This document shows positions 1 through 64,000 of a stretch of 64,000 bases of DNA, one piece after another. Positions within the stretch are counted from its first letter, which is position 1, and every line of letters starts with the position of its first letter. The notes beneath the pieces were generated by a model. It did not search any database. It was given only the letters and a program-made list of their open reading frames with translations, and was not told the origin of the DNA. The position numbers and the translations under genes were made by a program. This DNA comes from Achromobacter sp. UMC46 (GTDB lineage: Bacteria > Pseudomonadota > Gammaproteobacteria > Burkholderiales > Burkholderiaceae_B). The stretch lies in assembly GCF_014170335.1 (NCBI RefSeq), contig NZ_LZZS01000040.1, positions 1-64,000 on the forward strand, given 5' to 3'.

Positions 1-103
1 CCCCAAAACCACCCCCATCCCCCCACCCGCAATAAGCATATTCCTCCGCAAAAACCAGACAGGCGTACAATTCTGAAAGTCGTTAACACGACATGCAGTA
101 CGT

Positions 104-246
104 CTTCAGGGCGGGGTGCAATTCCCCACCGGCGGTATGCCATGCAATGTGGCGAGCCCGCGAGCGCCCGGCGTCCTTCACGGACATCGGGGTCAGCAGA
201 TCTGGTGAAATGCCAGAGCCGACGGTCATAGTCCGGATGAGAGAAG
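104..246 (+). promoter_or_regulatory. FMN riboswitch (RFN element) upstream of ribB
   Basis: The 5' part has the hallmark of the RFN aptamer, a GGGGTGCAATTCCCCACCGGCGGTA-type P1/P2 region spread over 110-137, and the 3' part has the conserved AGTCCGGATG-AGAGAAG block at 230-246 with the AGCAGATCTGGTGAAATGCCA helix near 195-214. RFN aptamers bind flavin mononucleotide and shut down riboflavin synthesis genes. It lies 118 nt upstream of the ribB start, in the expected sense orientation. FMN-dependent control of ribB is therefore strongly expected; whether it acts on transcription or translation is not clear from the sequence. Confidence 0.95.
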
Positions 247-270
247 ATGTGCCGGCACATTCCCGATTGC

Positions 271-290
271 CCGGGCGCGCTTGCGCCCGG
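271..290 (+). promoter_or_regulatory. Stem-loop in the ribB leader, possible expression platform
   Basis: CCGGGCGC (271-278) pairs perfectly with GCGCCCGG (283-290) around a GCTT loop, 24 nt after the FMN aptamer. No run of T follows directly (the nearest is at 330-335), so it does not look like a classical intrinsic terminator. It may be the part of the expression platform that alternates with the aptamer or hides the ribB start region. The role is inferred from position only. Confidence 0.45.
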
Positions 291-363
291 ACGACCGTAT
301 TGCGTTCGGCTGTCGATTAGCCCTGAAACGTTTTTCGCCCCCTTCACTTGCGAGAGCGTTTCA

Positions 364-1077
364 ATGTCCACCCTCAATACCCAGCAGTCCCTTCCCAGCC
401 TGGCTTCACAACCCTTCGCCGCCCGTCTGCAGCGCGCCCTGCATCATCTGCGCCTGGGCCGCCCCGTCATCCTCATGGACGACTTCGACCGCGAAAACGA
501 GGCCGACCTGATCGTCGCCGCCGACAAACTGACCGTGCCCGTCATGGCCCAGCTGATCCGCGACGGCAGCGGCATCGTCTGCCTGTGCCTGCCCGGCGAA
601 ACGCTCGACCGCCTGGAACTCCCCCCCATGGTCCAACGCAACCAGAGCCGCTTCGCCACCGCCTTCACCGTCTCCATCGAAGCGCGCGAAGGCGTCAGCA
701 CCGGCGTGTCGGCCGTCGACCGCGTCACCACCATCCGCGCCGCCATCTCGCCCTCAGCGCAAAGCGAAGACATCGTCAGCCCCGGCCACGTGTTCCCGCT
801 GCGCGCCCAACCCGGCGGCGTGCTGACCCGCCGCGGCCACACCGAAGGCTCGGTCGACCTGGCCGTGCTGGCTGGCATGCGCCCGGCCGGCGTGCTGTGC
901 GAACTGATGAACGCCGACGGCACCATGATGCGCGGCGCGTCGCTTGAACGCTATGCCGCCCAGCACGGCCTGGTGGCGCTGACCATCGCCGAACTGGCCG
1001 ACCATCTGCAAAAGCTCAAGGACGGCCAGGCCGAAACCGTGGACGACGAAGTCCTGGAAATGGCGGCAACCGTCTAA
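364..1077 (+). CDS. ribB: 3,4-dihydroxy-2-butanone-4-phosphate synthase
   Basis: RibB converts ribulose 5-phosphate to 3,4-dihydroxy-2-butanone 4-phosphate plus formate in riboflavin synthesis (cytoplasm, Mg2+-dependent). The 237-residue protein carries the family's acidic loop (DD at 39-40 and DRENEAD at 42-48), the GHVFPLRA stretch and the [16 protein letters not shown] block. It lacks the C-terminal GTP cyclohydrolase II domain found in RibBA fusions and has the usual length of stand-alone RibB. The frame is open upstream to 247, but ATG 364 gives the normal N-terminus and sits downstream of the riboswitch. Control by the FMN riboswitch is expected. It appears to be transcribed alone. Confidence 0.93.
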
Positions 1078-1416
1078 GTCCCGCGCAAGCCATCGGGGGC
1101 CGTGGCGACGCCCGGCCCCGATCGGCCGCCCCATCGCGTCACGCCGTACCGACAAGGCCTCGGAACGCACACAGAGCAAGCCCGCCACTGCGCCCACCAC
1201 CAGCGCCCCCATCGCCAGCATGCCGTCCATAGACAGCGGCAGAGCTGGCATGCGCAGGCCGGCCATGAAAAATCCTTGAAAGGGTCATGACAATCCGAAA
1301 CCATCGCGAAGAAATCGCCGATGGCATAATCCGCGCTTGCGGGTGCCAAATCGGATTGCCTGCCGTAAATTTTATGAGCCGATGCTCGGGTTTGATACTC
1401 GCCTTTCGCCGCATCC
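1078..1416. other. Intergenic region with a possible small antisense membrane-protein ORF
   Basis: This 339-bp gap separates ribB from the TetR gene. On the minus strand, ATG at 1266 is preceded by AAGGA with a 6-nt spacer, a good ribosome-binding site, and begins a frame whose first about 35 residues hold a hydrophobic run (MDGMLAMGALVVGAVAGLLC). The frame then runs antisense into the 3' end of ribB as far as 754, where it reads like a non-coding shadow of ribB. It is either a short real membrane peptide that has lost its stop, or chance. No RNA gene or clear terminator was seen. Confidence 0.3.
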
Positions 1417-2106
1417 ATGACCGACATTCCACAGCCCCGAAAATCCCCGCGCCAGCTCAGGTCGCAGCACACCGTCGACACGATCCTGCAGGCTACGGCT
1501 CGCGTTTTGGCCACGCACGGCTATGCGGGCACCAATACCAACCTGATCGCCGAGACCGCCGGCGTCAGCGTCGGGTCGCTGTACCAGTACTTTCCGAACA
1601 AGAACGCGCTGATCGCCGCGCTGCATCAGCGCCACGACAACCAGATGCTGGACGTCATCGACGGCGTGTTGAACAGCAACCCCGCCGCCACGCTGACTGA
1701 GCGCGTGGCCGCCATCGTCCAGGCGATGCTGCACGCGCACCTGCTTGAACCCGCGCTGCACCGCGTGCTGGAACGCGAATTCCCGCTGTTCGATACCCCG
1801 CGCGAACACAGCCTGGCCGATCAGGACATCCACCGCCGCATGCGGCACCTGCTGGAATTGCACCGCGCCGAAATCGCACAACAGGACCGCGACCTGGCGA
1901 CGTATGTCGTGCTGCGCATCATGGAATCGCTGGTGCATGCGGCGGCGTTGGAGCCGCCCGCCGGATTTTCCACCGAACGGCTTGAACAGGCCGTGGTGGA
2001 TGCGGTGATGGGGTATCTGGCGACGCCGGGCGGCGCCGTGCCGCGCAAGCGGGCAAGCGCCCCGAAGGCCGGCAAGCCCGCCACGCGCCGAAAAACGGCT
2101 GGCTAG
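1417..2106 (+). CDS. TetR/AcrR-family transcriptional regulator
   Basis: 229 residues. The N-terminus has the TetR DNA-binding domain (about residues 18-65: TVDTILQATARVLATHGYAG, then AGVSVGSLYQYFPNKNALIAAL), the classical three-helix HTH with the FPNK turn. The rest is a helical ligand-binding region without an identifiable ligand. The last about 25 residues are a Lys/Arg/Ala/Pro-rich tail (PRKRASAPKAGKPATRRKT), unusual for the family and possibly an additional DNA-contact or disordered tail. It is convergent with the deoxyribosyltransferase-like gene, so its targets are not obvious from context. Confidence 0.88.
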   Translation: MTDIPQPRKSPRQLRSQHTVDTILQATARVLATHGYAGTNTNLIAETAGVSVGSLYQYFPNKNALIAALHQRHDNQMLDVIDGVLNSNPAATLTERVAAIVQAMLHAHLLEPALHRVLEREFPLFDTPREHSLADQDIHRRMRHLLELHRAEIAQQDRDLATYVVLRIMESLVHAAALEPPAGFSTERLEQAVVDAVMGYLATPGGAVPRKRASAPKAGKPATRRKTAG

Positions 2107-2124
2107 CGGCTGGAGAACGGCTAA

Positions 2125-2634
2125 CTAACGGCTGGCGTCTTCGGCCATGCGGGCCAGGCAATCCGACGCCTTGCCCACCACGATGCGGGCGCTGCACGCC
2201 AGCATCAGGTTCAGGTTCAGGCCGAAGTCTTCCACCGTGTAGCCCTCGGCATCCACCATGCGCGCCACGCCGTCGTCCGCCGCCGCGCCCACCGACACCT
2301 GATCAACCAGCGAGCCCGCCTGGCCGGTATAGCCCCATACCGGTTTGCCGCAAGCGATGGCGTAGCCCACTTCGAAGGCCGTGCCCGAATCGGGTTCCGC
2401 GCCGCGGAAAGCATTGAGGTTGGCCATCACCATGTCGGCGCGGCGGATCAGCGCCACGTTCTCGCGGTAGATCCATTGCGCCAGCGCCTGGCCCGACAAG
2501 TCCTTGGGGGCCAAGTTGTCCAACGGGAACAGGCCGTCGAAACCATACGTGGCGCACAACGCCTTGAGCCGCTGTCCATGCGCCACGGCATCGGGCAGGA
2601 ATACGTCGAAACCCGCAAGATACACGCTGCGCAT
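2125..2634 (-). CDS. Nucleoside 2-deoxyribosyltransferase-like protein
   Basis: 169 residues with the 2-deoxyribosyltransferase fold signature: an N-terminal VYLAGFDVFLPDA strand/loop, then the NAFRGAEPDSGTAFEVGYAIACGKPVWGY segment in which the glutamate of GTAFE is the expected nucleophile. Family members exchange or hydrolyse the base of 2'-deoxynucleosides; bacterial homologues often act as nucleotide-damage or salvage hydrolases. ATG 2634 was chosen because the frame upstream of it overlaps the flavin-reductase gene and lacks family similarity. It starts 5 nt after the stop of the flavin reductase-like gene, so the two are very likely co-transcribed. The exact substrate is unknown. Confidence 0.8.
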   Translation of the reverse strand: MRSVYLAGFDVFLPDAVAHGQRLKALCATYGFDGLFPLDNLAPKDLSGQALAQWIYRENVALIRRADMVMANLNAFRGAEPDSGTAFEVGYAIACGKPVWGYTGQAGSLVDQVSVGAAADDGVARMVDAEGYTVEDFGLNLNLMLACSARIVVGKASDCLARMAEDASR

Positions 2635-2639
2635 AAGGG

Positions 2640-3209
2640 CTACTCCGGTTCTGAAACGTTGAAAGCCTCGCCCGTGGCAAAAAACGAGCCGCCGGCCAGA
2701 TAATGGATCGAGCGCCGGTCGTCTTGCGGGAAGTGCCAGCGGTTGTCCGAAAACACGTCGGGCGCCGCCCACGCGGCGACGACCTCGCCGATGAACAGAT
2801 CATAAGCCTGTTGGTTGTGCGGCTCGGGCACGACCTTGCATTCCAGCCAGCCCAGGCAGTCGGCAATCAGCGGCGCGCCGATCTTGCTGGCGGGAAACGT
2901 CGACAGGCCGCTGGCCTGGAACTTGTCTTCGCCACGGCCCGTTTCGGAACCCACCTTCAAGGTGGCGGCCGCTTGCGCGCGCGACGGAATGCACAACGCG
3001 AATTCGCCCGACGCTTCGATGAGCTCGCGCGTGTAGGTGTTCTTGTCCACCACCACCAGCATCTTGGCCGGGTTGAAATCCAGCGGCATCGCCCAGGCGG
3101 CCGCCATGACATTGCGCGCCTCGCCGTGGGCGCTGGTCACCAGCACCGTAGGGCCGTGGTTCAGCAGAAGATAGGAACGGGGCAGCTCTACGGCTTCGAT
3201 CTTGGACAT
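2640..3209 (-). CDS. Flavin reductase-like FMN-binding protein
   Basis: 189 residues, a single flavin-reductase-like split-barrel domain (about residues 8-170: NHGPTVLVTSAHGEARNVMAAAWAMPLDFNPAKMLVVV, then YTRELIEASGEFALCIPS). Such proteins bind FMN and either supply reduced flavin to monooxygenases or act as flavin-dependent reductases. It sits between the exported NTF2-like gene (12-nt gap) and the deoxyribosyltransferase-like gene (5-nt gap) on the same strand, which points to a three-gene unit. No partner monooxygenase is next to it. A reductase role is inferred from the fold only. Confidence 0.8.
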   Translation of the reverse strand: MSKIEAVELPRSYLLLNHGPTVLVTSAHGEARNVMAAAWAMPLDFNPAKMLVVVDKNTYTRELIEASGEFALCIPSRAQAAATLKVGSETGRGEDKFQASGLSTFPASKIGAPLIADCLGWLECKVVPEPHNQQAYDLFIGEVVAAWAAPDVFSDNRWHFPQDDRRSIHYLAGGSFFATGEAFNVSEPE

Positions 3210-3221
3210 GGCGAGGGATGC

Positions 3222-3680
3222 TTAGAACATGCCGTTCTGGTTGGCGGGGTTTTCGGGGATTTCCTGGCTGACGTCCCAGTGCTCGACGATCTTGCCCTTG
3301 TCCACGCGGAAGATGTCCACAATGGCCTGACCCCGGTCTTCCGGAGAATCGCGCCACTGGTTGTGGATCACGACCAGGTCGCCTTCGGCGATCACGCGCT
3401 TGATCTCGACGATGGCTTGCGGATGCTGATCGAAATAGGGCGGGAAGAAATCCACCATCGGACCGACGCCGTCGCGCATGTAGGGATTGTGCTGCACGTA
3501 TTCGGGGCTGACGTACAGGCGTACCGCCTCGTCGATCTCGCGGTCCTGGAACATCATCCGGAAGAATGCCGTGACGATGTCCTTGTTCGACTGGGACGCG
3601 GCCGCAAGCGCTGGCGCCGACGCCAGGCCAAGGGAGGCGACCAGCGCACAGGCGGCCAACGATTTCAACTTCATACGCAT
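3222..3680 (-). CDS. Exported NTF2/SnoaL-like protein
   Basis: 152 residues. It begins with a Sec signal peptide (MRMKLKSLAACALVASLGLASAPALAA, cleavage expected after ALA), followed by a SnoaL/NTF2-like cone domain (VTAFFRMMFQDREIDEAVRLYVSPEYVQHNP ... WRDSPEDRGQAIVDIFRVDKGKIVEHWDV). SnoaL-like domains with this HWD ending are found in predicted polyketide-cyclase-like or small-molecule-binding proteins; the export signal makes this a periplasmic version. A TTG at 3689 could extend it by three codons, but ATG 3680 gives a better signal peptide. It is the first gene of the unit with the flavin reductase-like and deoxyribosyltransferase-like genes. Function unknown. Confidence 0.78.
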   Translation of the reverse strand: MRMKLKSLAACALVASLGLASAPALAAASQSNKDIVTAFFRMMFQDREIDEAVRLYVSPEYVQHNPYMRDGVGPMVDFFPPYFDQHPQAIVEIKRVIAEGDLVVIHNQWRDSPEDRGQAIVDIFRVDKGKIVEHWDVSQEIPENPANQNGMF

Positions 3681-3760
3681 ACAGGACAACTCAGGGTGGC
3701 GCCGGGTGGCGGTCTGCCAGTTTACAAATAAACCCCGGTTTCCGGCCCTGCCGCACAGCG

Positions 3761-3790
3761 AAAAAAGGAGCCCTTGACGGGCTCCCTTTT
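3761..3790. terminator. Bidirectional intrinsic terminator
   Basis: GGAGCCC (3767-3773) pairs with GGGCTCC (3779-3785) around TTGAC. Six A precede the stem and four T follow it, so it can terminate in either direction. In the minus direction it ends the NAD(P)-binding protein gene at 3818 and insulates the exported NTF2-like gene downstream. Confidence 0.85.
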
Positions 3791-3817
3791 CCTTGCCTGC
3801 GGGACGGTTCAGGCGGC

Positions 3818-4429
3818 TCAGTATCCGACCGTGAAACGGCGGCGCGAATGCTTGGGCGTCTCGATCTCGTCGGCCAGCGCGATGGCGTAGTCTTCCATCG
3901 AAATCCAGCTCTTGCCTTCATCGTCGGCCAACAGGTGGTCGTCGCCCACGCGGAACGTGCCGGTGCGTTCGCCCGGCTCGAACAGCGCGGATGGCGACAG
4001 GAAGGTCCAGTTCAGCACCTTTTCCTGGCGCAGCGTGTCCAGGAACACGACGCCGGCCCGGGCTTCGGGCTTGTAGGCGTCGGGGAATTCCGGGGTGTCG
4101 ATCAGCAGCACGCCGGGGGCCACCTGCAGGCTGCCCGCGCCGCCCACGACCAGCAGGCGCGGCACGCCGGCGTTCTTCACCGCGGTCAGCAGCGGGCGCG
4201 CGTCGGTCGACACGAAACGCGTGGCGCTGATGACGGCGTCATGGCCGGTCAAGAGCGGGGTCAGGGTTTCGGGGTCGGTGGCGTCGCCCTGCAAGATGGT
4301 CAGGCCGGGCTGCGCGTTCACGTCGGCCGGGTTGCGGGCGATGCCCGTCACCTGGTGGCCGCGCTTCAACAATTCATCCGCCACGCGTGAACCCACGCGG
4401 CCGGTGATGCCGATCAATGCGATTTTCAT
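3818..4429 (-). CDS. NAD(P)-binding (atypical SDR, NmrA-like) protein
   Basis: 203 residues with an N-terminal Rossmann nucleotide-binding motif (MKIALIGITGRVGSRVADELLKRGHQVTGIARNP, GxxGxxG form) and a core typical of NAD(P)H-binding domain proteins such as YwnB. The conserved ILQGDATD and VVGGAGSL segments are present. The start at 4429 is supported by AGGAG 8 nt upstream. It is monocistronic, ended by the terminator at 3761-3790, and has a short inverted repeat upstream (4513-4528). Members act as NAD(P)H-dependent reductases or redox sensors; the substrate is unknown. Confidence 0.82.
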   Translation of the reverse strand: MKIALIGITGRVGSRVADELLKRGHQVTGIARNPADVNAQPGLTILQGDATDPETLTPLLTGHDAVISATRFVSTDARPLLTAVKNAGVPRLLVVGGAGSLQVAPGVLLIDTPEFPDAYKPEARAGVVFLDTLRQEKVLNWTFLSPSALFEPGERTGTFRVGDDHLLADDEGKSWISMEDYAIALADEIETPKHSRRRFTVGY

Positions 4430-4512
4430 GGTCTTGCTCCTAGGGAGGAAGAACCGGGGAGGGCGGCGCACGACGCGCCGCGGCACGCCCCGGTTCAGGC
4501 AAATCCATACTA

Positions 4513-4528
4513 TTCGGTCGAATCCGAA
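4513..4528. promoter_or_regulatory. Possible operator (inverted repeat)
   Basis: TTCGG and CCGAA are separated by TCGAAT, forming a 16-bp imperfectly spaced palindrome 84 nt upstream of the NAD(P)-binding gene. It lies in an otherwise AT-richer patch between this gene and panE. A regulator site is plausible, but no adjacent regulator gene points to which one. Confidence 0.3.
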
Positions 4529-4586
4529 CAAAAAACCCAGTAAAACGGAAGAGTTTTTTGCAATTCATGCATCAATCAGGCTGGAT

Positions 4587-5513
4587 TCAACCTGCGTTGC
4601 GCTGCGCCTGATAGACCTGCAGGTGCGAATAGGCGACCCGCAGATAGGTTGCGTCGACACCTAGCGTCCGGGCGCGATGCACCATGTCGCCCACGATGTG
4701 GTCGGCTTCGACCGGCAGGCCCTGGCGCAAGTCGCGGAACATGGACGCCGTCATGGGCTGCGTGCGGTCGCTCATCAGCTTCTGCGCGAACGCGTCGGCC
4801 TCCGGGCGGACGGCGTGGCCGGACGCGGCCGCGACCGCTTGCGATTCCTGCAGCAGGCTCATCAGGATGCCGATGCCGTCGTCGGTGGATGCGATCTGTC
4901 CGACCGCGCCGCGCATCAGGCAGGTGCCGGCGGCCAGCGTCGTCAACATGACGTATTTTTCCCAGATGTCCTGGTAGATGTCTTCGCTCAGGCGGCTGAC
5001 GTATTCGCCGCCGGCCAGCGCCTGCTCCAGCGCCACGCAGCGCGCGCTGCGGGCCGGGCCGGCGCGTTCGCCGAAGACGATGCTGGCGTGCTTGCCCAGA
5101 TGCACCACTTCGCCCTCGGGGCCGAGCGTGGCGTTGATCTGGCACAGTCCGCCCAGCACGCGGTGGGGCTCGAATTCCCGGTCCAGCACGTCGTATTGCA
5201 GGACGCCGTTCATGATGGGCAGCACCGCCGTATCGGGGCCGACCGCGGGGCGGATGGCGTCGATGGCGCTGTCCAGGTCATAGGCCTTGCAGCTGAGCAC
5301 GACCACGTCGTACTGGCCTTCCAAGGTCTGTTGCGTGGCCAGCTTCGGGTGCAGCGTGGCGTCGCCGAACGGGCTCTGGATGCGCAAGCCCTGTTCGCGG
5401 ATCCGCGCCGCGCGCGGCTCGCGCACCAGGAAGGTCACGTCCGCGCCCGCCTGGGCGGCGCGTCCGCCGAAATAACCGCCGGTGCCGCCGGCACCCAAGA
5501 ACAACAACCGCAT
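4587..5513 (-). CDS. panE: 2-dehydropantoate 2-reductase family protein
   Basis: 308 residues. The N-terminal Rossmann domain begins MRLLFLGAGGTGGYFGG (GxGxxG for NADPH), followed by the SCKAYDLDSAIDAIRP segment carrying the conserved lysine, LPIMNGV, and a C-terminal helical ApbA domain with IYQDIWEKYVMLTTLAAGTCLMRG. PanE reduces 2-dehydropantoate to pantoate in pantothenate synthesis. Length and motifs match the family (about 300 residues). The family contains several paralogues per genome in these bacteria that may reduce other 2-keto acids, so the pantothenate role is probable rather than certain. The longer upstream frame (to 5774) lacks family similarity. Confidence 0.8.
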   Translation of the reverse strand: MRLLFLGAGGTGGYFGGRAAQAGADVTFLVREPRAARIREQGLRIQSPFGDATLHPKLATQQTLEGQYDVVVLSCKAYDLDSAIDAIRPAVGPDTAVLPIMNGVLQYDVLDREFEPHRVLGGLCQINATLGPEGEVVHLGKHASIVFGERAGPARSARCVALEQALAGGEYVSRLSEDIYQDIWEKYVMLTTLAAGTCLMRGAVGQIASTDDGIGILMSLLQESQAVAAASGHAVRPEADAFAQKLMSDRTQPMTASMFRDLRQGLPVEADHIVGDMVHRARTLGVDATYLRVAYSHLQVYQAQRNAG

Positions 5514-5647
5514 TTGTCTCTCCTGTCGCTGCCCGCCTGTGGCGCGGGCTGATACGGAATTATGCGCTTGGCGCGGCACGCGGCCCATCGGGCAGGCCCG
5601 CCTGCGCCCACGCGCCGGACAGCCGCATGCCCGCGCGGGCCACGCGC

Positions 5648-6562
5648 TCAGACCGCGTGGTTGTGTTCCGCCCAGGCCTCGTAGCCGCCGCGCAGCGCCC
5701 AGGTCTTGGGATAGCCGGCCGCGCGCAGGCGCGAGGCCAACATGGCGGCCGACACCTCGTTGGGGCAGGCGCAATACACCACGATGTCGGACTCCAGCGC
5801 TTGCGGGTCCAGCACCGGCAGCGGCGCCTTCAGGTCCACGGCGATGGCGCCGGGGATGCGTTCGGCATCGCGCTGCGCTTCAGGGCGCACGTCGAAGACC
5901 AGCGTGCTGCGGCCTTCCTGGCGCCACTGCATCAGCTCGTCAACGGACACGCGCGGAATGACGCGCAGGCTGCGCAGCAGGATCCGGCGGCGCAGGAAGC
6001 GCGTCAGGATATACAGCGCCAGCACCGCCGCCAGCACGCCCAGGCCCATGGCACCGTAAGTGCCCAGCACTTCCAGCACGTCGTTGATCACGCTATGGAA
6101 CAGCCCGCCCAGCAGCAGGGCGGACCCGGCCCAGATCATGGCGCCCACCAGGTCGTAGAGCAGGAAGCGGCGGTAGGCGGTCCCGGTCAGGCCCGCCATG
6201 ACCGTCGACAGCGCGCCCGCGCCAGGCAGGAACTTGCACACCAGCAAGGCCCGCACGCCGATGCGCAGGTACAGGCGCTGCGTCTGGCGGATGCAGGAAT
6301 CCTGCGACAGGGACATCTTGCAGATCACGCCCAGCAGCCGGGAGCCGTAGCGCCGGCCGGCGGCGTACCAGAGAGTGTCAGCCAGCAGGCAGGCCACGGT
6401 GGCAGCCAGCCAGGGCGTCAGCCATCCGGCCGCGCCGCCCAAGGCGCCCGCCGCGATCAGCATGGGATACGCGGGCACGGGCAGGCCCGCCTGTTCGACC
6501 AGGACGTTCGCGAACACCAGCCACCCGCCGTACTGTTCGAGCAGCAATTGAATGTCTTGCAT
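5648..6562 (-). CDS. DedA-family membrane protein fused to a rhodanese domain
   Basis: 304 residues. Residues 1 to about 200 form a DedA/SNARE-associated integral membrane domain (EQAGLPVPAYPMLIAAGAL, re-entrant loop, then FLPGAGALSTVMAGLTG and several hydrophobic helices). Residues about 205-300 are a rhodanese-like domain (SVDELMQWRQEGRSTLVFDVRPEAQRDAERIPGA ... VVYCACPNEVSAAMLASRLRAAG) with the active-site cysteine in the YCACPNEV loop. DedA proteins act in membrane lipid flipping and proton-motive-force maintenance; rhodanese domains handle sulfane sulfur or serve as phosphatase-like modules. The fusion is seen in other proteobacteria. Apparently monocistronic. Confidence 0.85.
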   Translation of the reverse strand: MQDIQLLLEQYGGWLVFANVLVEQAGLPVPAYPMLIAAGALGGAAGWLTPWLAATVACLLADTLWYAAGRRYGSRLLGVICKMSLSQDSCIRQTQRLYLRIGVRALLVCKFLPGAGALSTVMAGLTGTAYRRFLLYDLVGAMIWAGSALLLGGLFHSVINDVLEVLGTYGAMGLGVLAAVLALYILTRFLRRRILLRSLRVIPRVSVDELMQWRQEGRSTLVFDVRPEAQRDAERIPGAIAVDLKAPLPVLDPQALESDIVVYCACPNEVSAAMLASRLRAAGYPKTWALRGGYEAWAEHNHAV

Positions 6563-6990
6563 GGACCTTCCAGCTTGCCGCGCCCTGCGCGGCTTATTGA
6601 TGGATTTTAGGCTTGCCGCGGCCCGTCCGGCGGTCCGCAAGCGCGTCTTGCACCGCAACACGCCGTTTCACGCGCGCAATGTCCATCCCTTGGGACAAGG
6701 CGCACCACCTTGGTGCCACGTTTCCCCGCCGGGGTGCCTATAATCCTGCCCGTCCATCAGGTTTCCCCGACTTGTCGCAGGAATGCCTCATGGCATACAA
6801 CTTGCTTCGCCTGGACTGGCTGCGCACCGACCATTCGGATGGGACGCGCCCCCGGCGCCCCCATCCCATGACCGATCCCACGCCTACGTTCCCGACCGCT
6901 CGCGCCGAACACGCCCCCCGGCGGCCGCAGCCAGGCATCCGCATCGTCGCCCCACGGTTCCCTTTCCATCCCCGCGAAGGAGTCATCCGC
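6563..6990 (+). promoter_or_regulatory. Promoter region of the BMP-transporter operon
   Basis: This 428-bp gap separates the DedA-rhodanese gene from the ABC operon and must hold both of their control regions. A perfect -10 hexamer TATAAT lies at 6739-6744 on the plus strand; no good -35 stands at 16-18 bp, so an activator may be needed. A small inverted repeat (ATGCC-TCAT-GGCAT) occurs at about 6783-6796. The frame of the binding-protein gene is open through most of the gap, but that part looks non-coding. No RNA gene recognised. Confidence 0.4.
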
Positions 6991-8024
6991 ATGAAATCCC
7001 TGTCCCCCTCGTCCGCCGGCGCCATCGCCCGCCGCGGCCTGCTCAAGCTGGCGGCCGCCGCCGCTGGCGTGCTGCTGTTCTCGGGCGGGGTGCAAGCCCA
7101 GACCGCGGCACCGGCCAAAACGAAGGTCGCCGCCATCTACACGGTGCCGGTCGAACAGCAATGGGTGTCGCGCATCCACAAGGCGCTGACCGCCGCCCGC
7201 GACCGCGGCGAGATCGAATACACCTTCTCGGAAAACGTCACCAACGCCGACTACGAACGCGTCATGCGCCAGTACGCCGAGCAGGGCAACAAGCTGGTGG
7301 TGGGCGAGGCCTTCGCCGTGGAGGCCGCGGCCCGCAAGGTGGCCAAGGACTATCCGCAGACCGCCTTCCTGATGGGGTCTTCGGGCAAGCCGCAGCAACC
7401 CAACTTCTCGGTGTTCGACAACTACATCCAGGAACCCGCCTACCTGACCGGCATGATCGCCGGCGGCATGAGCAAGACCGGCAAGATCGGCCTGGTCGGC
7501 GGCTACCCCATCCCCGAAGTGAACCGCCTGATGCAGGCCTTCATCGAAGGCGCCAAGGAAGTGAACCCGAAGGCCGAATTCACCGTGACCTTCATCGGTT
7601 CGTGGTTCGATCCCCCGAAGGCCAAGGAAGCCGCCTTCGCGATGATCGACAAGGGCGCGGACGTGCTGTACGCCGAACGCTTCGGCGTGTCGGACGCGGC
7701 CAAGGAACGCGGCAAGCTGGCCATCGGCAACGTGATCGACACGCAGCCGCAATACCCGGAAACCGTGGTGGCCTCGGCCCTGTGGAGCATGGAACCCACG
7801 ATCGACGAAGCGCTCAAGCAAGTGAAGGCCGGCACGTTCAAAGCCGACGACTACGGCCAGTACTCGCTGATGAAGTTCAAGGGGTCGTCGCTGGCGCCGC
7901 TGGGCACCTTTGAATCGAAGATCCCGGCCGAACTCGTCGCCCGCGTGCAGGCCAAGCAGAAAGCCATCCTGGACGGCAGCTTCGCAGTGAAGGTCGTTGA
8001 TAAAGAACCCAAGTCCTCGGCACG

Positions 8025-8028
<4 letters not shown>
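6991..8028 (+). CDS. BMP-family ABC transporter substrate-binding protein
   Basis: 345 residues. The start at 6991 follows GAAGGAG and yields an export signal with a twin-arginine-like motif (ARRGLLKLAAAAAGVLL, cleavage near VQAQ). The mature part is a Bmp/PnrA domain (KTKVAAIYTVPVEQQWVSRIHKALTAA ... SKTGKIGLVGGYPIPEVNRLMQAFIEG ... DKGADVLYAERFGVSDAAKERG), a family that binds nucleosides, nucleobases or related compounds in the periplasm. Its stop overlaps the ATPase start by 4 nt (ATGA). With a cytosine deaminase downstream, pyrimidine bases or nucleosides are the most likely ligands. Confidence 0.88.
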
Positions 8029-9554
<1,526 letters not shown>

Positions 9555-9603
9555 CGGACCGCTCCATTACACGCCGACGCCCCCTCTATTGAGCAACACT
9601 CGC

Positions 9604-10677
9604 ATGAAACTGATCCTGGAACGCCGCCCCGAGCCCAGCCGCCTGGCGCTGGCCTTGGCCCCCATCGCGGCCATCCTCTTTACGCTGGCGGTCTGCACCT
9701 TGCTGGTGGCCTGGGCCGGCGCCCCCGTGGGCCGCACCTACGCGCTGCTGTTCGAAGGCGCGTTCGGCTCGCGCTTCGCGCTGTCCGAAACACTGACCCG
9801 CGCCACCCCGCTGATGCTGACCGGCCTGGCCTGTGCCGTGGCGTTCCGCGCCCGCTTCTACAACATCGGCGCCGAAGGCCAGCTGTACCTGGGCGCGCTG
9901 GCGGCTGTCGCCATCGGCGGCCTGCATGACGGCACCGGCTTCGACCTGCCGGTGCCCGTGCTGTTCGGCGGCATGATGCTGGCGGCCGCCCTGGCGGGCG
10001 CCTTGCTGCTGCTGATCCCGGCCTTGCTGAAGACGCGCCTGGGCGTGGACGAAGTCGTCACCACGCTGCTGGGCAACTTCATCGTGCTGCTGTTCGTGTC
10101 CATGATGCTGGACGGCCCGATGAAGGATCCGATGGCGATGGGCTGGCCCCAATCCGTGGCGCTCAACGGCGACCTGGAACTGGGCAAGCTGATCGAACGC
10201 ACGCGGGCCCATACCGGCCTCTTGTGGGCCGCCGGCCTGGCGCTGGGCCTGTGGCTCTTGAACCGCTACACCGTCTTCGGCTTCCAGATGCGCGCCGTGG
10301 GCGCCAATGCCCACGCTTCGCGCTTCCTGGGACTGCCGGTGAACCGCGTGATGCTGGGCACTGCCATGCTGTCGGGCGCGCTGGCAGGGCTTGCCGGCGC
10401 CATCGAAGTGGCTGGCCGCACCGGCTACGTCACGCTGGACATGTCGCCGGGCTACGGCTACACGGGCGTCGTCGTCGCCATGCTGGCCGGCCTGCATCCG
10501 CTGGGCGTGATCCTGGCCAGCATCTTCGTGGCCGGCATGCTGGTCGGCGCGGACAGCATGAGCCGCGCCATCGCCGTCCCCAACTACATCGCCGACGTCA
10601 TTGTCGCCACCTCGTTGCTCGCCATGCTGGTCGCGACGCTATTCGCGCAGTACCGCCTGCGCCGCAACCGGGCTTGA
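9604..10677 (+). CDS. ABC transporter permease (BMP/simple-sugar type, first subunit)
   Basis: 357 residues with about nine to ten hydrophobic helices and the family core GLACAVAFRARFYNIGAEGQLYLGALAAVAIGG ... LLLLIPALLKTRLGVDEVVTTLLGNFIV. This is the YufP/NupP-like (COG4603) inner-membrane subunit. A TTG at 9589 in frame is possible but ATG 9604 begins MKLILERRPEPS, the usual N-terminal form. It is followed after 10 nt by the partner permease, as in other four-gene BMP importers. Confidence 0.9.
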   Translation: MKLILERRPEPSRLALALAPIAAILFTLAVCTLLVAWAGAPVGRTYALLFEGAFGSRFALSETLTRATPLMLTGLACAVAFRARFYNIGAEGQLYLGALAAVAIGGLHDGTGFDLPVPVLFGGMMLAAALAGALLLLIPALLKTRLGVDEVVTTLLGNFIVLLFVSMMLDGPMKDPMAMGWPQSVALNGDLELGKLIERTRAHTGLLWAAGLALGLWLLNRYTVFGFQMRAVGANAHASRFLGLPVNRVMLGTAMLSGALAGLAGAIEVAGRTGYVTLDMSPGYGYTGVVVAMLAGLHPLGVILASIFVAGMLVGADSMSRAIAVPNYIADVIVATSLLAMLVATLFAQYRLRRNRA

Positions 10678-10687
10678 GGAGCACGAC

Positions 10688-11638
10688 ATGGAATGGATGG
10701 ATCTGATCAGTTCCTCGGCCTTCTGGGTTGCCGTGCTGCGCCTGGCGACGCCGTTGATCCTGGGCACCCTGGGCGTACTGCTGTGCGAACGCGCGGGCGT
10801 CCTGAACCTGGGCATCGAAGGCATCATGGCCGCCGGCGCCTTCACCGGCTGGCTGGTCGTGTACCTGGGCGCGCCGCTGTATGTGGGCGTGCTGGCGGCG
10901 GCGTTGGCCGGCGCGTTGTTCGGCCTGCTGCATGCGGTGCTGACGGTGCCGCTGGGGCTGTCGCAACACGTATCGGGCCTGGGGGTGACCTTGCTGGCCA
11001 CCAGCCTCAGCTACTTCGCCTACCGCGTGACGTTCCCCAGCGTGAACACGCCGCCCACCATCACCCCGTTCGCCGAGATGAAGTTCCTGGACGGCATACC
11101 GCTGATCGGCCCGGTGCTGGCCGGCCAGACGCCCATGACACTGATCGCGCTGGCCGCGGTGCCGATCCTGGCCTGGGTGCTGAACCGCACGCCGGTCGGC
11201 CTGGCGATCCGCATGGTGGGCGAAAACCCGGCTGCTGCAGAAGGCCAGGGCCTGTCGGTCACGCGGCTGCGCATCGGCGCCATCGTGGCCGGCTCCGCGC
11301 TGATGGGCGTGGCCGGCAGCTTCCTGACGCTGGCCGCGTTCAACGCGTTCTTCTTCAACATGGTCAACGGCCGCGGCTGGGTCTGCGTGGCGCTGGTGGT
11401 GTTCGCGTCGTGGCGCCCCGGCAAGGCGCTGCTGGGCGCGCTGATCTTCGCCTTCTTCGATGCGCTGCAACTGCGCTTGCAACAGGGCGGGGCCGCCTTG
11501 CCCGGCCTGCCTGAGCTGCCGTATCAGGTCTACCTGATGCTGCCCTACATCCTGTCCATCCTGGCCCTGGTGGTGATGGCGCGCCGCGCCGCCTACCCGC
11601 AAGCCCTGATGAAGCCCTACCGCAAAGGCGAGAGGTAA
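10688..11638 (+). CDS. ABC transporter permease (BMP/simple-sugar type, second subunit)
   Basis: 316 residues, highly hydrophobic, with the COG1079 (YufQ/NupQ) core LRLATPLILGTLGVLLCERAGVLNLGIEGIMAAGAFTG and the loop VGLAIRMVGENPAAAEGQGLSVTRLRIGAIVAGSALMG. It pairs with the preceding permease to form the membrane channel. GAGGAG lies 8-9 nt upstream of the ATG. It is the last gene of the importer unit before a GC-rich repeat region and the cytosine deaminase gene. Confidence 0.9.
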   Translation: MEWMDLISSSAFWVAVLRLATPLILGTLGVLLCERAGVLNLGIEGIMAAGAFTGWLVVYLGAPLYVGVLAAALAGALFGLLHAVLTVPLGLSQHVSGLGVTLLATSLSYFAYRVTFPSVNTPPTITPFAEMKFLDGIPLIGPVLAGQTPMTLIALAAVPILAWVLNRTPVGLAIRMVGENPAAAEGQGLSVTRLRIGAIVAGSALMGVAGSFLTLAAFNAFFFNMVNGRGWVCVALVVFASWRPGKALLGALIFAFFDALQLRLQQGGAALPGLPELPYQVYLMLPYILSILALVVMARRAAYPQALMKPYRKGER

Positions 11639-11641
11639 AGG

Positions 11642-11780
11642 CCCCCCGAAGCGCTGCGCGCTTTCCCCCAGAGGCGTCGCTACGGACCGGCAAAGCCGGA
11701 TCCGAAGGGGAGGCCCCCCCCCGAGCGCTACGCGCCCCCCCTCCAGGGGGCGTCGCTACGGACCGGCAAAGCCGGATCCG
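11642..11780 (+). repeat. Two tandem copies of a GC-rich extragenic repeat
   Basis: Two copies of a roughly 65-bp unit lie side by side between the permease and codA. Each begins with CCCCCCGA-GCGCT-CGCGC (11642 and about 11714) and ends with an exact 32-bp match (11673-11704 and 11749-11780) that includes the short hairpin ACCGGCAAAGCCGGAT. The unit resembles REP-like sequences that I recall as widespread in Achromobacter/Bordetella intergenic regions. Such elements often stabilise or terminate transcripts, so it could tune read-through from the importer genes into codA. Confidence 0.75.
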
Positions 11781-11844
11781 TGCGACCCCGATGGTGGTGT
11801 ACTTTTGGTGCACCGTGAATTGCTGGATTTTTTAGGATGCATCC

Positions 11845-13125
11845 ATGCTCGATCTGATTATCAAGAACTGCACTCTGGCTGATGGCCGCACCAACATCGA
11901 CATCGGTGTGGCGCAGGGCCGCATTACCGCGGTGGAGCCTGCGTTGAAGGCTGAGGCGGGTCAGACCGTGGATGCGGCGGGGCAGTTGGTGAGCTCGCCC
12001 TTTGTGGATGCCCACTTCCACATGGACTCCACGCTGTCGTTCGGCCTGCCGCGCGTGAACCAGTCGGGCACATTGCTGGAAGGCATCGCGCTGTGGGGCG
12101 AACTCAAGCCGCTGTTGACGCAGGAAGCGCTGGTGGAGCGCGCGCTGGCCTATTGCGACTGGGCGGTGGCGCGCGGCCTGCTGGCCATTCGCTCGCATGT
12201 GGACGTCTGCGACCCGCGCCTGCTGGCGACCGAAGCGCTGCTGCACGTGCGCGAGAAGGTCAAACCCTATCTGGACCTGCAGCTGGTGGCCTTCCCGCAG
12301 GACGGCGTGCTGCGCGCGCCCGGCGCGCTGGACAACCTGAAGCGCGCGCTCGACATGGGCGTGGACGTCGTGGGCGGCATTCCGCACTTTGAACGCACCA
12401 TGCAGGACGGCGCGGAATCCGTGCGCATCCTGTGCGAACTGGCCGCGGAGCGTGGCCTGCGCGTGGACATGCACTGCGACGAAAGCGACGACCCGTTGTC
12501 GCGCCACATCGAAACGCTGGCCTACCACACGCAACGCCTGGGCCTGCAAGGCCGCGTCACGGGTTCGCACCTGACGTCCATGCATTCGATGGACAACTAC
12601 TACGTGTCCAAGCTGATTCCGCTGATGCGCGAAGCCGGCGTTTCCGCCATCGCCAATCCGCTGATCAACATCACGCTGCAAGGCCGCCACGACACCTATC
12701 CGAAGCGCCGCGGCATGACGCGCGTGCCGGAACTGCTGGCGGCCGGCGTGCCGGTGGCTTTCGGCCATGACTGCGTGATGGACCCCTGGTACAGCCTGGG
12801 CTCGGGCGACATGCTGGAAGTGGCGCACATGGGCCTGCACGTGGCCCAGATGACGGGGCAGGACGCCATGCGTGCCTGTTTCGAAGCCGTGACGACCACG
12901 CCCGCGAAAATCCTGGGGCTGGACGATACGGGCATCGCGGTCGGCAAGCGCGCCGACCTGGTCCTGCTGCAAGCGCGCGACCCGGTCGAAGCGCTACGCC
13001 TGCGCGCCACCCGCCTGATGGTGCTGCGCGCGGGGCAGGTGATCGCGACCACGCCGCCCGCCACCGCCACCTTGAACCTGACGGGCCGCCCGGGCCAGGT
13101 CAGCTTTCAGACACCGGCCCGCTGA
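11845..13125 (+). CDS. codA: Cytosine deaminase (amidohydrolase family)
   Basis: 426 residues. Metal and active-site residues match CodA-type cytosine/isoguanine deaminases: DAHFHMD (His57, His59), the FPQDG glutamine, HCDESDD (His and Glu), GSHLTSMHSM and GHDCVMDPW (Asp). CodA hydrolyses cytosine to uracil and ammonia in the cytoplasm. The gene lies 206 nt after the BMP importer on the same strand, which fits import and deamination of a pyrimidine base. Its last 26 nt overlap the end of the oppositely oriented RidA gene. Isoguanine or another aminopyrimidine remains possible as substrate. Confidence 0.9.
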   Translation: MLDLIIKNCTLADGRTNIDIGVAQGRITAVEPALKAEAGQTVDAAGQLVSSPFVDAHFHMDSTLSFGLPRVNQSGTLLEGIALWGELKPLLTQEALVERALAYCDWAVARGLLAIRSHVDVCDPRLLATEALLHVREKVKPYLDLQLVAFPQDGVLRAPGALDNLKRALDMGVDVVGGIPHFERTMQDGAESVRILCELAAERGLRVDMHCDESDDPLSRHIETLAYHTQRLGLQGRVTGSHLTSMHSMDNYYVSKLIPLMREAGVSAIANPLINITLQGRHDTYPKRRGMTRVPELLAAGVPVAFGHDCVMDPWYSLGSGDMLEVAHMGLHVAQMTGQDAMRACFEAVTTTPAKILGLDDTGIAVGKRADLVLLQARDPVEALRLRATRLMVLRAGQVIATTPPATATLNLTGRPGQVSFQTPAR

Positions 13126-13489
13126 CATACGGCGGCCGCTTGGCGGCCGTCACGATGATCTCCACCAGCAGCTCCGGCGCGGCCAGCTTGGCCTCGCAGG
13201 TGGCGCGGGTGGGCATCGCATCGGGCAGCGCCCATTCGGCCCACACGCCGTTCATGCCGGCGAAGTCGCGGTCGATGTCCTTCAGCCAGATCTGCACCGA
13301 CAACAGCCGCGACTTATCGGTGCCGGCCTGCGCCAGATAGCCGTCGATCTTCGCCAACGCGTCGCGCGTTTGCGCCGCGATGCCGCCATCGGCTGCCGAC
13401 GTCACACCCGCCACGTACACCGTATCGCCATGGATCACGATGCGGCTTAAGCGCTGGTTGGTTTCCTTGCGCACAATATCGTCGTTCAT
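13100..13489 (-). CDS. RidA-family enamine/imine deaminase
   Basis: 129 residues, a YjgF/RidA trimer fold (LSRIVIHGDTVYVAGVTSAADGGIAAQTRDALAKIDGYLAQAGTDKSRLLSVQIWLKDIDRDFAGMNGVWAEWA), ending with the PTRATCEAKLA segment whose Arg is the family's catalytic arginine. RidA hydrolyses reactive 2-aminoacrylate-type imines to keto acids and ammonia. It is the last gene of the long minus-strand operon and overlaps the upstream FAD oxidoreductase by 4 nt (ATGA), so it is expected to process the imine that enzyme makes. It also overlaps the 3' end of codA by 26 nt. Confidence 0.88.
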   Translation of the reverse strand: MNDDIVRKETNQRLSRIVIHGDTVYVAGVTSAADGGIAAQTRDALAKIDGYLAQAGTDKSRLLSVQIWLKDIDRDFAGMNGVWAEWALPDAMPTRATCEAKLAAPELLVEIIVTAAKRPPYVSGPVSES

Positions 13490-14649
13490 TCGTCTTGCTC
13501 CTTTTGCGATGGGCTGGACGCCAGCGCGGCGTCCGAAAAACGGTCAATCCGGAATGGCGCGATCGGCATGTCCGTCGTGCCGGTGGTGATCAGGTCGGCC
13601 ATGATGCGGCCGACGATTGGCCCCAGCTCGAAGCCATGCGCCGAAAAGCCGAATGCGTGGAAGGCGGTCTCGTGCCGGCTGCTGCGCCCGATCACGGGGA
13701 TCTCGTCCGGCATGGCCGCCTCGATGCCCGCCCAGCCCCGGTTCACCACCGCGTCCCGCATGTGCGGGAACAGGTCGCAAACCGTGCGAGCCCCTTCGGC
13801 CAAGGACCGGAAATCCAGTTCAGTCCATTCCGCGTCACGGTCCACCCAGGCCCGCCTGCCGCCGCCGATCAGCACGGTGCCGTTCGTGCGTTGCTTGAAC
13901 GATAGCGCGCGCCCGGTGCCCAGCACCACCGGATCCAGGAAATGGTCCATGCGCAGCGTCACCAGCATCATGGGGCTGATGGCGGCAAGCGGCACCGGTT
14001 CGCCCCATTGCGCGGCGATGCGGTCGGCCCACGCGCCCGCGCAGTTCAGCACCTGCGGCGCGGTGTACGTGCCGGCGTCGGTGTCCACGCGCCATTGGCC
14101 GTCTGCGCGCGCAACGCCGTCCACCCGGACGCCTTCCATGAAGCGCGCGCCCAGGCTTGCCGCCTTCGTGCGGAATGCCAGCGTCGTGCGATAGGGATCG
14201 GCCGCCCCGTCTTCGCGCGCGATCAAGCCGCCCTGGATGGAGGGCGCCATTCGCGGAATCATGTCCAGCAGGTCTTCAGCGCTGATCCATTGTTCGTGCG
14301 TATAGCCATGGTCCGTCATGGTCTGCAGGCGGGTCCGCAGGGCGTCGGCGTCGGCGGCGTTTTCCGCCACGCGCACCTGGCCGTGCTGCTCGAAGCCGCA
14401 GTCGTCGTCCACCAACTCGCCGATGCGGTACCAGAGCTCGCGCGAGGCCAGGGCCAGCGGCACTTCGGCCAGATGCCGGGCCAACGTGCGCACGCCGCCC
14501 GCGTTCACGCCGGAGGCGTGCCGCCCCACGTAGTTTTTCTCGATCACCAGGGCGTGGACCCCGGCGCGCGCCAGATGCAGCGCCGCCGAGCTGCCGTGCA
14601 GGCCGCCCCCGATGATGATGACTTCCGCCGACCGCGTCGCTCCGGTCAT
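13486..14649 (-). CDS. FAD-dependent oxidoreductase, DAO-type flavin subunit (second copy in operon)
   Basis: 387 residues of the DadA/glycine-oxidase/HcnC family. FAD binding is shown by EVIIIGGGLHGSSAALHLARAG near the N-terminus and by the C-terminal GFSAHGFELGPIVGRIMADL. The interior HASGVNAGGVR motif is typical of dehydrogenase subunits of heterotrimeric amine dehydrogenases rather than free oxidases. It begins 4 nt after the stop of the FAD/[2Fe-2S] subunit gene and ends in a 4-nt overlap with the RidA gene. It is the second DAO-type protein of the operon, so it may be an alternative catalytic subunit for a different substrate. Confidence 0.82.
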   Translation of the reverse strand: MTGATRSAEVIIIGGGLHGSSAALHLARAGVHALVIEKNYVGRHASGVNAGGVRTLARHLAEVPLALASRELWYRIGELVDDDCGFEQHGQVRVAENAADADALRTRLQTMTDHGYTHEQWISAEDLLDMIPRMAPSIQGGLIAREDGAADPYRTTLAFRTKAASLGARFMEGVRVDGVARADGQWRVDTDAGTYTAPQVLNCAGAWADRIAAQWGEPVPLAAISPMMLVTLRMDHFLDPVVLGTGRALSFKQRTNGTVLIGGGRRAWVDRDAEWTELDFRSLAEGARTVCDLFPHMRDAVVNRGWAGIEAAMPDEIPVIGRSSRHETAFHAFGFSAHGFELGPIVGRIMADLITTGTTDMPIAPFRIDRFSDAALASSPSQKEQDE

Positions 14650-14653
14650 GTCG

Positions 14654-16096
14654 TCACTTTTTGAGTCGGACGACGGCTTGGCGCGAATCGTCGGTTTGCG
14701 GCAGCGACGCGAGTTCTCCCAAAGTCAGCGGCTTGGTCGGAAAGCGCAGCCGGTAATAGCCCACTTCCTGCGTCGGCACGCCGCGCTCTTCGGCGATGAT
14801 CTCGGCCACGGTCAGGCCGCAGAAGCGGCCCTGGCACGGCCCCATGCCGCAACGCAGGAACGCCTTCATCTGGTTCGGACCCGTGCAGCCCAGCTTGACC
14901 GTGTCGCGCACTTGCGCCGCCGTGACTTCCTCGCAACGGCAGACGATGGTGTCTCCGGTAGGCCGCCGGAAGGCGTCAGGCGCCCTGTAGAGCGCGTCGA
15001 AGAACTCGCGGCCCCTCACGGCACGGGCCAGCGCGTCGCGCGGCGCCACGGCCTCGCTGTCGCGTCTGCGGGCGTCGATGCGGCCCAGCAGATGCGCCGC
15101 CTGCAGGGCCGCCAGCCGGCCGCGGTGTTCCGCCGCCAGCGCGCCCGCGATGCCGGCGCCGTCGCCCGCCATGCCGATACCGTCGACGGACGTCAGGCCC
15201 CATTCATCGACCTGGGGCTCCCAACAGTCCAGCGCCTCGTTCCAACGGTGCTCGACACCGACCGCTCGCGACAGGTTCACGTTGGGCACCACGCCCTGAT
15301 GCAGCATCAGTTGATCGGCGGGCAACGTCTTGGTGACGCCGCCCGCGGTGTAGCGCACGCTTTGCAGGGTGTCGTCGCCCAGCGCTTCCAGCGACGTGAC
15401 GCCTTTGACGATGGGCACGGCGGCCTTCACCGCGCGCAGCAACTTCAAGCCCTTGCCCAGATAGGGCGACCGCAGGAAACCCCAGACCTTGGACAGCGCC
15501 TGGCCCATGCGTCCGGGCGGCGTGGTCTCCAGCAAGGCGTCGATCTTGACGCCTGCGTTCAAGTACTGCCAGGCCACCAGATACAGCAGCGGGCCGCTGC
15601 CCGCCAGCACCGTCCGGTCGGCCGGCACCACGCCTGCGGACTTCAGCAGGATCTGCGCCGCGCCTGCCGTGATGACGCCGGGCAGCGTCCAGCCCGGGAT
15701 GGGGAAGGGGCGTTCCTGCGCGCCAGTGGCCAGCAGCAGCCGGCGCGCGTGCACGATGCGCGCCTCGCCCGCCACCGAATACGCCACCTCGAAACCCTTT
15801 TCAGGATGCGGCGCAGTATGTTCCGCCACGGCCCAGACGGTGGCGCCCGGCACATAGCGCGCGCCGGACTGCCGGAACGGCGCGATCAGCGACGCGCCAT
15901 GCCAATAGTCTTCGCCCAGGATGCCGCGGTCGGTAACCGGCGTCGTGGTGATGGCGCGGTAGATCTGCCCGCCCGGCGCCGGCTGCTCATCCAGCAGCAC
16001 CGTGTCCACGCCCAACCCCGCAGCCAGCGTCGCCGCCGCCAGCCCGGCTGGACCCGCGCCCACCACCAGCAAATCGCATTGCGTCGTATCGATCAT
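14654..16096 (-). CDS. FAD/[2Fe-2S] subunit of a three-component amine dehydrogenase (HcnB/OoxA-like)
   Basis: 480 residues. The N-terminal half is a pyridine-nucleotide-disulfide-oxidoreductase-like FAD domain (CDLLVVGAGPAGLAAATLAAGLG ... LATGAQERPFPIPGW ... GMAGDGAGIAGAL). The C-terminal about 90 residues form a BFD-like [2Fe-2S] domain with the cysteine set CRC ... CGMGPCQGRFC. This architecture matches HcnB, SoxA-like and opine oxidase A subunits, which pass electrons from a catalytic flavin subunit to the respiratory chain. It starts with a 4-nt overlap with the small ferredoxin-like gene. The longer upstream frame (to 16321) is a shadow of that gene. Confidence 0.88.
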   Translation of the reverse strand: MIDTTQCDLLVVGAGPAGLAAATLAAGLGVDTVLLDEQPAPGGQIYRAITTTPVTDRGILGEDYWHGASLIAPFRQSGARYVPGATVWAVAEHTAPHPEKGFEVAYSVAGEARIVHARRLLLATGAQERPFPIPGWTLPGVITAGAAQILLKSAGVVPADRTVLAGSGPLLYLVAWQYLNAGVKIDALLETTPPGRMGQALSKVWGFLRSPYLGKGLKLLRAVKAAVPIVKGVTSLEALGDDTLQSVRYTAGGVTKTLPADQLMLHQGVVPNVNLSRAVGVEHRWNEALDCWEPQVDEWGLTSVDGIGMAGDGAGIAGALAAEHRGRLAALQAAHLLGRIDARRRDSEAVAPRDALARAVRGREFFDALYRAPDAFRRPTGDTIVCRCEEVTAAQVRDTVKLGCTGPNQMKAFLRCGMGPCQGRFCGLTVAEIIAEERGVPTQEVGYYRLRFPTKPLTLGELASLPQTDDSRQAVVRLKK

Positions 16097-16401
16097 GCCT
16101 GCACCTTGCGTGCGCCCAGCTGGCGCTCGATCTTCATGCCTTCGCGCACGGCCGTCATGCAGCCCTGCTGGTTCGCCTGCCCGTCGATAGTGACCAGGCA
16201 GTCGTAGCACACGCCCATCATGCAATACGGCCCGCGCGGCACCTCGTTGACCGCCGTATCGCGACAGGCCGACACGCCGCCGGCGAACAGCGCCGCCGCC
16301 ACGCTGTCGCCCTGCCGGCATTGCAGCTCGGCCCCGTTGACCGTCACTCGCACCGGCGCGCCTTGCGTCTGGCGCTGCGCCTCGTCAAGCCTCTTGAACA
16401 T
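16093..16401 (-). CDS. Small [2Fe-2S] subunit of a three-component amine dehydrogenase (HcnA-like)
   Basis: 102 residues, close to the size of HcnA and of the small subunits of opine oxidases. Four cysteines in plant-ferredoxin-like spacing (Cys60, Cys65, Cys68, Cys81; C-x4-C-x2-C-x12-C) bind the cluster, within YCMMGVCYDCLVTIDG. The subunit relays electrons between the two flavoproteins. The start at ATG 16401 gives a normal N-terminus (MFKRLDEAQRQ). The gene overlaps both neighbours (17 nt with the upstream flavin subunit, 4 nt with the downstream FAD/[2Fe-2S] subunit), showing tight translational coupling. Confidence 0.88.
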   Translation of the reverse strand: MFKRLDEAQRQTQGAPVRVTVNGAELQCRQGDSVAAALFAGGVSACRDTAVNEVPRGPYCMMGVCYDCLVTIDGQANQQGCMTAVREGMKIERQLGARKVQA

Positions 16402-17542
16402 GGAACCTCCGGGTCGAGAAGGGCGCCATGTCGTCGGCAAGCTTGCCGGCCACGACCATGGGCGCCAGATTGAGGGCGTGCGCGGCGGCCAGCGTCACGC
16501 CGCTGTGACAGGTGGCGACGAAGGCGCCCGGGCACGTTTCGGATTGCTGATAGATCGGGAAGCCGTCCTTGGACATCACGCGCAGCGCCGCCCAGCTGCG
16601 CACCACGCGGACGTCGCGCAAGGCGGGGAGGGTGCGCACGGCGCGGTCGGCCAGCGTACCCAGGACAGGCAGGCCCACCACGTTGTCCACATAGCCCGCC
16701 TCTTCCTGGGAGTCGCCGATCAGCCAGGTGCCTTCGTCGGTCTGGCGCAAGGTCGACAGCGGCGTCTCCAGCATGCGCCGCGTGCGCTCCAGCACCACGA
16801 TCTGGCCGCGCTGCGGGCGCACCGGAACGTCCAGGCCGACCTGCGTGCCCAGGTCCTTGTTCGACAGGCCGGAAGCCAGCACCACTTTATGCGCGCGCAC
16901 GGTGCCGGCAGGCGTCGCGATATCGAACACCCCGTCGCGCTGCGTGATGCGCTGCGCGGGCCGGCGCGGCAGGTAATCCACCGTGCGCCGCGCGAAACTC
17001 ATGTGCAGCGCGCGCAGCAGTTTCAGCGGATTGGCGATGCCGTCCACCGGCGTCCACGTCGCGCCGCGCACCTCGGGGCCGATGCCCGGCACCAGGTCGG
17101 CGACTTCCGCGCGGTCCAGCATCTTCCAGTCGTATTGGGCCATGCCGGGCTGCGCCAGCAGCGTCCGCATGAAGGTGGCGCGCGCGTCCATCTCTTCGTC
17201 GCTCAAGAGCACATGCAGGCCGCCGCGCTGCTCCAGGTGCACGTCCACGCCCGTGTCTTCCAGCAACTGCGCGGCAAGCACCGGCCAACCCGAGGCCGAG
17301 GTCATCGTCCACACGCCGTAGCGCGGCAGCCCCATGCCCTTGCTCTGCACCCACACCAGCCCGAAGTTGCCGCGCGATGCGCGATACGCCACGTCGCCTT
17401 CGTCCAGCACCGCCACATGGTCCAGCTCGCGCCGCAAGCCGTAGGCGATCGCGGCGCCCACCAGCCCGCCGCCGATCACCACGGCGTCGTAGATGCCACG
17501 ATGCGCGGGCGCGCGCGGCGCCAGTTCTTTCTCGTCCGTCAT
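16385..17542 (-). CDS. FAD-dependent oxidoreductase, DAO-type flavin subunit (first copy in operon)
   Basis: 385 residues of the DAO family: FAD motif YDAVVIGGGLVGAAIAYGLRREL near residues 18-40, the ASRGNFGLVWVQSKGMGLPRYG segment, and the C-terminal VATCHSGVTLAAAHALNLAPMVV. It resembles catalytic (beta) subunits of opine and amine dehydrogenases. It starts in a 1-nt overlap with the permease stop (TAATG) and ends with a 17-nt overlap with the small [2Fe-2S] subunit gene. Its position directly between transporter and iron-sulfur subunits suggests that it is the primary catalytic subunit. The actual substrate, probably an N-substituted amino acid or imino acid, is not evident. Confidence 0.82.
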   Translation of the reverse strand: MTDEKELAPRAPAHRGIYDAVVIGGGLVGAAIAYGLRRELDHVAVLDEGDVAYRASRGNFGLVWVQSKGMGLPRYGVWTMTSASGWPVLAAQLLEDTGVDVHLEQRGGLHVLLSDEEMDARATFMRTLLAQPGMAQYDWKMLDRAEVADLVPGIGPEVRGATWTPVDGIANPLKLLRALHMSFARRTVDYLPRRPAQRITQRDGVFDIATPAGTVRAHKVVLASGLSNKDLGTQVGLDVPVRPQRGQIVVLERTRRMLETPLSTLRQTDEGTWLIGDSQEEAGYVDNVVGLPVLGTLADRAVRTLPALRDVRVVRSWAALRVMSKDGFPIYQQSETCPGAFVATCHSGVTLAAAHALNLAPMVVAGKLADDMAPFSTRRFHVQEA

Positions 17543-18342
17543 TAGCGTCCCTTTCCGACAAACAGCTTTTCCAGACCGACCACGCGGTCCAGGATAAAGA
17601 TGGCGATGATCGTCACATAAATCAGCACGGCCGACACGGCGGTGACCAGCGGGTCGATGGTGTCTTCGATATGCAGGAAGATGCGCACCGGCAGGGTCGT
17701 CGTGGACGGCGACGCGATGAAGATGGACATCGTCAGCTCGTCGAAACTGGTGATGAAGGCGATGACCCAGCCGCTCACGACCCCGGGCAGCAGCAGCGGC
17801 AGCACCACGCGGCGAAACGCCGTCCAGTTGGAGGCCCCTAGCGATTGCGCGGCGCGCTCCAGCGCCGGGTCGATGCCGGTGGCCGACGCCAGCACCAGAC
17901 GCAGCGCGTACGGCATGACCAGGATCACGTGCGCCACCACCAGGCCCACGTAGGTGCCGGCCAGATCCACCGTGGTGAAGAACTTCAGGAACGCCAGGCC
18001 CAGCACCACATGCGGAATCATCAGCGGCGACAGGAAGAACGCCACCAGCGCCTCGCGGCCACGGAAGCGGTTGCGCGCCAGGGCCAGCGCGCTGGGCACC
18101 GCCAGCGCGATCGCCAGCGTGGCCGACAGGGTGCCCAGCCCCAAGCTGAACCAGAACGCTTCGATAAATCTGGGGTTGTCCAGGATGGCGCGGAACCAGC
18201 GCAGCGACAGCCCGCCCGTAGGCAAAGAAATGAAGCCTTCGGACGTGAACGCCACCGCGCACACCATGACGATGGGCGCCAGGATGAAAAGGATGAACAC
18301 GCTGTGGAACAGCAGGCCGATGGGACCGTTTCGGAATGGCAT
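17542..18342 (-). CDS. Pot-type ABC transporter permease (PotC-like)
   Basis: 266 residues with six predicted membrane helices and the binding-protein-dependent transport domain; the EAA loop is near ALERAAQSLGASNWTAFRRVVLPLLLPGVVSG. It matches the PotC/PotI group of spermidine/putrescine-type importers, which also includes carriers for opines, phosphonates and other cations. Gap to the upstream permease is 1 nt. In this context, the transported compound is likely the substrate of the downstream dehydrogenase, not necessarily a polyamine. Confidence 0.88.
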   Translation of the reverse strand: MPFRNGPIGLLFHSVFILFILAPIVMVCAVAFTSEGFISLPTGGLSLRWFRAILDNPRFIEAFWFSLGLGTLSATLAIALAVPSALALARNRFRGREALVAFFLSPLMIPHVVLGLAFLKFFTTVDLAGTYVGLVVAHVILVMPYALRLVLASATGIDPALERAAQSLGASNWTAFRRVVLPLLLPGVVSGWVIAFITSFDELTMSIFIASPSTTTLPVRIFLHIEDTIDPLVTAVSAVLIYVTIIAIFILDRVVGLEKLFVGKGR

Positions 18343-18343
18343 G

Positions 18344-19210
18344 TCAGGCTCCCGACTGGTTGAAGACGGCGCCGTACTTGCGCTCGATGATCCGGTTGGC
18401 CGACAGCAGCACGACCACCGTCGCCAACAGCAGCACCACGGCCAGCGCCGCGCCCAGCGGCCAGTTCAGCGTGTTCAGGAATTCGTCGTAGGCCGCGGTG
18501 GCCACGTTCTTCAGGCGGCGCCCGCCGATGATGGCCGGCGTGGCGAACGAGCTGGCCGCCATCGCGAACACCATGATCGCGCCCGACAGGATGCCCGGCA
18601 TGACCTGCGGCACGATGACGCGGCGGATCACGGTGAATTGGGATGCGCCCAGCGACAGCGCGGCGGCCTCCGTCGCCGGGTTGATCCGTTGCAGCGACGC
18701 CCACACCGAAATCACCATGAACGGCACCAGCACGTGCGTCAACGCGATCGCGACCCCCAGGTTGCTGTACATCAGGTCCACCGGCGTGGCGATCAGCCCG
18801 ATGCCCATCAGCGCCTTGTTGATCAATCCGGTGGAGCCGAACAGCAATGCCCATCCCAGCGTGCGCACCACCACCGAAATCAGCAGCGGCCCCAGCACCA
18901 CCATCAGGAACAGGCCCTTCCACGGGTTGGCCATGCGCGACAGCACGTAGGCCTCGGCCGTGCCCAGCACCAGGCAGGCCAGCGTGACGGCGGCCGCGAC
19001 GCCGAAGGTGCGCGCGTAGATCTCGTAGTAGTAGCCGTCTGTCAGGATCTCGATGTAGTTCTTCCACGTGAACGTGGCCTGCATGCCGCCGTAGAACTGG
19101 AAATCGAAGAAGCTGATCAGGAACACCAGCGCCATCGGCACCACCAGGAAGGTGGCGTACACCACCAGCGCCGGCGCGCTCAGCACCCAGGGGTTGGCGC
19201 GCGTGCTCAT
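18344..19210 (-). CDS. Pot-type ABC transporter permease (PotB-like)
   Basis: 288 residues with six predicted helices (LSAPALVVYATFLVVPMALVFLISFF at the N-terminus; LFLMVVLGPLLISVVVRTLGW) and the EAA-loop region ATEAAALSLGASQFTVIRRVIVPQVMPGILSG. It is the PotB/PotH-like partner of the next permease. ATG 19210 overlaps the ATPase stop by 4 nt (ATGA). The upstream extension to 19357 is a shadow of the ATPase gene. Confidence 0.88.
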   Translation of the reverse strand: MSTRANPWVLSAPALVVYATFLVVPMALVFLISFFDFQFYGGMQATFTWKNYIEILTDGYYYEIYARTFGVAAAVTLACLVLGTAEAYVLSRMANPWKGLFLMVVLGPLLISVVVRTLGWALLFGSTGLINKALMGIGLIATPVDLMYSNLGVAIALTHVLVPFMVISVWASLQRINPATEAAALSLGASQFTVIRRVIVPQVMPGILSGAIMVFAMAASSFATPAIIGGRRLKNVATAAYDEFLNTLNWPLGAALAVVLLLATVVVLLSANRIIERKYGAVFNQSGA

Positions 19211-20268
19211 GACGGGCGGCCTTGCGGCGCGGGCGCCACCGTGCACATGTCCTGCGCGCGCCAGCGCAGATGCACGGTCTCGCCCTCGGCGGGCACCGGC
19301 ACGCCGTCGTTCTGGCGGATCACCATCACTTCGCCCACCGACGTCTCCACCTGGCACAGCCAGTGGTTGCCCTGGAACACGCGCGTCTTCATGCGGCCGG
19401 GCAGGGCACAGGCAGCAGGCTCGGAAAACAGGATCTTCTCGGGGCGCACGATCACCGCGCTTTGCGGCACCGGCGCGCCATGCATCGGGATATGCGCGTC
19501 GCCCACCCGGGCACGCGTTTCGCCGTCGTACTGTTCGGCCTGCGGCGTGAACACGTTGGCCTTGCCCAGGAAGCCGCCCACGAAATGGCTGGCGGGGCCT
19601 TCATAGGCCTGGAACGGGTCCGCCACCTGTTCCACGCGGCCCTGATTCATCACCACGATGCGGTCCGACAGCGCCAGCGCTTCGGACTGGTCGTGCGTCA
19701 CCAGGATGGTGGTGGTGCCGATGGTGCGCTGGATGCTGCGCAGTTCCAGCTGCATTTCCTCGCGCAGCTTGGCGTCCAGGTTGGAAAGCGGTTCGTCCAG
19801 CAGCAGCACGCTGGGCCGGATGACGAGCGCGCGCGCCAGCGCCACGCGCTGCTGCTGGCCGCCGGACATCCGCGCCGGATGGCGGTCGGCAAGATGCGCC
19901 AGGCCCACCAGTTTCAGCGCGTCGGCCACCCGCGACTCGCGCTCGTCTTTTCCGACCCGTTGCATTTCCAGGCCGAATGACACGTTCTCGGCGGCGGTCA
20001 TGTGCGGAAACAGCGCATAGTTCTGGAACACCAGCCCCAGGCCGCGCTTGTTGGCGGGCACGCGGCTGACGTCGCGGCCATCCAGCACGATGCTGCCGCC
20101 GGTGGGTTCCACAAAGCCCGCGATCATCTGCAAGGTCGTCGTCTTGCCGCAGCCGGACGGTCCCAGCAGCGAGATGAATTCGCCCCGGTTCACGGACAGG
20201 CTCAACGCTTCGACGGCCGTCGTGTCGCCATAGCGTTTGCAAAGGCGATCCAACACTAGATAGGTCAT
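19207..20268 (-). CDS. Pot-type ABC transporter ATPase (PotA-like)
   Basis: 353 residues. Walker A is GPSGCGKTT at 36-44, the signature is [15 protein letters not shown], Walker B is VLLLDEPLSNLD, and the C-terminal third is a TOBE domain (VIVRPEKILFSEP ... VFQGNHWLCQVETSVGEVMVIRQ). This matches PotA/FbpC-type import ATPases. The frame is open to 20310, but ATG 20268 gives the standard MTYLVLDRLCKRYGD start. It lies 55 nt after the binding-protein gene, with a GC-rich hairpin between them. Confidence 0.92.
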   Translation of the reverse strand: MTYLVLDRLCKRYGDTTAVEALSLSVNRGEFISLLGPSGCGKTTTLQMIAGFVEPTGGSIVLDGRDVSRVPANKRGLGLVFQNYALFPHMTAAENVSFGLEMQRVGKDERESRVADALKLVGLAHLADRHPARMSGGQQQRVALARALVIRPSVLLLDEPLSNLDAKLREEMQLELRSIQRTIGTTTILVTHDQSEALALSDRIVVMNQGRVEQVADPFQAYEGPASHFVGGFLGKANVFTPQAEQYDGETRARVGDAHIPMHGAPVPQSAVIVRPEKILFSEPAACALPGRMKTRVFQGNHWLCQVETSVGEVMVIRQNDGVPVPAEGETVHLRWRAQDMCTVAPAPQGRPS

Positions 20269-20280
20269 GAAAGCTCCCGC

Positions 20281-20301
20281 GGGCGGCGCCGGGCGCCGCC
20301 C
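20281..20301. promoter_or_regulatory. Intercistronic stem-loop after the binding-protein gene
   Basis: GGGCGGCGCC (20281-20290) and GGCGCCGCCC (20292-20301) are perfect complements separated by a single G, so a hairpin with a short melted loop forms in the message between potD and potA of this operon. A hairpin in this position commonly protects the upstream binding-protein message and lowers transporter expression. No T run follows, so it is not an obvious terminator. Confidence 0.55.
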
Positions 20302-20323
20302 CGTTTTCAATGCCGGTTGCGCG

Positions 20324-21355
20324 TCAGCGCTCGATTTCCCGGGTCCAGCGCTTGTTCCAGTCGTCCCGGTTCTGGTTCACCGTGTCCCAGTCGATCACGA
20401 TCAGGTCGGCGGCGCGCTTGCCGATCGGCAGCGGCACGCGGGGATCGTCCTGCACCTTGGCCTTCTTGTTGACCGGGCCGTAGCCGTAGGCCGACGCCAG
20501 CTTCTCCTGCACCTCAGGCGTGACCAGGTACTGCACGAAGGCCTGCGCCATCGGGTTGGTGGCCGACTTGGCGACCGGGCAGACGGACGACAGCAAGGCG
20601 TACGCGCCTTCCTGCGGATACACGAAACCCACCGGGAACCCGGTGTCGGCAAACGCCTTGGCGCGGCCGCTGCCCCAGACCGAGATCAACGCCTGGCCGC
20701 TGGAGAACAGTTCGGTCATCTTGCCCGGAGACGGCTCGTACACCAGCACGTTGGGGCCGACCTCGTTCTTGAAGGTGGTGAAGCCGGCATCGATCTTCTT
20801 CTCGCTGCCGCCGCCTTCGCGGGCGTATTCCACCAGCGCGTGCAGGCCGTAGGTGTTGTTCAGCGGCGGCACCACCAGCTGCTTCTTGTACTTGGGGTCC
20901 TTCAGGTCCTTCCACGACGTGGGCGGCGCCCACTTCTTCTCGTCGAAGATCTTCTTGTTGTACATGATGCCGGTAGCCACGATGCCGATGGCGACCGCCC
21001 TGTCGTCCTTGTACCGGGCGGTGCCGTAGATGTCGTCGGCGGGCAGGCCCTTGATCGGTTCGCAGAATCCCAGCGCGATGGCCTGGTACATGGGGCCGTC
21101 GTCGATGATGGCCACGTCGATCTGCTGGTTGCTTTTCTGCGCCTGCAGCCGCGCCACCGTGTTGGTGGAATTGCCCGCCACATAATCAAGCTCGACGCCG
21201 TGCTGCTTGGCGAAGGGCGGGAAGATGTCCTTGCGCATGATGTCTTCGAACGAGCCGCCGTATCCGGCCACCACCAGTTTCTGCTGCGCTGCCGCATTGG
21301 CGCTGAGCCCGGCGGCCACCGTCGCCGCCGCGATCACTGCAAGTACCTTGCCCAT
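20324..21355 (-). CDS. Pot-type ABC transporter substrate-binding protein (PotD-like)
   Basis: 343 residues with a Sec signal peptide (MGKVLAVIAAATVAAGLSANAAAQQ, cleavage near AAA-QQ) and an extracellular solute-binding domain (KLVVAGYGGSFEDIMRKDIFPPFAKQHGVELDYVAGNSTNTVARLQAQ). This is the first gene of the nine-gene operon. PotD-like proteins of this type serve polyamines, opines and related cationic compounds. The sequence ends KRWTREIER, similar in style to the paralogue at 30502. The ligand cannot be read from the sequence. Confidence 0.88.
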   Translation of the reverse strand: MGKVLAVIAAATVAAGLSANAAAQQKLVVAGYGGSFEDIMRKDIFPPFAKQHGVELDYVAGNSTNTVARLQAQKSNQQIDVAIIDDGPMYQAIALGFCEPIKGLPADDIYGTARYKDDRAVAIGIVATGIMYNKKIFDEKKWAPPTSWKDLKDPKYKKQLVVPPLNNTYGLHALVEYAREGGGSEKKIDAGFTTFKNEVGPNVLVYEPSPGKMTELFSSGQALISVWGSGRAKAFADTGFPVGFVYPQEGAYALLSSVCPVAKSATNPMAQAFVQYLVTPEVQEKLASAYGYGPVNKKAKVQDDPRVPLPIGKRAADLIVIDWDTVNQNRDDWNKRWTREIER

Positions 21356-21382
21356 GGGAACCCCCCGATTGTTGGTACACTT

Positions 21383-21455
21383 TGTCCGTACATGAATGTC
21401 CGGACAAATAATGGATCCAGCGAGACTCCGTTGTCAATCGGTTATTGTCCGTACA
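21383..21455. promoter_or_regulatory. Three copies of a 10-bp palindromic operator between potD operon and GntR gene
   Basis: The decamer TGTCCGTACA occurs at 21383-21392 and 21446-21455, and the perfectly palindromic TGTCCGGACA at 21397-21406. All three lie in the 132-bp divergent gap between the PotD-like gene (ending upstream at 21355) and the GntR-family gene (starting at 21488). Two are 4 bp apart and the third is 39 bp further. Repeated short palindromes beside a GntR gene are the classical sign of its own operators, so autoregulation and control of the operon are expected. Confidence 0.75.
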
Positions 21456-21487
21456 AACCCCATATAACAATGCAAGGAGCCCTCCCC

Positions 21488-22291
21488 ATGACCCGATCCT
21501 CCGAGCGCGCGGCCGGCCCCGGCGGAGCGCGGCAGGCGCGGGGGAAACCCGAATCGCAGGCGCCTGAGGGCGATGGCGGCGGCCCCCGTTACAAGAGCAT
21601 TTTCCAGACGCTGTCGCAGGGCATCAGCACGGGCCGCTACCCCGTCATGACGCTGCTGCCGACCGAGCACGAGCTCTGCGACCAGTTCAACGCCAGCCGC
21701 CACACCATCCGCGAAGCCATCCGCATGCTGACGGTAGCCGGCATGGTGTCGCGCCGTCCCGGCGTGGGCACCCGCGTCGAAACCGCCCGCGCCAGCACCC
21801 GGTTCACGCAGCGCATCTCGCAATTCCCCGACCTGCTGCAGTACGCGCGCAATGCGGCCCTGCTGGTGCAGGACGTGCGCACCATCAAGCTGCCCAAGCG
21901 GCTGGCGGAAGCGCTGGGTTGCGCCGCCGACAAGTCCTGGCTGCACATCAACTCCATCAAGACGCTGGACGATCAGGACACCGCCGCGGCCAGCACGCTC
22001 ATCTACGCCGACCCCGAACACTCCGACGTGCGCGTCGAGGTCAAGTCGCGCATTTCGCTGCTGCGCCTGATCGAAGACCACTTCGGCGACCGCATCACCG
22101 AAGTCAACCAGGAGTTCTCGGCCACGCCGATCAACGCCACGATCGCCAAGCAGTTGAAGGTCGAGCCCAAGACGGCAGGCTTCGTCATCACCCGCCGCTA
22201 TTACGGGGATGGCGGCCTGCTGCTGCTGGCCACCATCACCACCTTCCCGCACGACAAGATGAAGTATTCGATGACGCTCAACGTGGGGTGA
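21488..22291 (+). CDS. GntR-family transcriptional regulator (HutC-like, UTRA domain)
   Basis: 267 residues. A winged-helix GntR domain (about residues 38-105: RYKSIFQTLSQGISTGRYPVMTLLPTEHELCDQFNASRHTIREAIRMLTVAGMVSRRPGVGTRVE) is followed by a UTRA-like ligand-binding domain. ATG 21488 is chosen because AAGGAG lies 8 nt upstream. The gene is divergent from the potD operon and has three palindromes upstream, so it most likely represses that operon until the inducer binds. It overlaps the 3' end of hyuB by 14 nt. The N-terminal about 35 residues are low-complexity Gly/Ala/Arg. Confidence 0.88.
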   Translation: MTRSSERAAGPGGARQARGKPESQAPEGDGGGPRYKSIFQTLSQGISTGRYPVMTLLPTEHELCDQFNASRHTIREAIRMLTVAGMVSRRPGVGTRVETARASTRFTQRISQFPDLLQYARNAALLVQDVRTIKLPKRLAEALGCAADKSWLHINSIKTLDDQDTAAASTLIYADPEHSDVRVEVKSRISLLRLIEDHFGDRITEVNQEFSATPINATIAKQLKVEPKTAGFVITRRYYGDGGLLLLATITTFPHDKMKYSMTLNVG

Positions 22292-24005
22292 CCGGCGCGG
22301 CGCCGGTGCCATAGGCGGCCTGCGCCGCCTCGGCGCTGATCTTGCCGTCCGCCAGGTCCCGCTCGATGCGCGCGCGCGACCGCCCGGCCGGCGCGCCATA
22401 GCCGCCGCCGCCCGGCGTCTCGATGCGCACGCTGTCACCCGGCGCCAGCGCGATGTTGGCCGTCTTGGAAAACAGTTCTTCCGCTTGCGGCGTGCCGAAG
22501 TTGCGGATCAGCCGCGCGCGGCGTCCGTCGCCGCCGCCGTCCACCCCGGCCGCCACGCCCACCGTATGGCTGTCCGAACGCGCCGAGAACACAATGCCCG
22601 GCCCCACCGCGCGGATCTGCTTGGCGATCGCCAGGCCGCCGCGCGTACGCCCCACACCGCCCGAATCGGGGATCATGGCGTACTCGTCCATCATCAACGG
22701 GTACTCGTTCTCCAGCGCTTCGACAGGCAGGTTGGAGGTGTTGGTCATGTGCACGTGCACCGCGTCCATGCCGTCCGCGTCGAAGCGCGCACCCGCGCCG
22801 CCGCCCAGCGTTTCCAGATACACGAAGTGCCCCGCGCGTTCGCGCCAGCGGCCCGAGAAAACGATGGCCGGGCAGCAGTCGTTGCTGGACGCCATGGTCT
22901 TTTCCGGCGGCAGCAAACCCCGGAATGCGCCGAAGATCGCACCCGCCACCTTCTGCGCCGTGATCGACCGCGCGCCCACCGCCGCCGGATGCTCCGGGTT
23001 GGTGATCGTGCCCACCGGGGCCGATACGCTGATGGGGTCGAACAGCCCGGCGTTGGGCGCCAGGTCCGGATCCAGCAGCGCCTTGACGGCGTAGTACACG
23101 CAAGCGCGCAGCGCGTTGAACGGCAAGTTCATCGCGCCGCGCGCCTGTTTACCGGAACCGTCGAAATCGAAGTGCAGGTTGCCGGGGCGCACAGTCAGCG
23201 TCACCTGGATCGGCACCGGATCGCCGCCCATGCCGTCGTCGTCCAGATCGCTGCGGAACGTGTAGCTGCCTTGCTGCAACTCGGCGATGCGGTTCAGCAG
23301 CCGGCGGCGCGTGTACGCGATCACGTCGTCCACCGAACGCAGCACGGCGTCCAGCCCCATCTGCCGGATCAGGCCTTGCACGGCGGCCGCGCCCCGGCGG
23401 TTGGTGGCCATCTGCACGCGCAGGTCCAGCACGCGCTCTTCGGGGTCGCGGGTGTTGGCGCAGATCAGGCGCAGCATGTCCTCGTCCGTTTCGCCATGCC
23501 TGGCGATGCGGCAGGCGGGGATGCGGATGCCTTCTTCGAAAATGGATTTCAAGCCGCCCGCGATCGATCCCGGCACCGCTCCGCCCACGTCCGAATGGTG
23601 CGCGATATTGGCCGCGAAGAAGCGCAGCTCGCCTTCCCAGAACACCGGGGTCACGATGTTGATGTCGGGCAGATGGCTGCCGTCCGCCAGGTAGGGGTCA
23701 TTGCAGATGAAGACGTCGCCGTCGCGGATGTCTGCGGCCTTGAAAGTGCGCAAGATCGCGCCCATCGCGCCGTCCAGCGAACCCAAGTGCAGCGGGATCT
23801 GCGTGCCTTGCGCCACCAGCCGGCCGGCCGCGTCGAACAAGGCCACGGAGCAGTCCTTGCGTTCCTTGATGTTGGTCGAGAACGAGGCGCGCACCAGCGT
23901 GTTGTTCATGTCCTCGGTGATGGACAGCAGGCGGTTGCAGAACACCTCCATGCCGATGGGATCGGCCAGCGCCACGCTGGAGCCGGATTGGTCGGGCTTG
24001 GTCAT
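22278..24005 (-). CDS. hyuB: Hydantoinase B/oxoprolinase-type subunit
   Basis: 575 residues of the HyuB/N-methylhydantoinase B family (FCNRLLSITEDMNNTLVRASFSTNIKERKDCSVALFDAAGRLVAQGTQIPLHLGSL ... DPYLADGSHLPDINIVTPVFW). HyuA/HyuB enzymes are ATP-dependent hydrolases of hydantoins, N-methylhydantoin or 5-oxoproline; related pairs carboxylate ketones. The length matches HyuB subunits. It overlaps hyuA by 4 nt (ATGA) and is the last gene of the tctC-hyuA-hyuB unit. The substrate is unknown; the C-terminus overlaps the GntR gene by 14 nt in the opposite direction. Confidence 0.88.
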   Translation of the reverse strand: MTKPDQSGSSVALADPIGMEVFCNRLLSITEDMNNTLVRASFSTNIKERKDCSVALFDAAGRLVAQGTQIPLHLGSLDGAMGAILRTFKAADIRDGDVFICNDPYLADGSHLPDINIVTPVFWEGELRFFAANIAHHSDVGGAVPGSIAGGLKSIFEEGIRIPACRIARHGETDEDMLRLICANTRDPEERVLDLRVQMATNRRGAAAVQGLIRQMGLDAVLRSVDDVIAYTRRRLLNRIAELQQGSYTFRSDLDDDGMGGDPVPIQVTLTVRPGNLHFDFDGSGKQARGAMNLPFNALRACVYYAVKALLDPDLAPNAGLFDPISVSAPVGTITNPEHPAAVGARSITAQKVAGAIFGAFRGLLPPEKTMASSNDCCPAIVFSGRWRERAGHFVYLETLGGGAGARFDADGMDAVHVHMTNTSNLPVEALENEYPLMMDEYAMIPDSGGVGRTRGGLAIAKQIRAVGPGIVFSARSDSHTVGVAAGVDGGGDGRRARLIRNFGTPQAEELFSKTANIALAPGDSVRIETPGGGGYGAPAGRSRARIERDLADGKISAEAAQAAYGTGAAPVTPR

Positions 24006-26056
24006 GCGAAGCCTCCTTGCAAACGGATGATCAGGTTGCCGTATTCGTCCACGCTGGCGTGCTGGCCAACGCCGACGACGGTGGTGGAGCTCATTTCCTC
24101 CAGCAGCGCGGGGCCGGTGAAGCGCGCGCCGGTAGGCACGCGGTCGCGGTCGTACACCGGCGTCTCCTGCCAGCCGTGCACGGCGCCGAAATAGGCCTTG
24201 CGCTGCCCGATCCTCGCGTCCTCCAGCACCCCGCCGATCCGGCGCGGCGCAAGCGGCGCCTTCACCACCTGGCCCACGGCCTGCATACGGCAGTTGATGA
24301 TCTGGACTTTGCGGTCGTCCACCGTGTAGCCGTATTCGCGTTCGTGCGCCTCCGCGAAGCGGCGCGCGAATTCCGCGTGGCCGCCAGCGCCGGTGTCGTC
24401 CAGGCTGACCTGCACTTCGAAATTCTGGCCCTCGTAGCGCGCGTCGATGGCGCTGTGGCAGACGCGCAGCGCGGGATCCACGCGTTCCTCGGCCAGCCAG
24501 TTTTCAGCCTGCTCGCGCAGGCCCTCGAAGAGGGCCGAGATGGCGGGCCACGTGTCGTCGCCGGCCAGCGAGATCTCGCTTTGCACGAAGTCGAACGAGA
24601 TGTCGCTGAGCAGGATGCCCCGCGCGCACATCGTGCCCGGCTCCTGCGGCACGATGACGACTGGGATGCCGCATTCCTCGGCCACTTCCACCGCGTGCAA
24701 GGGCCCCGCGCCGCCATAGGCATACAGCGCGAAATCCGACAGGTCGTAGCCGCGCTCGGTGGACACCGCACGGATGGCGCGGCTCATGTTCGCCGCCGCG
24801 ATGCGCAGGATGCCTTCGGCGGCGGCGTCCCGGTCCAGGCCCAGCGGCGTGGCCACGCGATCCTCGATCACCTGCCGCGCCGCATCCGCGTGCACCGGCA
24901 TGCGACCGTTCAGCAAAGACACGGGATTCAGCCGCTGCAAGACGATCTCGGCGTCGGTGATCGTCGGCTCCTGGCCGCCGCGGCCATAGCCCACCGGCCC
25001 CGGCACCGCGCCGGCGCTGTGCGGGCCCACTTTCAGCGCGCCCGCGTCGTCCAGCCACGCGATGCTGCCGCCGCCCGCGCCGATCACGTGGATGTCCACC
25101 ATTGGCGTCTTGACGGGGTAGCCCGCCACATGGCGATGCGACGTGAACAGCGGACGGCCGTCGCACACCAGCGACACGTCGGTGCTGGTGCCGCCCACGT
25201 CGAACGTGACCAGGTTCAGGCTGCCGATGGCGCGGCCCACGGCCGCCGCGCCCACCACGCCCGCCGCAGGCCCCGACAGGCAGGTCCGCACCGGATACTG
25301 GCGCACCGTGGCGATCGACATCAGCCCGCCGTTGGAGTGAATGGTGTGCGGTTCGTGGCCGATGTCCAGTTCGCGCACCCGCTGCAGGAAGCGTTCCAGA
25401 TAGCGCGCCATCTTCGGGCCCACCGCGGCGTTCAGCACCGTGGTGGACAGGCGCTCGTATTCGCGGAATTCCGGCAGCACGTCCGATGACTGGCTGATGT
25501 AGGCGCCCGGCATGGCGTCCGCCACGATCGCCGCCGCGCGGCGTTCGTGCGCCGGATTGCGGTAGGCGTGCAGGAAGCAGATCGTCACGGCCTCGATGCC
25601 GGCGGCGGCGAACTGGCGCGCGGCGGCCAGTACCTGCGCCTCGTCCAGCGTCGTCAGCACCTCGCCCGCCGCGTTGACGCGCTCGTCGACTTCGATGCGG
25701 AACTCGCGCGGCACGGCCACGGGGGGCTTGCCCACGCTGTAGTCGTACAGGTGCGGCCGTGTCTGGCGGCCGATCTCCAGCACGTCGCGGAACCCGCGTG
25801 TCGTGATCAAGCCGACGCGCGCGCCCTTGCGTTCGATGATGAGGTTGGTGGCGACCGTCGTGCCGTGCCCCACGTGCGACACCTGCGAAGGCGACACGCC
25901 GTGGTCCGCCAGCATCTGGCCGATGCCGGTCGCGATGGCTTCGGAGGGGTCGTGCGGCGTGGAAGGCACTTTATGAAAGTGCACCACGCCGGCGTCCTCG
26001 TCGATCATCGTGAAATCGGTAAACGTGCCTCCGACGTCTATCCCTATGCGATACAT
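24002..26056 (-). CDS. hyuA: Hydantoinase A/oxoprolinase-type subunit
   Basis: 684 residues. The N-terminal ATPase motif IGIDVGGTFTDFTMIDEDAG, the second segment GPAAGVVGAAAVGRAIGSLNLVTFDVGGTSTDVSLV and the C-terminal NMSRAIRAVSTERGYDLSDFALYAYGGAGPLHAVEVAEE match HyuA, the ATP-binding partner of HyuB. The length is usual. ATG 26056 starts the conserved MYRIGIDVGG; the longer frame upstream overlaps the intergenic region. It follows the TctC-like receptor gene by 38 nt, suggesting that the imported compound is the substrate. Confidence 0.9.
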   Translation of the reverse strand: MYRIGIDVGGTFTDFTMIDEDAGVVHFHKVPSTPHDPSEAIATGIGQMLADHGVSPSQVSHVGHGTTVATNLIIERKGARVGLITTRGFRDVLEIGRQTRPHLYDYSVGKPPVAVPREFRIEVDERVNAAGEVLTTLDEAQVLAAARQFAAAGIEAVTICFLHAYRNPAHERRAAAIVADAMPGAYISQSSDVLPEFREYERLSTTVLNAAVGPKMARYLERFLQRVRELDIGHEPHTIHSNGGLMSIATVRQYPVRTCLSGPAAGVVGAAAVGRAIGSLNLVTFDVGGTSTDVSLVCDGRPLFTSHRHVAGYPVKTPMVDIHVIGAGGGSIAWLDDAGALKVGPHSAGAVPGPVGYGRGGQEPTITDAEIVLQRLNPVSLLNGRMPVHADAARQVIEDRVATPLGLDRDAAAEGILRIAAANMSRAIRAVSTERGYDLSDFALYAYGGAGPLHAVEVAEECGIPVVIVPQEPGTMCARGILLSDISFDFVQSEISLAGDDTWPAISALFEGLREQAENWLAEERVDPALRVCHSAIDARYEGQNFEVQVSLDDTGAGGHAEFARRFAEAHEREYGYTVDDRKVQIINCRMQAVGQVVKAPLAPRRIGGVLEDARIGQRKAYFGAVHGWQETPVYDRDRVPTGARFTGPALLEEMSSTTVVGVGQHASVDEYGNLIIRLQGGFA

Positions 26057-26094
26057 ATCGTTCTTTCCAAAAAGAGTCTTATGGAGCGGGCGGA

Positions 26095-27075
26095 TCAATC
26101 CAGGCGGATGTCGGCCTTCTTCACCACTTGGCACCACTTGCTGATTTCATCCTTGATCATCGTGCCGAAGGCCGGCCCCGCCACGTCCGACACCAGGGCG
26201 CCTTGCTGCTCCAGGTACGTCTTCATGGCAGGCGCGTGCAATGTCTGCACCAGGCCGTCGGTCAGCTTTTCACGCAGCGGTTCCGGCAGGCCGGCGGGGG
26301 CCAGCATGCCGAACCACACCATGGCCTCGTAGCCCGGATAGCCGGATTCCGCCACGGTCGGCACGTTGGGCAGCATCGGCGAGCGCTGCGGCGACGTCAC
26401 CGCCAGCGCCTTGATCTTGCCGTCCTTGATGTAGGGGTAGGAGGTCATCACGACGTCCACCATCATGTTGATCTGCCCGCCCACCAGATCGATCAGCGCC
26501 GGGCCCGACCCGCGGTAGGGCACATGCACCATGGACACGCCGGCGGTGCTCTTGAAGAGCTCGGCCGCCAAATGGTTGGACGTGCCCTGGCCGTTGGAGG
26601 CGAAGGAGTACTTCTCGGGCTCCTTCTTCAACAGCGCGACGAATTCCTGCAGCGTGTCGGCGGGCACCGACCGGTTCACCGACATCACATTGGGAATGGT
26701 GGCCACTACCGTCAGGGGCGTGAAGTCCTTGATGGCGTCGTACGGCAGCTTGGAATACACGCAGGGCGCGCTGCCGTGCGTGCTGACCGATCCCATCAGG
26801 ATGGTGTAGCCGTCGGCGGGCTGCCGGGCCACGTATTCGGTGCCGACCGTGCCGCCCGCGCCGGGGCGATTTTCCACGATGACGTTGGCGGACAGGCGCT
26901 GGCCCAGTCCTTCGGCGACCTTGCGTGCGATCAGGTCGGTAGAGCCGCCGGCCGCGAACGGCACGACGATGCGGATCACTTTATCCGGCCAGGCGGCGCT
27001 GGCGGATCCGGCGGCCGCGAACAGTGCGACCCCGGCGGCAATGCGACAGCAACTGCGTATCAGCCCTTTATTCAT
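26095..27075 (-). CDS. Bug-family (TctC-like) tripartite tricarboxylate transporter receptor
   Basis: 326 residues with a Sec signal peptide (residues 1-27, ending SASA) and the Bug/TctC domain: AWPDKVIRIVVPFAAGGSTDLIARKVAEGL, ENRPGAGGTVGTEYVA and the YTILMGSVSTHGS stretch. Bug receptors bind small carboxylic acids, nicotinate and related compounds in the periplasm. Bordetella-type genomes hold very many, often without linked TctAB membrane genes, as here. First gene of the tctC-hyuA-hyuB unit and divergent from a LysR gene. Confidence 0.9.
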   Translation of the reverse strand: MNKGLIRSCCRIAAGVALFAAAGSASAAWPDKVIRIVVPFAAGGSTDLIARKVAEGLGQRLSANVIVENRPGAGGTVGTEYVARQPADGYTILMGSVSTHGSAPCVYSKLPYDAIKDFTPLTVVATIPNVMSVNRSVPADTLQEFVALLKKEPEKYSFASNGQGTSNHLAAELFKSTAGVSMVHVPYRGSGPALIDLVGGQINMMVDVVMTSYPYIKDGKIKALAVTSPQRSPMLPNVPTVAESGYPGYEAMVWFGMLAPAGLPEPLREKLTDGLVQTLHAPAMKTYLEQQGALVSDVAGPAFGTMIKDEISKWCQVVKKADIRLD

Positions 27076-27199
27076 GGCTTGGTTTCCCCTTGTTGATAGA
27101 ACTTCCTTGTGGCCGGATCATGTGTCCGCCCTTGGTTCGCTGCAACAACAGGGTCATCCTAGGCCTGCGGCTTCAATGGCAGCAGTCCTACAGGTTTAT

Positions 27200-27211
27200 A
27201 TTTATATAAAT
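27200..27211. promoter_or_regulatory. AT-rich palindrome in the tctC/LysR divergent gap
   Basis: ATTTATATAAAT is a perfect 12-bp palindrome inside an AT-rich stretch (27190-27220) of the otherwise GC-rich 157-bp gap between the TctC-like receptor and the LysR gene. It may be part of a LysR operator or of the overlapping promoters. The assignment rests on position and symmetry only. Confidence 0.4.
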
Positions 27212-27232
27212 GCCATTTATAGGTTGGCGGCC

Positions 27233-28129
27233 GTGAAGAATCCGGACTTGAATCTGCTTCTGCATTTCGACGCGCTGATGGCGTGCCGCAATGTCTCGCG
27301 GGCGGCAGAGCAGTTGAACATCAGCCAGCCGGCGATGAGCGCGGCGATGAACCGGTTGCGCCAGCTGTTCGGCGACCCCTTGCTGGTGCGTGAAGGTGGC
27401 GTCTGGCAGCCCACGTTGCGGGCGATGGAGCTGCACCAGAACTTCAAGCCGTTCCTGGAAGGCTGGCACCGGGCCACGCGCACGCGCGAAGCCTTCGACC
27501 CGGCGCATTCGTCGCGCACACTGTCGCTCTACGCCACCGACTATGTGCAGTACACCTTGCTGCCCAAGCTGATCCCTCGGCTGGCGGTGGACGCGCCGCA
27601 TTTTCAGCTGCAGATCGTGCCGGCCCGCCCGCAGCATGGGCTGAGCATGCTGGACACGAATCATGTGGAGTTGATCGCCGGGTATTTCCCGGACCCCGCG
27701 CCGGACCTGCGCACGCGCTTCCTGTACCAGGAGCCGGCCGTCTGCATCGTGCGCGAAGGCCACCCGTGCCTGCGCAAGCGCTGGAACCTGGATGCCTATC
27801 TGCGCTATGGCCATCTGGACCTGGCCGCGCACACGCGCTATTTCAGCACCGCGATCGACCGCATCCTGATGGGGCAGAACCGCAGCCGCAAGATCGTGGC
27901 GACCTTGTCCAGCTATCTGGTGTGCCCCTTCATCGTGGAAGGCTCTGACCTGATCGCGACGATGCCGGTCAGCATCGCGCGCGCGATGACGGGCGCGGCG
28001 CGCATCGTCACGCTGAAGGTGCCGTTGACGCTGCCGCCGATCGCCGTGTCGCTGTACTGGCACGAGCGCTATCAGGACGATCCCGCGCACGCCTGGCTGC
28101 GGCAGTACCTGGCCGGCGTGCTCGGGTAG
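27233..28129 (+). CDS. LysR-family transcriptional regulator of the hyu operon
   Basis: 298 residues from a GTG start (VKNPDLNLLLHFDALMACRNVSRAAEQLNISQPAMSAAMNRLRQLFGDPLLVREGG), the standard LysR winged-HTH N-terminus, followed by a periplasmic-binding-protein-like effector domain. A longer start at ATG 27176 is possible but would add a non-conserved AT-rich leader. It is divergent from tctC-hyuA-hyuB, so it likely controls those genes and itself. The effector is unknown. Confidence 0.88.
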   Translation: MKNPDLNLLLHFDALMACRNVSRAAEQLNISQPAMSAAMNRLRQLFGDPLLVREGGVWQPTLRAMELHQNFKPFLEGWHRATRTREAFDPAHSSRTLSLYATDYVQYTLLPKLIPRLAVDAPHFQLQIVPARPQHGLSMLDTNHVELIAGYFPDPAPDLRTRFLYQEPAVCIVREGHPCLRKRWNLDAYLRYGHLDLAAHTRYFSTAIDRILMGQNRSRKIVATLSSYLVCPFIVEGSDLIATMPVSIARAMTGAARIVTLKVPLTLPPIAVSLYWHERYQDDPAHAWLRQYLAGVLG

Positions 28130-28138
28130 TCCTGGCCT

Positions 28139-28972
28139 CTATTTCAGGGGCAGGCAAATGCGGGTCTGCAATTGCGCGGGCGGGGTGGCGCGCGGGTCGT
28201 TCAGGTACTGCTCGAACATGGGGAAGTCGGCCGGCACCATGCCGCTGGCGGGCAGCCATTCCGAGAACATCCATTGATAGGGCTTGCTCATTTCGTTGTA
28301 GGGGCCGGTGTAGGTCAGGATGGCGCAACGGCCGGGCGGGATGTCGAAGCGTTCCAGCTCGCTACCCAGGTCCGCATCGGGCGCGACCGGCATGCCGGCC
28401 AGCGACCGCAGCTGGCTTTCGGGCACCTGTTCGGGGTCGTCGAAGTACACGCCGAAGCCGACGGTCGCCGGGCTGGCGATGCCGCGGCCCATCGCCAGCA
28501 TGAAGGCGCGGCTGAAGACGGCGCCGATGTCCTGGTAGCTGCCGCGATGCGGTAGCGCGGCCAGCGTGGCGCCGGGGAAGTGTTCGATGGCGATGGGGTA
28601 CATGGCAAGCTCCTGAGGGTCTAGGGGAAGGGAGCGTGCGGCCCGGTAGCGGCCCGGCGATATGCCGAAGACGGCGCCGAAGGCCCGGTTGAACGCGGCG
28701 TCGGATTCGTAACCAGCGCGTTGCGCAACGTCCCTCATCGGGGCCTGCGATCCCGCCAGCGCGGCCGCCGCGCGATGCATGCGGATGCGCTGGACCGTGG
28801 CGTTGACCGTTTCCCCCATCATGGCGCGGTAGACACGGTGGAAGTGATAGGGGGACAGGCAGGCCAGGTCGGCCAGCTGGTGCAGGTCGGGGTCGGCGTC
28901 GGGATAAGACGCCAGCCAGCGCAGGACGGGGTCCAGGCGTTGAGCGTAGAGGGTTCGGGTTTCGGGCTTCAT
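28139..28972 (-). CDS. AraC-family regulator with a GyrI-like effector domain
   Basis: 277 residues. An N-terminal AraC-type DNA-binding domain with two HTHs (LHQLADLACLSPYHFHRVYRAMMGETVNATVQRIRMHRAAAAL ... DVAQRAGYESDAAFNRAFGAVFGISPGRYR) is joined to a C-terminal GyrI/AraC effector-binding domain (AIEHFPGATLAALPHRGSYQDIG ... RCAILTYTGPYNEMSKPYQWMFSEWLP). This Rob/SoxS-with-GyrI layout senses small hydrophobic compounds and often controls efflux or stress genes. GGAG lies 6-7 nt upstream of the ATG. It is convergent with the LysR gene; targets unknown. Confidence 0.88.
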   Translation of the reverse strand: MKPETRTLYAQRLDPVLRWLASYPDADPDLHQLADLACLSPYHFHRVYRAMMGETVNATVQRIRMHRAAAALAGSQAPMRDVAQRAGYESDAAFNRAFGAVFGISPGRYRAARSLPLDPQELAMYPIAIEHFPGATLAALPHRGSYQDIGAVFSRAFMLAMGRGIASPATVGFGVYFDDPEQVPESQLRSLAGMPVAPDADLGSELERFDIPPGRCAILTYTGPYNEMSKPYQWMFSEWLPASGMVPADFPMFEQYLNDPRATPPAQLQTRICLPLK

Positions 28973-29474
28973 GCTTGCTCCTTGGAGGGCAATGTAGCTT
29001 TTGCGGGTTTGCAGATTTTGCGGTTTTTCTTTGGGAAATTGTTGGGGTTATTTTGACGGCTGGCGTCTTGGTGTCGTGAGGCGAGGGTTTGTTTTGACGG
29101 CTGGCGGGGCGGGGCAGGGTTTCTTTTGACGCCCGTCGCGGCGGTGTCGCGGGGTGCGCGGGTCAACGATTGCGGTCCGGAGCCTTCGCTCCGGACTTCC
29201 CCCTTGTCATCTTCGTCACCGCCTTCGGCGGTTCCTTCAGATTCCCTCGGGCTTATCGACGCCCCGCGCACCCCGCGACACCGCCACGCCAGGCTCGGTC
29301 AATGGAATTTTGCCGTCAGCTGGGGCGAACGGCTTGCTTGGGATTCTCGCAAGCGGCGGGGTAGGCGGGAGGATCTTGCGGGGCCCGCCCCAGGCCGGCC
29401 GCGCGGGCGGCCTTTTGGGGCTTACGCGGTGTCTTGCGTCGAGGCGTTGCGCGTAACCCATCATGCCCGCATTA
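28973..29474. other. Repeat-rich intergenic region, no gene recognised
   Basis: A 502-bp gap between the AraC gene and ghrA. It holds two exact copies of TTTTGACGGCTGGCG (29051-29065, 29092-29106) and a third diverged one from 29124, a large inverted repeat described separately, and further GC-rich inverted stretches at 29376-29414. Short open frames cross it on both strands, but they are rich in Pro, Arg and Ser, run through the hairpins and have no convincing start or homology, so they are likely not genes. Confidence 0.6.
29140..29285. repeat. Large nested inverted-repeat element
   Basis: A perfect 23-bp inverted repeat has arms at 29140-29162 and 29263-29285, with about 100 bp between them. 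Inside lie two smaller hairpins: GTCCGGAGC/GCTCCGGAC (29175-29183/29188-29196, loop CTTC) and ACCGCC/GGCGGT (29218-29223/29227-29232, loop TTC). The RNA or single-stranded DNA would fold into a three-way-like structure. It looks like a REP/MITE-type mobile extragenic element or a structured RNA. No transposase or target-site duplication was identified. Confidence 0.7.
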
Positions 29475-30410
29475 TCAATACCCGCGCTGCGGATCGTAGA
29501 TGTTCGGCAATGGCTCGCCGCGCTCGTTGGCCGCGATCAACAACGCGGTGTGCCGTGCGCGTTCCTTGCGGTCGGGGATCGCGGCGCAATGCGGCGTGAT
29601 GATGATGCCGGGATGCGTCCACAGCGGCGAATCCTCGGGTAGCGGTTCTTGCTCGAAGACGTCCAGGATCGCCTGGTGCAACTGGCCGCTGTCCAAGGCG
29701 TCGACGACGTCTTGCGTCACCATGTGCGATCCGCGGCCAGCGTTGATCAGGCTGGCGCCGCGCGGAAGTTGCGACAACGTGGCGGTGTTGAGGATGCCTC
29801 TTGTGGCGTCCGTGGCGGGCAGCAGGCAGACGAGCAGGTCGGTGCCCGCCAGGAATTCTCCGAACTGGTCCTGGCCGGCGTAGGAGGGCAGACCTTCCAG
29901 CGTGCTGGCGCCGCGCGACCAACCGGTGACGGGGAAACCGACCCGGGTCAGGAGTTCGGCGGCAGCCACGCCCAGGTGACCCAGGCCCATGATGCCCACG
30001 CGCATGTCGGCGGCGACGCGCAGGGAGTCGAACAGCTCCCAGTGGCGGCGCGTCTGGTTGTCCACAATCCGCTTGATGTCGCGGGTCAGCATCAGCGCGG
30101 ACGTCAGCACGAACTCGGCCATTTCGGTGCGGGTCCGGGCGGTGACCATGCGGGCGATGGACAGGTGGCGCGGCCGTTGCGGGTCGGCCAGGATGTGGTC
30201 GACGCCGGCGCCGGCGCTGATGATGAGCTTCAGGTTGGTGAAGGTGGCCAGCCGGCCGGCGTCGGGCGCCCAGACCAGCGCGTAGTCGACGGTGGCGGGG
30301 TCGATGTCCTCGTGCCAGCCCACCACGTCCAGCTCGGGCGCGAAGGCGCGGAACTGCGCGCGCCAGGCGTCGATGGCCGCCGGACCGCCGGAATTGATGA
30401 TGAGCCGCAT
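29475..30410 (-). CDS. ghrA: D-isomer 2-hydroxyacid dehydrogenase, GhrA-like (glyoxylate/hydroxypyruvate reductase)
   Basis: 311 residues. The NAD(P) motif is MGLGHLGVAAAELLTRVG; the catalytic Arg (INAGRGSHM), Glu (DVFEQEPLPEDSPLW) and His (ITPHCAAIPD) are in place, and the size and sequence style match GhrA. Such enzymes reduce glyoxylate to glycolate and hydroxypyruvate to glycerate in the cytoplasm. It lies 91 nt after the PotD-like gene on the same strand, as a likely distal gene of the importer/dehydrogenase operon, where it could dispose of a 2-keto acid product. The substrate preference is inferred. Confidence 0.82.
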   Translation of the reverse strand: MRLIINSGGPAAIDAWRAQFRAFAPELDVVGWHEDIDPATVDYALVWAPDAGRLATFTNLKLIISAGAGVDHILADPQRPRHLSIARMVTARTRTEMAEFVLTSALMLTRDIKRIVDNQTRRHWELFDSLRVAADMRVGIMGLGHLGVAAAELLTRVGFPVTGWSRGASTLEGLPSYAGQDQFGEFLAGTDLLVCLLPATDATRGILNTATLSQLPRGASLINAGRGSHMVTQDVVDALDSGQLHQAILDVFEQEPLPEDSPLWTHPGIIITPHCAAIPDRKERARHTALLIAANERGEPLPNIYDPQRGY

Positions 30411-30501
30411 GCGGGTCCTTCCATTCTATGGGCGCGCGCGCCCGGACTGTGCGCGGAGCGCGCCTGCGGCTTGTCCACAGGCGGCGCGCCGCAAGATCTT
30501 A

Positions 30502-31572
30502 TCAACGTTCGACGGTGCGGTTCCAGCGGGCGTTGAACGCGGGCCGGGTTGTGTTGATCTGATCCCAGTCCAGGATCTTGGCGTTTTCCATATAGCCCTG
30601 GAAACGCTTGAGCGCGTCGGCGTTGTCCGCCGGCGCCTGGACGTTCTTGTTGGACGGGAAATGGCCGCCCATCTCCAGCGCTTTCGCCTGGGCGCTGGCC
30701 GACAGCAGGTATAGCGCCAGCTTCTGCGACAGTTCCGGTTCACTGTTCTTGGCGATGACGCATTCACCCACCATCAGGATCACCGAGCCTTCCTTGGGCT
30801 GCGCGTATTCCACCGGGATGTCGCGCTTTTTCAAGCGGGCGATCGCGGTCGGCGTCAGCGGGAAGATCGCGGCTTCGTTGGACTGGATCATCTCGGCTAG
30901 TTTGGCCGAATTGGGGATGTACTCCAGCACGTTGGGGCCGATGGTGTCGGGCCATTTCTTGAAGCCCGGCTCGTAGTTCTTGTCGTCGCCGCCCTGGATG
31001 CGGTTGAACATCAGGAAGCCGTGCAGGCCGAAGGTGCTGCCGGACGCGGACTGGAACACGACGCGGCCCTTGAACTTCGGATCGGCCAGGTCCATCCACG
31101 ACGTGGGCGGCGCCCACCCCTTGTCGGCGAACATCTTGGTGTTGTAGCCCAGGCCCGTCATGCCGATGTCGATGCCGGCCGCCATGCGGTCCTTCATCAC
31201 CGCCGTGGGATACAGCTCTTTCAGCACGGGATCGTCGTTGAGCTGTTCGCACAGGCCCATCGAGATCGCGCGCGCCATGATCCCGTCATCCAGGAACATG
31301 ACGTGCATCTGCGGCTTGTCCTTGTAGGCCTGCGCCTTGGCCAGCACGTCGGTCGAGGTGCCGGGCACCACGACGATCTTGACGTTGTTGGCCTTTTCGA
31401 AATCCGGGAACACGTACTGCGTGAACGCGCGCTCCATATCGCCGCCGTTCATACCGACGTACAACGTCTTCTGCTCGGCCATGGCGCCGGCGGACAGCAA
31501 TGCCATCATCGCCGCGCCCAACAGCCACTTCCCCTTGGTCAGGCGCGATGCGCCCTGTTTCTTGTCCATCAT
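30502..31572 (-). CDS. Pot-type ABC transporter substrate-binding protein (PotD-like, second cluster)
   Basis: 356 residues with an export signal (MDKKQGASRLTKGKWLLGAAMMALLSAGAMAEQ, cleavage near AMA-EQ) and an extracellular solute-binding domain (KTLYVGMNGGDMERAFTQYVFPDFEKANNVKIVVVPGTSTDVLAKAQAYKDKPQ). Its start (ATGATGG) overlaps the stop of the FAD oxidoreductase, and it lies at the end of the transporter/dehydrogenase operon, whereas the paralogue in the first cluster is the first gene. The ligand is unknown; the two binding proteins are clearly different from each other in sequence. Confidence 0.88.
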   Translation of the reverse strand: MMDKKQGASRLTKGKWLLGAAMMALLSAGAMAEQKTLYVGMNGGDMERAFTQYVFPDFEKANNVKIVVVPGTSTDVLAKAQAYKDKPQMHVMFLDDGIMARAISMGLCEQLNDDPVLKELYPTAVMKDRMAAGIDIGMTGLGYNTKMFADKGWAPPTSWMDLADPKFKGRVVFQSASGSTFGLHGFLMFNRIQGGDDKNYEPGFKKWPDTIGPNVLEYIPNSAKLAEMIQSNEAAIFPLTPTAIARLKKRDIPVEYAQPKEGSVILMVGECVIAKNSEPELSQKLALYLLSASAQAKALEMGGHFPSNKNVQAPADNADALKRFQGYMENAKILDWDQINTTRPAFNARWNRTVER

Positions 31573-32741
31573 GGTGACTCCAGCGTTTGCTCACGAACAC
31601 TCTCAGGCCGGGACGCGGCGCCGTGAGCGGCGGCCGTGAACCGTTCAATGCGGAAGGCATCGATAGGAATGGAGGACTGGCCGCGTACGACCAGTTCGGA
31701 CAACACTTCGCCCACGGCGGGGCCGATCTGGAAGCCCGCCCCCGACAGCCCGAAGGCGTGGAACAGGCCGGGCACGGTGGAGCTCGGCCCCAGCACGGGG
31801 TTGTGGTCGGGCATATTGCCTTCCACGCCCGTCCAGAACCGGATGACCTGCGCGCCGCGCAGCACCGGCAGCAGCGTCGTGGCATTGGCCATCAGCGCGC
31901 CCAGTCCGGCGCGGCCCGGCCGCGCGAAGTCCGGGTCCGAGGATTCGCCGCGTCCGCCGCCGATCACGCAATTGCCGCGCGCCACCTGGCGCGCATAGAT
32001 GCCGCCGCCCTGGATGCCTAAGCTGACGCCCATGAATACCGGCATCGGCTCGGTCACCATCATCAGCGGATGGATGGAGGTCTCGGGTACGGGTTCGCCG
32101 AAGCCCTCGGCGAAACGGCCCGCCCACGCGCCCGCGCAATTGAGCAGGAAGCGCGACCGCACTTCCAGTCCGTCGCCCGCGCGCAGCACGAAACGCGATC
32201 CGTCATGCGTGGCGGAGGCCACGCGCACGCCTTCGCGTACATCGGCCCCCAAGGCGGCGGCGGCGCGGCCGAAGGCGGGCGACACCAGCCGGGGATTCGC
32301 ATGGCCGTCTTCGGGGCAGAATGAGCCGCCCGCCACGCCCTGGCCCAACCAGCCGAAGCGGCGCGCCAGGGCGCGGCGGTCCAGCATTTCCAGATGCATG
32401 CCGAAGCCGCGCGTGCGTTCGCGGTAGGCTTCCAGCAGCGCCATGTCGGACGCGGAGGCCGCCAGCTTCAGATGGCCGGAGCGCACGTACTCGCCGTCGA
32501 TGCCGATCAGTTCCCGCAGTTGCCCCCACAGTTCATGCGCGCGCCGCGTCAGGGGCATCTGCTCCAGCCCGCGGCCCTGGCGGCGCACGCCGCCGTAGTT
32601 GACGCCACTGGCGCGCGCGCCGCACAGCGCGGCTTCCAGCAGCACCACGGGCACGCCCAGCCGGCGCAGGAACAGCGCCGCGCTGCCGCCGACAATGCCC
32701 CCGCCGATGATGGCGACTTCGGTGTCGATCCGCGGCGTCAT
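31569..32741 (-). CDS. FAD-dependent oxidoreductase, DAO-type flavin subunit (second cluster)
   Basis: 390 residues: FAD motif EVAIIGGGIVGGSAALFLRRLG, CGARASGVNYGGVRRQGRGLEQMPLTRRA, and the C-terminal GLSGAGFQIGPAVGEVLSELVV. It belongs to the glycine oxidase/HcnC/opine dehydrogenase group and, like the second subunit of the first cluster (13486-14649), contains the ASGVN-GGVR motif. It overlaps the FAD/[2Fe-2S] subunit by 4 nt and the PotD gene by 4 nt. It is the presumed catalytic subunit of a heterotrimeric dehydrogenase. Substrate unknown, probably an N-substituted or secondary amino acid. Confidence 0.82.
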   Translation of the reverse strand: MTPRIDTEVAIIGGGIVGGSAALFLRRLGVPVVLLEAALCGARASGVNYGGVRRQGRGLEQMPLTRRAHELWGQLRELIGIDGEYVRSGHLKLAASASDMALLEAYRERTRGFGMHLEMLDRRALARRFGWLGQGVAGGSFCPEDGHANPRLVSPAFGRAAAALGADVREGVRVASATHDGSRFVLRAGDGLEVRSRFLLNCAGAWAGRFAEGFGEPVPETSIHPLMMVTEPMPVFMGVSLGIQGGGIYARQVARGNCVIGGGRGESSDPDFARPGRAGLGALMANATTLLPVLRGAQVIRFWTGVEGNMPDHNPVLGPSSTVPGLFHAFGLSGAGFQIGPAVGEVLSELVVRGQSSIPIDAFRIERFTAAAHGAASRPESVREQTLESP

Positions 32742-34123
32742 GACGGCGCCTTTTCCTGCCGCTCCCGGCACACCACGCGCACCGGAACCGGCTTGACCGG
32801 CGGCTGGTTGCGCAGGCGGCCGACGTCGGCCGGCGACCGGCCGCAAGCCTGCGCCAGCACTTCGGCCGCGGCCGCGCCACACATGCGGCCCTGGCAACGC
32901 CCCATGCCCACGCGCGTCAACGCCTTCAGGCGGTTCATCTCTTGCGCGGCGGTGTCGGCGACGGCTTGGCGCAAGGTGCCGGCGGTGACTTCCTCGCAGC
33001 GGCAGACGACGGTGTCGTCGGCGATGCCGCGCGCCCAGTCCTCGGGAAAGGGGAAGGCGCGTTCCAGCGCCGCGCGCACGCGGCCATTGGCGTCAAGCCG
33101 CGCTTCCAGTTCGCGGGCGCGCACCGTGTCGTGCCGGTGGTTGCTGTCTTCCAGCAGCGCCAGCGCGGCGCGTTCACCCGCCAGTTCCGCGGCGTCCGCC
33201 CCGGCGATCGCGGCGCCGTCGCCCGCCACATAGACGCCCGGCACGCTGCTGCGTCCGGCGGCGTCACGGCGTGGCGCCCAGTTGCGGTCACGCGTGTTGT
33301 ATTCGAATTCGCAGCCGGCAAGACTTGCCAGCTGGGTTTCGGAACGCAATGCCAGGCCGTAGGCCAGCGCATCGCAGTCGACCGCATGCGTACGCACGCC
33401 TTGTCGATACGTAAGCCCTGTCACGCGTTCCTTGCCTTGCACCGCCACCGGGCGCACGCCGCTACGCAACGGCACGCCGTGCGCACGCAGCCAGGCCAGG
33501 TAATACAGCCCCTTGGCCAGCAGGCCGGGCGCGCGCAGCAGGCCGGGCAAAGCGGCCAGCCGGTCTGCGAAGCGCGACGTGTCCAGCACCGCCGCCACCT
33601 TGGCGCCGGCCTTGGCGTATTGATAGGCCACCAGATACAGCAAGGGGCCCGTGCCCATGAAGGCGACGCGCGCGCCGATGGCGCAGCCTTGGTGCTTCAA
33701 GGCCACCTGCGACCCGCCCAGGGTATAGACGCCGGGCGTCAGCCACCCGGGAAAGGGCAGCACGCGGTCGGTGGCGCCCGTAGCCAGGATCAGGTGCGTG
33801 TACGGCACCGCCGTGCTGACGCCGTCCTGCAGGACGTCCAGCGTCTTGCCCTCCACGTTCCACACCAGAGTGCCGGGGCGGTAGTCCACCTGCGGCAGCA
33901 AGGCGTCCATGGCGCGGTGCACCGCGTCGGCCTTGCGGTGCTCGAAGCCGTACAGCGCCGTTTTCGGACGCTGGAATCCCGGCGGCGGCTGCCGGTAGAT
34001 CTGGCCGCCGGCGCGCGGGGCTTCGTCCAGGATCACGGGCCGCAGGCCCTGCGCGGCCAGCGCCTGGGCGGCGCGCACGCCCGCCGGTCCCGCGCCGACA
34101 ATAACGGGCATCACCATGCTCAT
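32738..34123 (-). CDS. FAD/[2Fe-2S] subunit of a three-component amine dehydrogenase (second cluster)
   Basis: 461 residues: FAD domain (MPVIVGAGPAGVRAAQALAAQG ... DEAPRAGGQIYRQ ... GVYVAGDGAAIAGADAAELAGERAAL) followed by a C-terminal BFD-like [2Fe-2S] domain with CRC ... VGMGRCQGRMC, giving the four cluster cysteines. It is the HcnB/OoxA-like partner of the small [2Fe-2S] and DAO-type subunits. ATG 34123 gives the normal start; the longer frame to 34285 is a shadow. It overlaps the small subunit by 4 nt. Confidence 0.88.
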   Translation of the reverse strand: MSMVMPVIVGAGPAGVRAAQALAAQGLRPVILDEAPRAGGQIYRQPPPGFQRPKTALYGFEHRKADAVHRAMDALLPQVDYRPGTLVWNVEGKTLDVLQDGVSTAVPYTHLILATGATDRVLPFPGWLTPGVYTLGGSQVALKHQGCAIGARVAFMGTGPLLYLVAYQYAKAGAKVAAVLDTSRFADRLAALPGLLRAPGLLAKGLYYLAWLRAHGVPLRSGVRPVAVQGKERVTGLTYRQGVRTHAVDCDALAYGLALRSETQLASLAGCEFEYNTRDRNWAPRRDAAGRSSVPGVYVAGDGAAIAGADAAELAGERAALALLEDSNHRHDTVRARELEARLDANGRVRAALERAFPFPEDWARGIADDTVVCRCEEVTAGTLRQAVADTAAQEMNRLKALTRVGMGRCQGRMCGAAAAEVLAQACGRSPADVGRLRNQPPVKPVPVRVVCRERQEKAPS

Positions 34124-34467
34124 GGCGCGTCGTCCTCCGCGCACTCGGCACACTCGGCGGCCAGCGTGCCGGGCACCGCGTCGGGCGCAAGCGGCGTGGT
34201 CCGCAGGCGCATGCCCGGTGCGACAAAGGTGGAGCAGGCGCGCACGCGCGAGCCGTCTTCCAGCTGCATCCAGCAGTCCTGGCACGCGCCCATCATGCAG
34301 AAGCCCGCGCGCGGGGCGCCGCCGAATTCCGAGTGGCGCACGCAGTCGGCTTGCGTCAGCACGGCGGTCAGCACCGTGTCGCCCGCCAGTGCGGTACAGG
34401 CCTGGCCGTCCAGCGTGAACGGGACCGGGGACCGGGCCGTTTCAGCCAGGCGTTTCAGTATTGCCAT
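34120..34467 (-). CDS. Small [2Fe-2S] subunit of a three-component amine dehydrogenase (second cluster)
   Basis: 115 residues with Cys57, Cys62, Cys65 and Cys78 in C-x4-C-x2-C-x12-C spacing (FCMMGACQDCWMQLEDG), as in HcnA-like subunits. The C-terminal about 15 residues are Cys/Glu/Asp-rich (AAECAECAEDDAP), an extension not present in the first-cluster paralogue. It lies 37 nt after the PotC-like permease and overlaps the FAD/[2Fe-2S] subunit gene by 4 nt. Confidence 0.86.
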   Translation of the reverse strand: MAILKRLAETARSPVPFTLDGQACTALAGDTVLTAVLTQADCVRHSEFGGAPRAGFCMMGACQDCWMQLEDGSRVRACSTFVAPGMRLRTTPLAPDAVPGTLAAECAECAEDDAP

Positions 34468-34504
34468 GATGCCGGCGCCTCTCTCGTCGCCTGGATACGG
34501 ATCT

Positions 34505-35299
34505 TCATTTCTGCCCCACCAGCACGCGGTCCAGGCCATACACGCGGTCCAGCAGCAGCATGGTGACGGCCGTCAGCCCGATGACCAGCGCGGACACGGC
34601 CGCCATCATCGGATCGATGGATTCGGTGGCGTACATGTACATGCGCACGGGCAGCGTGATCGTCGACGGCGCGGTGATGAACACCGACATCGTCAGCTCG
34701 TCGAAGCTGTTGATGAACGCCAGCAACCAGCCGCCCGACACGCCCGGGATGATCAGCGGCAGCGTCACCTGGAAGAACACCGTGGCGCGGCTTGCGCCCA
34801 GCGACAGCGCGGCGTGCTCGATCGACCGGTCGAAACCCACCAGCGCGCCGATCACCAGCCGCATGACATACGGGGTGATGACCACGACGTGCGCGGCCAC
34901 GAGCCACGGGAAGCTGCCCGCCATGCCCATCAGCGCGAAAAAGCGCAGCAGAGCCACGCCCAGCACCAGGTGCGGGATCATCAGCGGCGACAGGAACAGG
35001 CCGTTCAGCACGTCGCGGCCGGGAAAGCGGTAGCGGGTGATGGCGATGGCCGCAGGCACCGCCAGGCACACCGCGATCGTGGCCGACAGGAACGCCAGCC
35101 ACAGGCTGTTCTGGAAAGCCTGCATGAAATTGGGATGGTCGAACACGGCGCGGAACCAGCGCAGCGAGAAGCTCGTGGTCGGCACGGTAAGGGTCGTGTC
35201 CGGCGTGAACGCCACCAGGCACACGATGACCAGCGGCGCCAGCACGAACGCCACCACCAGGAAGTTGAACGCCAGCGCAAGGGGACCGTTCTTCTGCAT
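34505..35299 (-). CDS. Pot-type ABC transporter permease (PotC-like, second cluster)
   Basis: 264 residues with six predicted membrane helices (LALAFNFLVVAFVLAPLVIVCLVAFTPD at the N-terminus) and the EAA-loop region IEHAALSLGASRATVFFQVTLPLIIPGVSGG. It pairs with the PotB-like permease 15 nt upstream. The downstream small [2Fe-2S] gene is on the same strand after a 37-nt gap, placing transporter and enzyme in one unit. Confidence 0.88.
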   Translation of the reverse strand: MQKNGPLALAFNFLVVAFVLAPLVIVCLVAFTPDTTLTVPTTSFSLRWFRAVFDHPNFMQAFQNSLWLAFLSATIAVCLAVPAAIAITRYRFPGRDVLNGLFLSPLMIPHLVLGVALLRFFALMGMAGSFPWLVAAHVVVITPYVMRLVIGALVGFDRSIEHAALSLGASRATVFFQVTLPLIIPGVSGGWLLAFINSFDELTMSVFITAPSTITLPVRMYMYATESIDPMMAAVSALVIGLTAVTMLLLDRVYGLDRVLVGQK

Positions 35300-35314
35300 G
35301 TCGATTCCTTTGCG

Positions 35315-36202
35315 TCAGCCCAGGCTGCGGCGGTAAGAGCGTTCCACGACGCGGTTGTACGCCATCATGATGATCACGTTGACCACCAGCAGCACGATCG
35401 CGATGGCCGCACCCAGCGGCCAATTCAGCTCGGTCAGGAATTCGTCGTACACCACGGTGGCCACCATCTTCAGGCGGCGCCCGCCCAGCAGCGCGGGAAT
35501 CGCGAACGAGCTGGCCGACAAGCCGAATACGATCAGGCTGCCCGACAGGATGCCCGGCATCGCCTGGGGCAGCACGATGCGCGTCAGCGTCTGGAAGCGC
35601 GACGCGTTCAGCGACAGCGCGGCGTGTTCCACGGTGGGGTCCAGCTTCTGCAGCGACGTCCACACCGGGATCACCATGAACGGCAGCATCACGTGCACCA
35701 GGCCGATGATGACGGCGGTGGGCGTGTACAGCAACGGGCCCATCCCCAAGGCGGCGGCCGCGCGGCCGATAGCGCCGCCCGGGCCCAGCAGCATGCTCCA
35801 GCCGAAGGCGCGCACCACCAGCGAGATCAGCAGCGGCGACAGCACCACCAGCAGGAAGATCGACCGCCACGGCTTGCCCATGCGCGACAGGATGTAGGCC
35901 TCGGGCGCGCCAATCAGCACGCAGATCAGCGTGGTGACGCCGGCGATCCAGAACGTGCGCCAGAAGATCTCCAGGAAATAGCTGTCGGTGACCACCGCCA
36001 GGTAGTGTTCGAAGGTGTGGCCGGGCAAGATGCCCGCGCTGTAGTCGAACGGGCGGAAAGACAGCACGAAGGTCAGGGCCAGCGGCGTCAGCACCAGCGT
36101 CAGGAAGACGATGGCAAGCGGCAGGGACCCCAGGATGGCAAGCAGGCCTTCATTGCGCGGCTTGGGCCCGGCGACAGCGCCGGATTGCGTCAGCGTCGCC
36201 AT
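35315..36202 (-). CDS. Pot-type ABC transporter permease (PotB-like, second cluster)
   Basis: 295 residues with six predicted helices (GSLPLAIVFLTLVLTPLALTFVLSF; IFLLVVLSPLLISLVVRAFGWSMLL) and the EAA-loop region VEHAALSLNASRFQTLTRIVLPQAMPGILSG. An N-terminal cytoplasmic leader of about 20 residues precedes the first helix. It begins 1 nt after the ATPase stop, so the ATPase and permease are translationally coupled. Confidence 0.88.
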   Translation of the reverse strand: MATLTQSGAVAGPKPRNEGLLAILGSLPLAIVFLTLVLTPLALTFVLSFRPFDYSAGILPGHTFEHYLAVVTDSYFLEIFWRTFWIAGVTTLICVLIGAPEAYILSRMGKPWRSIFLLVVLSPLLISLVVRAFGWSMLLGPGGAIGRAAAALGMGPLLYTPTAVIIGLVHVMLPFMVIPVWTSLQKLDPTVEHAALSLNASRFQTLTRIVLPQAMPGILSGSLIVFGLSASSFAIPALLGGRRLKMVATVVYDEFLTELNWPLGAAIAIVLLVVNVIIMMAYNRVVERSYRRSLG

Positions 36203-36203
36203 G

Positions 36204-37271
36204 TCAGGCCTCTTCCTGCGCCGGGGCGCGCAACACGCGCAACACGCCTTCGGCCCAGTCCAGGCCGATGGCCTCGCCGTCGTCGTGCGGACGGCGGCCG
36301 TCGTTGGGCGTCAGGACGGTCAGCGCGCCCACCGGCGAATCCAGGTCGTACATCCACTGGCTGCCCAGGAAATAGCGCGTGCTGACCACACAGGACAGCT
36401 TGCCCTGGCCTGCCGGCACCGGCACCAGTTTTTCCGGGCGCAGCGACAGCTGCACGCTGTCGCCGTGGCGCAGGCCTTCGCCGTCGACCACCACGCGCAG
36501 GGCGCCGGTCTCGATTTCGGCCTGCGCGCCGCAACGCGTGACCCGGCCCGGCAACAGATTCGTCTTGCCCACGAAGCGCGAAATGAACTCGCTTTGCGGA
36601 TGCTCGTACATGCGGAAGGGCGCATCCACCTGGGTCGCGCGCCCGTCCTGCATGACCACGACGCGGTCGCTGATGGACAGCGCTTCGGCCTGGTCGTGCG
36701 TGACCATCACGGTCGTGGTGCCGATCTTCTTCTGGATGCTGCGCAATTCGAACTGCATCTCTTCGCGCAGCTTGGCGTCCAGGTTGGACAACGGTTCGTC
36801 CAGCAGCAGCACGGGCGGCCGAATGACCAGCGCGCGCGCCAGCGCCACGCGTTGGCGCTGGCCGCCGGACAGCTCGCGCGGGTAGCGGTCGGCATGCTTG
36901 TCCAGCTTCACCAGCGCCAGCGCCTCGCGCACGCGCGCCTGGCGCTCGGCGCGCTCGACGTTGCGCATCTTCAGGCCGAAGGCCACGTTGTCGGTCACGG
37001 TCAGGTGCGGGAACAGCGCATAGCTCTGGAACACGATCCCCAGGCCACGCGTGTTCGGCTTGGCGTGGGTGATGTCGCGCCCGTCCAGCGTGATCGTGCC
37101 CCGGGTCACGTCGGCAAAGCCGGCGATCATCTGCAGGGTCGTCGTCTTGCCGCAGCCCGAGGGCCCCAGCAGCGAGACGAACTCGCCTTGCTCGACCGCC
37201 AGGCTCAGATCGGAAACGACGCGCAAGTCGCCGTAGTTCTTCGAGACATTGTCCAGCCGCAGAAATGACAT
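36204..37271 (-). CDS. Pot-type ABC transporter ATPase (PotA-like, second cluster)
   Basis: 355 residues. Walker A GPSGCGKTT (36-44), signature LSGGQRQRVALARAL, Walker B VLLLDEPLSNLD and a C-terminal TOBE domain (GDSVQLSLRPEKLVPVP ... TRYFLGSQWMYDLDSPVG). First gene of the second operon, divergent from the IclR gene across 217 bp. ATG 37271 gives the standard MSFLRLDNVSKNYGD start; the upstream extension to 37373 is non-conserved. Confidence 0.92.
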   Translation of the reverse strand: MSFLRLDNVSKNYGDLRVVSDLSLAVEQGEFVSLLGPSGCGKTTTLQMIAGFADVTRGTITLDGRDITHAKPNTRGLGIVFQSYALFPHLTVTDNVAFGLKMRNVERAERQARVREALALVKLDKHADRYPRELSGGQRQRVALARALVIRPPVLLLDEPLSNLDAKLREEMQFELRSIQKKIGTTTVMVTHDQAEALSISDRVVVMQDGRATQVDAPFRMYEHPQSEFISRFVGKTNLLPGRVTRCGAQAEIETGALRVVVDGEGLRHGDSVQLSLRPEKLVPVPAGQGKLSCVVSTRYFLGSQWMYDLDSPVGALTVLTPNDGRRPHDDGEAIGLDWAEGVLRVLRAPAQEEA

Positions 37272-37394
37272 TTTCCAAACCCCGTAGCCCGTGGCGGGCC
37301 TTGCGCCCCGAGGCTGGGAGGATTTCCCGGCGCCCTGGCGGCTTATTTGATGGGGCAGTCTAGGTTTGGCCAAAACCCAGGGTCAATTAGGGTT

Positions 37395-37480
37395 TTCCGA
37401 ACAATCGAATTTTTTATTCGGTAATTCCATTCATTAGAATTTCCTGATAAAAATACGTCTAGCAATTTTGATTATCGGAA
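37395..37480. promoter_or_regulatory. Possible IclR-type operator sites in the divergent gap
   Basis: An unusually AT-rich stretch between the ATPase and IclR genes holds TTCCGAACAATCGAA (37395-37409), ATTCGGTAATTCC (37416-37428) and the inverted half-site GATTATCGGAA (37470-37480). The common core is TTCCGA followed after one to two bases by AATC, in both orientations. IclR proteins bind such AT-rich imperfect palindromes beside their own genes. The exact site boundaries cannot be set by eye. Confidence 0.45.
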
Positions 37481-37488
37481 CTCATAGA

Positions 37489-38331
37489 ATGAAGAAATCG
37501 GAGACAAGCGAGGAATCCGGCGGCCTGGGCGTCTTGCAACGGGCCTTTGCCGTGTTGCGCGTACTGGCGGACGCCAAGGGCGAAAAGCTGCGCCTGACCG
37601 ACATCGCCGCCCGCACAGGCCAGGCACAGGCCACGGCGCACCGCGTGCTGCAAGGCCTGATGCAGGAAGGCGTGGTGGAGCAGCCCGCGCAAAGCAAGGG
37701 CTACCAGCTCAGCGTGGCATTCTTCTCGTTGGCGGCGGCGGCCGGCACCCACCAGTCCAGCCTGCGTTCGCTATACCGGCCAGCCATGCTGCGCTTGTCG
37801 GGCATGCTGAACGACACGGTCTTCCTGTTGGTGCGCAGCGGTTTCGACGCCGTCTGCGTGGACCGCGTCGACGGCGCCTTCCCGGTGCGCTCCCACACGG
37901 GCGACATCGGCGGCCGCGTGCCGCTGGGCATGGGCCAGGGCGGCCTGGTGCTGCTGGCCAGCCTGCCGGAAGCCGAACGCGAAGAGGTCATCCGCTTCAA
38001 CATCCCGCGCCTGCACCATCTGGGTTTCGTGGACGAAATCTCGATGCGCGTGCGCATCCGGGAATGCCTGGAACGGCAGTACGCGCGCAGCCAGGGGCAG
38101 GGCGTGTTCCCCAATATCGCGGGGCTGGCGGTGCCGGTCTACGACCCCAACGGCGTGACGGTGGCGGCATTGAGCGTGGCCGCCCCCATCGAACGCATCA
38201 ACGACGAGCGCCTGCCGCTGATCGTGGAAATGCTGCGCCGCGAAGCCGATGCCGTGGGCGCGCAGATCAACCCCTTCGACCCGGCCCTGCGGCGTCCCAG
38301 CCAGTACCTGGGCGCGGGCAACGCGGGCTGA
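37489..38331 (+). CDS. IclR-family transcriptional regulator
   Basis: 280 residues. An N-terminal winged HTH (LGVLQRAFAVLRVLADAKGEKLRLTDIAARTGQAQATAHRVLQGLMQEGVVEQ) precedes an IclR effector domain (residues about 85-260, with PLGMGQGGLVLLASLPEAEREEVI). A TTG at 37468 in frame would extend it by seven codons; ATG 37489 is preferred. The gene is divergent from the second importer/dehydrogenase operon and convergent with the LldD-like gene, with a shared terminator. It likely controls the divergent operon in response to a catabolic metabolite. Confidence 0.88.
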   Translation: MKKSETSEESGGLGVLQRAFAVLRVLADAKGEKLRLTDIAARTGQAQATAHRVLQGLMQEGVVEQPAQSKGYQLSVAFFSLAAAAGTHQSSLRSLYRPAMLRLSGMLNDTVFLLVRSGFDAVCVDRVDGAFPVRSHTGDIGGRVPLGMGQGGLVLLASLPEAEREEVIRFNIPRLHHLGFVDEISMRVRIRECLERQYARSQGQGVFPNIAGLAVPVYDPNGVTVAALSVAAPIERINDERLPLIVEMLRREADAVGAQINPFDPALRRPSQYLGAGNAG

Positions 38332-38353
38332 CGATCAGACGGCAGGAAACGAA

Positions 38354-38384
38354 AACGGCCTGGGCATCCGATGTCCAGGCCGTT
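38354..38384. terminator. Hairpin between the convergent iclR-type and lldD genes
   Basis: AACGGCCTGG (near 38354-38363) pairs with CCAGGCCGTT (38375-38384). The stem lies between the stop of the IclR gene and the stop of the LldD-like gene, and the A run before and pyrimidine-rich CTGCTTT after it suit termination in both directions. Confidence 0.7.
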
Positions 38385-38403
38385 CTGCTTTCCGCATGGC
38401 GGA

Positions 38404-39567
38404 TCAGGTCGGATACGTGCCCGGCAGCAGGATGCTGCGGTCGCCGGCTTCGATGTTGCGGCGGCCGCATAGCGCCATCGTCGTGTCCATTTCCTTGTAC
38501 AGCAGCTCCAGCACGCGGGTCACGCCCGCCTGGCCGTAGGCGCCCAGGCCGTACAGGAAGGCGCGGCCGATCATCGTGCCGCGCGCGCCCAGCGCCACGG
38601 CCTTCAGGATGTCCTGGCCCGAGCGGATGCCGCCGTCCATCCAGACTTCGATCTTCGAGCCCACCGCATCGGCGATCGACGGCAGCGCCGCGATCGACGA
38701 CATGGCGCCGTCCAGCTGGCGCCCGCCGTGGTTGCTGACGATCAGCGCGTCGGCGCCGCTATCGGCCGCCAGTTGCGCGTCTTCCGCATCCAGGATGCCC
38801 TTGATGATCAGTTTGCCGCCCCAGCGCTGCTTGATCCATTCCACGTCGTCCCAGCTCAGGCGCGGGTCGAACTGCTCGGCCGTCCATGCCGACAGGGACG
38901 ACAGGTCGCTGACGCCCTTGGCATGGCCCACGATGTTGCCGAAGGTGCGGCGCTTGGTGCCCAGCATGCCCATGCACCAGCGCGGCTTGGTCGCCAGGTT
39001 GATCAGGTTGCGCAGCGTGGGCTTGGGCGGCGTCGACAGGCCGTTCTTGATGTCCTTGTGGCGCTGGCCCAGGATCTGCAGGTCCAGCGTCAGCACCAGC
39101 GCGGTGCAGCCCGCCGCCTTGGCGCGATCGATCAGGTTGGCCACGAATTCGCGGTCGCGCATCACATAGAGCTGGAACCAGAACGGCTTGCGGGTGGCTT
39201 CGGCCACATCTTCCAGCGAGCAGATGCTCATCGTGGACAAGGTGAACGGCACGCCGAAATCCGCAGCCGCCTTGGCCGCCAGGATCTCGCCGTCCGCATG
39301 CTGCATGCCGGTCAGGCCGGTGGGCGAAATCGCCAGCGGCATCACGACATCATGGCCCGCCATGGTGGTGCGCAGCGACCGGCCTTCCATGTTCACCGCC
39401 ACGCGCTGGCGCAGCTTGATCTTCTGGAAATCGCTTTCGTTGGCGCGGTACGTGCCTTCCGTCCAGGCGCCGGAATCGGCGTAGTCGTAGAACATGCGCG
39501 GCACGCGCTTTTGCGCGACGGCGCGCAGATCTTCGATGCAGGTGATCGTAGAAAGGTTAGCGGTCAT
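38404..39567 (-). CDS. lldD: FMN-dependent alpha-hydroxyacid dehydrogenase (L-lactate dehydrogenase/glycolate oxidase family)
   Basis: 387 residues with the family landmarks: FYDYADSGAWTEGTYRAN near the N-terminus, LALTLDLQILGQRHKD-like phosphate-site strand (LVLTLDLQILGQRHKD), catalytic His in SNHGGRQLDG, and GIRSGQDILKAVALGA plus the MIGRAFLYGLGAYG ending. It oxidises an (S)-2-hydroxy acid, classically L-lactate, to the keto acid with FMN. The symbol is given on family likeness; glycolate or another 2-hydroxy acid is possible and would fit the neighbouring GhrA-like reductase. It follows the PhyH-like gene by 206 nt. Confidence 0.85.
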   Translation of the reverse strand: MTANLSTITCIEDLRAVAQKRVPRMFYDYADSGAWTEGTYRANESDFQKIKLRQRVAVNMEGRSLRTTMAGHDVVMPLAISPTGLTGMQHADGEILAAKAAADFGVPFTLSTMSICSLEDVAEATRKPFWFQLYVMRDREFVANLIDRAKAAGCTALVLTLDLQILGQRHKDIKNGLSTPPKPTLRNLINLATKPRWCMGMLGTKRRTFGNIVGHAKGVSDLSSLSAWTAEQFDPRLSWDDVEWIKQRWGGKLIIKGILDAEDAQLAADSGADALIVSNHGGRQLDGAMSSIAALPSIADAVGSKIEVWMDGGIRSGQDILKAVALGARGTMIGRAFLYGLGAYGQAGVTRVLELLYKEMDTTMALCGRRNIEAGDRSILLPGTYPT

Positions 39568-39700
39568 GGGAGGTCTGAGGAGTGATAGAGGTGCGCCAGC
39601 TGCGTTTCGTTTTTCTGGAGTCTGGTGCCGCCGGCTGCGGCGGCGTCGCCACTGCGCAGGGGCGGCAACGCCCCGCGGCGCCGCCCAGTATACGCGCCGA

Positions 39701-39725
39701 GGCCGGCAAGCGTCGCTTGCCGGCC
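39701..39725. repeat. Intergenic GC-rich stem-loop
   Basis: GGCCGGCAAGC (39701-39711) and GCTTGCCGGCC (39715-39725) form an 11-bp perfect stem with a three-base loop, in the gap between the PhyH-like and LldD-like genes. No T run follows in either direction, so it is more likely a REP-like element or mRNA-stabilising hairpin than a simple terminator. Confidence 0.55.
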
Positions 39726-39773
39726 CCGTTCGCCCCCCTCGGACCAAGGCTCTGCGGCCCCTGTCCACCCAAG

Positions 39774-40670
39774 CTATCTCGGCCAGACCTTGCTGACCGC
39801 GCGGATCGTCGCCCACGCCACCCAGCGCGGGCTGGTCAGCCGCGCGCCCGGCAGCCGCCGCATCACATCCACGGCCAGCCCGCCGCGCTTGTGCCATTGC
39901 TTCTTGCGGGTCTGGCTGTCGGTCCAGCGGCCTTCCAGCCACGGGAATTCGCGCCGCCCCGGCTTGTAGACGGGCGGGGTGTTGTAGATCAGGATGTACG
40001 CCAGGCGCGGCGACGGCGATGTATTGGCGCCGGTGAAGTGCAGCGTGCGCGCGTCGTGCACGGTGATGCCGCCCGGGTCCAGCGGTTCCGCCACCGCCTG
40101 GTCGCGGGCAAAGTCGCCGCAGCACTCAAGCGGGTGCAGGGTCTTGTCGCCACCGGGCGAGCGGTGCTCCAGCACATCCCACTTGTTCGACCCCGGGATG
40201 AATTGCATGCACCCGTTCTCGACCGTCGCCGGCTGCAGGGCCAGCCAGATGCTCAGTTCGTTATAGACGAAGTCGGGCGACCGGAACGCCTCGTCCTGGT
40301 GCCACGGCGTCTCCGGACCGTGCGGGCCGGGCTTGAGCAGCGCGTGTTCTCCATACAACGCGGCATCCTCGCCCAGCAGCTGCCGCGCCAGGTCCAGCGT
40401 GCGCTCGTGATACGCCGTCTTCAGCAGACCAGGGGCATAATGGCGCGGATCGTGGAGGCTGGGAAACTTGGCCGGCTTGGACGGATCGTCCCGGCTGACG
40501 AAGTCGTACTGCGCCCCCTCGTTGTAGCCGGTCTTGTTCGCGAACAGGTCCAGCAGCGTCCGGCGGATGTATCCGACCTCATCCTGCGGGCACATTTCCT
40601 TCAGGGCCAGGTAGCCCTGGTCCCTGTAGCGCGCTGTCTCTGCTTCCGACAACAAACTGGTCTCTTCCAT
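39774..40670 (-). CDS. Phytanoyl-CoA dioxygenase (PhyH)-family protein
   Basis: 298 residues. The Fe(II)/2-oxoglutarate-type facial triad is visible as WHQDE (HxD) in GPETPWHQDEAF and a distal His in ARTLHFTGANTS, followed by PRLAYILIY with the basic residue for 2-oxoglutarate. PhyH-family enzymes hydroxylate varied small molecules in bacteria (for example in osmolyte, phosphonate or natural-product pathways). It lies upstream of the LldD-like gene on the same strand with a 206-bp gap. Substrate unknown. Confidence 0.82.
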   Translation of the reverse strand: MEETSLLSEAETARYRDQGYLALKEMCPQDEVGYIRRTLLDLFANKTGYNEGAQYDFVSRDDPSKPAKFPSLHDPRHYAPGLLKTAYHERTLDLARQLLGEDAALYGEHALLKPGPHGPETPWHQDEAFRSPDFVYNELSIWLALQPATVENGCMQFIPGSNKWDVLEHRSPGGDKTLHPLECCGDFARDQAVAEPLDPGGITVHDARTLHFTGANTSPSPRLAYILIYNTPPVYKPGRREFPWLEGRWTDSQTRKKQWHKRGGLAVDVMRRLPGARLTSPRWVAWATIRAVSKVWPR

Positions 40671-40833
40671 AATGGCTTCTCCAAGCTCTGGTAGCGGGTG
40701 TTCCCGTTGGCACGTTTTGACATGAGCTCTAACGTATCGCTTCGATGCCCACCGGGCCTATAGACCATCTGCCGTAGCCACAACCGCCTACGCTCATTGC
40801 GCCTGGGCGGCGCATCATCCGAAGGAAACAACC

Positions 40834-41130
40834 ATGCAAGCCCCTCGCTCCGACACCCATATCGAAACCGTCCTCGTCACCGTCAGCGGCACGGTGCAAG
40901 GCGTGGGCTACCGCCACGCCACCGTGCGCCGCGCCCACCTGCTGGGCGTGACGGGATGGGTGCAGAACCTGCTGGACGGCACGGTGGAGGCCCTGGTGCA
41001 GGGCTCGCCCGACCAGGTGGACCACATGCTGGAATGGTTGCGGCGCGGCCCGCCGGGCGCGCTGGTGCAGGAAATCACGACGCGCCGGGAATACACCGAC
41101 AAGCGTTACATTCGCTTCGAACAGGTGTAG
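40834..41130 (+). CDS. acyP: Acylphosphatase
   Basis: 98 residues, the usual length, with the acylphosphatase signature TVSGTVQGVGYRHATVRRAHLLGVTGWVQNLLDGTVEALVQG. Catalytic Arg27 (in GVGYR) and Asn45 (in GWVQN) are present. The enzyme hydrolyses carboxyl-phosphate bonds such as in acetyl or carbamoyl phosphate. It is a solitary plus-strand gene between minus-strand neighbours. GAAGGAAAC a few bases upstream of ATG 40834 could serve as the ribosome-binding site. Confidence 0.93.
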   Translation: MQAPRSDTHIETVLVTVSGTVQGVGYRHATVRRAHLLGVTGWVQNLLDGTVEALVQGSPDQVDHMLEWLRRGPPGALVQEITTRREYTDKRYIRFEQV

Positions 41131-41215
41131 GCGCAGGCGTAGGCACAACCGCGGACGCGCCGGGCCGCCTCGGCGCGATGGCGTAGTCCGATCGGGGGAG
41201 CCGCCAGCCGGAAGG

Positions 41216-42121
41216 TCAGCGGGTGCGCATCCAGCGTCCGCCCACCTGATTGATGATCAGGCCGGCCAGCACGCAGCCCGCCCCGACCCATTGCAGCGGC
41301 TGCAGGCTTTCGCCGAAAGCCATGGACGCCGCCCACAGCCCCACGACAGGCACCAGCAGCGAGAACGGGGCGATCTTGGCGGCGGGATGGCGCGTCAGCA
41401 GCTGCGTCCACAAGGTGTAGGCCACCAGCGTCGCCAGCACCGCCAGGTACAGCACCGACAGCGCCTCGCCCCAGCCGATGCCCGTCACCATGCCCACCAC
41501 GGGCTCCCAGCCATCGATCAGCACGGCCAGCAGCAGGAACGGCAGCACCGGCGCGGCGCTGCTCCAGGCGATGAAGGCGAAGGGGTCGTAACCGGGCGAC
41601 TTGCGGCTGGCCAGCCGTACGATCATGTTGGACACCGCCCACATGAACGCCCCGCCCAGCGTCAGCACGAATCCCAGCATCGTCATCTGGCCGGGGCCTT
41701 CGCCGCGGCCGCCGGCGATCACCGCCAGCCCCACCGCGGCCACGCCCAGACCGATCCAATGATGGCGGCGCGCGCGCTCGCTCAGCACGGGCGCGGCCAA
41801 TAGCAAGGTGAAGAACGCCTGGGTCTGGATGACCAGCGAGGCCATGCCCGCGGGCATGCCGAACTTCAGCGCGGTGAACAGCAGGCCGAACTGCCCCAGC
41901 CCCTGCACCAGCCCGTAGGCCGCGATCCAGTGCCACGGCAGCTGCGGCCGGCGCACGAAAAGGATCAGGGGGAAGGCCGCCAGCGCAAACCGCAGCGCGC
42001 CGAGCATCATGGGGGACAAGCCCCGCATGCCGACCTTCATGACGACGAAGTTCAGGCCCCAGATGACCACCACCGCCAGTGCGCAGAAATAGTCTTTTCG
42101 GGATAGGTGGGTCGTGGTCAT
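41216..42121 (-). CDS. EamA-family DMT transporter
   Basis: 301 residues with about ten hydrophobic helices in two EamA repeats (ALAVVVIWGLNFVVMKVGMRGLSPMMLGALRFALAAFPLILF ... LTLGGAFMWAVSNMIVRLAS). EamA proteins export amino acids and related metabolites. It lies 44 nt downstream of ltaE on the same strand, so it could export an amino acid or aldehyde-derived product of that enzyme. The substrate is not predictable. Confidence 0.88.
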   Translation of the reverse strand: MTTTHLSRKDYFCALAVVVIWGLNFVVMKVGMRGLSPMMLGALRFALAAFPLILFVRRPQLPWHWIAAYGLVQGLGQFGLLFTALKFGMPAGMASLVIQTQAFFTLLLAAPVLSERARRHHWIGLGVAAVGLAVIAGGRGEGPGQMTMLGFVLTLGGAFMWAVSNMIVRLASRKSPGYDPFAFIAWSSAAPVLPFLLLAVLIDGWEPVVGMVTGIGWGEALSVLYLAVLATLVAYTLWTQLLTRHPAAKIAPFSLLVPVVGLWAASMAFGESLQPLQWVGAGCVLAGLIINQVGGRWMRTR

Positions 42122-42165
42122 CTACGCATTATCGCATCGCCCGCCCCCACGCCGGCGGCGTGGAT

Positions 42166-43224
42166 TCACTGCTTTTGCAGCACCGCCGCGAAGGCTTGCA
42201 CGGCGATGTCGATGTCCTCGTCGTCGATATGGCGGTGGGTCACGCAGCGCAGGCGCGTGCGGCCCCAGGGCCGCGTCAGCAGGCCTTGTGCCTGCAGCGC
42301 GGCCACCCATTCGGCGTTGGTCATGCCGGTGCCCGCGGTCTCGACCTGCACGATATTGGTCTGCGGCACGGTGGCCGACAACGCGGGCGCCAGGCGGTTG
42401 ATGCCGTCGCTCAAGCGGCGCGCGCGGGCATGGTCCTCGACCAGCCGGCCCGTCATCGACTGCACGCCTTCCAGCCCGGCCGCCGCCATGATGCCCGACT
42501 GGCGCTGCGTGCCGCCCAGCATGCGGCGCAGGGTGCGGGCGCGCGACATCACGGCCTTGCTGCCCGTCAGCACCGCGCCCACGGGCGCGCTCAGGCCCTT
42601 GGACAGGCACAGCGACACCGTGTCGGCGTACTGCGTGATCTCGGCTGCCGGCACGTCCAGCGCCACGGCCGCGTTGAACAGGCGCGCGCCGTCCAGGTGC
42701 ACCGGGATGCCCGCGGCGTTGGCCATGCCATGCACTGCCTGCATGTGGTCCAGCGGCAGGACGGTGCCGCCGGCGTTGTTGTGCGAGGTCTCCATCGCCA
42801 CCAGCGACGTCTTCAGGCGGTGGCCGCCCGACAGCAGCGCCTCGTCCAGCCGGTTCAGGTCCATCGCGCCGTCGGTGCCGGACACGCCCTGGTAGAACAG
42901 GCCGGTGAAGGTGGCGGCGCCGCGCTCGGACGTGAACATGTGGGCGGACGACTCCAGCACGACTTGCTCGTTGCGCTGCGTCTGGGCCAGCACGGCCAGC
43001 AGGTTGGCCATGGTACAGCTGGGCACGAACAGCCCGGCTTCCTTGCCCAGGCGCGCCGCGACATGCGCTTCCAGCGCGCGCACGGTGGGGTCGCCGTCCA
43101 GGCCGTCATCGCCGATCGGCGCGGTGCGCATGCGTTCGTACATGGCCGCGGTGGGGTGGGTGACGGTATCGCTGCGCAGGTCGACAGGGGCGCTGGGGAG
43201 GTCGGCTGGGGTCCGCTGGGTCAT
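42166..43224 (-). CDS. ltaE: Low-specificity L-threonine aldolase
   Basis: 352 residues, PLP-dependent, with PVDLRSDTVTHPTAAM at the N-terminus, HLDGARLFNAAVAL and the PLP lysine in YADTVSLCLSKGLSAPVGAVL. LtaE cleaves L-threonine, L-allo-threonine and other beta-hydroxy amino acids to glycine and an aldehyde. It begins 5 nt after the stop of the amino-acid importer ATPase gene, which links the transporter to uptake of a beta-hydroxy amino acid or glycine-related compound. Length and motifs match the family. Confidence 0.9.
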   Translation of the reverse strand: MTQRTPADLPSAPVDLRSDTVTHPTAAMYERMRTAPIGDDGLDGDPTVRALEAHVAARLGKEAGLFVPSCTMANLLAVLAQTQRNEQVVLESSAHMFTSERGAATFTGLFYQGVSGTDGAMDLNRLDEALLSGGHRLKTSLVAMETSHNNAGGTVLPLDHMQAVHGMANAAGIPVHLDGARLFNAAVALDVPAAEITQYADTVSLCLSKGLSAPVGAVLTGSKAVMSRARTLRRMLGGTQRQSGIMAAAGLEGVQSMTGRLVEDHARARRLSDGINRLAPALSATVPQTNIVQVETAGTGMTNAEWVAALQAQGLLTRPWGRTRLRCVTHRHIDDEDIDIAVQAFAAVLQKQ

Positions 43225-43229
43225 GGCTT

Positions 43230-43988
43230 TCAGTGCTGCAGAATTTTGGAAAGAAACTGGCGCGTGCGCGGGGCACGCTCCTCTACATTGCCGAAGAACG
43301 CGTCTTTCGCGCAGTCCTCCACAATCTTGCCGCCGTCCATGAAGATCACACGGTCGGCGACGCGGCGGGCGAATCCCATTTCATGGGTCACCACCATCAT
43401 CGTCATGCCTTCTCCAGCCAGGTCCGTCATCACGTCCAGCACCTCGTTGACCATCTCCGGGTCCAGGGCCGAGGTGGGTTCGTCGAACAGCATCACCACC
43501 GGGTCCATCGACAGCGCGCGCGCGATCGCCACGCGCTGCTGCTGGCCGCCCGACAGTTCGCCGGGGTGCTTGTCCTTGTGCGCCGACAGGCCCACGCGCT
43601 CCAGCAGCGACAGCGCCCGCGCGCGGGCCTCGTCCTTGCTCCGGCGCAGCACCTTCACCTGGCCCAGGCACAGGTTCTCGGTCACCGACAGGTGCGGGAA
43701 CAGCTCGAAGTGCTGGAACACCATGCCGGCCACCGACCGCAGCTTGGGCAGGTTGGTGCGCGGATCGCCCACCGAAATGCCGTTGACCGTGATGTCACCT
43801 TTCTGGAAGGGCTCCAGCGCGTTCACGGTCTTGATCAGGGTCGACTTGCCGGAGCCCGACGGCCCGCAGACCACCACGACCTCGCCTTTGCCGACTTGCG
43901 TCGTGCATGCATCCAGCACCTGGAAGGCGCCGTACCACTTGCTGACCTGGTTGATCTCGATCATCGGAGGCGTCGAAGAGAGTTGCAT
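43230..43988 (-). CDS. gltL: Glutamate/aspartate-type ABC transporter ATPase
   Basis: 252 residues, single ABC domain: Walker [10 protein letters not shown], signature [19 protein letters not shown], Walker [15 protein letters not shown], and [21 protein letters not shown] typical of polar amino-acid importers (GltL/GlnQ). Gap to the permease upstream is 39 nt and contains a consensus DnaA box at 43998-44006. Symbol assigned by family and operon order; the amino acid may differ from glutamate. Confidence 0.9.
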
Positions 43989-44027
43989 CGTAGAACCTGT
44001 GGATAACGGATAGCGGGGCCGGGGCGC

Positions 44028-44717
44028 TCAGCGCAACACCCGGGTGCGCTTTTCCAGCAGCTTGACCAGACGGGATGCCGTGAAGCAGATCACGAAATAC
44101 ACCACCGCCACGAAAAGATAGAGTTCCACCAGCCGGCCGTCGCGCTGGCCGATCTTGGAGGCCGCGCCCAGGAAGTCCGTCAGCGACAGCACGTAGACCA
44201 GTGACGTGTCCTGGAACAGGATGATCACGCGCGTCAACAGCGCCGGCACCATGTTGCGGAAGGCCTGCGGCAGCACCACGTAGCGCATGCCCTGCCACGG
44301 GCTGAGCCCGATCGCCATGCTGGCCGACACCTGGCCGCGCGCGATCGACTGGATCCCCGCGCGCATGATTTCGCAGAAGTACGCGGCTTCGAACATGGTG
44401 AAGGTGATCACCGCCGAATTGAACGCCCCCACGCGCAGCGGCGTGGGCGACCCGACCACCCAGGCCGCGATGTACGGCACCAGGAAGTAGAACCAGAAGA
44501 TCACCAGCAGCAGCGGGATCGAGCGCATCACGTTCACATAGATGCCCGCCGGCACCGACAGGATCTTGAAGCGCGACAGCCGCATCATGGCCAGCAGCGT
44601 GCCCAGCGCCAGCCCCATCACCGCGGCCAGCACGGTCAGCGTCAGCGTGAACGTCATGCCCGTCTGGAACAGATAGGGCAGGGCGGTCCAGATCACATCG
44701 AAATCGAATTTACCCAT
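44028..44717 (-). CDS. gltK: Polar amino-acid ABC transporter permease (GltK-like)
   Basis: 229 residues with the His/Glu/Gln/Arg/opine-type permease fold ([29 protein letters not shown] ... [57 protein letters not shown]-like EAA region). It pairs with the GltJ-like permease, from which it is separated by 8 nt. Membrane subunit of the importer next to ltaE. Confidence 0.88.
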   Translation of the reverse strand: [229 protein letters not shown]

Positions 44718-44725
44718 GGCGCCCC

Positions 44726-45475
44726 CTAGCGGCTCTTTCCGGCCGAACCGATCAGCCCGGGAACCGCGACGTGGCGTTCAAGCAGGCGCATGCCCAGCAC
44801 GACGAAGCCGTTGATGATCAGGTAGATCACCGTGGCGGCGGAGAACGCCTCGAAGATGTGGAAGCTGAATTCCTGCATGGAGCGCGCCTGGCCGGTCAGT
44901 TCCAGCAGGCCGATCGTCAGTGCCACCGATGAATACTTGATGGTGCCCATGAATTCCGACGTCAAGGGCGGCAGCACGATGCGGAACGCCTCGGGCAGGA
45001 TGATGTAGCGGTAGACCTGCACTTCGGTCAGCCCCAGCGCGGTGCCCGCCTGGAACTGCCCGCGCGGCAGCGACTGGATGCCCGCGCGCAATTGTTCGGC
45101 CACCCGCGCCGATCCGTAAAAGCCCAGGCACAGCACCGCGGGCACGAACTGCCCCCACGGCTGCGGCATCTGCTTCATCGCCAGGCCCCAGGCATGCGGC
45201 AGCAGTTCGGGCAGCACGAAATACCACAGGAACATCTGCACCAGCAGCGGCACGTTGCGGAAGATCTCCACATACGTCGCGCCCAGCGCGTTCATCAGCC
45301 GGGACTGCGCCGTGCGCATCACGCCCAGCCACGACCCCAGCAGCAGCGAAAACACCCACGCCGTCAACGCCAGCGCCAGCGTCCAGCCCACACCGATCAG
45401 GATCGTTTCCAGGAAGGTATGCACGCCGTCCGGCGACATCTCCAGGAAGACGCTCCAACTCCAGTTGTAATTCAT
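44726..45475 (-). CDS. gltJ: Polar amino-acid ABC transporter permease (GltJ-like)
   Basis: 249 residues with TFLETILIGVGWTLALALTAWVFSLLLGSWLGVMRT and the C-terminal EAA-type loop (ALGLTEVQVYRYIILPEAFRIVLPPLTSEFMGTIKYSSVALTIGLLEL). It forms the channel with the GltK-like subunit. It follows the binding-protein gene by 84 nt, with a strong hairpin in that gap. Confidence 0.88.
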   Translation of the reverse strand: MNYNWSWSVFLEMSPDGVHTFLETILIGVGWTLALALTAWVFSLLLGSWLGVMRTAQSRLMNALGATYVEIFRNVPLLVQMFLWYFVLPELLPHAWGLAMKQMPQPWGQFVPAVLCLGFYGSARVAEQLRAGIQSLPRGQFQAGTALGLTEVQVYRYIILPEAFRIVLPPLTSEFMGTIKYSSVALTIGLLELTGQARSMQEFSFHIFEAFSAATVIYLIINGFVVLGMRLLERHVAVPGLIGSAGKSR

Positions 45476-45523
45476 GCCTGTGCCCTAGATCGGCGCCGGC
45501 CGCGGCGCCTTGCCCCAAAACCG

Positions 45524-45550
45524 CCGCGGGACGCGCGTGGCGTCCCGCGG
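45524..45550 (-). promoter_or_regulatory. Intercistronic stem-loop between gltI and gltJ
   Basis: CCGCGGGACGC (45524-45534) pairs perfectly with GCGTCCCGCGG (45540-45550) around GCGTG, immediately downstream of the binding-protein stop. No U-tract follows. Such hairpins after binding-protein genes stabilise the upstream message and give high receptor-to-permease ratios. Confidence 0.65.
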
Positions 45551-45559
45551 GCAACCTGC

Positions 45560-46471
45560 TTACTCGTATGCCTTGGGGTCGCCCGAATCGGTCGGGTTGG
45601 CCAGCGCGCGCTTCAGGGCGTCGCTCATCGGATACTTCAGGTTGATCTGCTTGGGCGGGATCGGCGAATTGAAGTACTTGTCATAGATCGCGGCCACTTT
45701 GCCCGTCTTGATCAAGTCACGCACGGCGTCGTCCACCACCTTCTTGAAGGCCGGGTCGTCCTTGGGCTCCATGATGCCGTAGGGGGCCATTTCCAGGCCC
45801 TTCTTGCCGATCACGAACGCGTCCGGGTTCTTCGAGGACGCCACGGCGCCGTAGGCAATGCCGTCGTCATTGGCCGAACCCGCGGCGCGGCCCGATTCCA
45901 CCATCAGGATGGTCTCGGCGGTATCCTTCGTGGGCGCCATGGTGATGCCCAGGTTGCCCTTGGCGTTCAAGCCCGAAATCAGCCGGAAGGTCTGGCCGCC
46001 GGCCTGGGCCGCGATGGTCTTGCCGCGGAACGATTCCAGGTTGTTGGGATCTACGCCGCCGTCCTTGCGCGCCACCAGCACCACCTGCGCCACGAAGGTC
46101 GTGGGCGCGAACGACACCAGCTTGTGGCGGTCCACGTTATTGGTGGTGTTGCCGCATTCCAGGTCGATGGTGCCGTTGGCCAGCAGCGGAATGCGCGTGG
46201 CGGAGGTCGTCGGGTTGTAGCGCACGTCCAGCTTGGGCAGCTTCAGCGCGGCTTTCACGTACTGGGCGACTTCCTGGCAGATCTCCACCGTGTAACCGAC
46301 CGGCTTCTGGTTGCCGTCCAGGTAGGCGAAGGGGACCGAGGTCTCAGGATGGCCGATGGTGATCACGCCGGTTTCCCGGATCTTGTCCAGGCGGCTGGGG
46401 CCCTCGGCGTGCACGGTGGCGGCGCTGCCCAGCAGGGCGGCGGCGACGGAGATCGCGGCAAATGCTTTCAT
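45560..46471 (-). CDS. gltI: Glutamate/aspartate-type ABC transporter binding protein (GltI-like)
   Basis: 303 residues with a signal peptide (MKAFAAISVAAALLGSAATVHAEG, cleavage near VHA-EG) and an SBP_bac_3 domain (RLDKIRETGVITIGHPETSVPFAYLDGNQKPVGYTVEICQEVAQYV). It is the first gene of the gltI-J-K-L-ltaE unit and divergent from a LysR gene. The alternative start upstream (46615) gives a non-conserved leader. The ligand is likely an acidic or beta-hydroxy amino acid. Confidence 0.88.
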   Translation of the reverse strand: MKAFAAISVAAALLGSAATVHAEGPSRLDKIRETGVITIGHPETSVPFAYLDGNQKPVGYTVEICQEVAQYVKAALKLPKLDVRYNPTTSATRIPLLANGTIDLECGNTTNNVDRHKLVSFAPTTFVAQVVLVARKDGGVDPNNLESFRGKTIAAQAGGQTFRLISGLNAKGNLGITMAPTKDTAETILMVESGRAAGSANDDGIAYGAVASSKNPDAFVIGKKGLEMAPYGIMEPKDDPAFKKVVDDAVRDLIKTGKVAAIYDKYFNSPIPPKQINLKYPMSDALKRALANPTDSGDPKAYE

Positions 46472-46642
46472 CTGATTCCCTTGGCGCCGTGCGTGCGGCG
46501 CGTGTTTGTATTCACGATCGGCGGCGCCAGAAGGTTTGGCGACCGCCGCGTCCCGCGATGAGCCCCGCGGCTGGCAAAAAGTATCAACTAGCAGTATGGT
46601 TTTATCCAGTTCCAATCAGGTATTCCTCTATACGGATTTGAT

Positions 46643-47575
46643 ATGGCCATTCCACGGATGGGCTTAAGACACATCGAGGCCTTCCGAGCCGTCATGATGA
46701 CGGGCTCGATGACGGCCGCCGCGCGGCGCGTGCATACCTCGCAGCCGCACGTTAGCCGCTTAATAGCGCAATTGGAAGCGATCACCCAGTTTCCCCTGTT
46801 CGACCGCAACGGCAGCCGCCTGAGCCCCACGCAGGACGGTTCGCGCTTCTTCCAGGAGGTCGAAAAAACCTTCATCGGCCTGGCCGGACTGGAGTCGGCG
46901 GCGGCCAGCATCCGCTCGTTCAGCGCCAGCCGCCTGAGCGTGGCCGCCATGCCGCGTCTGGCCGGCGGCATCCTGGCGCGCATCGTCGCGGCCTTCAAGA
47001 CGGAATACCCGGACGTGATGGTCTCCATCCACTCCGGCAACGCCAGCGCGGTGCACAACTGGATCAGTTCGGGGTTCTGCGACACGGGGCTGGCCATGCT
47101 GTCGGGCGACAGCCCCGGGATCCAGGTCGAACCGGTGCTGACGATGAGCTGCGTGGCGGTCTTGCCGAAAGGGCACCGGCTGACCAAGCTGAAAAAGCTG
47201 AAACCCGCCGACTTCGCCGGCGAGCCGTTCATCGCCTTCCCCAGCGCCACCCCGCTGCGCGAGAAGATCGACGCCGTCTTCAAGGCCGCCAAGGTGGAAC
47301 GGCAGACGGTGGCCGAAGCGGGGCTGGGCTCATCGGTGTGCGCGCTGGTGGGCGCCGGCCTGGGCGTGGCGCTCATCAACCCGCTGGCCGCCCGCGAAGA
47401 ATACGAGGCCAACGGCGTCGAGGTCCGGCCCTTCAGCCCGTCCGTGCCGGTCACGGTAGCGTTGCTGTACCCGCCGTACCACACCCGCACGCGGCTGGTC
47501 AGCGTGTTCTCGCGCTATGCGCACCAACTGATGAGCGAAGAGATGGCCGACCTGAAGACGCGGCCGGCGCGCTGA
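46643..47575 (+). CDS. LysR-family transcriptional regulator
   Basis: 310 residues: N-terminal winged HTH (MGLRHIEAFRAVMMTGSMTAAARRVHTSQPHVSRLIAQLEAITQFPLFDRNGSRLSPTQDG) and a LysR effector domain. The sequence style resembles OccR/NocR-like opine and amino-acid regulators. It is divergent from the gltI operon across 171 bp, so it most likely controls the importer and ltaE. The co-inducer is unknown. Confidence 0.88.
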   Translation: MAIPRMGLRHIEAFRAVMMTGSMTAAARRVHTSQPHVSRLIAQLEAITQFPLFDRNGSRLSPTQDGSRFFQEVEKTFIGLAGLESAAASIRSFSASRLSVAAMPRLAGGILARIVAAFKTEYPDVMVSIHSGNASAVHNWISSGFCDTGLAMLSGDSPGIQVEPVLTMSCVAVLPKGHRLTKLKKLKPADFAGEPFIAFPSATPLREKIDAVFKAAKVERQTVAEAGLGSSVCALVGAGLGVALINPLAAREEYEANGVEVRPFSPSVPVTVALLYPPYHTRTRLVSVFSRYAHQLMSEEMADLKTRPAR

Positions 47576-47639
47576 AAGGGGAAGGCGGGCCGGGTGGTGG
47601 GGCGAGCGCCCACGGCGGCCGGACGCGCGAACACCTGCG

Positions 47640-47820
47640 GCGCCACGCGCCCCGCATCGTGCTGCGCTTCCTGTCGAAGGCCGAAGACGACGGTGACGCC
47701 TTGGCCGGCGAAGCCGACCGCTACATCGGCTCGTCGCAGAAGTTCGGCGCCGACATCAAGGTGCAGACGCTGTTCACCACGTCCTTCCGCGGCCTGAACC
47801 GGTCCTATCCGCCAGGTTAG
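47640..47820 (+). pseudogene. Possible coding remnant between LysR and WG-repeat genes
   Basis: The 240-bp gap after the LysR gene contains a plus-strand frame that from about 47640 reads RHAPRIVLRFLSKAEDDG, DALAGEADRYIGSSQKFGAD and IKVQTLFTTSFRG, and stops at 47820. The composition is protein-like (few Arg/Pro/His runs), unlike antisense shadows nearby, but there is no start codon with a ribosome-binding site and the frame differs from the LysR gene. It may be the C-terminal remnant of a deleted gene. I do not recognise the family. Confidence 0.3.
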
Positions 47821-49658
47821 ACGGCAGGCGCCACGCCGGTCCGGCCGTCCGCATGCAGCCACGCGACCTCGCCCGTGTCCGCCCGCAGCGCTTGTACCGG
47901 CAGGCCCCGGGCCCAGTTTGCCGCGATCGCCCGCGGTCCGCCATCCACGCCGTCCCCCGTGCGCAGCGATGCCGGCGCGCCGATCCACGCATAGACCGGT
48001 TCATGCAGCCAGGCGCCGTGCGCGTCCGCGATGCCGACATGCAAGCCATCCACGCTGTGCCCGCCGGCGGTGTCAGGCGACACCGCGCACAGCCAGCCGT
48101 AGCTCGCCGCCCACTTCAGCCCGAACAGCAACTGCTGCGCGCACGGCAGCACTTCACGGCGCTCGCGCATGTCATAGGCGCCTTCGAACCATTCGTCCCA
48201 CTCTCCATGTTCCACGCACTGCAGCACCCGCACGTAGCGGCCCTCCTGCCCACGTGGCGGGGGCGGAATCTCGGCAGGGTCGTCTGACGGCAGCCATATG
48301 ATTTCGCCCACATCCGTATAAGCCACGGGCACGATCGCCTCGCCCCGACCGTCCACGATTCCGCGTTTGCCGTCGTCGGTCAACACGCGCACGCGCATCT
48401 GATCGTGGGCCCACAAGGCCGCAGCATCCGCCGCCGCATCCACCGGCCCCATCGCCGCGTACGACGCGTCCAGCACCTGAAGGCCCTGCTTGTCGACCAA
48501 GCCGTACAGGTCGCCGCGCTGCGTCACGTAAGCATGCAGCGCGTCATCCCAGTTGATGTCTTCCCACTGCGGGGGCACCGTCCACGCGCCACGCCGGTCA
48601 ATCAGGCCCCACTTTCCGCCCTCGTAGGCGGGCGCCAAACCGCCTGGCGAAAAATCGCCCGCCGACTCGAACCGGGGCGAAATCGCCCACGCCCCCTGGT
48701 TATCCACAAAGCCCATCTGCGTGCCGACGCGCGCCATCGCCAGACCCTGTGCATAACTCCATACTTCATCCAGCACGCACGGCATCAACTCGCGACCATC
48801 GGTGTCGATCAAGCCAAGCTTGTCGTCTTTCAACACCGTCGCGACGCCGTCTTCAAATGCCCAGATGGTGTCGAAGCGGGGCGCCAGCACCACCTGTCCC
48901 CCATCGACGGTGCCGACGCGCACGCCCCACACGTTGTCCACAGCGAAGCGATGCAGGCCGCCGCCCAAGTGCGTGCCGTCGCCATGTTCGTCGCCATGTT
49001 CGTCGTCTTCTTCGCTGTCGTCTTCGCTGTCCTCTTCGAAGTCTTCATAGCGAACGCTGCGCGGCGGTTCCTGCTCGGAAAAATAGGGGTGGTCCAGGCC
49101 GCCCGACCCGAATCGCCACGCCCAGCCGGCGTCGTCATTCACATCGCGCACCTCCAGCAAGCGCAGCACGCCCGCCACGTCTTCCGCCGCCATGGCGTCG
49201 CAGAGCGCTTGCCAACGCCGGTTGCACAACGTGCGCACGTGATCGGGATACGCGGCTGCGCCGCCCTCATGCATCCAGGCCAGTTCGTCCAGGTTCGCGT
49301 TTATCCACAAGCCAGCGCCGTCGGACTCCTCGTCGGACTCCTGGTCGATCCGTTCCGCCAGAAACATGGCGACGGCATCCAGTTGCAGGCAATAGGGCGC
49401 ATCATCGCTTGCCGCCTGCGACAGCAAAAACGCCGCGACCTCGCACACGCGGTCATGCGCCGCACGCGCCACAACCGCCAGCCCCGCCGTGCCCGCATCG
49501 CCGAACACGCGCTGCGACGTGTCCGCCTCCAAACACTCGCCGCCGGCCAGCAGCACCTGCCACAACGTCGGCAGGTTGCCGTTGGCGCTGGCGATTTCCG
49601 CCGACGGCGCCCGGCCACCCGGCTCCCGCTGCAAAACCAGCCACGCCCGATTACCCAT
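47817..49658 (-). CDS. WG-repeat protein of unknown function
   Basis: 613 residues from ATG 49658. Several WG (KWG) beta repeats are visible in the middle, for example WGVRVGTVDGGQVVLAPRFD, KLGLIDTDGRELMPCVLDEV, QMGFVDNQGAWAISPRFESA, KWGLIDRRGAWTVPPQW and KRGIVDGRGEAIVPVAY. Ahead of them, about residues 206-226, lies a strongly acidic stretch of Asp/Glu with His/Gly. The N-terminal about 200 residues are helical and unassigned. No signal peptide or membrane segment was seen, so it is probably cytoplasmic. WG repeats are thought to form propeller-like binding surfaces. It is monocistronic, downstream of gyrB. Confidence 0.8.
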   Translation of the reverse strand: MGNRAWLVLQREPGGRAPSAEIASANGNLPTLWQVLLAGGECLEADTSQRVFGDAGTAGLAVVARAAHDRVCEVAAFLLSQAASDDAPYCLQLDAVAMFLAERIDQESDEESDGAGLWINANLDELAWMHEGGAAAYPDHVRTLCNRRWQALCDAMAAEDVAGVLRLLEVRDVNDDAGWAWRFGSGGLDHPYFSEQEPPRSVRYEDFEEDSEDDSEEDDEHGDEHGDGTHLGGGLHRFAVDNVWGVRVGTVDGGQVVLAPRFDTIWAFEDGVATVLKDDKLGLIDTDGRELMPCVLDEVWSYAQGLAMARVGTQMGFVDNQGAWAISPRFESAGDFSPGGLAPAYEGGKWGLIDRRGAWTVPPQWEDINWDDALHAYVTQRGDLYGLVDKQGLQVLDASYAAMGPVDAAADAAALWAHDQMRVRVLTDDGKRGIVDGRGEAIVPVAYTDVGEIIWLPSDDPAEIPPPPRGQEGRYVRVLQCVEHGEWDEWFEGAYDMRERREVLPCAQQLLFGLKWAASYGWLCAVSPDTAGGHSVDGLHVGIADAHGAWLHEPVYAWIGAPASLRTGDGVDGGPRAIAANWARGLPVQALRADTGEVAWLHADGRTGVAPAV

Positions 49659-49672
49659 CACGGCATCCTTGC

Positions 49673-49714
49673 AATAGAAAAAACAAAGGCCAGCCCCTTC
49701 AGGCTGGCCTTCTT
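49673..49714 (-). terminator. Intrinsic terminator of gyrB
   Basis: AAGGCCAGCC (49686-49695) and GGCTGGCCTT (49702-49711) pair around CCTTCA, 23 nt past the gyrB stop. In the minus direction the stem is followed by TTGTTTTTTC, a good T run. It separates gyrB from the WG-repeat gene. Confidence 0.85.
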
Positions 49715-49733
49715 CAAGCAACCGCGGACGCGA

Positions 49734-52199
<2,466 letters not shown>

Positions 52200-52277
52200 T
52201 TAAAGAACGGCCTGGCGGCCGGACCGCTCGCAGGCCAAAGCCTGCCGAGCGGCACAAACCCACAAATGGGGCGCGGA

Positions 52278-53393
52278 TCAGATCCGCATGGGCATGACGA
52301 CGTACTTGAACTGGTCGTCTTCGGGCAAGGTGATGAGCGCCGACGCGTTGGCATCGGGCATGACCGACCACTGGATGTTGTCGACCTTCACGTTGGCCAG
52401 CACGTCGAGCAGATAGCCCACGTTGAAGCCCACGTCCAGGGCCTCATGGCCGTAGTCGATGTCGATTTCTTCCTGCGCCTCTTCCTGCTCGGCGTTGGAG
52501 GACGAGATCTTCATCTGGTTCTGCGCCAGTTGCAGGCGCACGCCCTTGAACTTGTCCGTGGTCAGGATGGCGGCGCGCTGCAGGCTGCCCTGGAGCGCTT
52601 CGCGGCCCACCATGAAATGGCGCGTGTAGTTCGTGGGAATCACACGCGTGAAATCAGGGAACTTGCCTTCGACCAGCTTGGACACCAGCTCCACGTCGCC
52701 GAAACGGAAACGGATCTGGCCCGGCGCCACATCAATGGAGACGACCTCGTCGGAGTCTTCCAGCAGGCGCTGCATTTCCAGCACGGTCTTGCGCGGCACG
52801 ATCACTTCGTGGCGTTCGGCGATGCCGTCGGCTTCGGTCGAGCAATGCGCCAGGCGGTGGCCATCGGTGGCGACGGCGCGCACACGACCCGGTTCAAACA
52901 CCAGCAGCATGCCGTTCAGGTAGTAGCGGATGTCCTGTTGCGCCATGGCGAAGTGCACCATGTTGAACAGGTGGCGCAGCGTGCGTTGCGGCATGGTCAG
53001 CGAGACGTCCCACTGCTCGGGCTGAGCGACGGTGGGGAACTCGCTGGCGGCCAGCGTCTGCAACGCGAAGCGGCTCTTGGCCGACTGCACCGACAGCTTG
53101 TTGCTGGCCAGCGCCAGGCGCACGTCGCCGGTGTCCGGCAACGCCTTCAGGATGTCCAGCAGCTTGCGCGCCGCGACCGTGGTGGACTCGTTGTCCTGGC
53201 CCACGCCGAAGTCGGCGTGCGTGGTGATCTGTACTTCGAGGTCAGTCGCAATGAAGGCAACCTTGTTGCCTTCCTTGCGCATCAGGATGTTCGCCAGGAT
53301 GGGCAGGGTATGGCGTCTTTCGACGATGCCCGCCACGGTCGACAGCGGTTTCAGCAATGCATCGCGTGTGGTTTGTACGAGTTGCATGTTCAT
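52278..53393 (-). CDS. dnaN: DNA polymerase III sliding clamp (beta subunit)
   Basis: 371 residues in three clamp domains: [38 protein letters not shown], the middle domain around [32 protein letters not shown], and the C-terminal YVVMPMRI ending. The clamp encircles DNA and tethers polymerases. Start ATG 53393 overlaps the dnaA stop (ATGA), so dnaA and dnaN are translationally coupled, as is common. Confidence 0.98.
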
Positions 53394-54844
53394 CCTTTTA
53401 GAGTTTGTTCCAACACGTGCAGGGTATGGTTGAGCTCCGCTTGCTTTGCGCGGGCGTCGGAAATCTTGCGGACGGCGTGCAGTACGGTGGTGTGATCACG
53501 GCCACCGAACAGATCGCCGATTTCCGGCAGGCTTTTCTGGGTCAGCTCCTTCGCCAGGTACATCGCGACCTGGCGCGGCAACGCGATATTGGCGGGCCGG
53601 CGTTTCGAGTACATGTCGGCGACCTTGATCTTGTAGAAATCCGCAACCGTCTTCTGGATGTTTTCCACAGTGATCTGGCCGTTGGACACGGACAGCAGGT
53701 CCTTCAGGGCTTCCTTGCAGACATCCACCGTCAGCACGTCGCGGCCGTGGAAGCGGGCGTAGGCCAGGACCTTGCGCAGCGCGCCTTCCAGTTCGCGCAC
53801 GTTGCTGCGCAGATGCTTGGCGATGAAGAAGGCCACTTCCTCGGGCATGGGCACGCCTTCGGATTCCGCCTTGCGCAGCAGGATCGCCACGCGCATCTCC
53901 AGCTCCGGCGGCTCGATCGCCACCGTCAGGCCGGAATCGAAGCGCGAGATCAGGCGGCTGTCGATGCCCGACAGTTCCTTCGGATACGTGTCGCTGGTGA
54001 TGATGATCTGCTTGCGCTGGGCCACCATCGCCTCGAACGCGTAGAAGAATTCTTCCTGCGTGCGGTTCTTGCCGGAAAAGAACTGGATATCGTCGATCAG
54101 CAGCAGATCCAGCGAATGGTAGTAGCGCTTGAAGTCGTCGAACGCCTTGCGCTGATACGCCTTCACCACGTCGGACACGTATTGGTCCGCATGCACGTAG
54201 CGCACGCGCACCCCCGTGCCCGCCGCCACCATGGCGTTGCCGATGGCGTGGATCAGGTGGGTCTTGCCCAGGCCCACGCCGCCATAAAGGAACAGCGGGT
54301 TGTACGAGGTGCCTGGGTTCTCGGCCACTTGCAGCGCGGCGGCGCGCGCCAACTGGTTGGCCTTACCCGTCACGAAGTTCTCGAACGTCAGGTCCGTGTT
54401 CAGCCGCGAGCGCTCGTACACGATGTTGGCCGCGTCCGCCGTCACCGCCTGCGCCGCCACGGTCGTGGCGGGGGGCGGGGCGGGCGGTGCCGCGGCCTGC
54501 ATCGGCGGCGCGCCGCCTGAGGGCTGAGCCGCGGACAGGTGCGTTTGCTCGAGCGGCTGCGCACGCACGGGCGCGACCGGCATGCGCGGCGCGGCGCCGT
54601 GCGACGGCAACTCGAACAAGACCTGTACCGGTCGCTTGAACCACTCCGCGGCCAACGCTTCGATCTGGTGGGAAAAGTTCTTGCGCACCCAATCCAGCTT
54701 GAAGCGGTTGGGCGCGGCAACGCGCAGCACCGCCTGCGTTTCGTCGTACGCAAGCGGGACCAGCGGTCGTATCCACGCGCTGATTTGTTGGGGGGGGAGT
54801 TCCTGCTCAAGACGACTGACGCAGGTCTGCCAGAATTCTTTCAT
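53390..54844 (-). CDS. dnaA: Chromosomal replication initiator protein DnaA
   Basis: 484 residues from ATG 54844 ([28 protein letters not shown]). Domain I is followed by a Pro/Ala-rich linker (about residues 85-145), the AAA+ domain with Walker [10 protein letters not shown] at about 187-195 and Walker [10 protein letters not shown], and the C-terminal DnaA-box-binding domain with [15 protein letters not shown] five codons upstream is less likely. DnaA binds oriC boxes and melts the origin. A perfect DnaA box 45 bp upstream of the start suggests autoregulation. Confidence 0.98.
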
Positions 54845-55247
54845 GTCGCTCTTATTCAAACCTCGATTCTACCTTGCCTGGGCAGGGGTTATCCACAGGG
54901 TAGGACATAAGCGTCTACACTGCTTGGCCTTAACTGTTTGACAAGACAGGGAAAACTTGCTGAAATGGTGGGCTTTTCCGAATTCTGTCTGTCAGAAGGT
55001 TTCACAGAGAGCTTAGCCGGAGTTGTGGCAAGTACCCTCCTTTCATAGGTTGGGGGCTTGGTGCACTGTCCGGTTTTTAGCTTTGCTGAATAGGTCGCCT
55101 GGGAAGAAATTCCCAGTCCAGAGCCCCGTCTACGCGTTGTTTTTGCACATGTTGCAAAAATGCTCACTAGATACCCGCTTCTGAATGCGCGACCTGGAAC
55201 CCTCCGGGCAGGTCCCTTCTGACTTTTGTTCTTTTTGTGGATCGTCC
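54845..55247. promoter_or_regulatory. dnaA-rpmH divergent regulatory region with one consensus DnaA box
   Basis: The 403-bp gap holds one perfect DnaA box, TTATCCACA at 54889-54897. It also holds three inverted repeats: TTCTG/CAGAA (54983-54987/54993-54997), CTGGGAA/TTCCCAG (55099-55105/55110-55116), and TTTTTGCA/TGCAAAAA (55140-55147/55153-55160), the last about 90 nt upstream of rpmH. No cluster of DnaA boxes or clear AT-rich unwinding element was found, so this looks like promoters of dnaA and rpmH rather than a complete oriC. Confidence 0.7.
54889..54897 (+). promoter_or_regulatory. Consensus DnaA box upstream of dnaA
   Basis: TTATCCACA, the exact DnaA-box consensus, 45 bp upstream of the dnaA start. 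It is suited to repression of dnaA by its own product. Confidence 0.85.
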
Positions 55248-55382
55248 ATGAAACGTACCTACCAACCTTCCGTTACCCGCCGCAAGCGCACCCATGGCTT
55301 TCGCGTGCGCATGAAAACCCGCGCTGGCCGCGCCATCCTGAGCGCCCGTCGCGCCAAGGGCCGCAAGCGTCTGGCCGTCTAA
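55248..55382 (+). CDS. rpmH: 50S ribosomal protein L34
   Basis: 44 residues, the universal length, basic: [45 protein letters not shown]34 is a small protein of the large ribosomal subunit. The frame is open upstream to 55185, but ATG 55248 gives the conserved start. First gene of the rpmH-rnpA-yidD-yidC unit, divergent from dnaA. Confidence 0.97.
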
Positions 55383-55493
55383 GTCCTGGATTTCCGGTTT
55401 TCCGGAAAACCTGACTATTTGCACGGACCGGCCATATTGCAAGACCTCTCGCAATCTCGTTCCGGTTCCGCGCAAACGCCTGACCCGCAGTCC

Positions 55494-55865
55494 ATGCCGC
55501 GCTCCACGCTTCCCCCGGAGGCGCGGCTGCATCGCCCCTCCGAGTTCGCCGCTGCCCTGAAAGGCCGGCGTCTTGCCCGAGGGGCGTTATTCATTGTGAC
55601 TTCGGCTCCCAATGATCTGCCTCCCGGCCAGGATGCCTGTGCCCGCTTGGGGCTCATCATTGCCAAGCGGTTCGCCGCCCACGCCAGTACGCGCAACGCG
55701 ATCAAGCGGGTCATCCGCGAAGCGTTCCGCCACCGGCGCCTGGCGCTGCCCGCCAAGGATTACGTCGTGCGCCTGCATAGCAAGGTCGCTCCCACCACGC
55801 TCACCTCGCTTAAACGCTTGGTGCGAGCCGAAGTGGACGCTCACTTTGAGCGGATCGCGCGATGA
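55494..55865 (+). CDS. rnpA: Ribonuclease P protein component
   Basis: 123 residues, basic. The RNase P protein signature is in [45 protein letters not shown], with [11 protein letters not shown] the RNR-type motif. It binds RNase P RNA to process tRNA 5' ends. ATG 55494 ([22 protein letters not shown]) is the normal start; the frame extends upstream without conservation. It lies 111 nt after rpmH and overlaps yidD by 4 nt. Confidence 0.95.
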
Positions 55866-56137
55866 TTTTCAAAGCACTGCTCATCGCCCCCATCCGGTTC
55901 TACAGGTTCTTCCTGAGTCCCTGGATCGGCAGGCAGTGCCGTTTCACCCCGACTTGCTCGGCGTACGCGATTGAAGCAATCGAACGCCATGGCGCCTGGC
56001 GCGGCTTCTGGCTGGCCGTCCGGCGCATTGGCCGATGCCATCCGTGGTCGCCCGGCGGCTGGGATCCGGTTCCGCCGGGCCCGGGAACCAAAGGCCCCCC
56101 TTGCTGCTCCCACAGCCACCGCACCGAGCACGATTGA
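55862..56137 (+). CDS. yidD: Membrane protein insertion efficiency factor YidD
   Basis: 91 residues of the YidD family: [64 protein letters not shown] with the conserved [11 protein letters not shown] and RCHPW. YidD assists YidC-dependent membrane insertion at the inner membrane. Starts in a 4-nt overlap with rnpA and lies 48 nt before yidC. Confidence 0.95.
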
Positions 56138-56185
56138 CGCTAAACTGGCGGGCTTTGCTGGCCCGTATTCACTTCAGTAGGCACC

Positions 56186-57865
56186 ATGGATATCCGACGA
56201 ACCGTCCTCTGGATGATTTTTTCCTTTTCGCTGTTGCTCCTTTGGAACAACTGGCAAATCCATAACGGCAAGCCGTCGCTGTTCGGGGGCCCCACGCCCG
56301 CGGCCAGCACGGCTGATCCGCAGGCCGGCGCCAACAACGCCACGCCTTCGGTGCCCAGCGCGCCCGCAACCACGGCCACCGCGCCGTCGGCGGTCCCTGG
56401 CGCCACCACGCCCGCTACCGCGCGCTCGGAAGAAGTCGTCATCACGACGGACGTGCTGCGCCTGACGTTCGACACGATGGGCGCCCAACTGGTGCGCGCC
56501 GAGCTGCTGAAGTACCCGGCAACCGGCCAGCCGGACAAGCCCACCGTGCTGCTGGACCGTTCGGCCGGCCTGAACTACGTCGTGCAGTCCGGCGTGGTCG
56601 GCGCGCCCAACGGCCAGAGCTTCCCCACGCACCAGACGCCTTTCCGCCTGGTGACGTCGGAACGCCAATTGACCGGCGACAACCTGGTCGTCTCGTTCGA
56701 AGGCGAATCGGGCGGCGTGAAGGTCACCAAGTCGTTCACCCTGCATAAGGGCCGCTACGACATCGACGTGCGCCACGACCTGGCCAACGTCGGCTCCGCC
56801 CCTGTGACGCCCGCGCTGTACCTGCAGCTTGAGCGCGACGGCAACGACCCGGCCGACACGTCCAGCTTCTATCACACGTTCACCGGTTTCGCCGTCTACT
56901 CCGAACAGGACAAGTTCCAGAAGAGCACATTCAGCGACATCGAAAAGAAGAAGGCCAACTACGTCAAGCAGGCGGACAACGGCTGGATCGCCGTGGTTCA
57001 GCACTACTTCGCCACCGCCTGGGTGCCGCCGCAAGGCAAGCCGCGCACGAACGAACTGCTGGAAGTGCAGAAGAATCTGTACGCCGCGCGCAGCATCGAA
57101 GCCGTCGGCGAAATCGCCCCCGGCGCCGCCTCCCGCGTCGACTCGCACCTGTGGGTCGGCCCGCAAGACCAGAAGGCCATGGCGGCGCTCGCCCCCGGCC
57201 TGGAACTGGTGGTGGACTACGGCTGGCTGACCATCATCGCCAAGCCGCTGTTCACGCTGATGACCTGGCTGCATTCGATCCTGGGCAACTGGGGCTGGAC
57301 CATCGTTGCGCTGACCGTGCTGATCAAGGCCATCTTCTACCCGCTGGCCGCCGCGAGCTACCGCTCGATGGCCCGCATGAAGCAAGTGGCCCCGCGCCTG
57401 CAGGCCCTGAAGGAAAAGTACGGCGACGACAAGCAGAAGCTCAACGCCGCCATGATGGAGATGTACCGCACCGAGAAGATCAACCCGCTGGGCGGCTGCT
57501 TGCCGATGGTGGTGCAGATCCCGGTGTTCATCTCGCTGTACTGGGTGCTGCTGGCCAGCGTGGAAATGCGCGGCGCGCCGTGGATCCTGTGGGTGCACGA
57601 CCTGTCGATCCGCGACCCGTTCTTCATTCTGCCCGCCATCATGATGGCCACCATGTTCCTGCAGATCAAACTGAACCCGACGCCTCCGGACCCCATCCAG
57701 GCCAAGGTCATGATGATCATGCCGCTGGTGTTCGGCGGGATGATGTTCTTCTTCCCGGCCGGCCTGGTGCTGTACTGGTGCGTCAACAACACCTTGTCGA
57801 TCGCGCAGCAGTGGTCCATCACCCGCGCCATGCAGCGCAAGACGGAAGCCTTGGCGAACCGCTGA
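56186..57865 (+). CDS. yidC: Membrane protein insertase YidC
   Basis: 559 residues. An N-terminal signal anchor (MDIRRTVLWMIFSFSLLLLWNNW), an Ala/Pro/Thr-rich linker, a large periplasmic domain, and the conserved C-terminal insertase core (WLHSILGNWGWTIVALTVLIKAIFYPLAAASYRSMARMKQVAPRLQALKEKYGDD ... NPLGGCLPMVVQIPVFISLYWVL ... GLVLYWCVNNTLSIAQQW). It inserts membrane proteins with or without SecYEG. The last gene of the unit; a terminator follows. Confidence 0.97.
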   Translation: MDIRRTVLWMIFSFSLLLLWNNWQIHNGKPSLFGGPTPAASTADPQAGANNATPSVPSAPATTATAPSAVPGATTPATARSEEVVITTDVLRLTFDTMGAQLVRAELLKYPATGQPDKPTVLLDRSAGLNYVVQSGVVGAPNGQSFPTHQTPFRLVTSERQLTGDNLVVSFEGESGGVKVTKSFTLHKGRYDIDVRHDLANVGSAPVTPALYLQLERDGNDPADTSSFYHTFTGFAVYSEQDKFQKSTFSDIEKKKANYVKQADNGWIAVVQHYFATAWVPPQGKPRTNELLEVQKNLYAARSIEAVGEIAPGAASRVDSHLWVGPQDQKAMAALAPGLELVVDYGWLTIIAKPLFTLMTWLHSILGNWGWTIVALTVLIKAIFYPLAAASYRSMARMKQVAPRLQALKEKYGDDKQKLNAAMMEMYRTEKINPLGGCLPMVVQIPVFISLYWVLLASVEMRGAPWILWVHDLSIRDPFFILPAIMMATMFLQIKLNPTPPDPIQAKVMMIMPLVFGGMMFFFPAGLVLYWCVNNTLSIAQQWSITRAMQRKTEALANR

Positions 57866-57887
57866 GCCTGACCGCGGAAGCATCAAG

Positions 57888-57913
57888 AACCGGCCCTCTG
57901 GGGCCGGTTTTTT
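57888..57913 (+). terminator. Intrinsic terminator after yidC
   Basis: AACCGGCCC (57888-57896) pairs with GGGCCGGTT (57901-57909) around TCTG, followed by T residues to 57913. It ends the rpmH-rnpA-yidD-yidC unit. Confidence 0.9.
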
Positions 57914-57968
57914 ATGTCCACGCCATCCCCGGGGCATCGCGGCCTGTTGCCGTGGCGAGACATTTTCG

Positions 57969-57983
57969 ATAGATAAATACTAT
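57969..57983 (+). promoter_or_regulatory. OxyR-like binding site upstream of the catalase gene
   Basis: ATAGATAAATACTAT matches the OxyR half-site pattern (ATAG-N7-CTAT) in an AT-rich patch 152 nt upstream of the catalase start. Two copies of TCAACTTCA, spaced one helical turn apart (57991 and 58001), follow directly. Peroxide-induced, OxyR-dependent expression of the catalase is therefore likely. Confidence 0.6.
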
Positions 57984-58134
57984 TCAATTTTCAACTTCAA
58001 TCAACTTCACAAACGCAACCTTGACCCCTATGATGTGTCGGACATATTCCCTCTGCGCCAGCGCAGGGGGTATTCATGACACGGCGCGGGCCCACCAGGC
58101 CACGCGCGTTCCAGAATCACGTAGGGAGTGTGCT

Positions 58135-59580
58135 ATGACCGACAAGAAGCATCTGACCACCGCAGCAGGCGCGCCGGTGGCGGACAACAACAACACGCTG
58201 ACGGCCGGCCCCCGCGGTCCCGCGCTGTTGCAGGACTTCTGGCTGATTGAAAAGCTTGCCCACTTCGACCGCGAACGCATCCCGGAACGGGTCGTCCACG
58301 CCAAAGGCTCCGGCGCCTACGGCACGTTCACCGTCACGCACGACATCTCGCGCTACACCCGCGCCAATATCTTTTCCCAGGTCGGCAAAGAGACCCCGCT
58401 GTTCCTGCGCTTTTCCACCGTTGCCGGCGAACGCGGCGCGGCCGACGCCGAACGCGATGTACGCGGCTTCGCCATCAAGTTCTACACCGACGAAGGCAAC
58501 TGGGACCTGGTGGGCAACAACACCCCGGTCTTCTTCATCCGCGACCCGCTGAAATTCCCGGACTTCATCCACACCCAGAAGCGCGACCCCAAGACCAACC
58601 TGCGCAGCGCCACTGCCGCCTGGGATTTCTGGTCGCTCAGCCCCGAATCGCTGCATCAGGTCACCACCCTGATGAGCGACCGCGGCATTCCCGCCAACCT
58701 GCGCCAGCAGCATGGTTTCGGTTCGCACACGTTCAGCTTCGTCAACAGCAGCAACGAACGCTTCTATGTGAAGTTCCACTTCAAGTCGATGCAGGGCATC
58801 GCCTGTCTGACCGATGAGGAAGCGGCGCAAGTGGTCGCCCACGACCGCGAAAGCTCGCAGCGCGACCTGTTCAACAACATCGCGCAAGGCAACTTCCCGA
58901 AGTGGGCGCTGAAGGTGCAGATCATGCCCGAGGCCGAAGCCCAGACCTATCACATCAACCCGTTCGACCTGACCAAGGTCTGGCCGCATGGCGACTACCC
59001 GCTGATCGACGTAGGCGTGCTGGAACTGAACAAGAACCCCGAGAACTATTTCGCCGAAGTCGAGCAAGCCGCCTTCACGCCGGCCAACATCGTCCCCGGC
59101 ATCGATTTCTCGCCGGACAAGATGCTGCAAGGGCGCCTGTTCTCGTATGGCGACACGCACCGCTACCGCCTGGGCATCAACCACCACCAGATCCCGGTGA
59201 ACGCGGCGCGCTGCCCGGTCCATAGCTACCACCGCGACGGCGCCGGCCGCGTGGACGGCAACGCCGGCGGCACGCTGAACTACGAGCCCAACAGCGCGGG
59301 CGAGTGGAAGGAAACCCCGTCCGCCGGCGAACCGCCGCTGGCGCTGGACGGCCAGGCCGCCGCGCGCTGGAACCACCGCGTGGACGACGACTACTACTCG
59401 CAACCGGGTGCCTTGTTCCGTCTGATGACCCCGGCCCAGCAAGAGCTGCTGTTCGGCAACATCGGCCGCCACATGGCGGGCGTGCCGGAAGAGATCCAGC
59501 GCCGCCAGCTTGAGCACTTCAGGAAGGCCGATCCGGCGTACGCCGCCGGCGTGGCCCGCGCCCTGGGCTTGAAGATCTAA
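58135..59580 (+). CDS. katA: Monofunctional heme catalase (small-subunit type)
   Basis: 481 residues, the usual size of clade-3 catalases. The distal His55 lies in [17 protein letters not shown], the NADPH/heme core includes [40 protein letters not shown], and the proximal heme ligand Tyr338 is in [14 protein letters not shown]. It decomposes hydrogen peroxide to water and oxygen in the cytoplasm. TAGGGAG lies 7 nt upstream of ATG 58135; the longer upstream frame is non-conserved. It is transcribed alone, with an OxyR-like site upstream and a strong terminator downstream. Confidence 0.95.
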
Positions 59581-59604
59581 ACGCCCGCCAAGCCAGGTCT
59601 GGGC

Positions 59605-59642
59605 AAAAGGGGCGGTCCCGCCACGGGGCCGCCCCTTTTTTT
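59605..59642 (+). terminator. Strong intrinsic terminator after the catalase gene
   Basis: AAAAGGGGCGG (59605-59615) pairs with CCGCCCCTTTT (59629-59639), with an inner CCC/GGG pairing, and is followed by T residues to 59642. It ends the catalase transcript. Confidence 0.92.
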
Positions 59643-59694
59643 CTTGCTGTGGATAAGCCGCTGGCCAACGCGGTATGCCTTAGCACTGCACACC

Positions 59695-60573
59695 TTAGCG
59701 CTGCATGCCCCAGCGCCGCACCGTCAACCGCTCCAGATTGTCGAATCCCAGGTTTTCCACAAGCAGGCCGATGATGACCACGGCCGCCAGCCCCGCGAAC
59801 ACGCGGTCTGTGTATAACTCGTTGCGGTTCTGAAAGATGTACCAGCCGAGCCCGCCCTTGCCGCTGGATGCGCCGAACACCAGTTCCGCCGCGATCAAGG
59901 TGCGCCAGGCGAACGCCCAGCCGATCTTCAATCCCGCCAGAATGGCCGGCAGCGCGGCCGGCACCAGGATCTGCAGCACGTAGCGCAACCCCGTCAGCCC
60001 GTAGTTGCGGCCCGCCATGCGCAGGGTTTCCGACACGCCCAGAAAGCCCGCATACATGTTCAGCGCCAGCGCCCACAAGACGGAATGGATCAGCACGAAC
60101 ACCAGGCTGCCTTCGCCCAGCCCGAACCACAGCAAGGCCAGCGGCAGCAGTGCGATGGCCGGCAGCGGGTTGAACATGGCCGTCAGCGTGGACAGCAGGT
60201 CGCGTCCGAACCGCGTGGACACCGCCAGCGTCGTCAGCACGAATGCCAGCACCACCCCGGCCAGATATCCTTGCACCAGCACTCGCAGCGATTGGCCCGC
60301 GCGCGCCGGCAACTCGCCGTTGGCGATGCCCTGCACGAAGGCCTGCGCCGTCTGCCACGCGCCCGGCAACAGCAGATCGTTGTCGGTGTAGCGTGCGGCC
60401 AATTCCCACAAGGCGGCCAGCAGCGCCAGGATGACAAGCTTGCGCAGGCTGGCGTGCTGCCACAACCGTTCGTGCCAAGGCAACGGGGTTTCGGCGGCCT
60501 GCGCAGGCAAGGGCGGCAGGTCGTACTCGACTTCGGGGCGGATGGGGGGCGTCGCGGGGTAGGCGCTGCTCAT
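59695..60573 (-). CDS. Tau/Ssu-type ABC transporter permease
   Basis: 292 residues with six predicted helices (KLVILALLAALWELAARYTDNDLLLPGAWQTAQAFVQG at the N-terminus) and the EAA-type loop near GVSETLRMAGRNYGLTGLRYVLQILVPAALPAILAGLKIGWAFAWRTLIAAELVFGASSGKGGLGW. This matches permeases of sulfonate, taurine and nitrate-type importers. ATG 60573 gives a 38-residue cytoplasmic leader. It follows the ATPase gene by 37 nt and is the last gene of the unit. Confidence 0.9.
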   Translation of the reverse strand: MSSAYPATPPIRPEVEYDLPPLPAQAAETPLPWHERLWQHASLRKLVILALLAALWELAARYTDNDLLLPGAWQTAQAFVQGIANGELPARAGQSLRVLVQGYLAGVVLAFVLTTLAVSTRFGRDLLSTLTAMFNPLPAIALLPLALLWFGLGEGSLVFVLIHSVLWALALNMYAGFLGVSETLRMAGRNYGLTGLRYVLQILVPAALPAILAGLKIGWAFAWRTLIAAELVFGASSGKGGLGWYIFQNRNELYTDRVFAGLAAVVIIGLLVENLGFDNLERLTVRRWGMQR

Positions 60574-60610
60574 CGGACAGGACTCAAGGAAGGGCGTGCG
60601 GACAACACGT

Positions 60611-61453
60611 TCAAGCCGCCGCGCGCTCGGCTTGTGCAGGCTCCGCCAGCGGCAAGGGCGGCTCGAACAACAGATCATGGATGCGCTTGGCGGCTGACTG
60701 GAAGGCGGCGGATCCCTGGCTGTGCAGGCCGAAGGCGTGTGCGTTCAATTCGGCGCGCACGCGCCCGGGGTGCGGCGACAGCAGCAACACGCGGCTGCCC
60801 AGCACCAGCGCCTCTTCGATCGAATGCGTGACGAACAACAAGGTGAAGCGCACGTCTTCCCACAGCGCCATCAACTCTTCCTGCATGCGGCGGCGGGTCA
60901 GGGCGTCCAGCGCGGCAAAGGGTTCGTCCATCAGCAGCACGCGCGGCTGCATCGCCAGCGCGCGCGCGATCGCCACACGCTGCTTCATGCCGCCGGAAAG
61001 CGTGTGGGGATAGGCATCGGCAAACGCGGCCAGGCCGACTTTGTCCAGATAGTGCATGGCGCGCTCGTCCGCTTCGCGCCGGCCCAGCTTGCGCGCGGCC
61101 AGAAGCGGAAACGCCACGTTCTGCCGCAGCGTCTTCCACGGCGGCAACTGGTCGAATTCCTGGAACACGACGATGCGGTCCGGACCAGGGCCTTGCACGG
61201 TCTGCCCGTCGATCGCGATGCGTCCTTCCGTGGGCGGCATGAAGCCGGCCACCGCCTTCAACAGCGTCGATTTGCCGCAACCGGAAGGCCCCAGCAAGAT
61301 GAAGCGGTCCGCGCCATGCACGTCGAAACTGACTTGATGCGTGGCGCGGACCCGCCGTTCGCGCGTCTTATATTCGATCGTCACCTTATCCACAGCCAGC
61401 AGCGGCGACGCCTTGACAACGTTATCCACAGGCCTGGCGGCGGCTACCGGCAT
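60611..61453 (-). CDS. Tau/Ssu-type ABC transporter ATPase
   Basis: 280 residues: Walker A GPSGCGKST, VVFQEFDQLPPWKTLRQNVAFPL typical of the TauB/SsuB group, signature [15 protein letters not shown] and Walker B VLLMDEPFAALD, VTHSIEEALVLGSRVLLLSPHPG. It energises uptake with the neighbouring permease and binding protein. It starts 1 nt after the stop of the binding-protein gene. A consensus DnaA box lies at its 5' end (61422-61430). Confidence 0.92.
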   Translation of the reverse strand: MPVAAARPVDNVVKASPLLAVDKVTIEYKTRERRVRATHQVSFDVHGADRFILLGPSGCGKSTLLKAVAGFMPPTEGRIAIDGQTVQGPGPDRIVVFQEFDQLPPWKTLRQNVAFPLLAARKLGRREADERAMHYLDKVGLAAFADAYPHTLSGGMKQRVAIARALAMQPRVLLMDEPFAALDALTRRRMQEELMALWEDVRFTLLFVTHSIEEALVLGSRVLLLSPHPGRVRAELNAHAFGLHSQGSAAFQSAAKRIHDLLFEPPLPLAEPAQAERAAA

Positions 61454-61454
61454 C

Positions 61455-62498
61455 TCAGCTGCCTTGCGCCGTCAGCGGATCGTCGAAGAAGTAGTCGCGC
61501 CAGCTGGCGGGCGCGCTCTTGATGGCGCCCACCTTATGCATGAATTCGGCCAGCGCGAAGGTGTTCTGCGGCTCCAGCTTGAATTGCACATCGGGGTTCT
61601 TGATCACATTGATCAGGAAGGCGCGGTCCTGCTTGGCGCCCGTGACGCGCAGGTAGATGTCCGCGGCCTTCTCCGGATTGGCCGTGGCGAAAGCCGCGGC
61701 TTCCTTCAGCGCTTCCTGGAACGCCTTGTAGGTCTTGGGGTTGTCTTTGCGGAACTTCTCGGTGGCGAACAGCACGGTGGACGAACTGGGGCCGCCCAGC
61801 ACGTCGTAGGAATTCAGCACGATGCGGGCCTTGGGGTTTTCGGCCAGCTCTTGCTCCTGGAATGGCGGATTGCCGAAATGGCCGGTGATTTCCGTGCCGC
61901 CGGCGATGATCGCCGCCGCCGCGTCCGGATGCGGCAGCGCCACCGAGATCTTGTCCAGCTTGTTGAATTGCGCATCGCCCCACAGCTTGGCCGACGCCAG
62001 CTGCAGCACGCGCGACTGCACCGACACGCCCACGGCCGGCACCGCGATGCGGTCCTTGTCCGTGAAGTCCGCGATGCTCTTCACATTGGGGTTGTTCGTG
62101 ACCAGGTAGTAGGGGAAGTTGCCCAGCGACGCCACGCCTTTCACGTTCTGCTTGCCGCGCGTGCGGTCCCAGATCGTCAACAGCGGTCCCACGCCCGCCC
62201 CCGCGATATCCACAGCCCCCGACAACAGCGCGTCGTTCACCGCCGAACCGCCGGACAGCTTGGCCCACTCGACCGAGATATCCACACCCTCGGCCTTTCC
62301 GTGCTTTTCGATCAGTTGCTGGTCGCGCGCCACGTTCAGCAGCAGGTACACGATGCCGTACTGCTCCGCGATGCGGATGCGGCCTTCGGCCAGGGCGGGC
62401 GTGGGGGAGGCCAACGCCAGCACCGCCAGAATCAGCGCCAGGCCGGCGCCGGTGACGGTTTGGACCAGACGATCCCGGAGTGCAGAGGACAAGCGCAT
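61455..62498 (-). CDS. NMT1/TauA-type ABC transporter substrate-binding protein
   Basis: 347 residues with an export signal (RDRLVQTVTGAGLALILAVLALASPTPALAEG, cleavage near ALA-EG) and an NMT1/SsuA-like domain (GRIRIAEQYGIVYLLLNVARDQQLIEKHGKAEGVDISVEWAKLSGGSAVNDALLSGAVDIAGAGVGPLL). This family binds sulfonates, sulfate esters, taurine and similar compounds. It lies 46 nt after the TauD-like gene. The ligand is unknown, but the linked dioxygenase suggests an alkylsulfonate or sulfate ester. Confidence 0.88.
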   Translation of the reverse strand: MRLSSALRDRLVQTVTGAGLALILAVLALASPTPALAEGRIRIAEQYGIVYLLLNVARDQQLIEKHGKAEGVDISVEWAKLSGGSAVNDALLSGAVDIAGAGVGPLLTIWDRTRGKQNVKGVASLGNFPYYLVTNNPNVKSIADFTDKDRIAVPAVGVSVQSRVLQLASAKLWGDAQFNKLDKISVALPHPDAAAAIIAGGTEITGHFGNPPFQEQELAENPKARIVLNSYDVLGGPSSSTVLFATEKFRKDNPKTYKAFQEALKEAAAFATANPEKAADIYLRVTGAKQDRAFLINVIKNPDVQFKLEPQNTFALAEFMHKVGAIKSAPASWRDYFFDDPLTAQGS

Positions 62499-62544
62499 GG
62501 TGTTCCTTGTGGATAAGTGCTTTGCGTCAGAAACCGCGTGCTTT

Positions 62545-63453
62545 TCAGAAGGGCGTGTCGCCTTCGATCGTGGTCCGGTACAGCTTGCGCCGCAGATGGT
62601 CCGGCGTGCCGCCCGCCAGATGGATCAGCGAACGGTTGTCCCAGAACACCAGGTCGTGCGGCTGCCAGCGATGGCGATAAATGTGTTCGGCGCGCACACT
62701 GTGCGCGAACAGCTCGGCCAGCAGCGCACGGCTTTCGTCTTCGGGCACGTCCTGGATCCGCGTCGTGAAGCCTTCGCTCACGAACAGCGCGCGGCGGCCA
62801 TTCTCCGGGTGCGTGCGCACCACGGGATGCACCACTTCCTGCACCTGTGCGATCTGCTGCGCGCTGAGCGTGGGACGCCAGTTGCCTTCCTTTTGCAGCT
62901 GTCCGTATTGCGCCAGATACGAATGCACCGCGCGCTTGCCTTCGACCGCATGGCGCAGCGCGGCGGGCAGGGTGTCGTAGGCCAGGTGCATGTTGGCGAA
63001 CAAGGTGTCGCCGCCTTCGGACGGCAGCTCCTGCGCATGCAGCAGCGAGCCCAGGCTGGGCAGTTCCTTGTACGAGATGTCCGAATGCCAGTACTTGCCC
63101 GCGTCGCCCAGACCGATCGGCTTGCCGTCTTCCACGATGTTGGAGACGATCAGGATCTCGGGATGGTCCGCCAGGTGGAATTGATGCAGCACATGGATCA
63201 TCAGGCGGCCGAAGCGGCGGCTGAAATCGATATGCTGTTGCGGCGTGATGCGCTGGTCGCGGAACACCAGCAGGTGATGGTCCAGATGCGCTTCATGCAC
63301 GCGGGCGAAATCGGCCGCCGTCAATTCCCGCGACAGATCCAGGCCGATGATCTCCGCGCCCACGGGGCCGGGCAGGGGGCGCAGTTCAAAGGACTGCGCC
63401 TGGGGGACGGGGGCGGCGTCTACTTCGCGCCGCAAGGCGTTGCTCTGGGACAT
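62545..63453 (-). CDS. TauD/TfdA-family 2-oxoglutarate-dependent dioxygenase
   Basis: 302 residues. The Fe(II) triad is visible as HSD in GKYWHSDISYKELPSLGSLLHA and a distal His in DLVFWDNRSLIHLAGG, followed by RRKLYRTT supplying Arg for 2-oxoglutarate. The TfdA/TauD family oxidises taurine, alkyl sulfates, 2,4-D and related compounds. ATG 63453 is preferred because GGAG lies 8-9 nt upstream; ATG 63480 would add nine residues. It is the first gene of the unit with the Tau/Ssu-type importer, so it probably attacks the imported compound. Confidence 0.88.
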   Translation of the reverse strand: MSQSNALRREVDAAPVPQAQSFELRPLPGPVGAEIIGLDLSRELTAADFARVHEAHLDHHLLVFRDQRITPQQHIDFSRRFGRLMIHVLHQFHLADHPEILIVSNIVEDGKPIGLGDAGKYWHSDISYKELPSLGSLLHAQELPSEGGDTLFANMHLAYDTLPAALRHAVEGKRAVHSYLAQYGQLQKEGNWRPTLSAQQIAQVQEVVHPVVRTHPENGRRALFVSEGFTTRIQDVPEDESRALLAELFAHSVRAEHIYRHRWQPHDLVFWDNRSLIHLAGGTPDHLRRKLYRTTIEGDTPF

Positions 63454-63653
63454 CGATCGCTCCGGTTCGCCTTGCGGCATGTCTGGAACGATCGATTATG
63501 GAAAGCGCGCCTTGTATCTCAAACGAAGTTATCGGCGTTTGAACAAAGCTCTACGTCATATAGACGCCGCTGCGGGGGAAACCCCGCGGCTTCATACCGG
63601 GCGCCTATAAGCAAATAGCGCATCGGTGTGAAGCGCCGGGGGCGGCGCGTCCG

Positions 63654-64000
63654 TCAGGCAGCCGGCAGATAGGCTTCCACCAGCTTCACCCAGTAGGTCG
63701 CGCCCACCGGCAGCAGGGCGTCGTTGAAGTCGTAGTTCGGGTTGTGCAGCTGGCACGGGCCCATGCCGTGATAGCTTTCCATGCGGTGGTCGCCATCGCC
63801 ATTGCCCAGGAACAGGTAGGCGCCCGGAATCGCTTCCAGGAAGAAGGAGAAATCCTCGGCGCCCATGAAGGGCGGCATGTCGCGCAGCACGTTCTCGGCG
63901 CCAAAGGCGTCTTCGGCGACCTGGGCCGCGAAGGCCGTTTCCTTTTCCCAGTTGACCAGCGGCGGATAGGCGCGCACGAAATCGAGTTCACCCGTGCCGC
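63654..64000 (-). CDS. M20-family amidohydrolase/peptidase (partial, continues beyond the window)
   Basis: The 3' about 115 codons of an M20/hippurate-hydrolase-like gene, truncated at the window edge. The visible C-terminus reads MRAYPPLVNWEKETAFAAQVAEDAFG, then RDMPPFMGAEDFSFFLEAIPGAYLFLGNG and the metal-site segment CQLHNPNYDFNDALLPVGATYWVKLVEAYL. Members hydrolyse N-acyl amino acids or small amides. It is followed after 200 nt by the TauD-like gene on the same strand. The start and full length are not visible. Confidence 0.85.
   Translation of the reverse strand, partial: GTGELDFVRAYPPLVNWEKETAFAAQVAEDAFGAENVLRDMPPFMGAEDFSFFLEAIPGAYLFLGNGDGDHRMESYHGMGPCQLHNPNYDFNDALLPVGATYWVKLVEAYLPAA

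Follow-up and report, generated by a model that had tools for sequence, protein, structure and literature searches.

A predicted opine-type catabolic operon of Achromobacter with two catalytic subunits and one alpha/gamma core

Nine closely packed genes, all on the minus strand of an Achromobacter genome, form the operon that a first-pass annotation had claimed at positions 13100–21355 of the 64,000-nt stretch analysed here (hereafter the window). Judged from its sequence, the operon is related to a described system for the breakdown of opine-like amino-acid conjugates. We consider it probable that it is of the OdhB1-C-A-B2 kind and serves opine-type catabolism, with two catalytic subunits that would compete for one alpha/gamma core. 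Its gene set and order, families, clades, motifs, conservation and palindromes are direct observations.

Nine-gene operon

All nine proteins scored above the curated cut-off of their own Pfam family in a profile search (Table 1). Adjacent genes are separated by gaps of 55 nt (PotD to PotA), 1 nt (PotB to PotC) and 4 nt (FAD protein to DAO2), or overlap by 4 nt (PotA/PotB, [2Fe-2S]/FAD protein and DAO2/RidA), 1 nt (PotC/DAO1) and 17 nt (DAO1/[2Fe-2S] protein).

Table 1 Genes of the operon and neighbouring features, in window coordinates
Feature	Position	Strand	Evidence
PotD-type periplasmic binding protein	20324..21355	-	Pfam SBP_bac_8; polyamine pocket residues replaced
PotA-type ABC ATPase	19207..20268	-	Pfam ABC_tran and TOBE_2
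PotB-type permease	18344..19210	-	Pfam BPD_transp_1
PotC-type permease	17542..18342	-	Pfam BPD_transp_1
DAO1, type-1 beta (catalytic) subunit, OdhB1 counterpart	16385..17542	-	Pfam DAO; R-X-W; type-1 clade
Gamma subunit, small [2Fe-2S] protein, OdhC counterpart	16093..16401	-	Pfam Fer2_4; C-X4-C-X2-C-X12-C
Alpha subunit, FAD protein with BFD-type [2Fe-2S] domain, OdhA counterpart	14654..16096	-	Pfam Pyr_redox_2 and Fer2_BFD; motifs; tree
DAO2, type-2 beta subunit, OdhB2 counterpart	13486..14649	-	Pfam DAO; best PDB match 1y56_B; R-X-W; type-2 clade
Rid2-like imine deaminase (predicted)	13100..13489	-	Pfam Ribonuc_L-PSP; closest to PSPTO_0102 and PA5083, arginine aligned
GntR/UTRA regulator, divergent from potD	21488..22291	+	Pfam GntR and UTRA
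Three TGTNCGNACA palindromes, candidate GntR operators	21383..21455	.	
Hydantoinase/oxoprolinase B and A (lactamase-type)	22278..26056	-	Pfam; caprolactamase models best, below cut-off; beside noxBCA on pTiC58

The nine families were found as a conserved neighbourhood, on one strand and within 8.5 kb, in 26 of the 38 loci of a scan of named genomes (L066 and L068, counted among the 26, each have one end gene cut by a contig end). The full set also occurred in 10 of 29 distinct loci of a phylum-wide sample, from which L174 was left out because it overlaps L160. This recurrence indicates that the grouping is not due to chance. Of the other 12 loci of the named-genome scan, eight are truncated at a contig end (L076, one of the eight, also lacks the importer genes upstream). 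The remaining four, from Acetobacteraceae, have no PotDABC, DAO2 or RidA and retain DAO1-gamma-alpha alone of the set; the nine genes are therefore separable. DAO1 orthologues with 84–95% identity were present in 27 of 36 other genomes of the same genus, and DAO1 relatives (E 1e-70 or better) in 139 of 242 searched genomes of a Bradyrhizobium-like genus. Eight Bradyrhizobium-like loci were hand-picked from these 139 genomes; the nine-gene set is complete in six, whereas each of the remaining two is the second, 45% match of its own genome.

Described relatives

The first-pass annotation knew of no published system that combines all of these components. This was mistaken, as nearly the same parts are present in OdhB1-C-A-B2 (PMC4575208) and in the sacEFGH, hyuAB and potABCD genes of pTiEU6 (PMC6733357). 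OdhB1-C-A-B2 of Bradyrhizobium japonicum USDA110 (bll7193–bll7190) encodes flavin-containing octopine dehydrogenases, in which two distinct beta subunits and one common alpha/gamma pair yield two weak octopine dehydrogenases; subunit sharing, cofactors and weak octopine activity have all been shown for these relatives (PMC4575208). Octopine is a poor substrate, with a Km of 19.5 mM for the B2 enzyme and much weaker activity of the B1 enzyme (PMC4575208). Biochemically, this kind of enzyme is defined as an alpha4beta4gamma4 complex that contains FAD, FMN and [2Fe-2S] and oxidises octopine or nopaline in a dye-linked reaction. The Achromobacter operon resembles OdhB1-C-A-B2 in gene order, both beta types, motifs, and the adjoining PotDABC and RidA genes. 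In a Bradyrhizobium genome with a 9,105,828-bp contig, which we take to be USDA110, all nine genes are collinear with the Achromobacter operon at 42–63% identity, and the locus has no match to the Achromobacter GntR gene.

The succinamopine Ti plasmid pTiEU6 combines in one region a four-gene dehydrogenase with two beta genes (sacEFGH), hydantoinase A/B (hyuAB) and a pot-type transporter (potABCD), but there the dehydrogenase goes with the sacABCD importer (PMC6733357). The order on the similar Ti plasmid of strain 186 is nearer to the Achromobacter C24 paralogue (L084) than to the present operon. The occ region of the octopine Ti plasmid has the order ooxB-gamma-ooxA-RidA (beta-gamma-alpha, then RidA) with the importer beside the enzyme; in the noc region of pTiC58 a beta-gamma-alpha enzyme likewise lies beside an importer, and hyuAB is next to noxBCA. 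Both regions differ from the Achromobacter operon in having OccQMPT or NocMQTP importers instead of PotDABC, a single beta gene, and an ornithine cyclodeaminase nearby, accompanied in noc by an arginase. Against the opine reading, the genes scanned in the operon and on either side of it include no arginase, ornithine cyclodeaminase or opine synthase. A region of Agrobacterium fabrum pAt2788b (L094) carries PotABC, a DAO1-type gene, gamma, alpha (the annotation splits this first alpha gene into two pieces) and RidA, followed further on by gamma-alpha-type-2 beta and hyuAB, which makes two separate dehydrogenases rather than one common core.

Two beta subunits and one core

The Achromobacter operon has the order beta1-gamma-alpha-beta2, as in the OdhB1-C-A-B2 kind. 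In a phylogenetic tree, DAO1 grouped with NoxB, OoxB and the USDA110 B1 gene in a type-1 set of 27 rows (95/97), and DAO2 grouped with LecH, a SacH-type protein and the USDA110 B2 gene in a type-2 set of 18 rows (97/91). Branches are long for NoxB, OoxB, the outgroup and the DAO of the window's cluster 2, and the tree program gave a warning about long-branch joins. The tree leaves out the DAO1 of L173, whose read of 8 aa is interrupted by a stop, and an outgroup row of 281 aa. Both DAO1 and DAO2 contain the R-X-W motif of FMN-sharing beta subunits, and GxGxxG is present in the alpha and beta subunits. The C-X4-C-X2-C-X12-C of gamma fits C-X4-C-X2-C-X11-12-C. Alpha has the cysteines of C-X-C-X15-20-C-X4-C with a spacer of X32, and NoxA (X33) and OoxA (X32) also depart from the printed X15-20.

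A reading of the second DAO as a separate enzyme is disfavoured by its clade, shared with the USDA110 B2 gene, LecH and the SacH-type protein, and by its R-X-W motif. Because OdhB1-C-A-B2 shares one alpha/gamma pair between two beta subunits and the succinamopine Ti plasmid also has two beta genes, DAO2 most likely serves as an alternative catalytic subunit rather than in a step of its own. Sequential action, with the product of DAO1-gamma-alpha being oxidised and deaminated by DAO2 alone together with RidA, would explain why DAO2 and RidA adjoin and are both absent from the four Acetobacteraceae loci, and Rid proteins are described as clustering with amine oxidases in general (PMC4433059). 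We nevertheless regard it as improbable, as the R-X-W-bearing DAO2 groups with beta subunits for which assembly with alpha/gamma has been shown or proposed (PMC4575208, PMC6733357), and RidA is also found without any type-2 gene. A tie of RidA to DAO2 was rejected: in the phylum-wide sample, RidA is present in 10 of 13 loci with an in-operon type-2 gene (L172, with a weak type-2 match distant from alpha/gamma, is excluded from the 13) and in seven more, beside a DAO1 relative, that have no type-2 gene; one of the seven (L176) also lacks alpha and gamma.

A D-hydroxyproline or proline dehydrogenase cluster (LhpBEF or archaeal ProDH-like) would have the same subunit architecture, and the best solved-structure match of DAO2 is indeed the beta chain of an archaeal proline dehydrogenase. 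This assignment is very unlikely, given that an epimerase is absent among the scanned window genes, that the 4-hydroxyproline epimerase of the genome (over cut-off) lies on contig C35 adjoining another DAO gene, and that L-proline was inactive with BjOpnDH2 (PMC4575208). The NCBIfam cut-offs for heterotetrameric sarcosine oxidase were missed as well (score/cut-off in bits: soxA, 128/1164; soxB, 116/529 for DAO2 and 66/529 for DAO1).

Importer

All four importer proteins scored below the NCBIfam polyamine equivalog cut-offs (PotA, 349/482; PotB, 157/348; PotC, 162/326; PotD, 46/582 bits). In a low-identity alignment against the acidic and aromatic polyamine-contacting residues of PotD, eight were replaced in the binding protein, including D168, E171 and D257, whereas Y293 was kept and E36 was changed to D. 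Polyamine-only binding, set beforehand in the first-pass annotation as one outcome that would refute its reading, appears disfavoured by the lost pocket residues. PotB and PotC did score highest against polyamine permease models, and PotA missed the potA subfamily cut-off narrowly, by 7 bits (348.8/355.6). With the equivalog cut-offs missed, the pocket residues replaced and the dehydrogenase relatives using opines (PMC4575208), there is little room for a polyamine system in which PotDABC takes up putrescine or spermidine for oxidation by the flavoproteins. A polyamine-derived opine, for example rideopine, is a possible substrate.

Rid2-like protein and proposed pathway

The RidA protein is closest to PA5083 and PSPTO_0102, its best solved matches, and its conserved arginine aligns with theirs, as expected of Rid2. 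Rid2 relatives act on imines from an FAD dehydrogenase, and PA5083 and PSPTO_0102 were tested on products of DauA and an amino acid oxidase, not of an opine dehydrogenase (PMC5619798).

Family membership and the literature support the earlier proposal that an amine-type compound may be imported and oxidised by flavin enzymes, with iron-sulfur subunits carrying the electrons and RidA hydrolysing the imine. We infer the substrate class, the in-cell acceptor, the role of the Rid2 protein and the regulation as follows. The PotDABC-type ABC importer would take up a carboxylated secondary amine, for example an N-carboxyalkyl amino acid, and the alpha-beta-gamma flavo-iron-sulfur dehydrogenase would oxidise this compound at its C–N bond, yielding an imine. 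Electrons would be handed on towards the respiratory chain by alpha and gamma through FAD and [2Fe-2S], with FMN probably lying between alpha and beta, and the distantly related DAO1 (type 1) and DAO2 (type 2) would give two specificities by competing for the one core. The Rid2 protein would then accelerate imine hydrolysis to an amine and a keto acid. As the characterised relative handles octopine poorly (PMC4575208), "opine" may be a mere stand-in for the true substrate.

More tentatively, the operon could be a widespread, non-crown-gall system for a natural opine or N-carboxyalkyl amine of soil and water, with exchangeable catalytic subunits on one electron-transfer core serving two stereoisomers or homologues of this compound and the adjacent hydantoinase A/B first opening its lactam form. 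An operon this frequent (in the Bradyrhizobium-like and Achromobacter genomes counted above) suggests a common natural substrate, and direct routes to it are offered by the binding protein, both beta subunits and the candidate operators.

Regulator and neighbouring genes

The divergent GntR protein is likely the local regulator of the operon and would govern it via the conserved palindromes in the GntR/PotD promoter, upstream of potD in the 132 nt that separate it from the GntR gene. All 23 assessed loci that carry the GntR gene, nearly all of one genus, had the palindromes, and neither of two loci without the gene did. With one mismatch allowed, a single palindrome matched the genome 33 times and its reversed control 40 times; the genome search is therefore uninformative on other GntR targets.

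Of the 26 loci with the full nine-gene set, 21 have HyuA and HyuB alongside (20 in Achromobacter and one in Bordetella), as do three of the four Acetobacteraceae loci, but HyuA is close to only two of the 29 distinct phylum-sample loci (L158 and L161). Given this scarcity and the palindromes in the GntR/PotD promoter, we do not claim hyuAB as a certain part of the operon. HyuA and HyuB belong to their Pfam families and missed the curated caprolactamase and 5-oxoprolinase equivalog cut-offs (caprolactamase alpha, 581/1000 bits; beta, 254/1000 bits). The products of these adjoining hydantoinase/lactamase genes may convert the substrate from its lactam to its open form, a link that is suggestive at most. 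A creatinine pathway (a deaminase-like gene at 11845, hyuAB as N-methylhydantoinase, and a sarcosine dehydrogenase) was dropped because the 11845 gene is cytosine deaminase-like (821 bits against PRK07572, cut-off 438), hyuAB matched caprolactamase models best and the sarcosine oxidase cut-offs were missed. Elsewhere in the genome, by visual inspection, the end of an Octopine_DH-family gene is overlapped by an ORF for a different kind of dehydrogenase, and ~3 kb from the gene there is an ORF resembling D-amino acid dehydrogenase.

A nine-gene operon and its described counterpart

An importer, two DAO flavoproteins, a [2Fe-2S] protein, an FAD/[2Fe-2S] protein and a RidA-family protein are encoded by nine tightly joined genes: neighbours overlap by 1–17 nt or are separated by no more than 55 nt. 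The host is an Achromobacter, with 95% for the best named match. Here the first-pass annotation was borne out by both gene positions and protein families. Its statement that no described system has all these parts did not hold: in the Bradyrhizobium genome that we take to be USDA110, the nine genes recur collinearly near 7.92 Mb with 42–63% identity; this minus-strand site is the one DAO1 match of that genome at E of 1e-70. The described counterpart is B. japonicum OdhB1-C-A-B2, encoded by bll7193–bll7190 (Watanabe et al. 2015, PMC4575208). As reported there, these genes yield two proteins, in which two poorly related OdhB beta subunits each join the same alpha and gamma subunits; both complexes oxidize octopine, weakly, and a figure legend mentions putative opine transporters. 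The term "RidA" does not occur in the paper's text. No other open-access paper found names bll7190, bll7191 or bll7193, and the 20 open-access matches listed of 566 contained no pairing of "opine dehydrogenase" with Achromobacter.

Positions of the operon, its neighbours and related regions
Feature	Position	Strand	Description
Nine-gene operon	21355 to 13100	-	Gene order as in the following six rows
PotD-, PotA-, PotB-, PotC-type genes		-	First four genes; importer
DAO1			DAO flavoprotein; after PotC-type gene
gamma			[2Fe-2S] protein, 102 aa; after DAO1
alpha			FAD protein, C-terminal BFD-type [2Fe-2S] domain; after gamma
DAO2			Second DAO flavoprotein; after alpha
RidA-family gene			Last gene
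TGTNCGNACA palindromes	21383-21455		Three, in the 132-nt GntR-potD interval
GntR/UTRA gene	21488..22291	+	Divergent from potD
hyuAB	22278..26056	-	Hydantoinase A/B
Second cluster	29475-37271		PotA, PotB, PotC, [2Fe-2S] protein, FAD/[2Fe-2S] protein, one DAO, PotD, 2-hydroxyacid dehydrogenase
Third cluster (L084)	G000:C24:85000-104000		beta1-gamma-alpha-beta2, Dpp-type importer (read by eye)
Octopine_DH-family (PF02317) gene	G000:C4:973782-974219		The one such gene
Azospirillum L091	14463-15604		Extra periplasmic binding protein, second RidA gene
Azospirillum L092	14309-15478		As in L091
L173	about 8443-9592		Interrupted type-1 beta gene

Subunit assignment

In the tree, the type-1 set of 27 rows unites DAO1 with NoxB, OoxB and the B1 gene of USDA110 (support 95/97), and the type-2 set of 18 rows unites DAO2 with the B2 gene of USDA110, LecH and a SacH-type protein (97/91); placement within either set is unsure, because NoxB, OoxB, the outgroup and the DAO of the second cluster are long branches. 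This phylogeny agrees with the putative OdhB1-C-A-B2 assignment. LecH and SacE/SacH-type proteins were identified by where their genes lie on pTiBo542 and on the strain 186 pTi, with the gene order of PMC6733357 as guide. Both DAO proteins contain GxGxxG and R-X-W, gamma carries C-X4-C-X2-C-X12-C, and alpha carries C-X-C-X32-C-X4-C. The alpha spacer is printed as X15-20 (PMC4575208), a range outside which NoxA (X33) and OoxA (X32) fall as well.

Importer and possible substrate class

All four transport proteins score under the polyamine equivalog cut-offs, and PotA narrowly misses the potA subfamily cut-off. The residues that we take to be the polyamine contacts of E. coli PotD do occur at the listed positions of its sequence. 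The changes in the binding protein are W34F, Y37I, Y85G, D168L, E171N, W229G, W255L and D257S; D stands in place of E36, and Y293 is retained. Because identity is low, the overall loss of these residues is surer than any single position. By sequence the protein is nearest to 4edp, and it matches 6hly, an agropine permease protein, better than E. coli PotD. Rideopine is a putrescine-derived opine (PMC10410297), and rideopine-like, putrescine-derived opines are a possible substrate class.

Conservation of the gene set

The operon is ordinary in kind and well conserved. Of 36 other genomes in this genus, 27 have a DAO1 orthologue, at 84–95% identity. The neighbourhood check with all nine families found them complete on a single strand at 26 of 38 named loci (an end gene is cut in L066 and L068); eight loci run into a contig end, and four from Acetobacteraceae (L079, L080, L082, L083) have DAO1-gamma-alpha without PotDABC, DAO2 or RidA. 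Across the phylum, a DAO1 relative reaching E of 1e-70 or better is present in 27 of 398 sampled genomes, the window's own counted. The other genomes contain 30 such loci, all of them taken; two overlap, which leaves 29 distinct loci, 10 of them with the complete set of nine (L154 is cut downstream, L168 upstream). The nine genes also lie on Azospirillum and Microvirga plasmids, with the importer genes divergent in A. lipoferum. The extra Azospirillum genes (table) lie downstream of the operon. At L090, L153, L085, L086 and L087 the dehydrogenase genes adjoin a gene for a TctC-type binding protein instead of PotDABC, as if the importer had been exchanged and the enzyme retained. In L173 the type-1 beta gene is interrupted by a stop codon, and a type-2 gene lies further on in the cluster.

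Within the window, the second cluster adjoins an IclR regulator and an FMN-dependent dehydrogenase, and its gamma-alpha-beta order is that given for B. thailandensis (PMC4575208). Elsewhere in the same genome, the L084 cluster is similar to a Ti-plasmid sac region. In the tree its beta genes fall with SacE-type and SacH-type proteins at modest support (91/58, 92/90). On contig C35 of this genome, a 4-hydroxyproline epimerase scoring over its cut-off adjoins another DAO gene. The genome's one Octopine_DH-family gene lies on a different contig from the two clusters of the window (both on C40) and the L084 cluster (C24).

Hydantoinase genes and candidate operators

Upstream of the operon, hyuAB are accompanied by a TctC-type binding protein; among curated models they score best against caprolactamase subunits, under cut-off. 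On pTiC58, hyuAB adjoin noxBCA. Opening of opine lactams has been proposed for such proteins (PMC6733357), and one Agrobacterium pathway is described as using nopaline and its lactam pyronopaline (PMC4192606). hyuAB are present at 21 of the 26 full nine-gene named loci and 3 of the 4 Acetobacteraceae loci; HyuA is near only 2 of the 29 phylum-sample loci. A link of hyuAB to the operon's pathway is suggestive.

The TGTNCGNACA palindromes, which recur in related loci, are likely GntR operators. The whole window has four, against 0.86 expected, a number reached in 2 of 100 shuffles. All 23 assessed loci with the GntR gene have one or more within 260 nt upstream of potD: 18 loci have three, 4 have two and L057 has one. 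The two loci lacking the gene have none there; one further locus is cut by a contig end. Kinship accounts for part of this conservation, since nearly all 23 loci belong to one genus. With up to two mismatches allowed, the tandem pair has no other site in the genome, and the single palindrome at one mismatch shows no genome enrichment.

RidA-family protein

Among solved proteins, PSPTO_0102 and PA5083 are nearest, and the arginine aligns. Both are described as Rid2 proteins that deaminate iminoarginine from the FAD dehydrogenase DauA (PMC5619798), and Rid genes had earlier been noted to cluster with amine oxidases (PMC4433059). On the octopine Ti plasmid, a RidA gene directly follows ooxA. We infer that the window RidA may act on an N-substituted imine. 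In the phylum sample, RidA adjoins seven DAO1 relatives without a type-2 gene and is therefore not tied to DAO2. The window's own genome has RidA-family matches over the family cut-off at 17 places.
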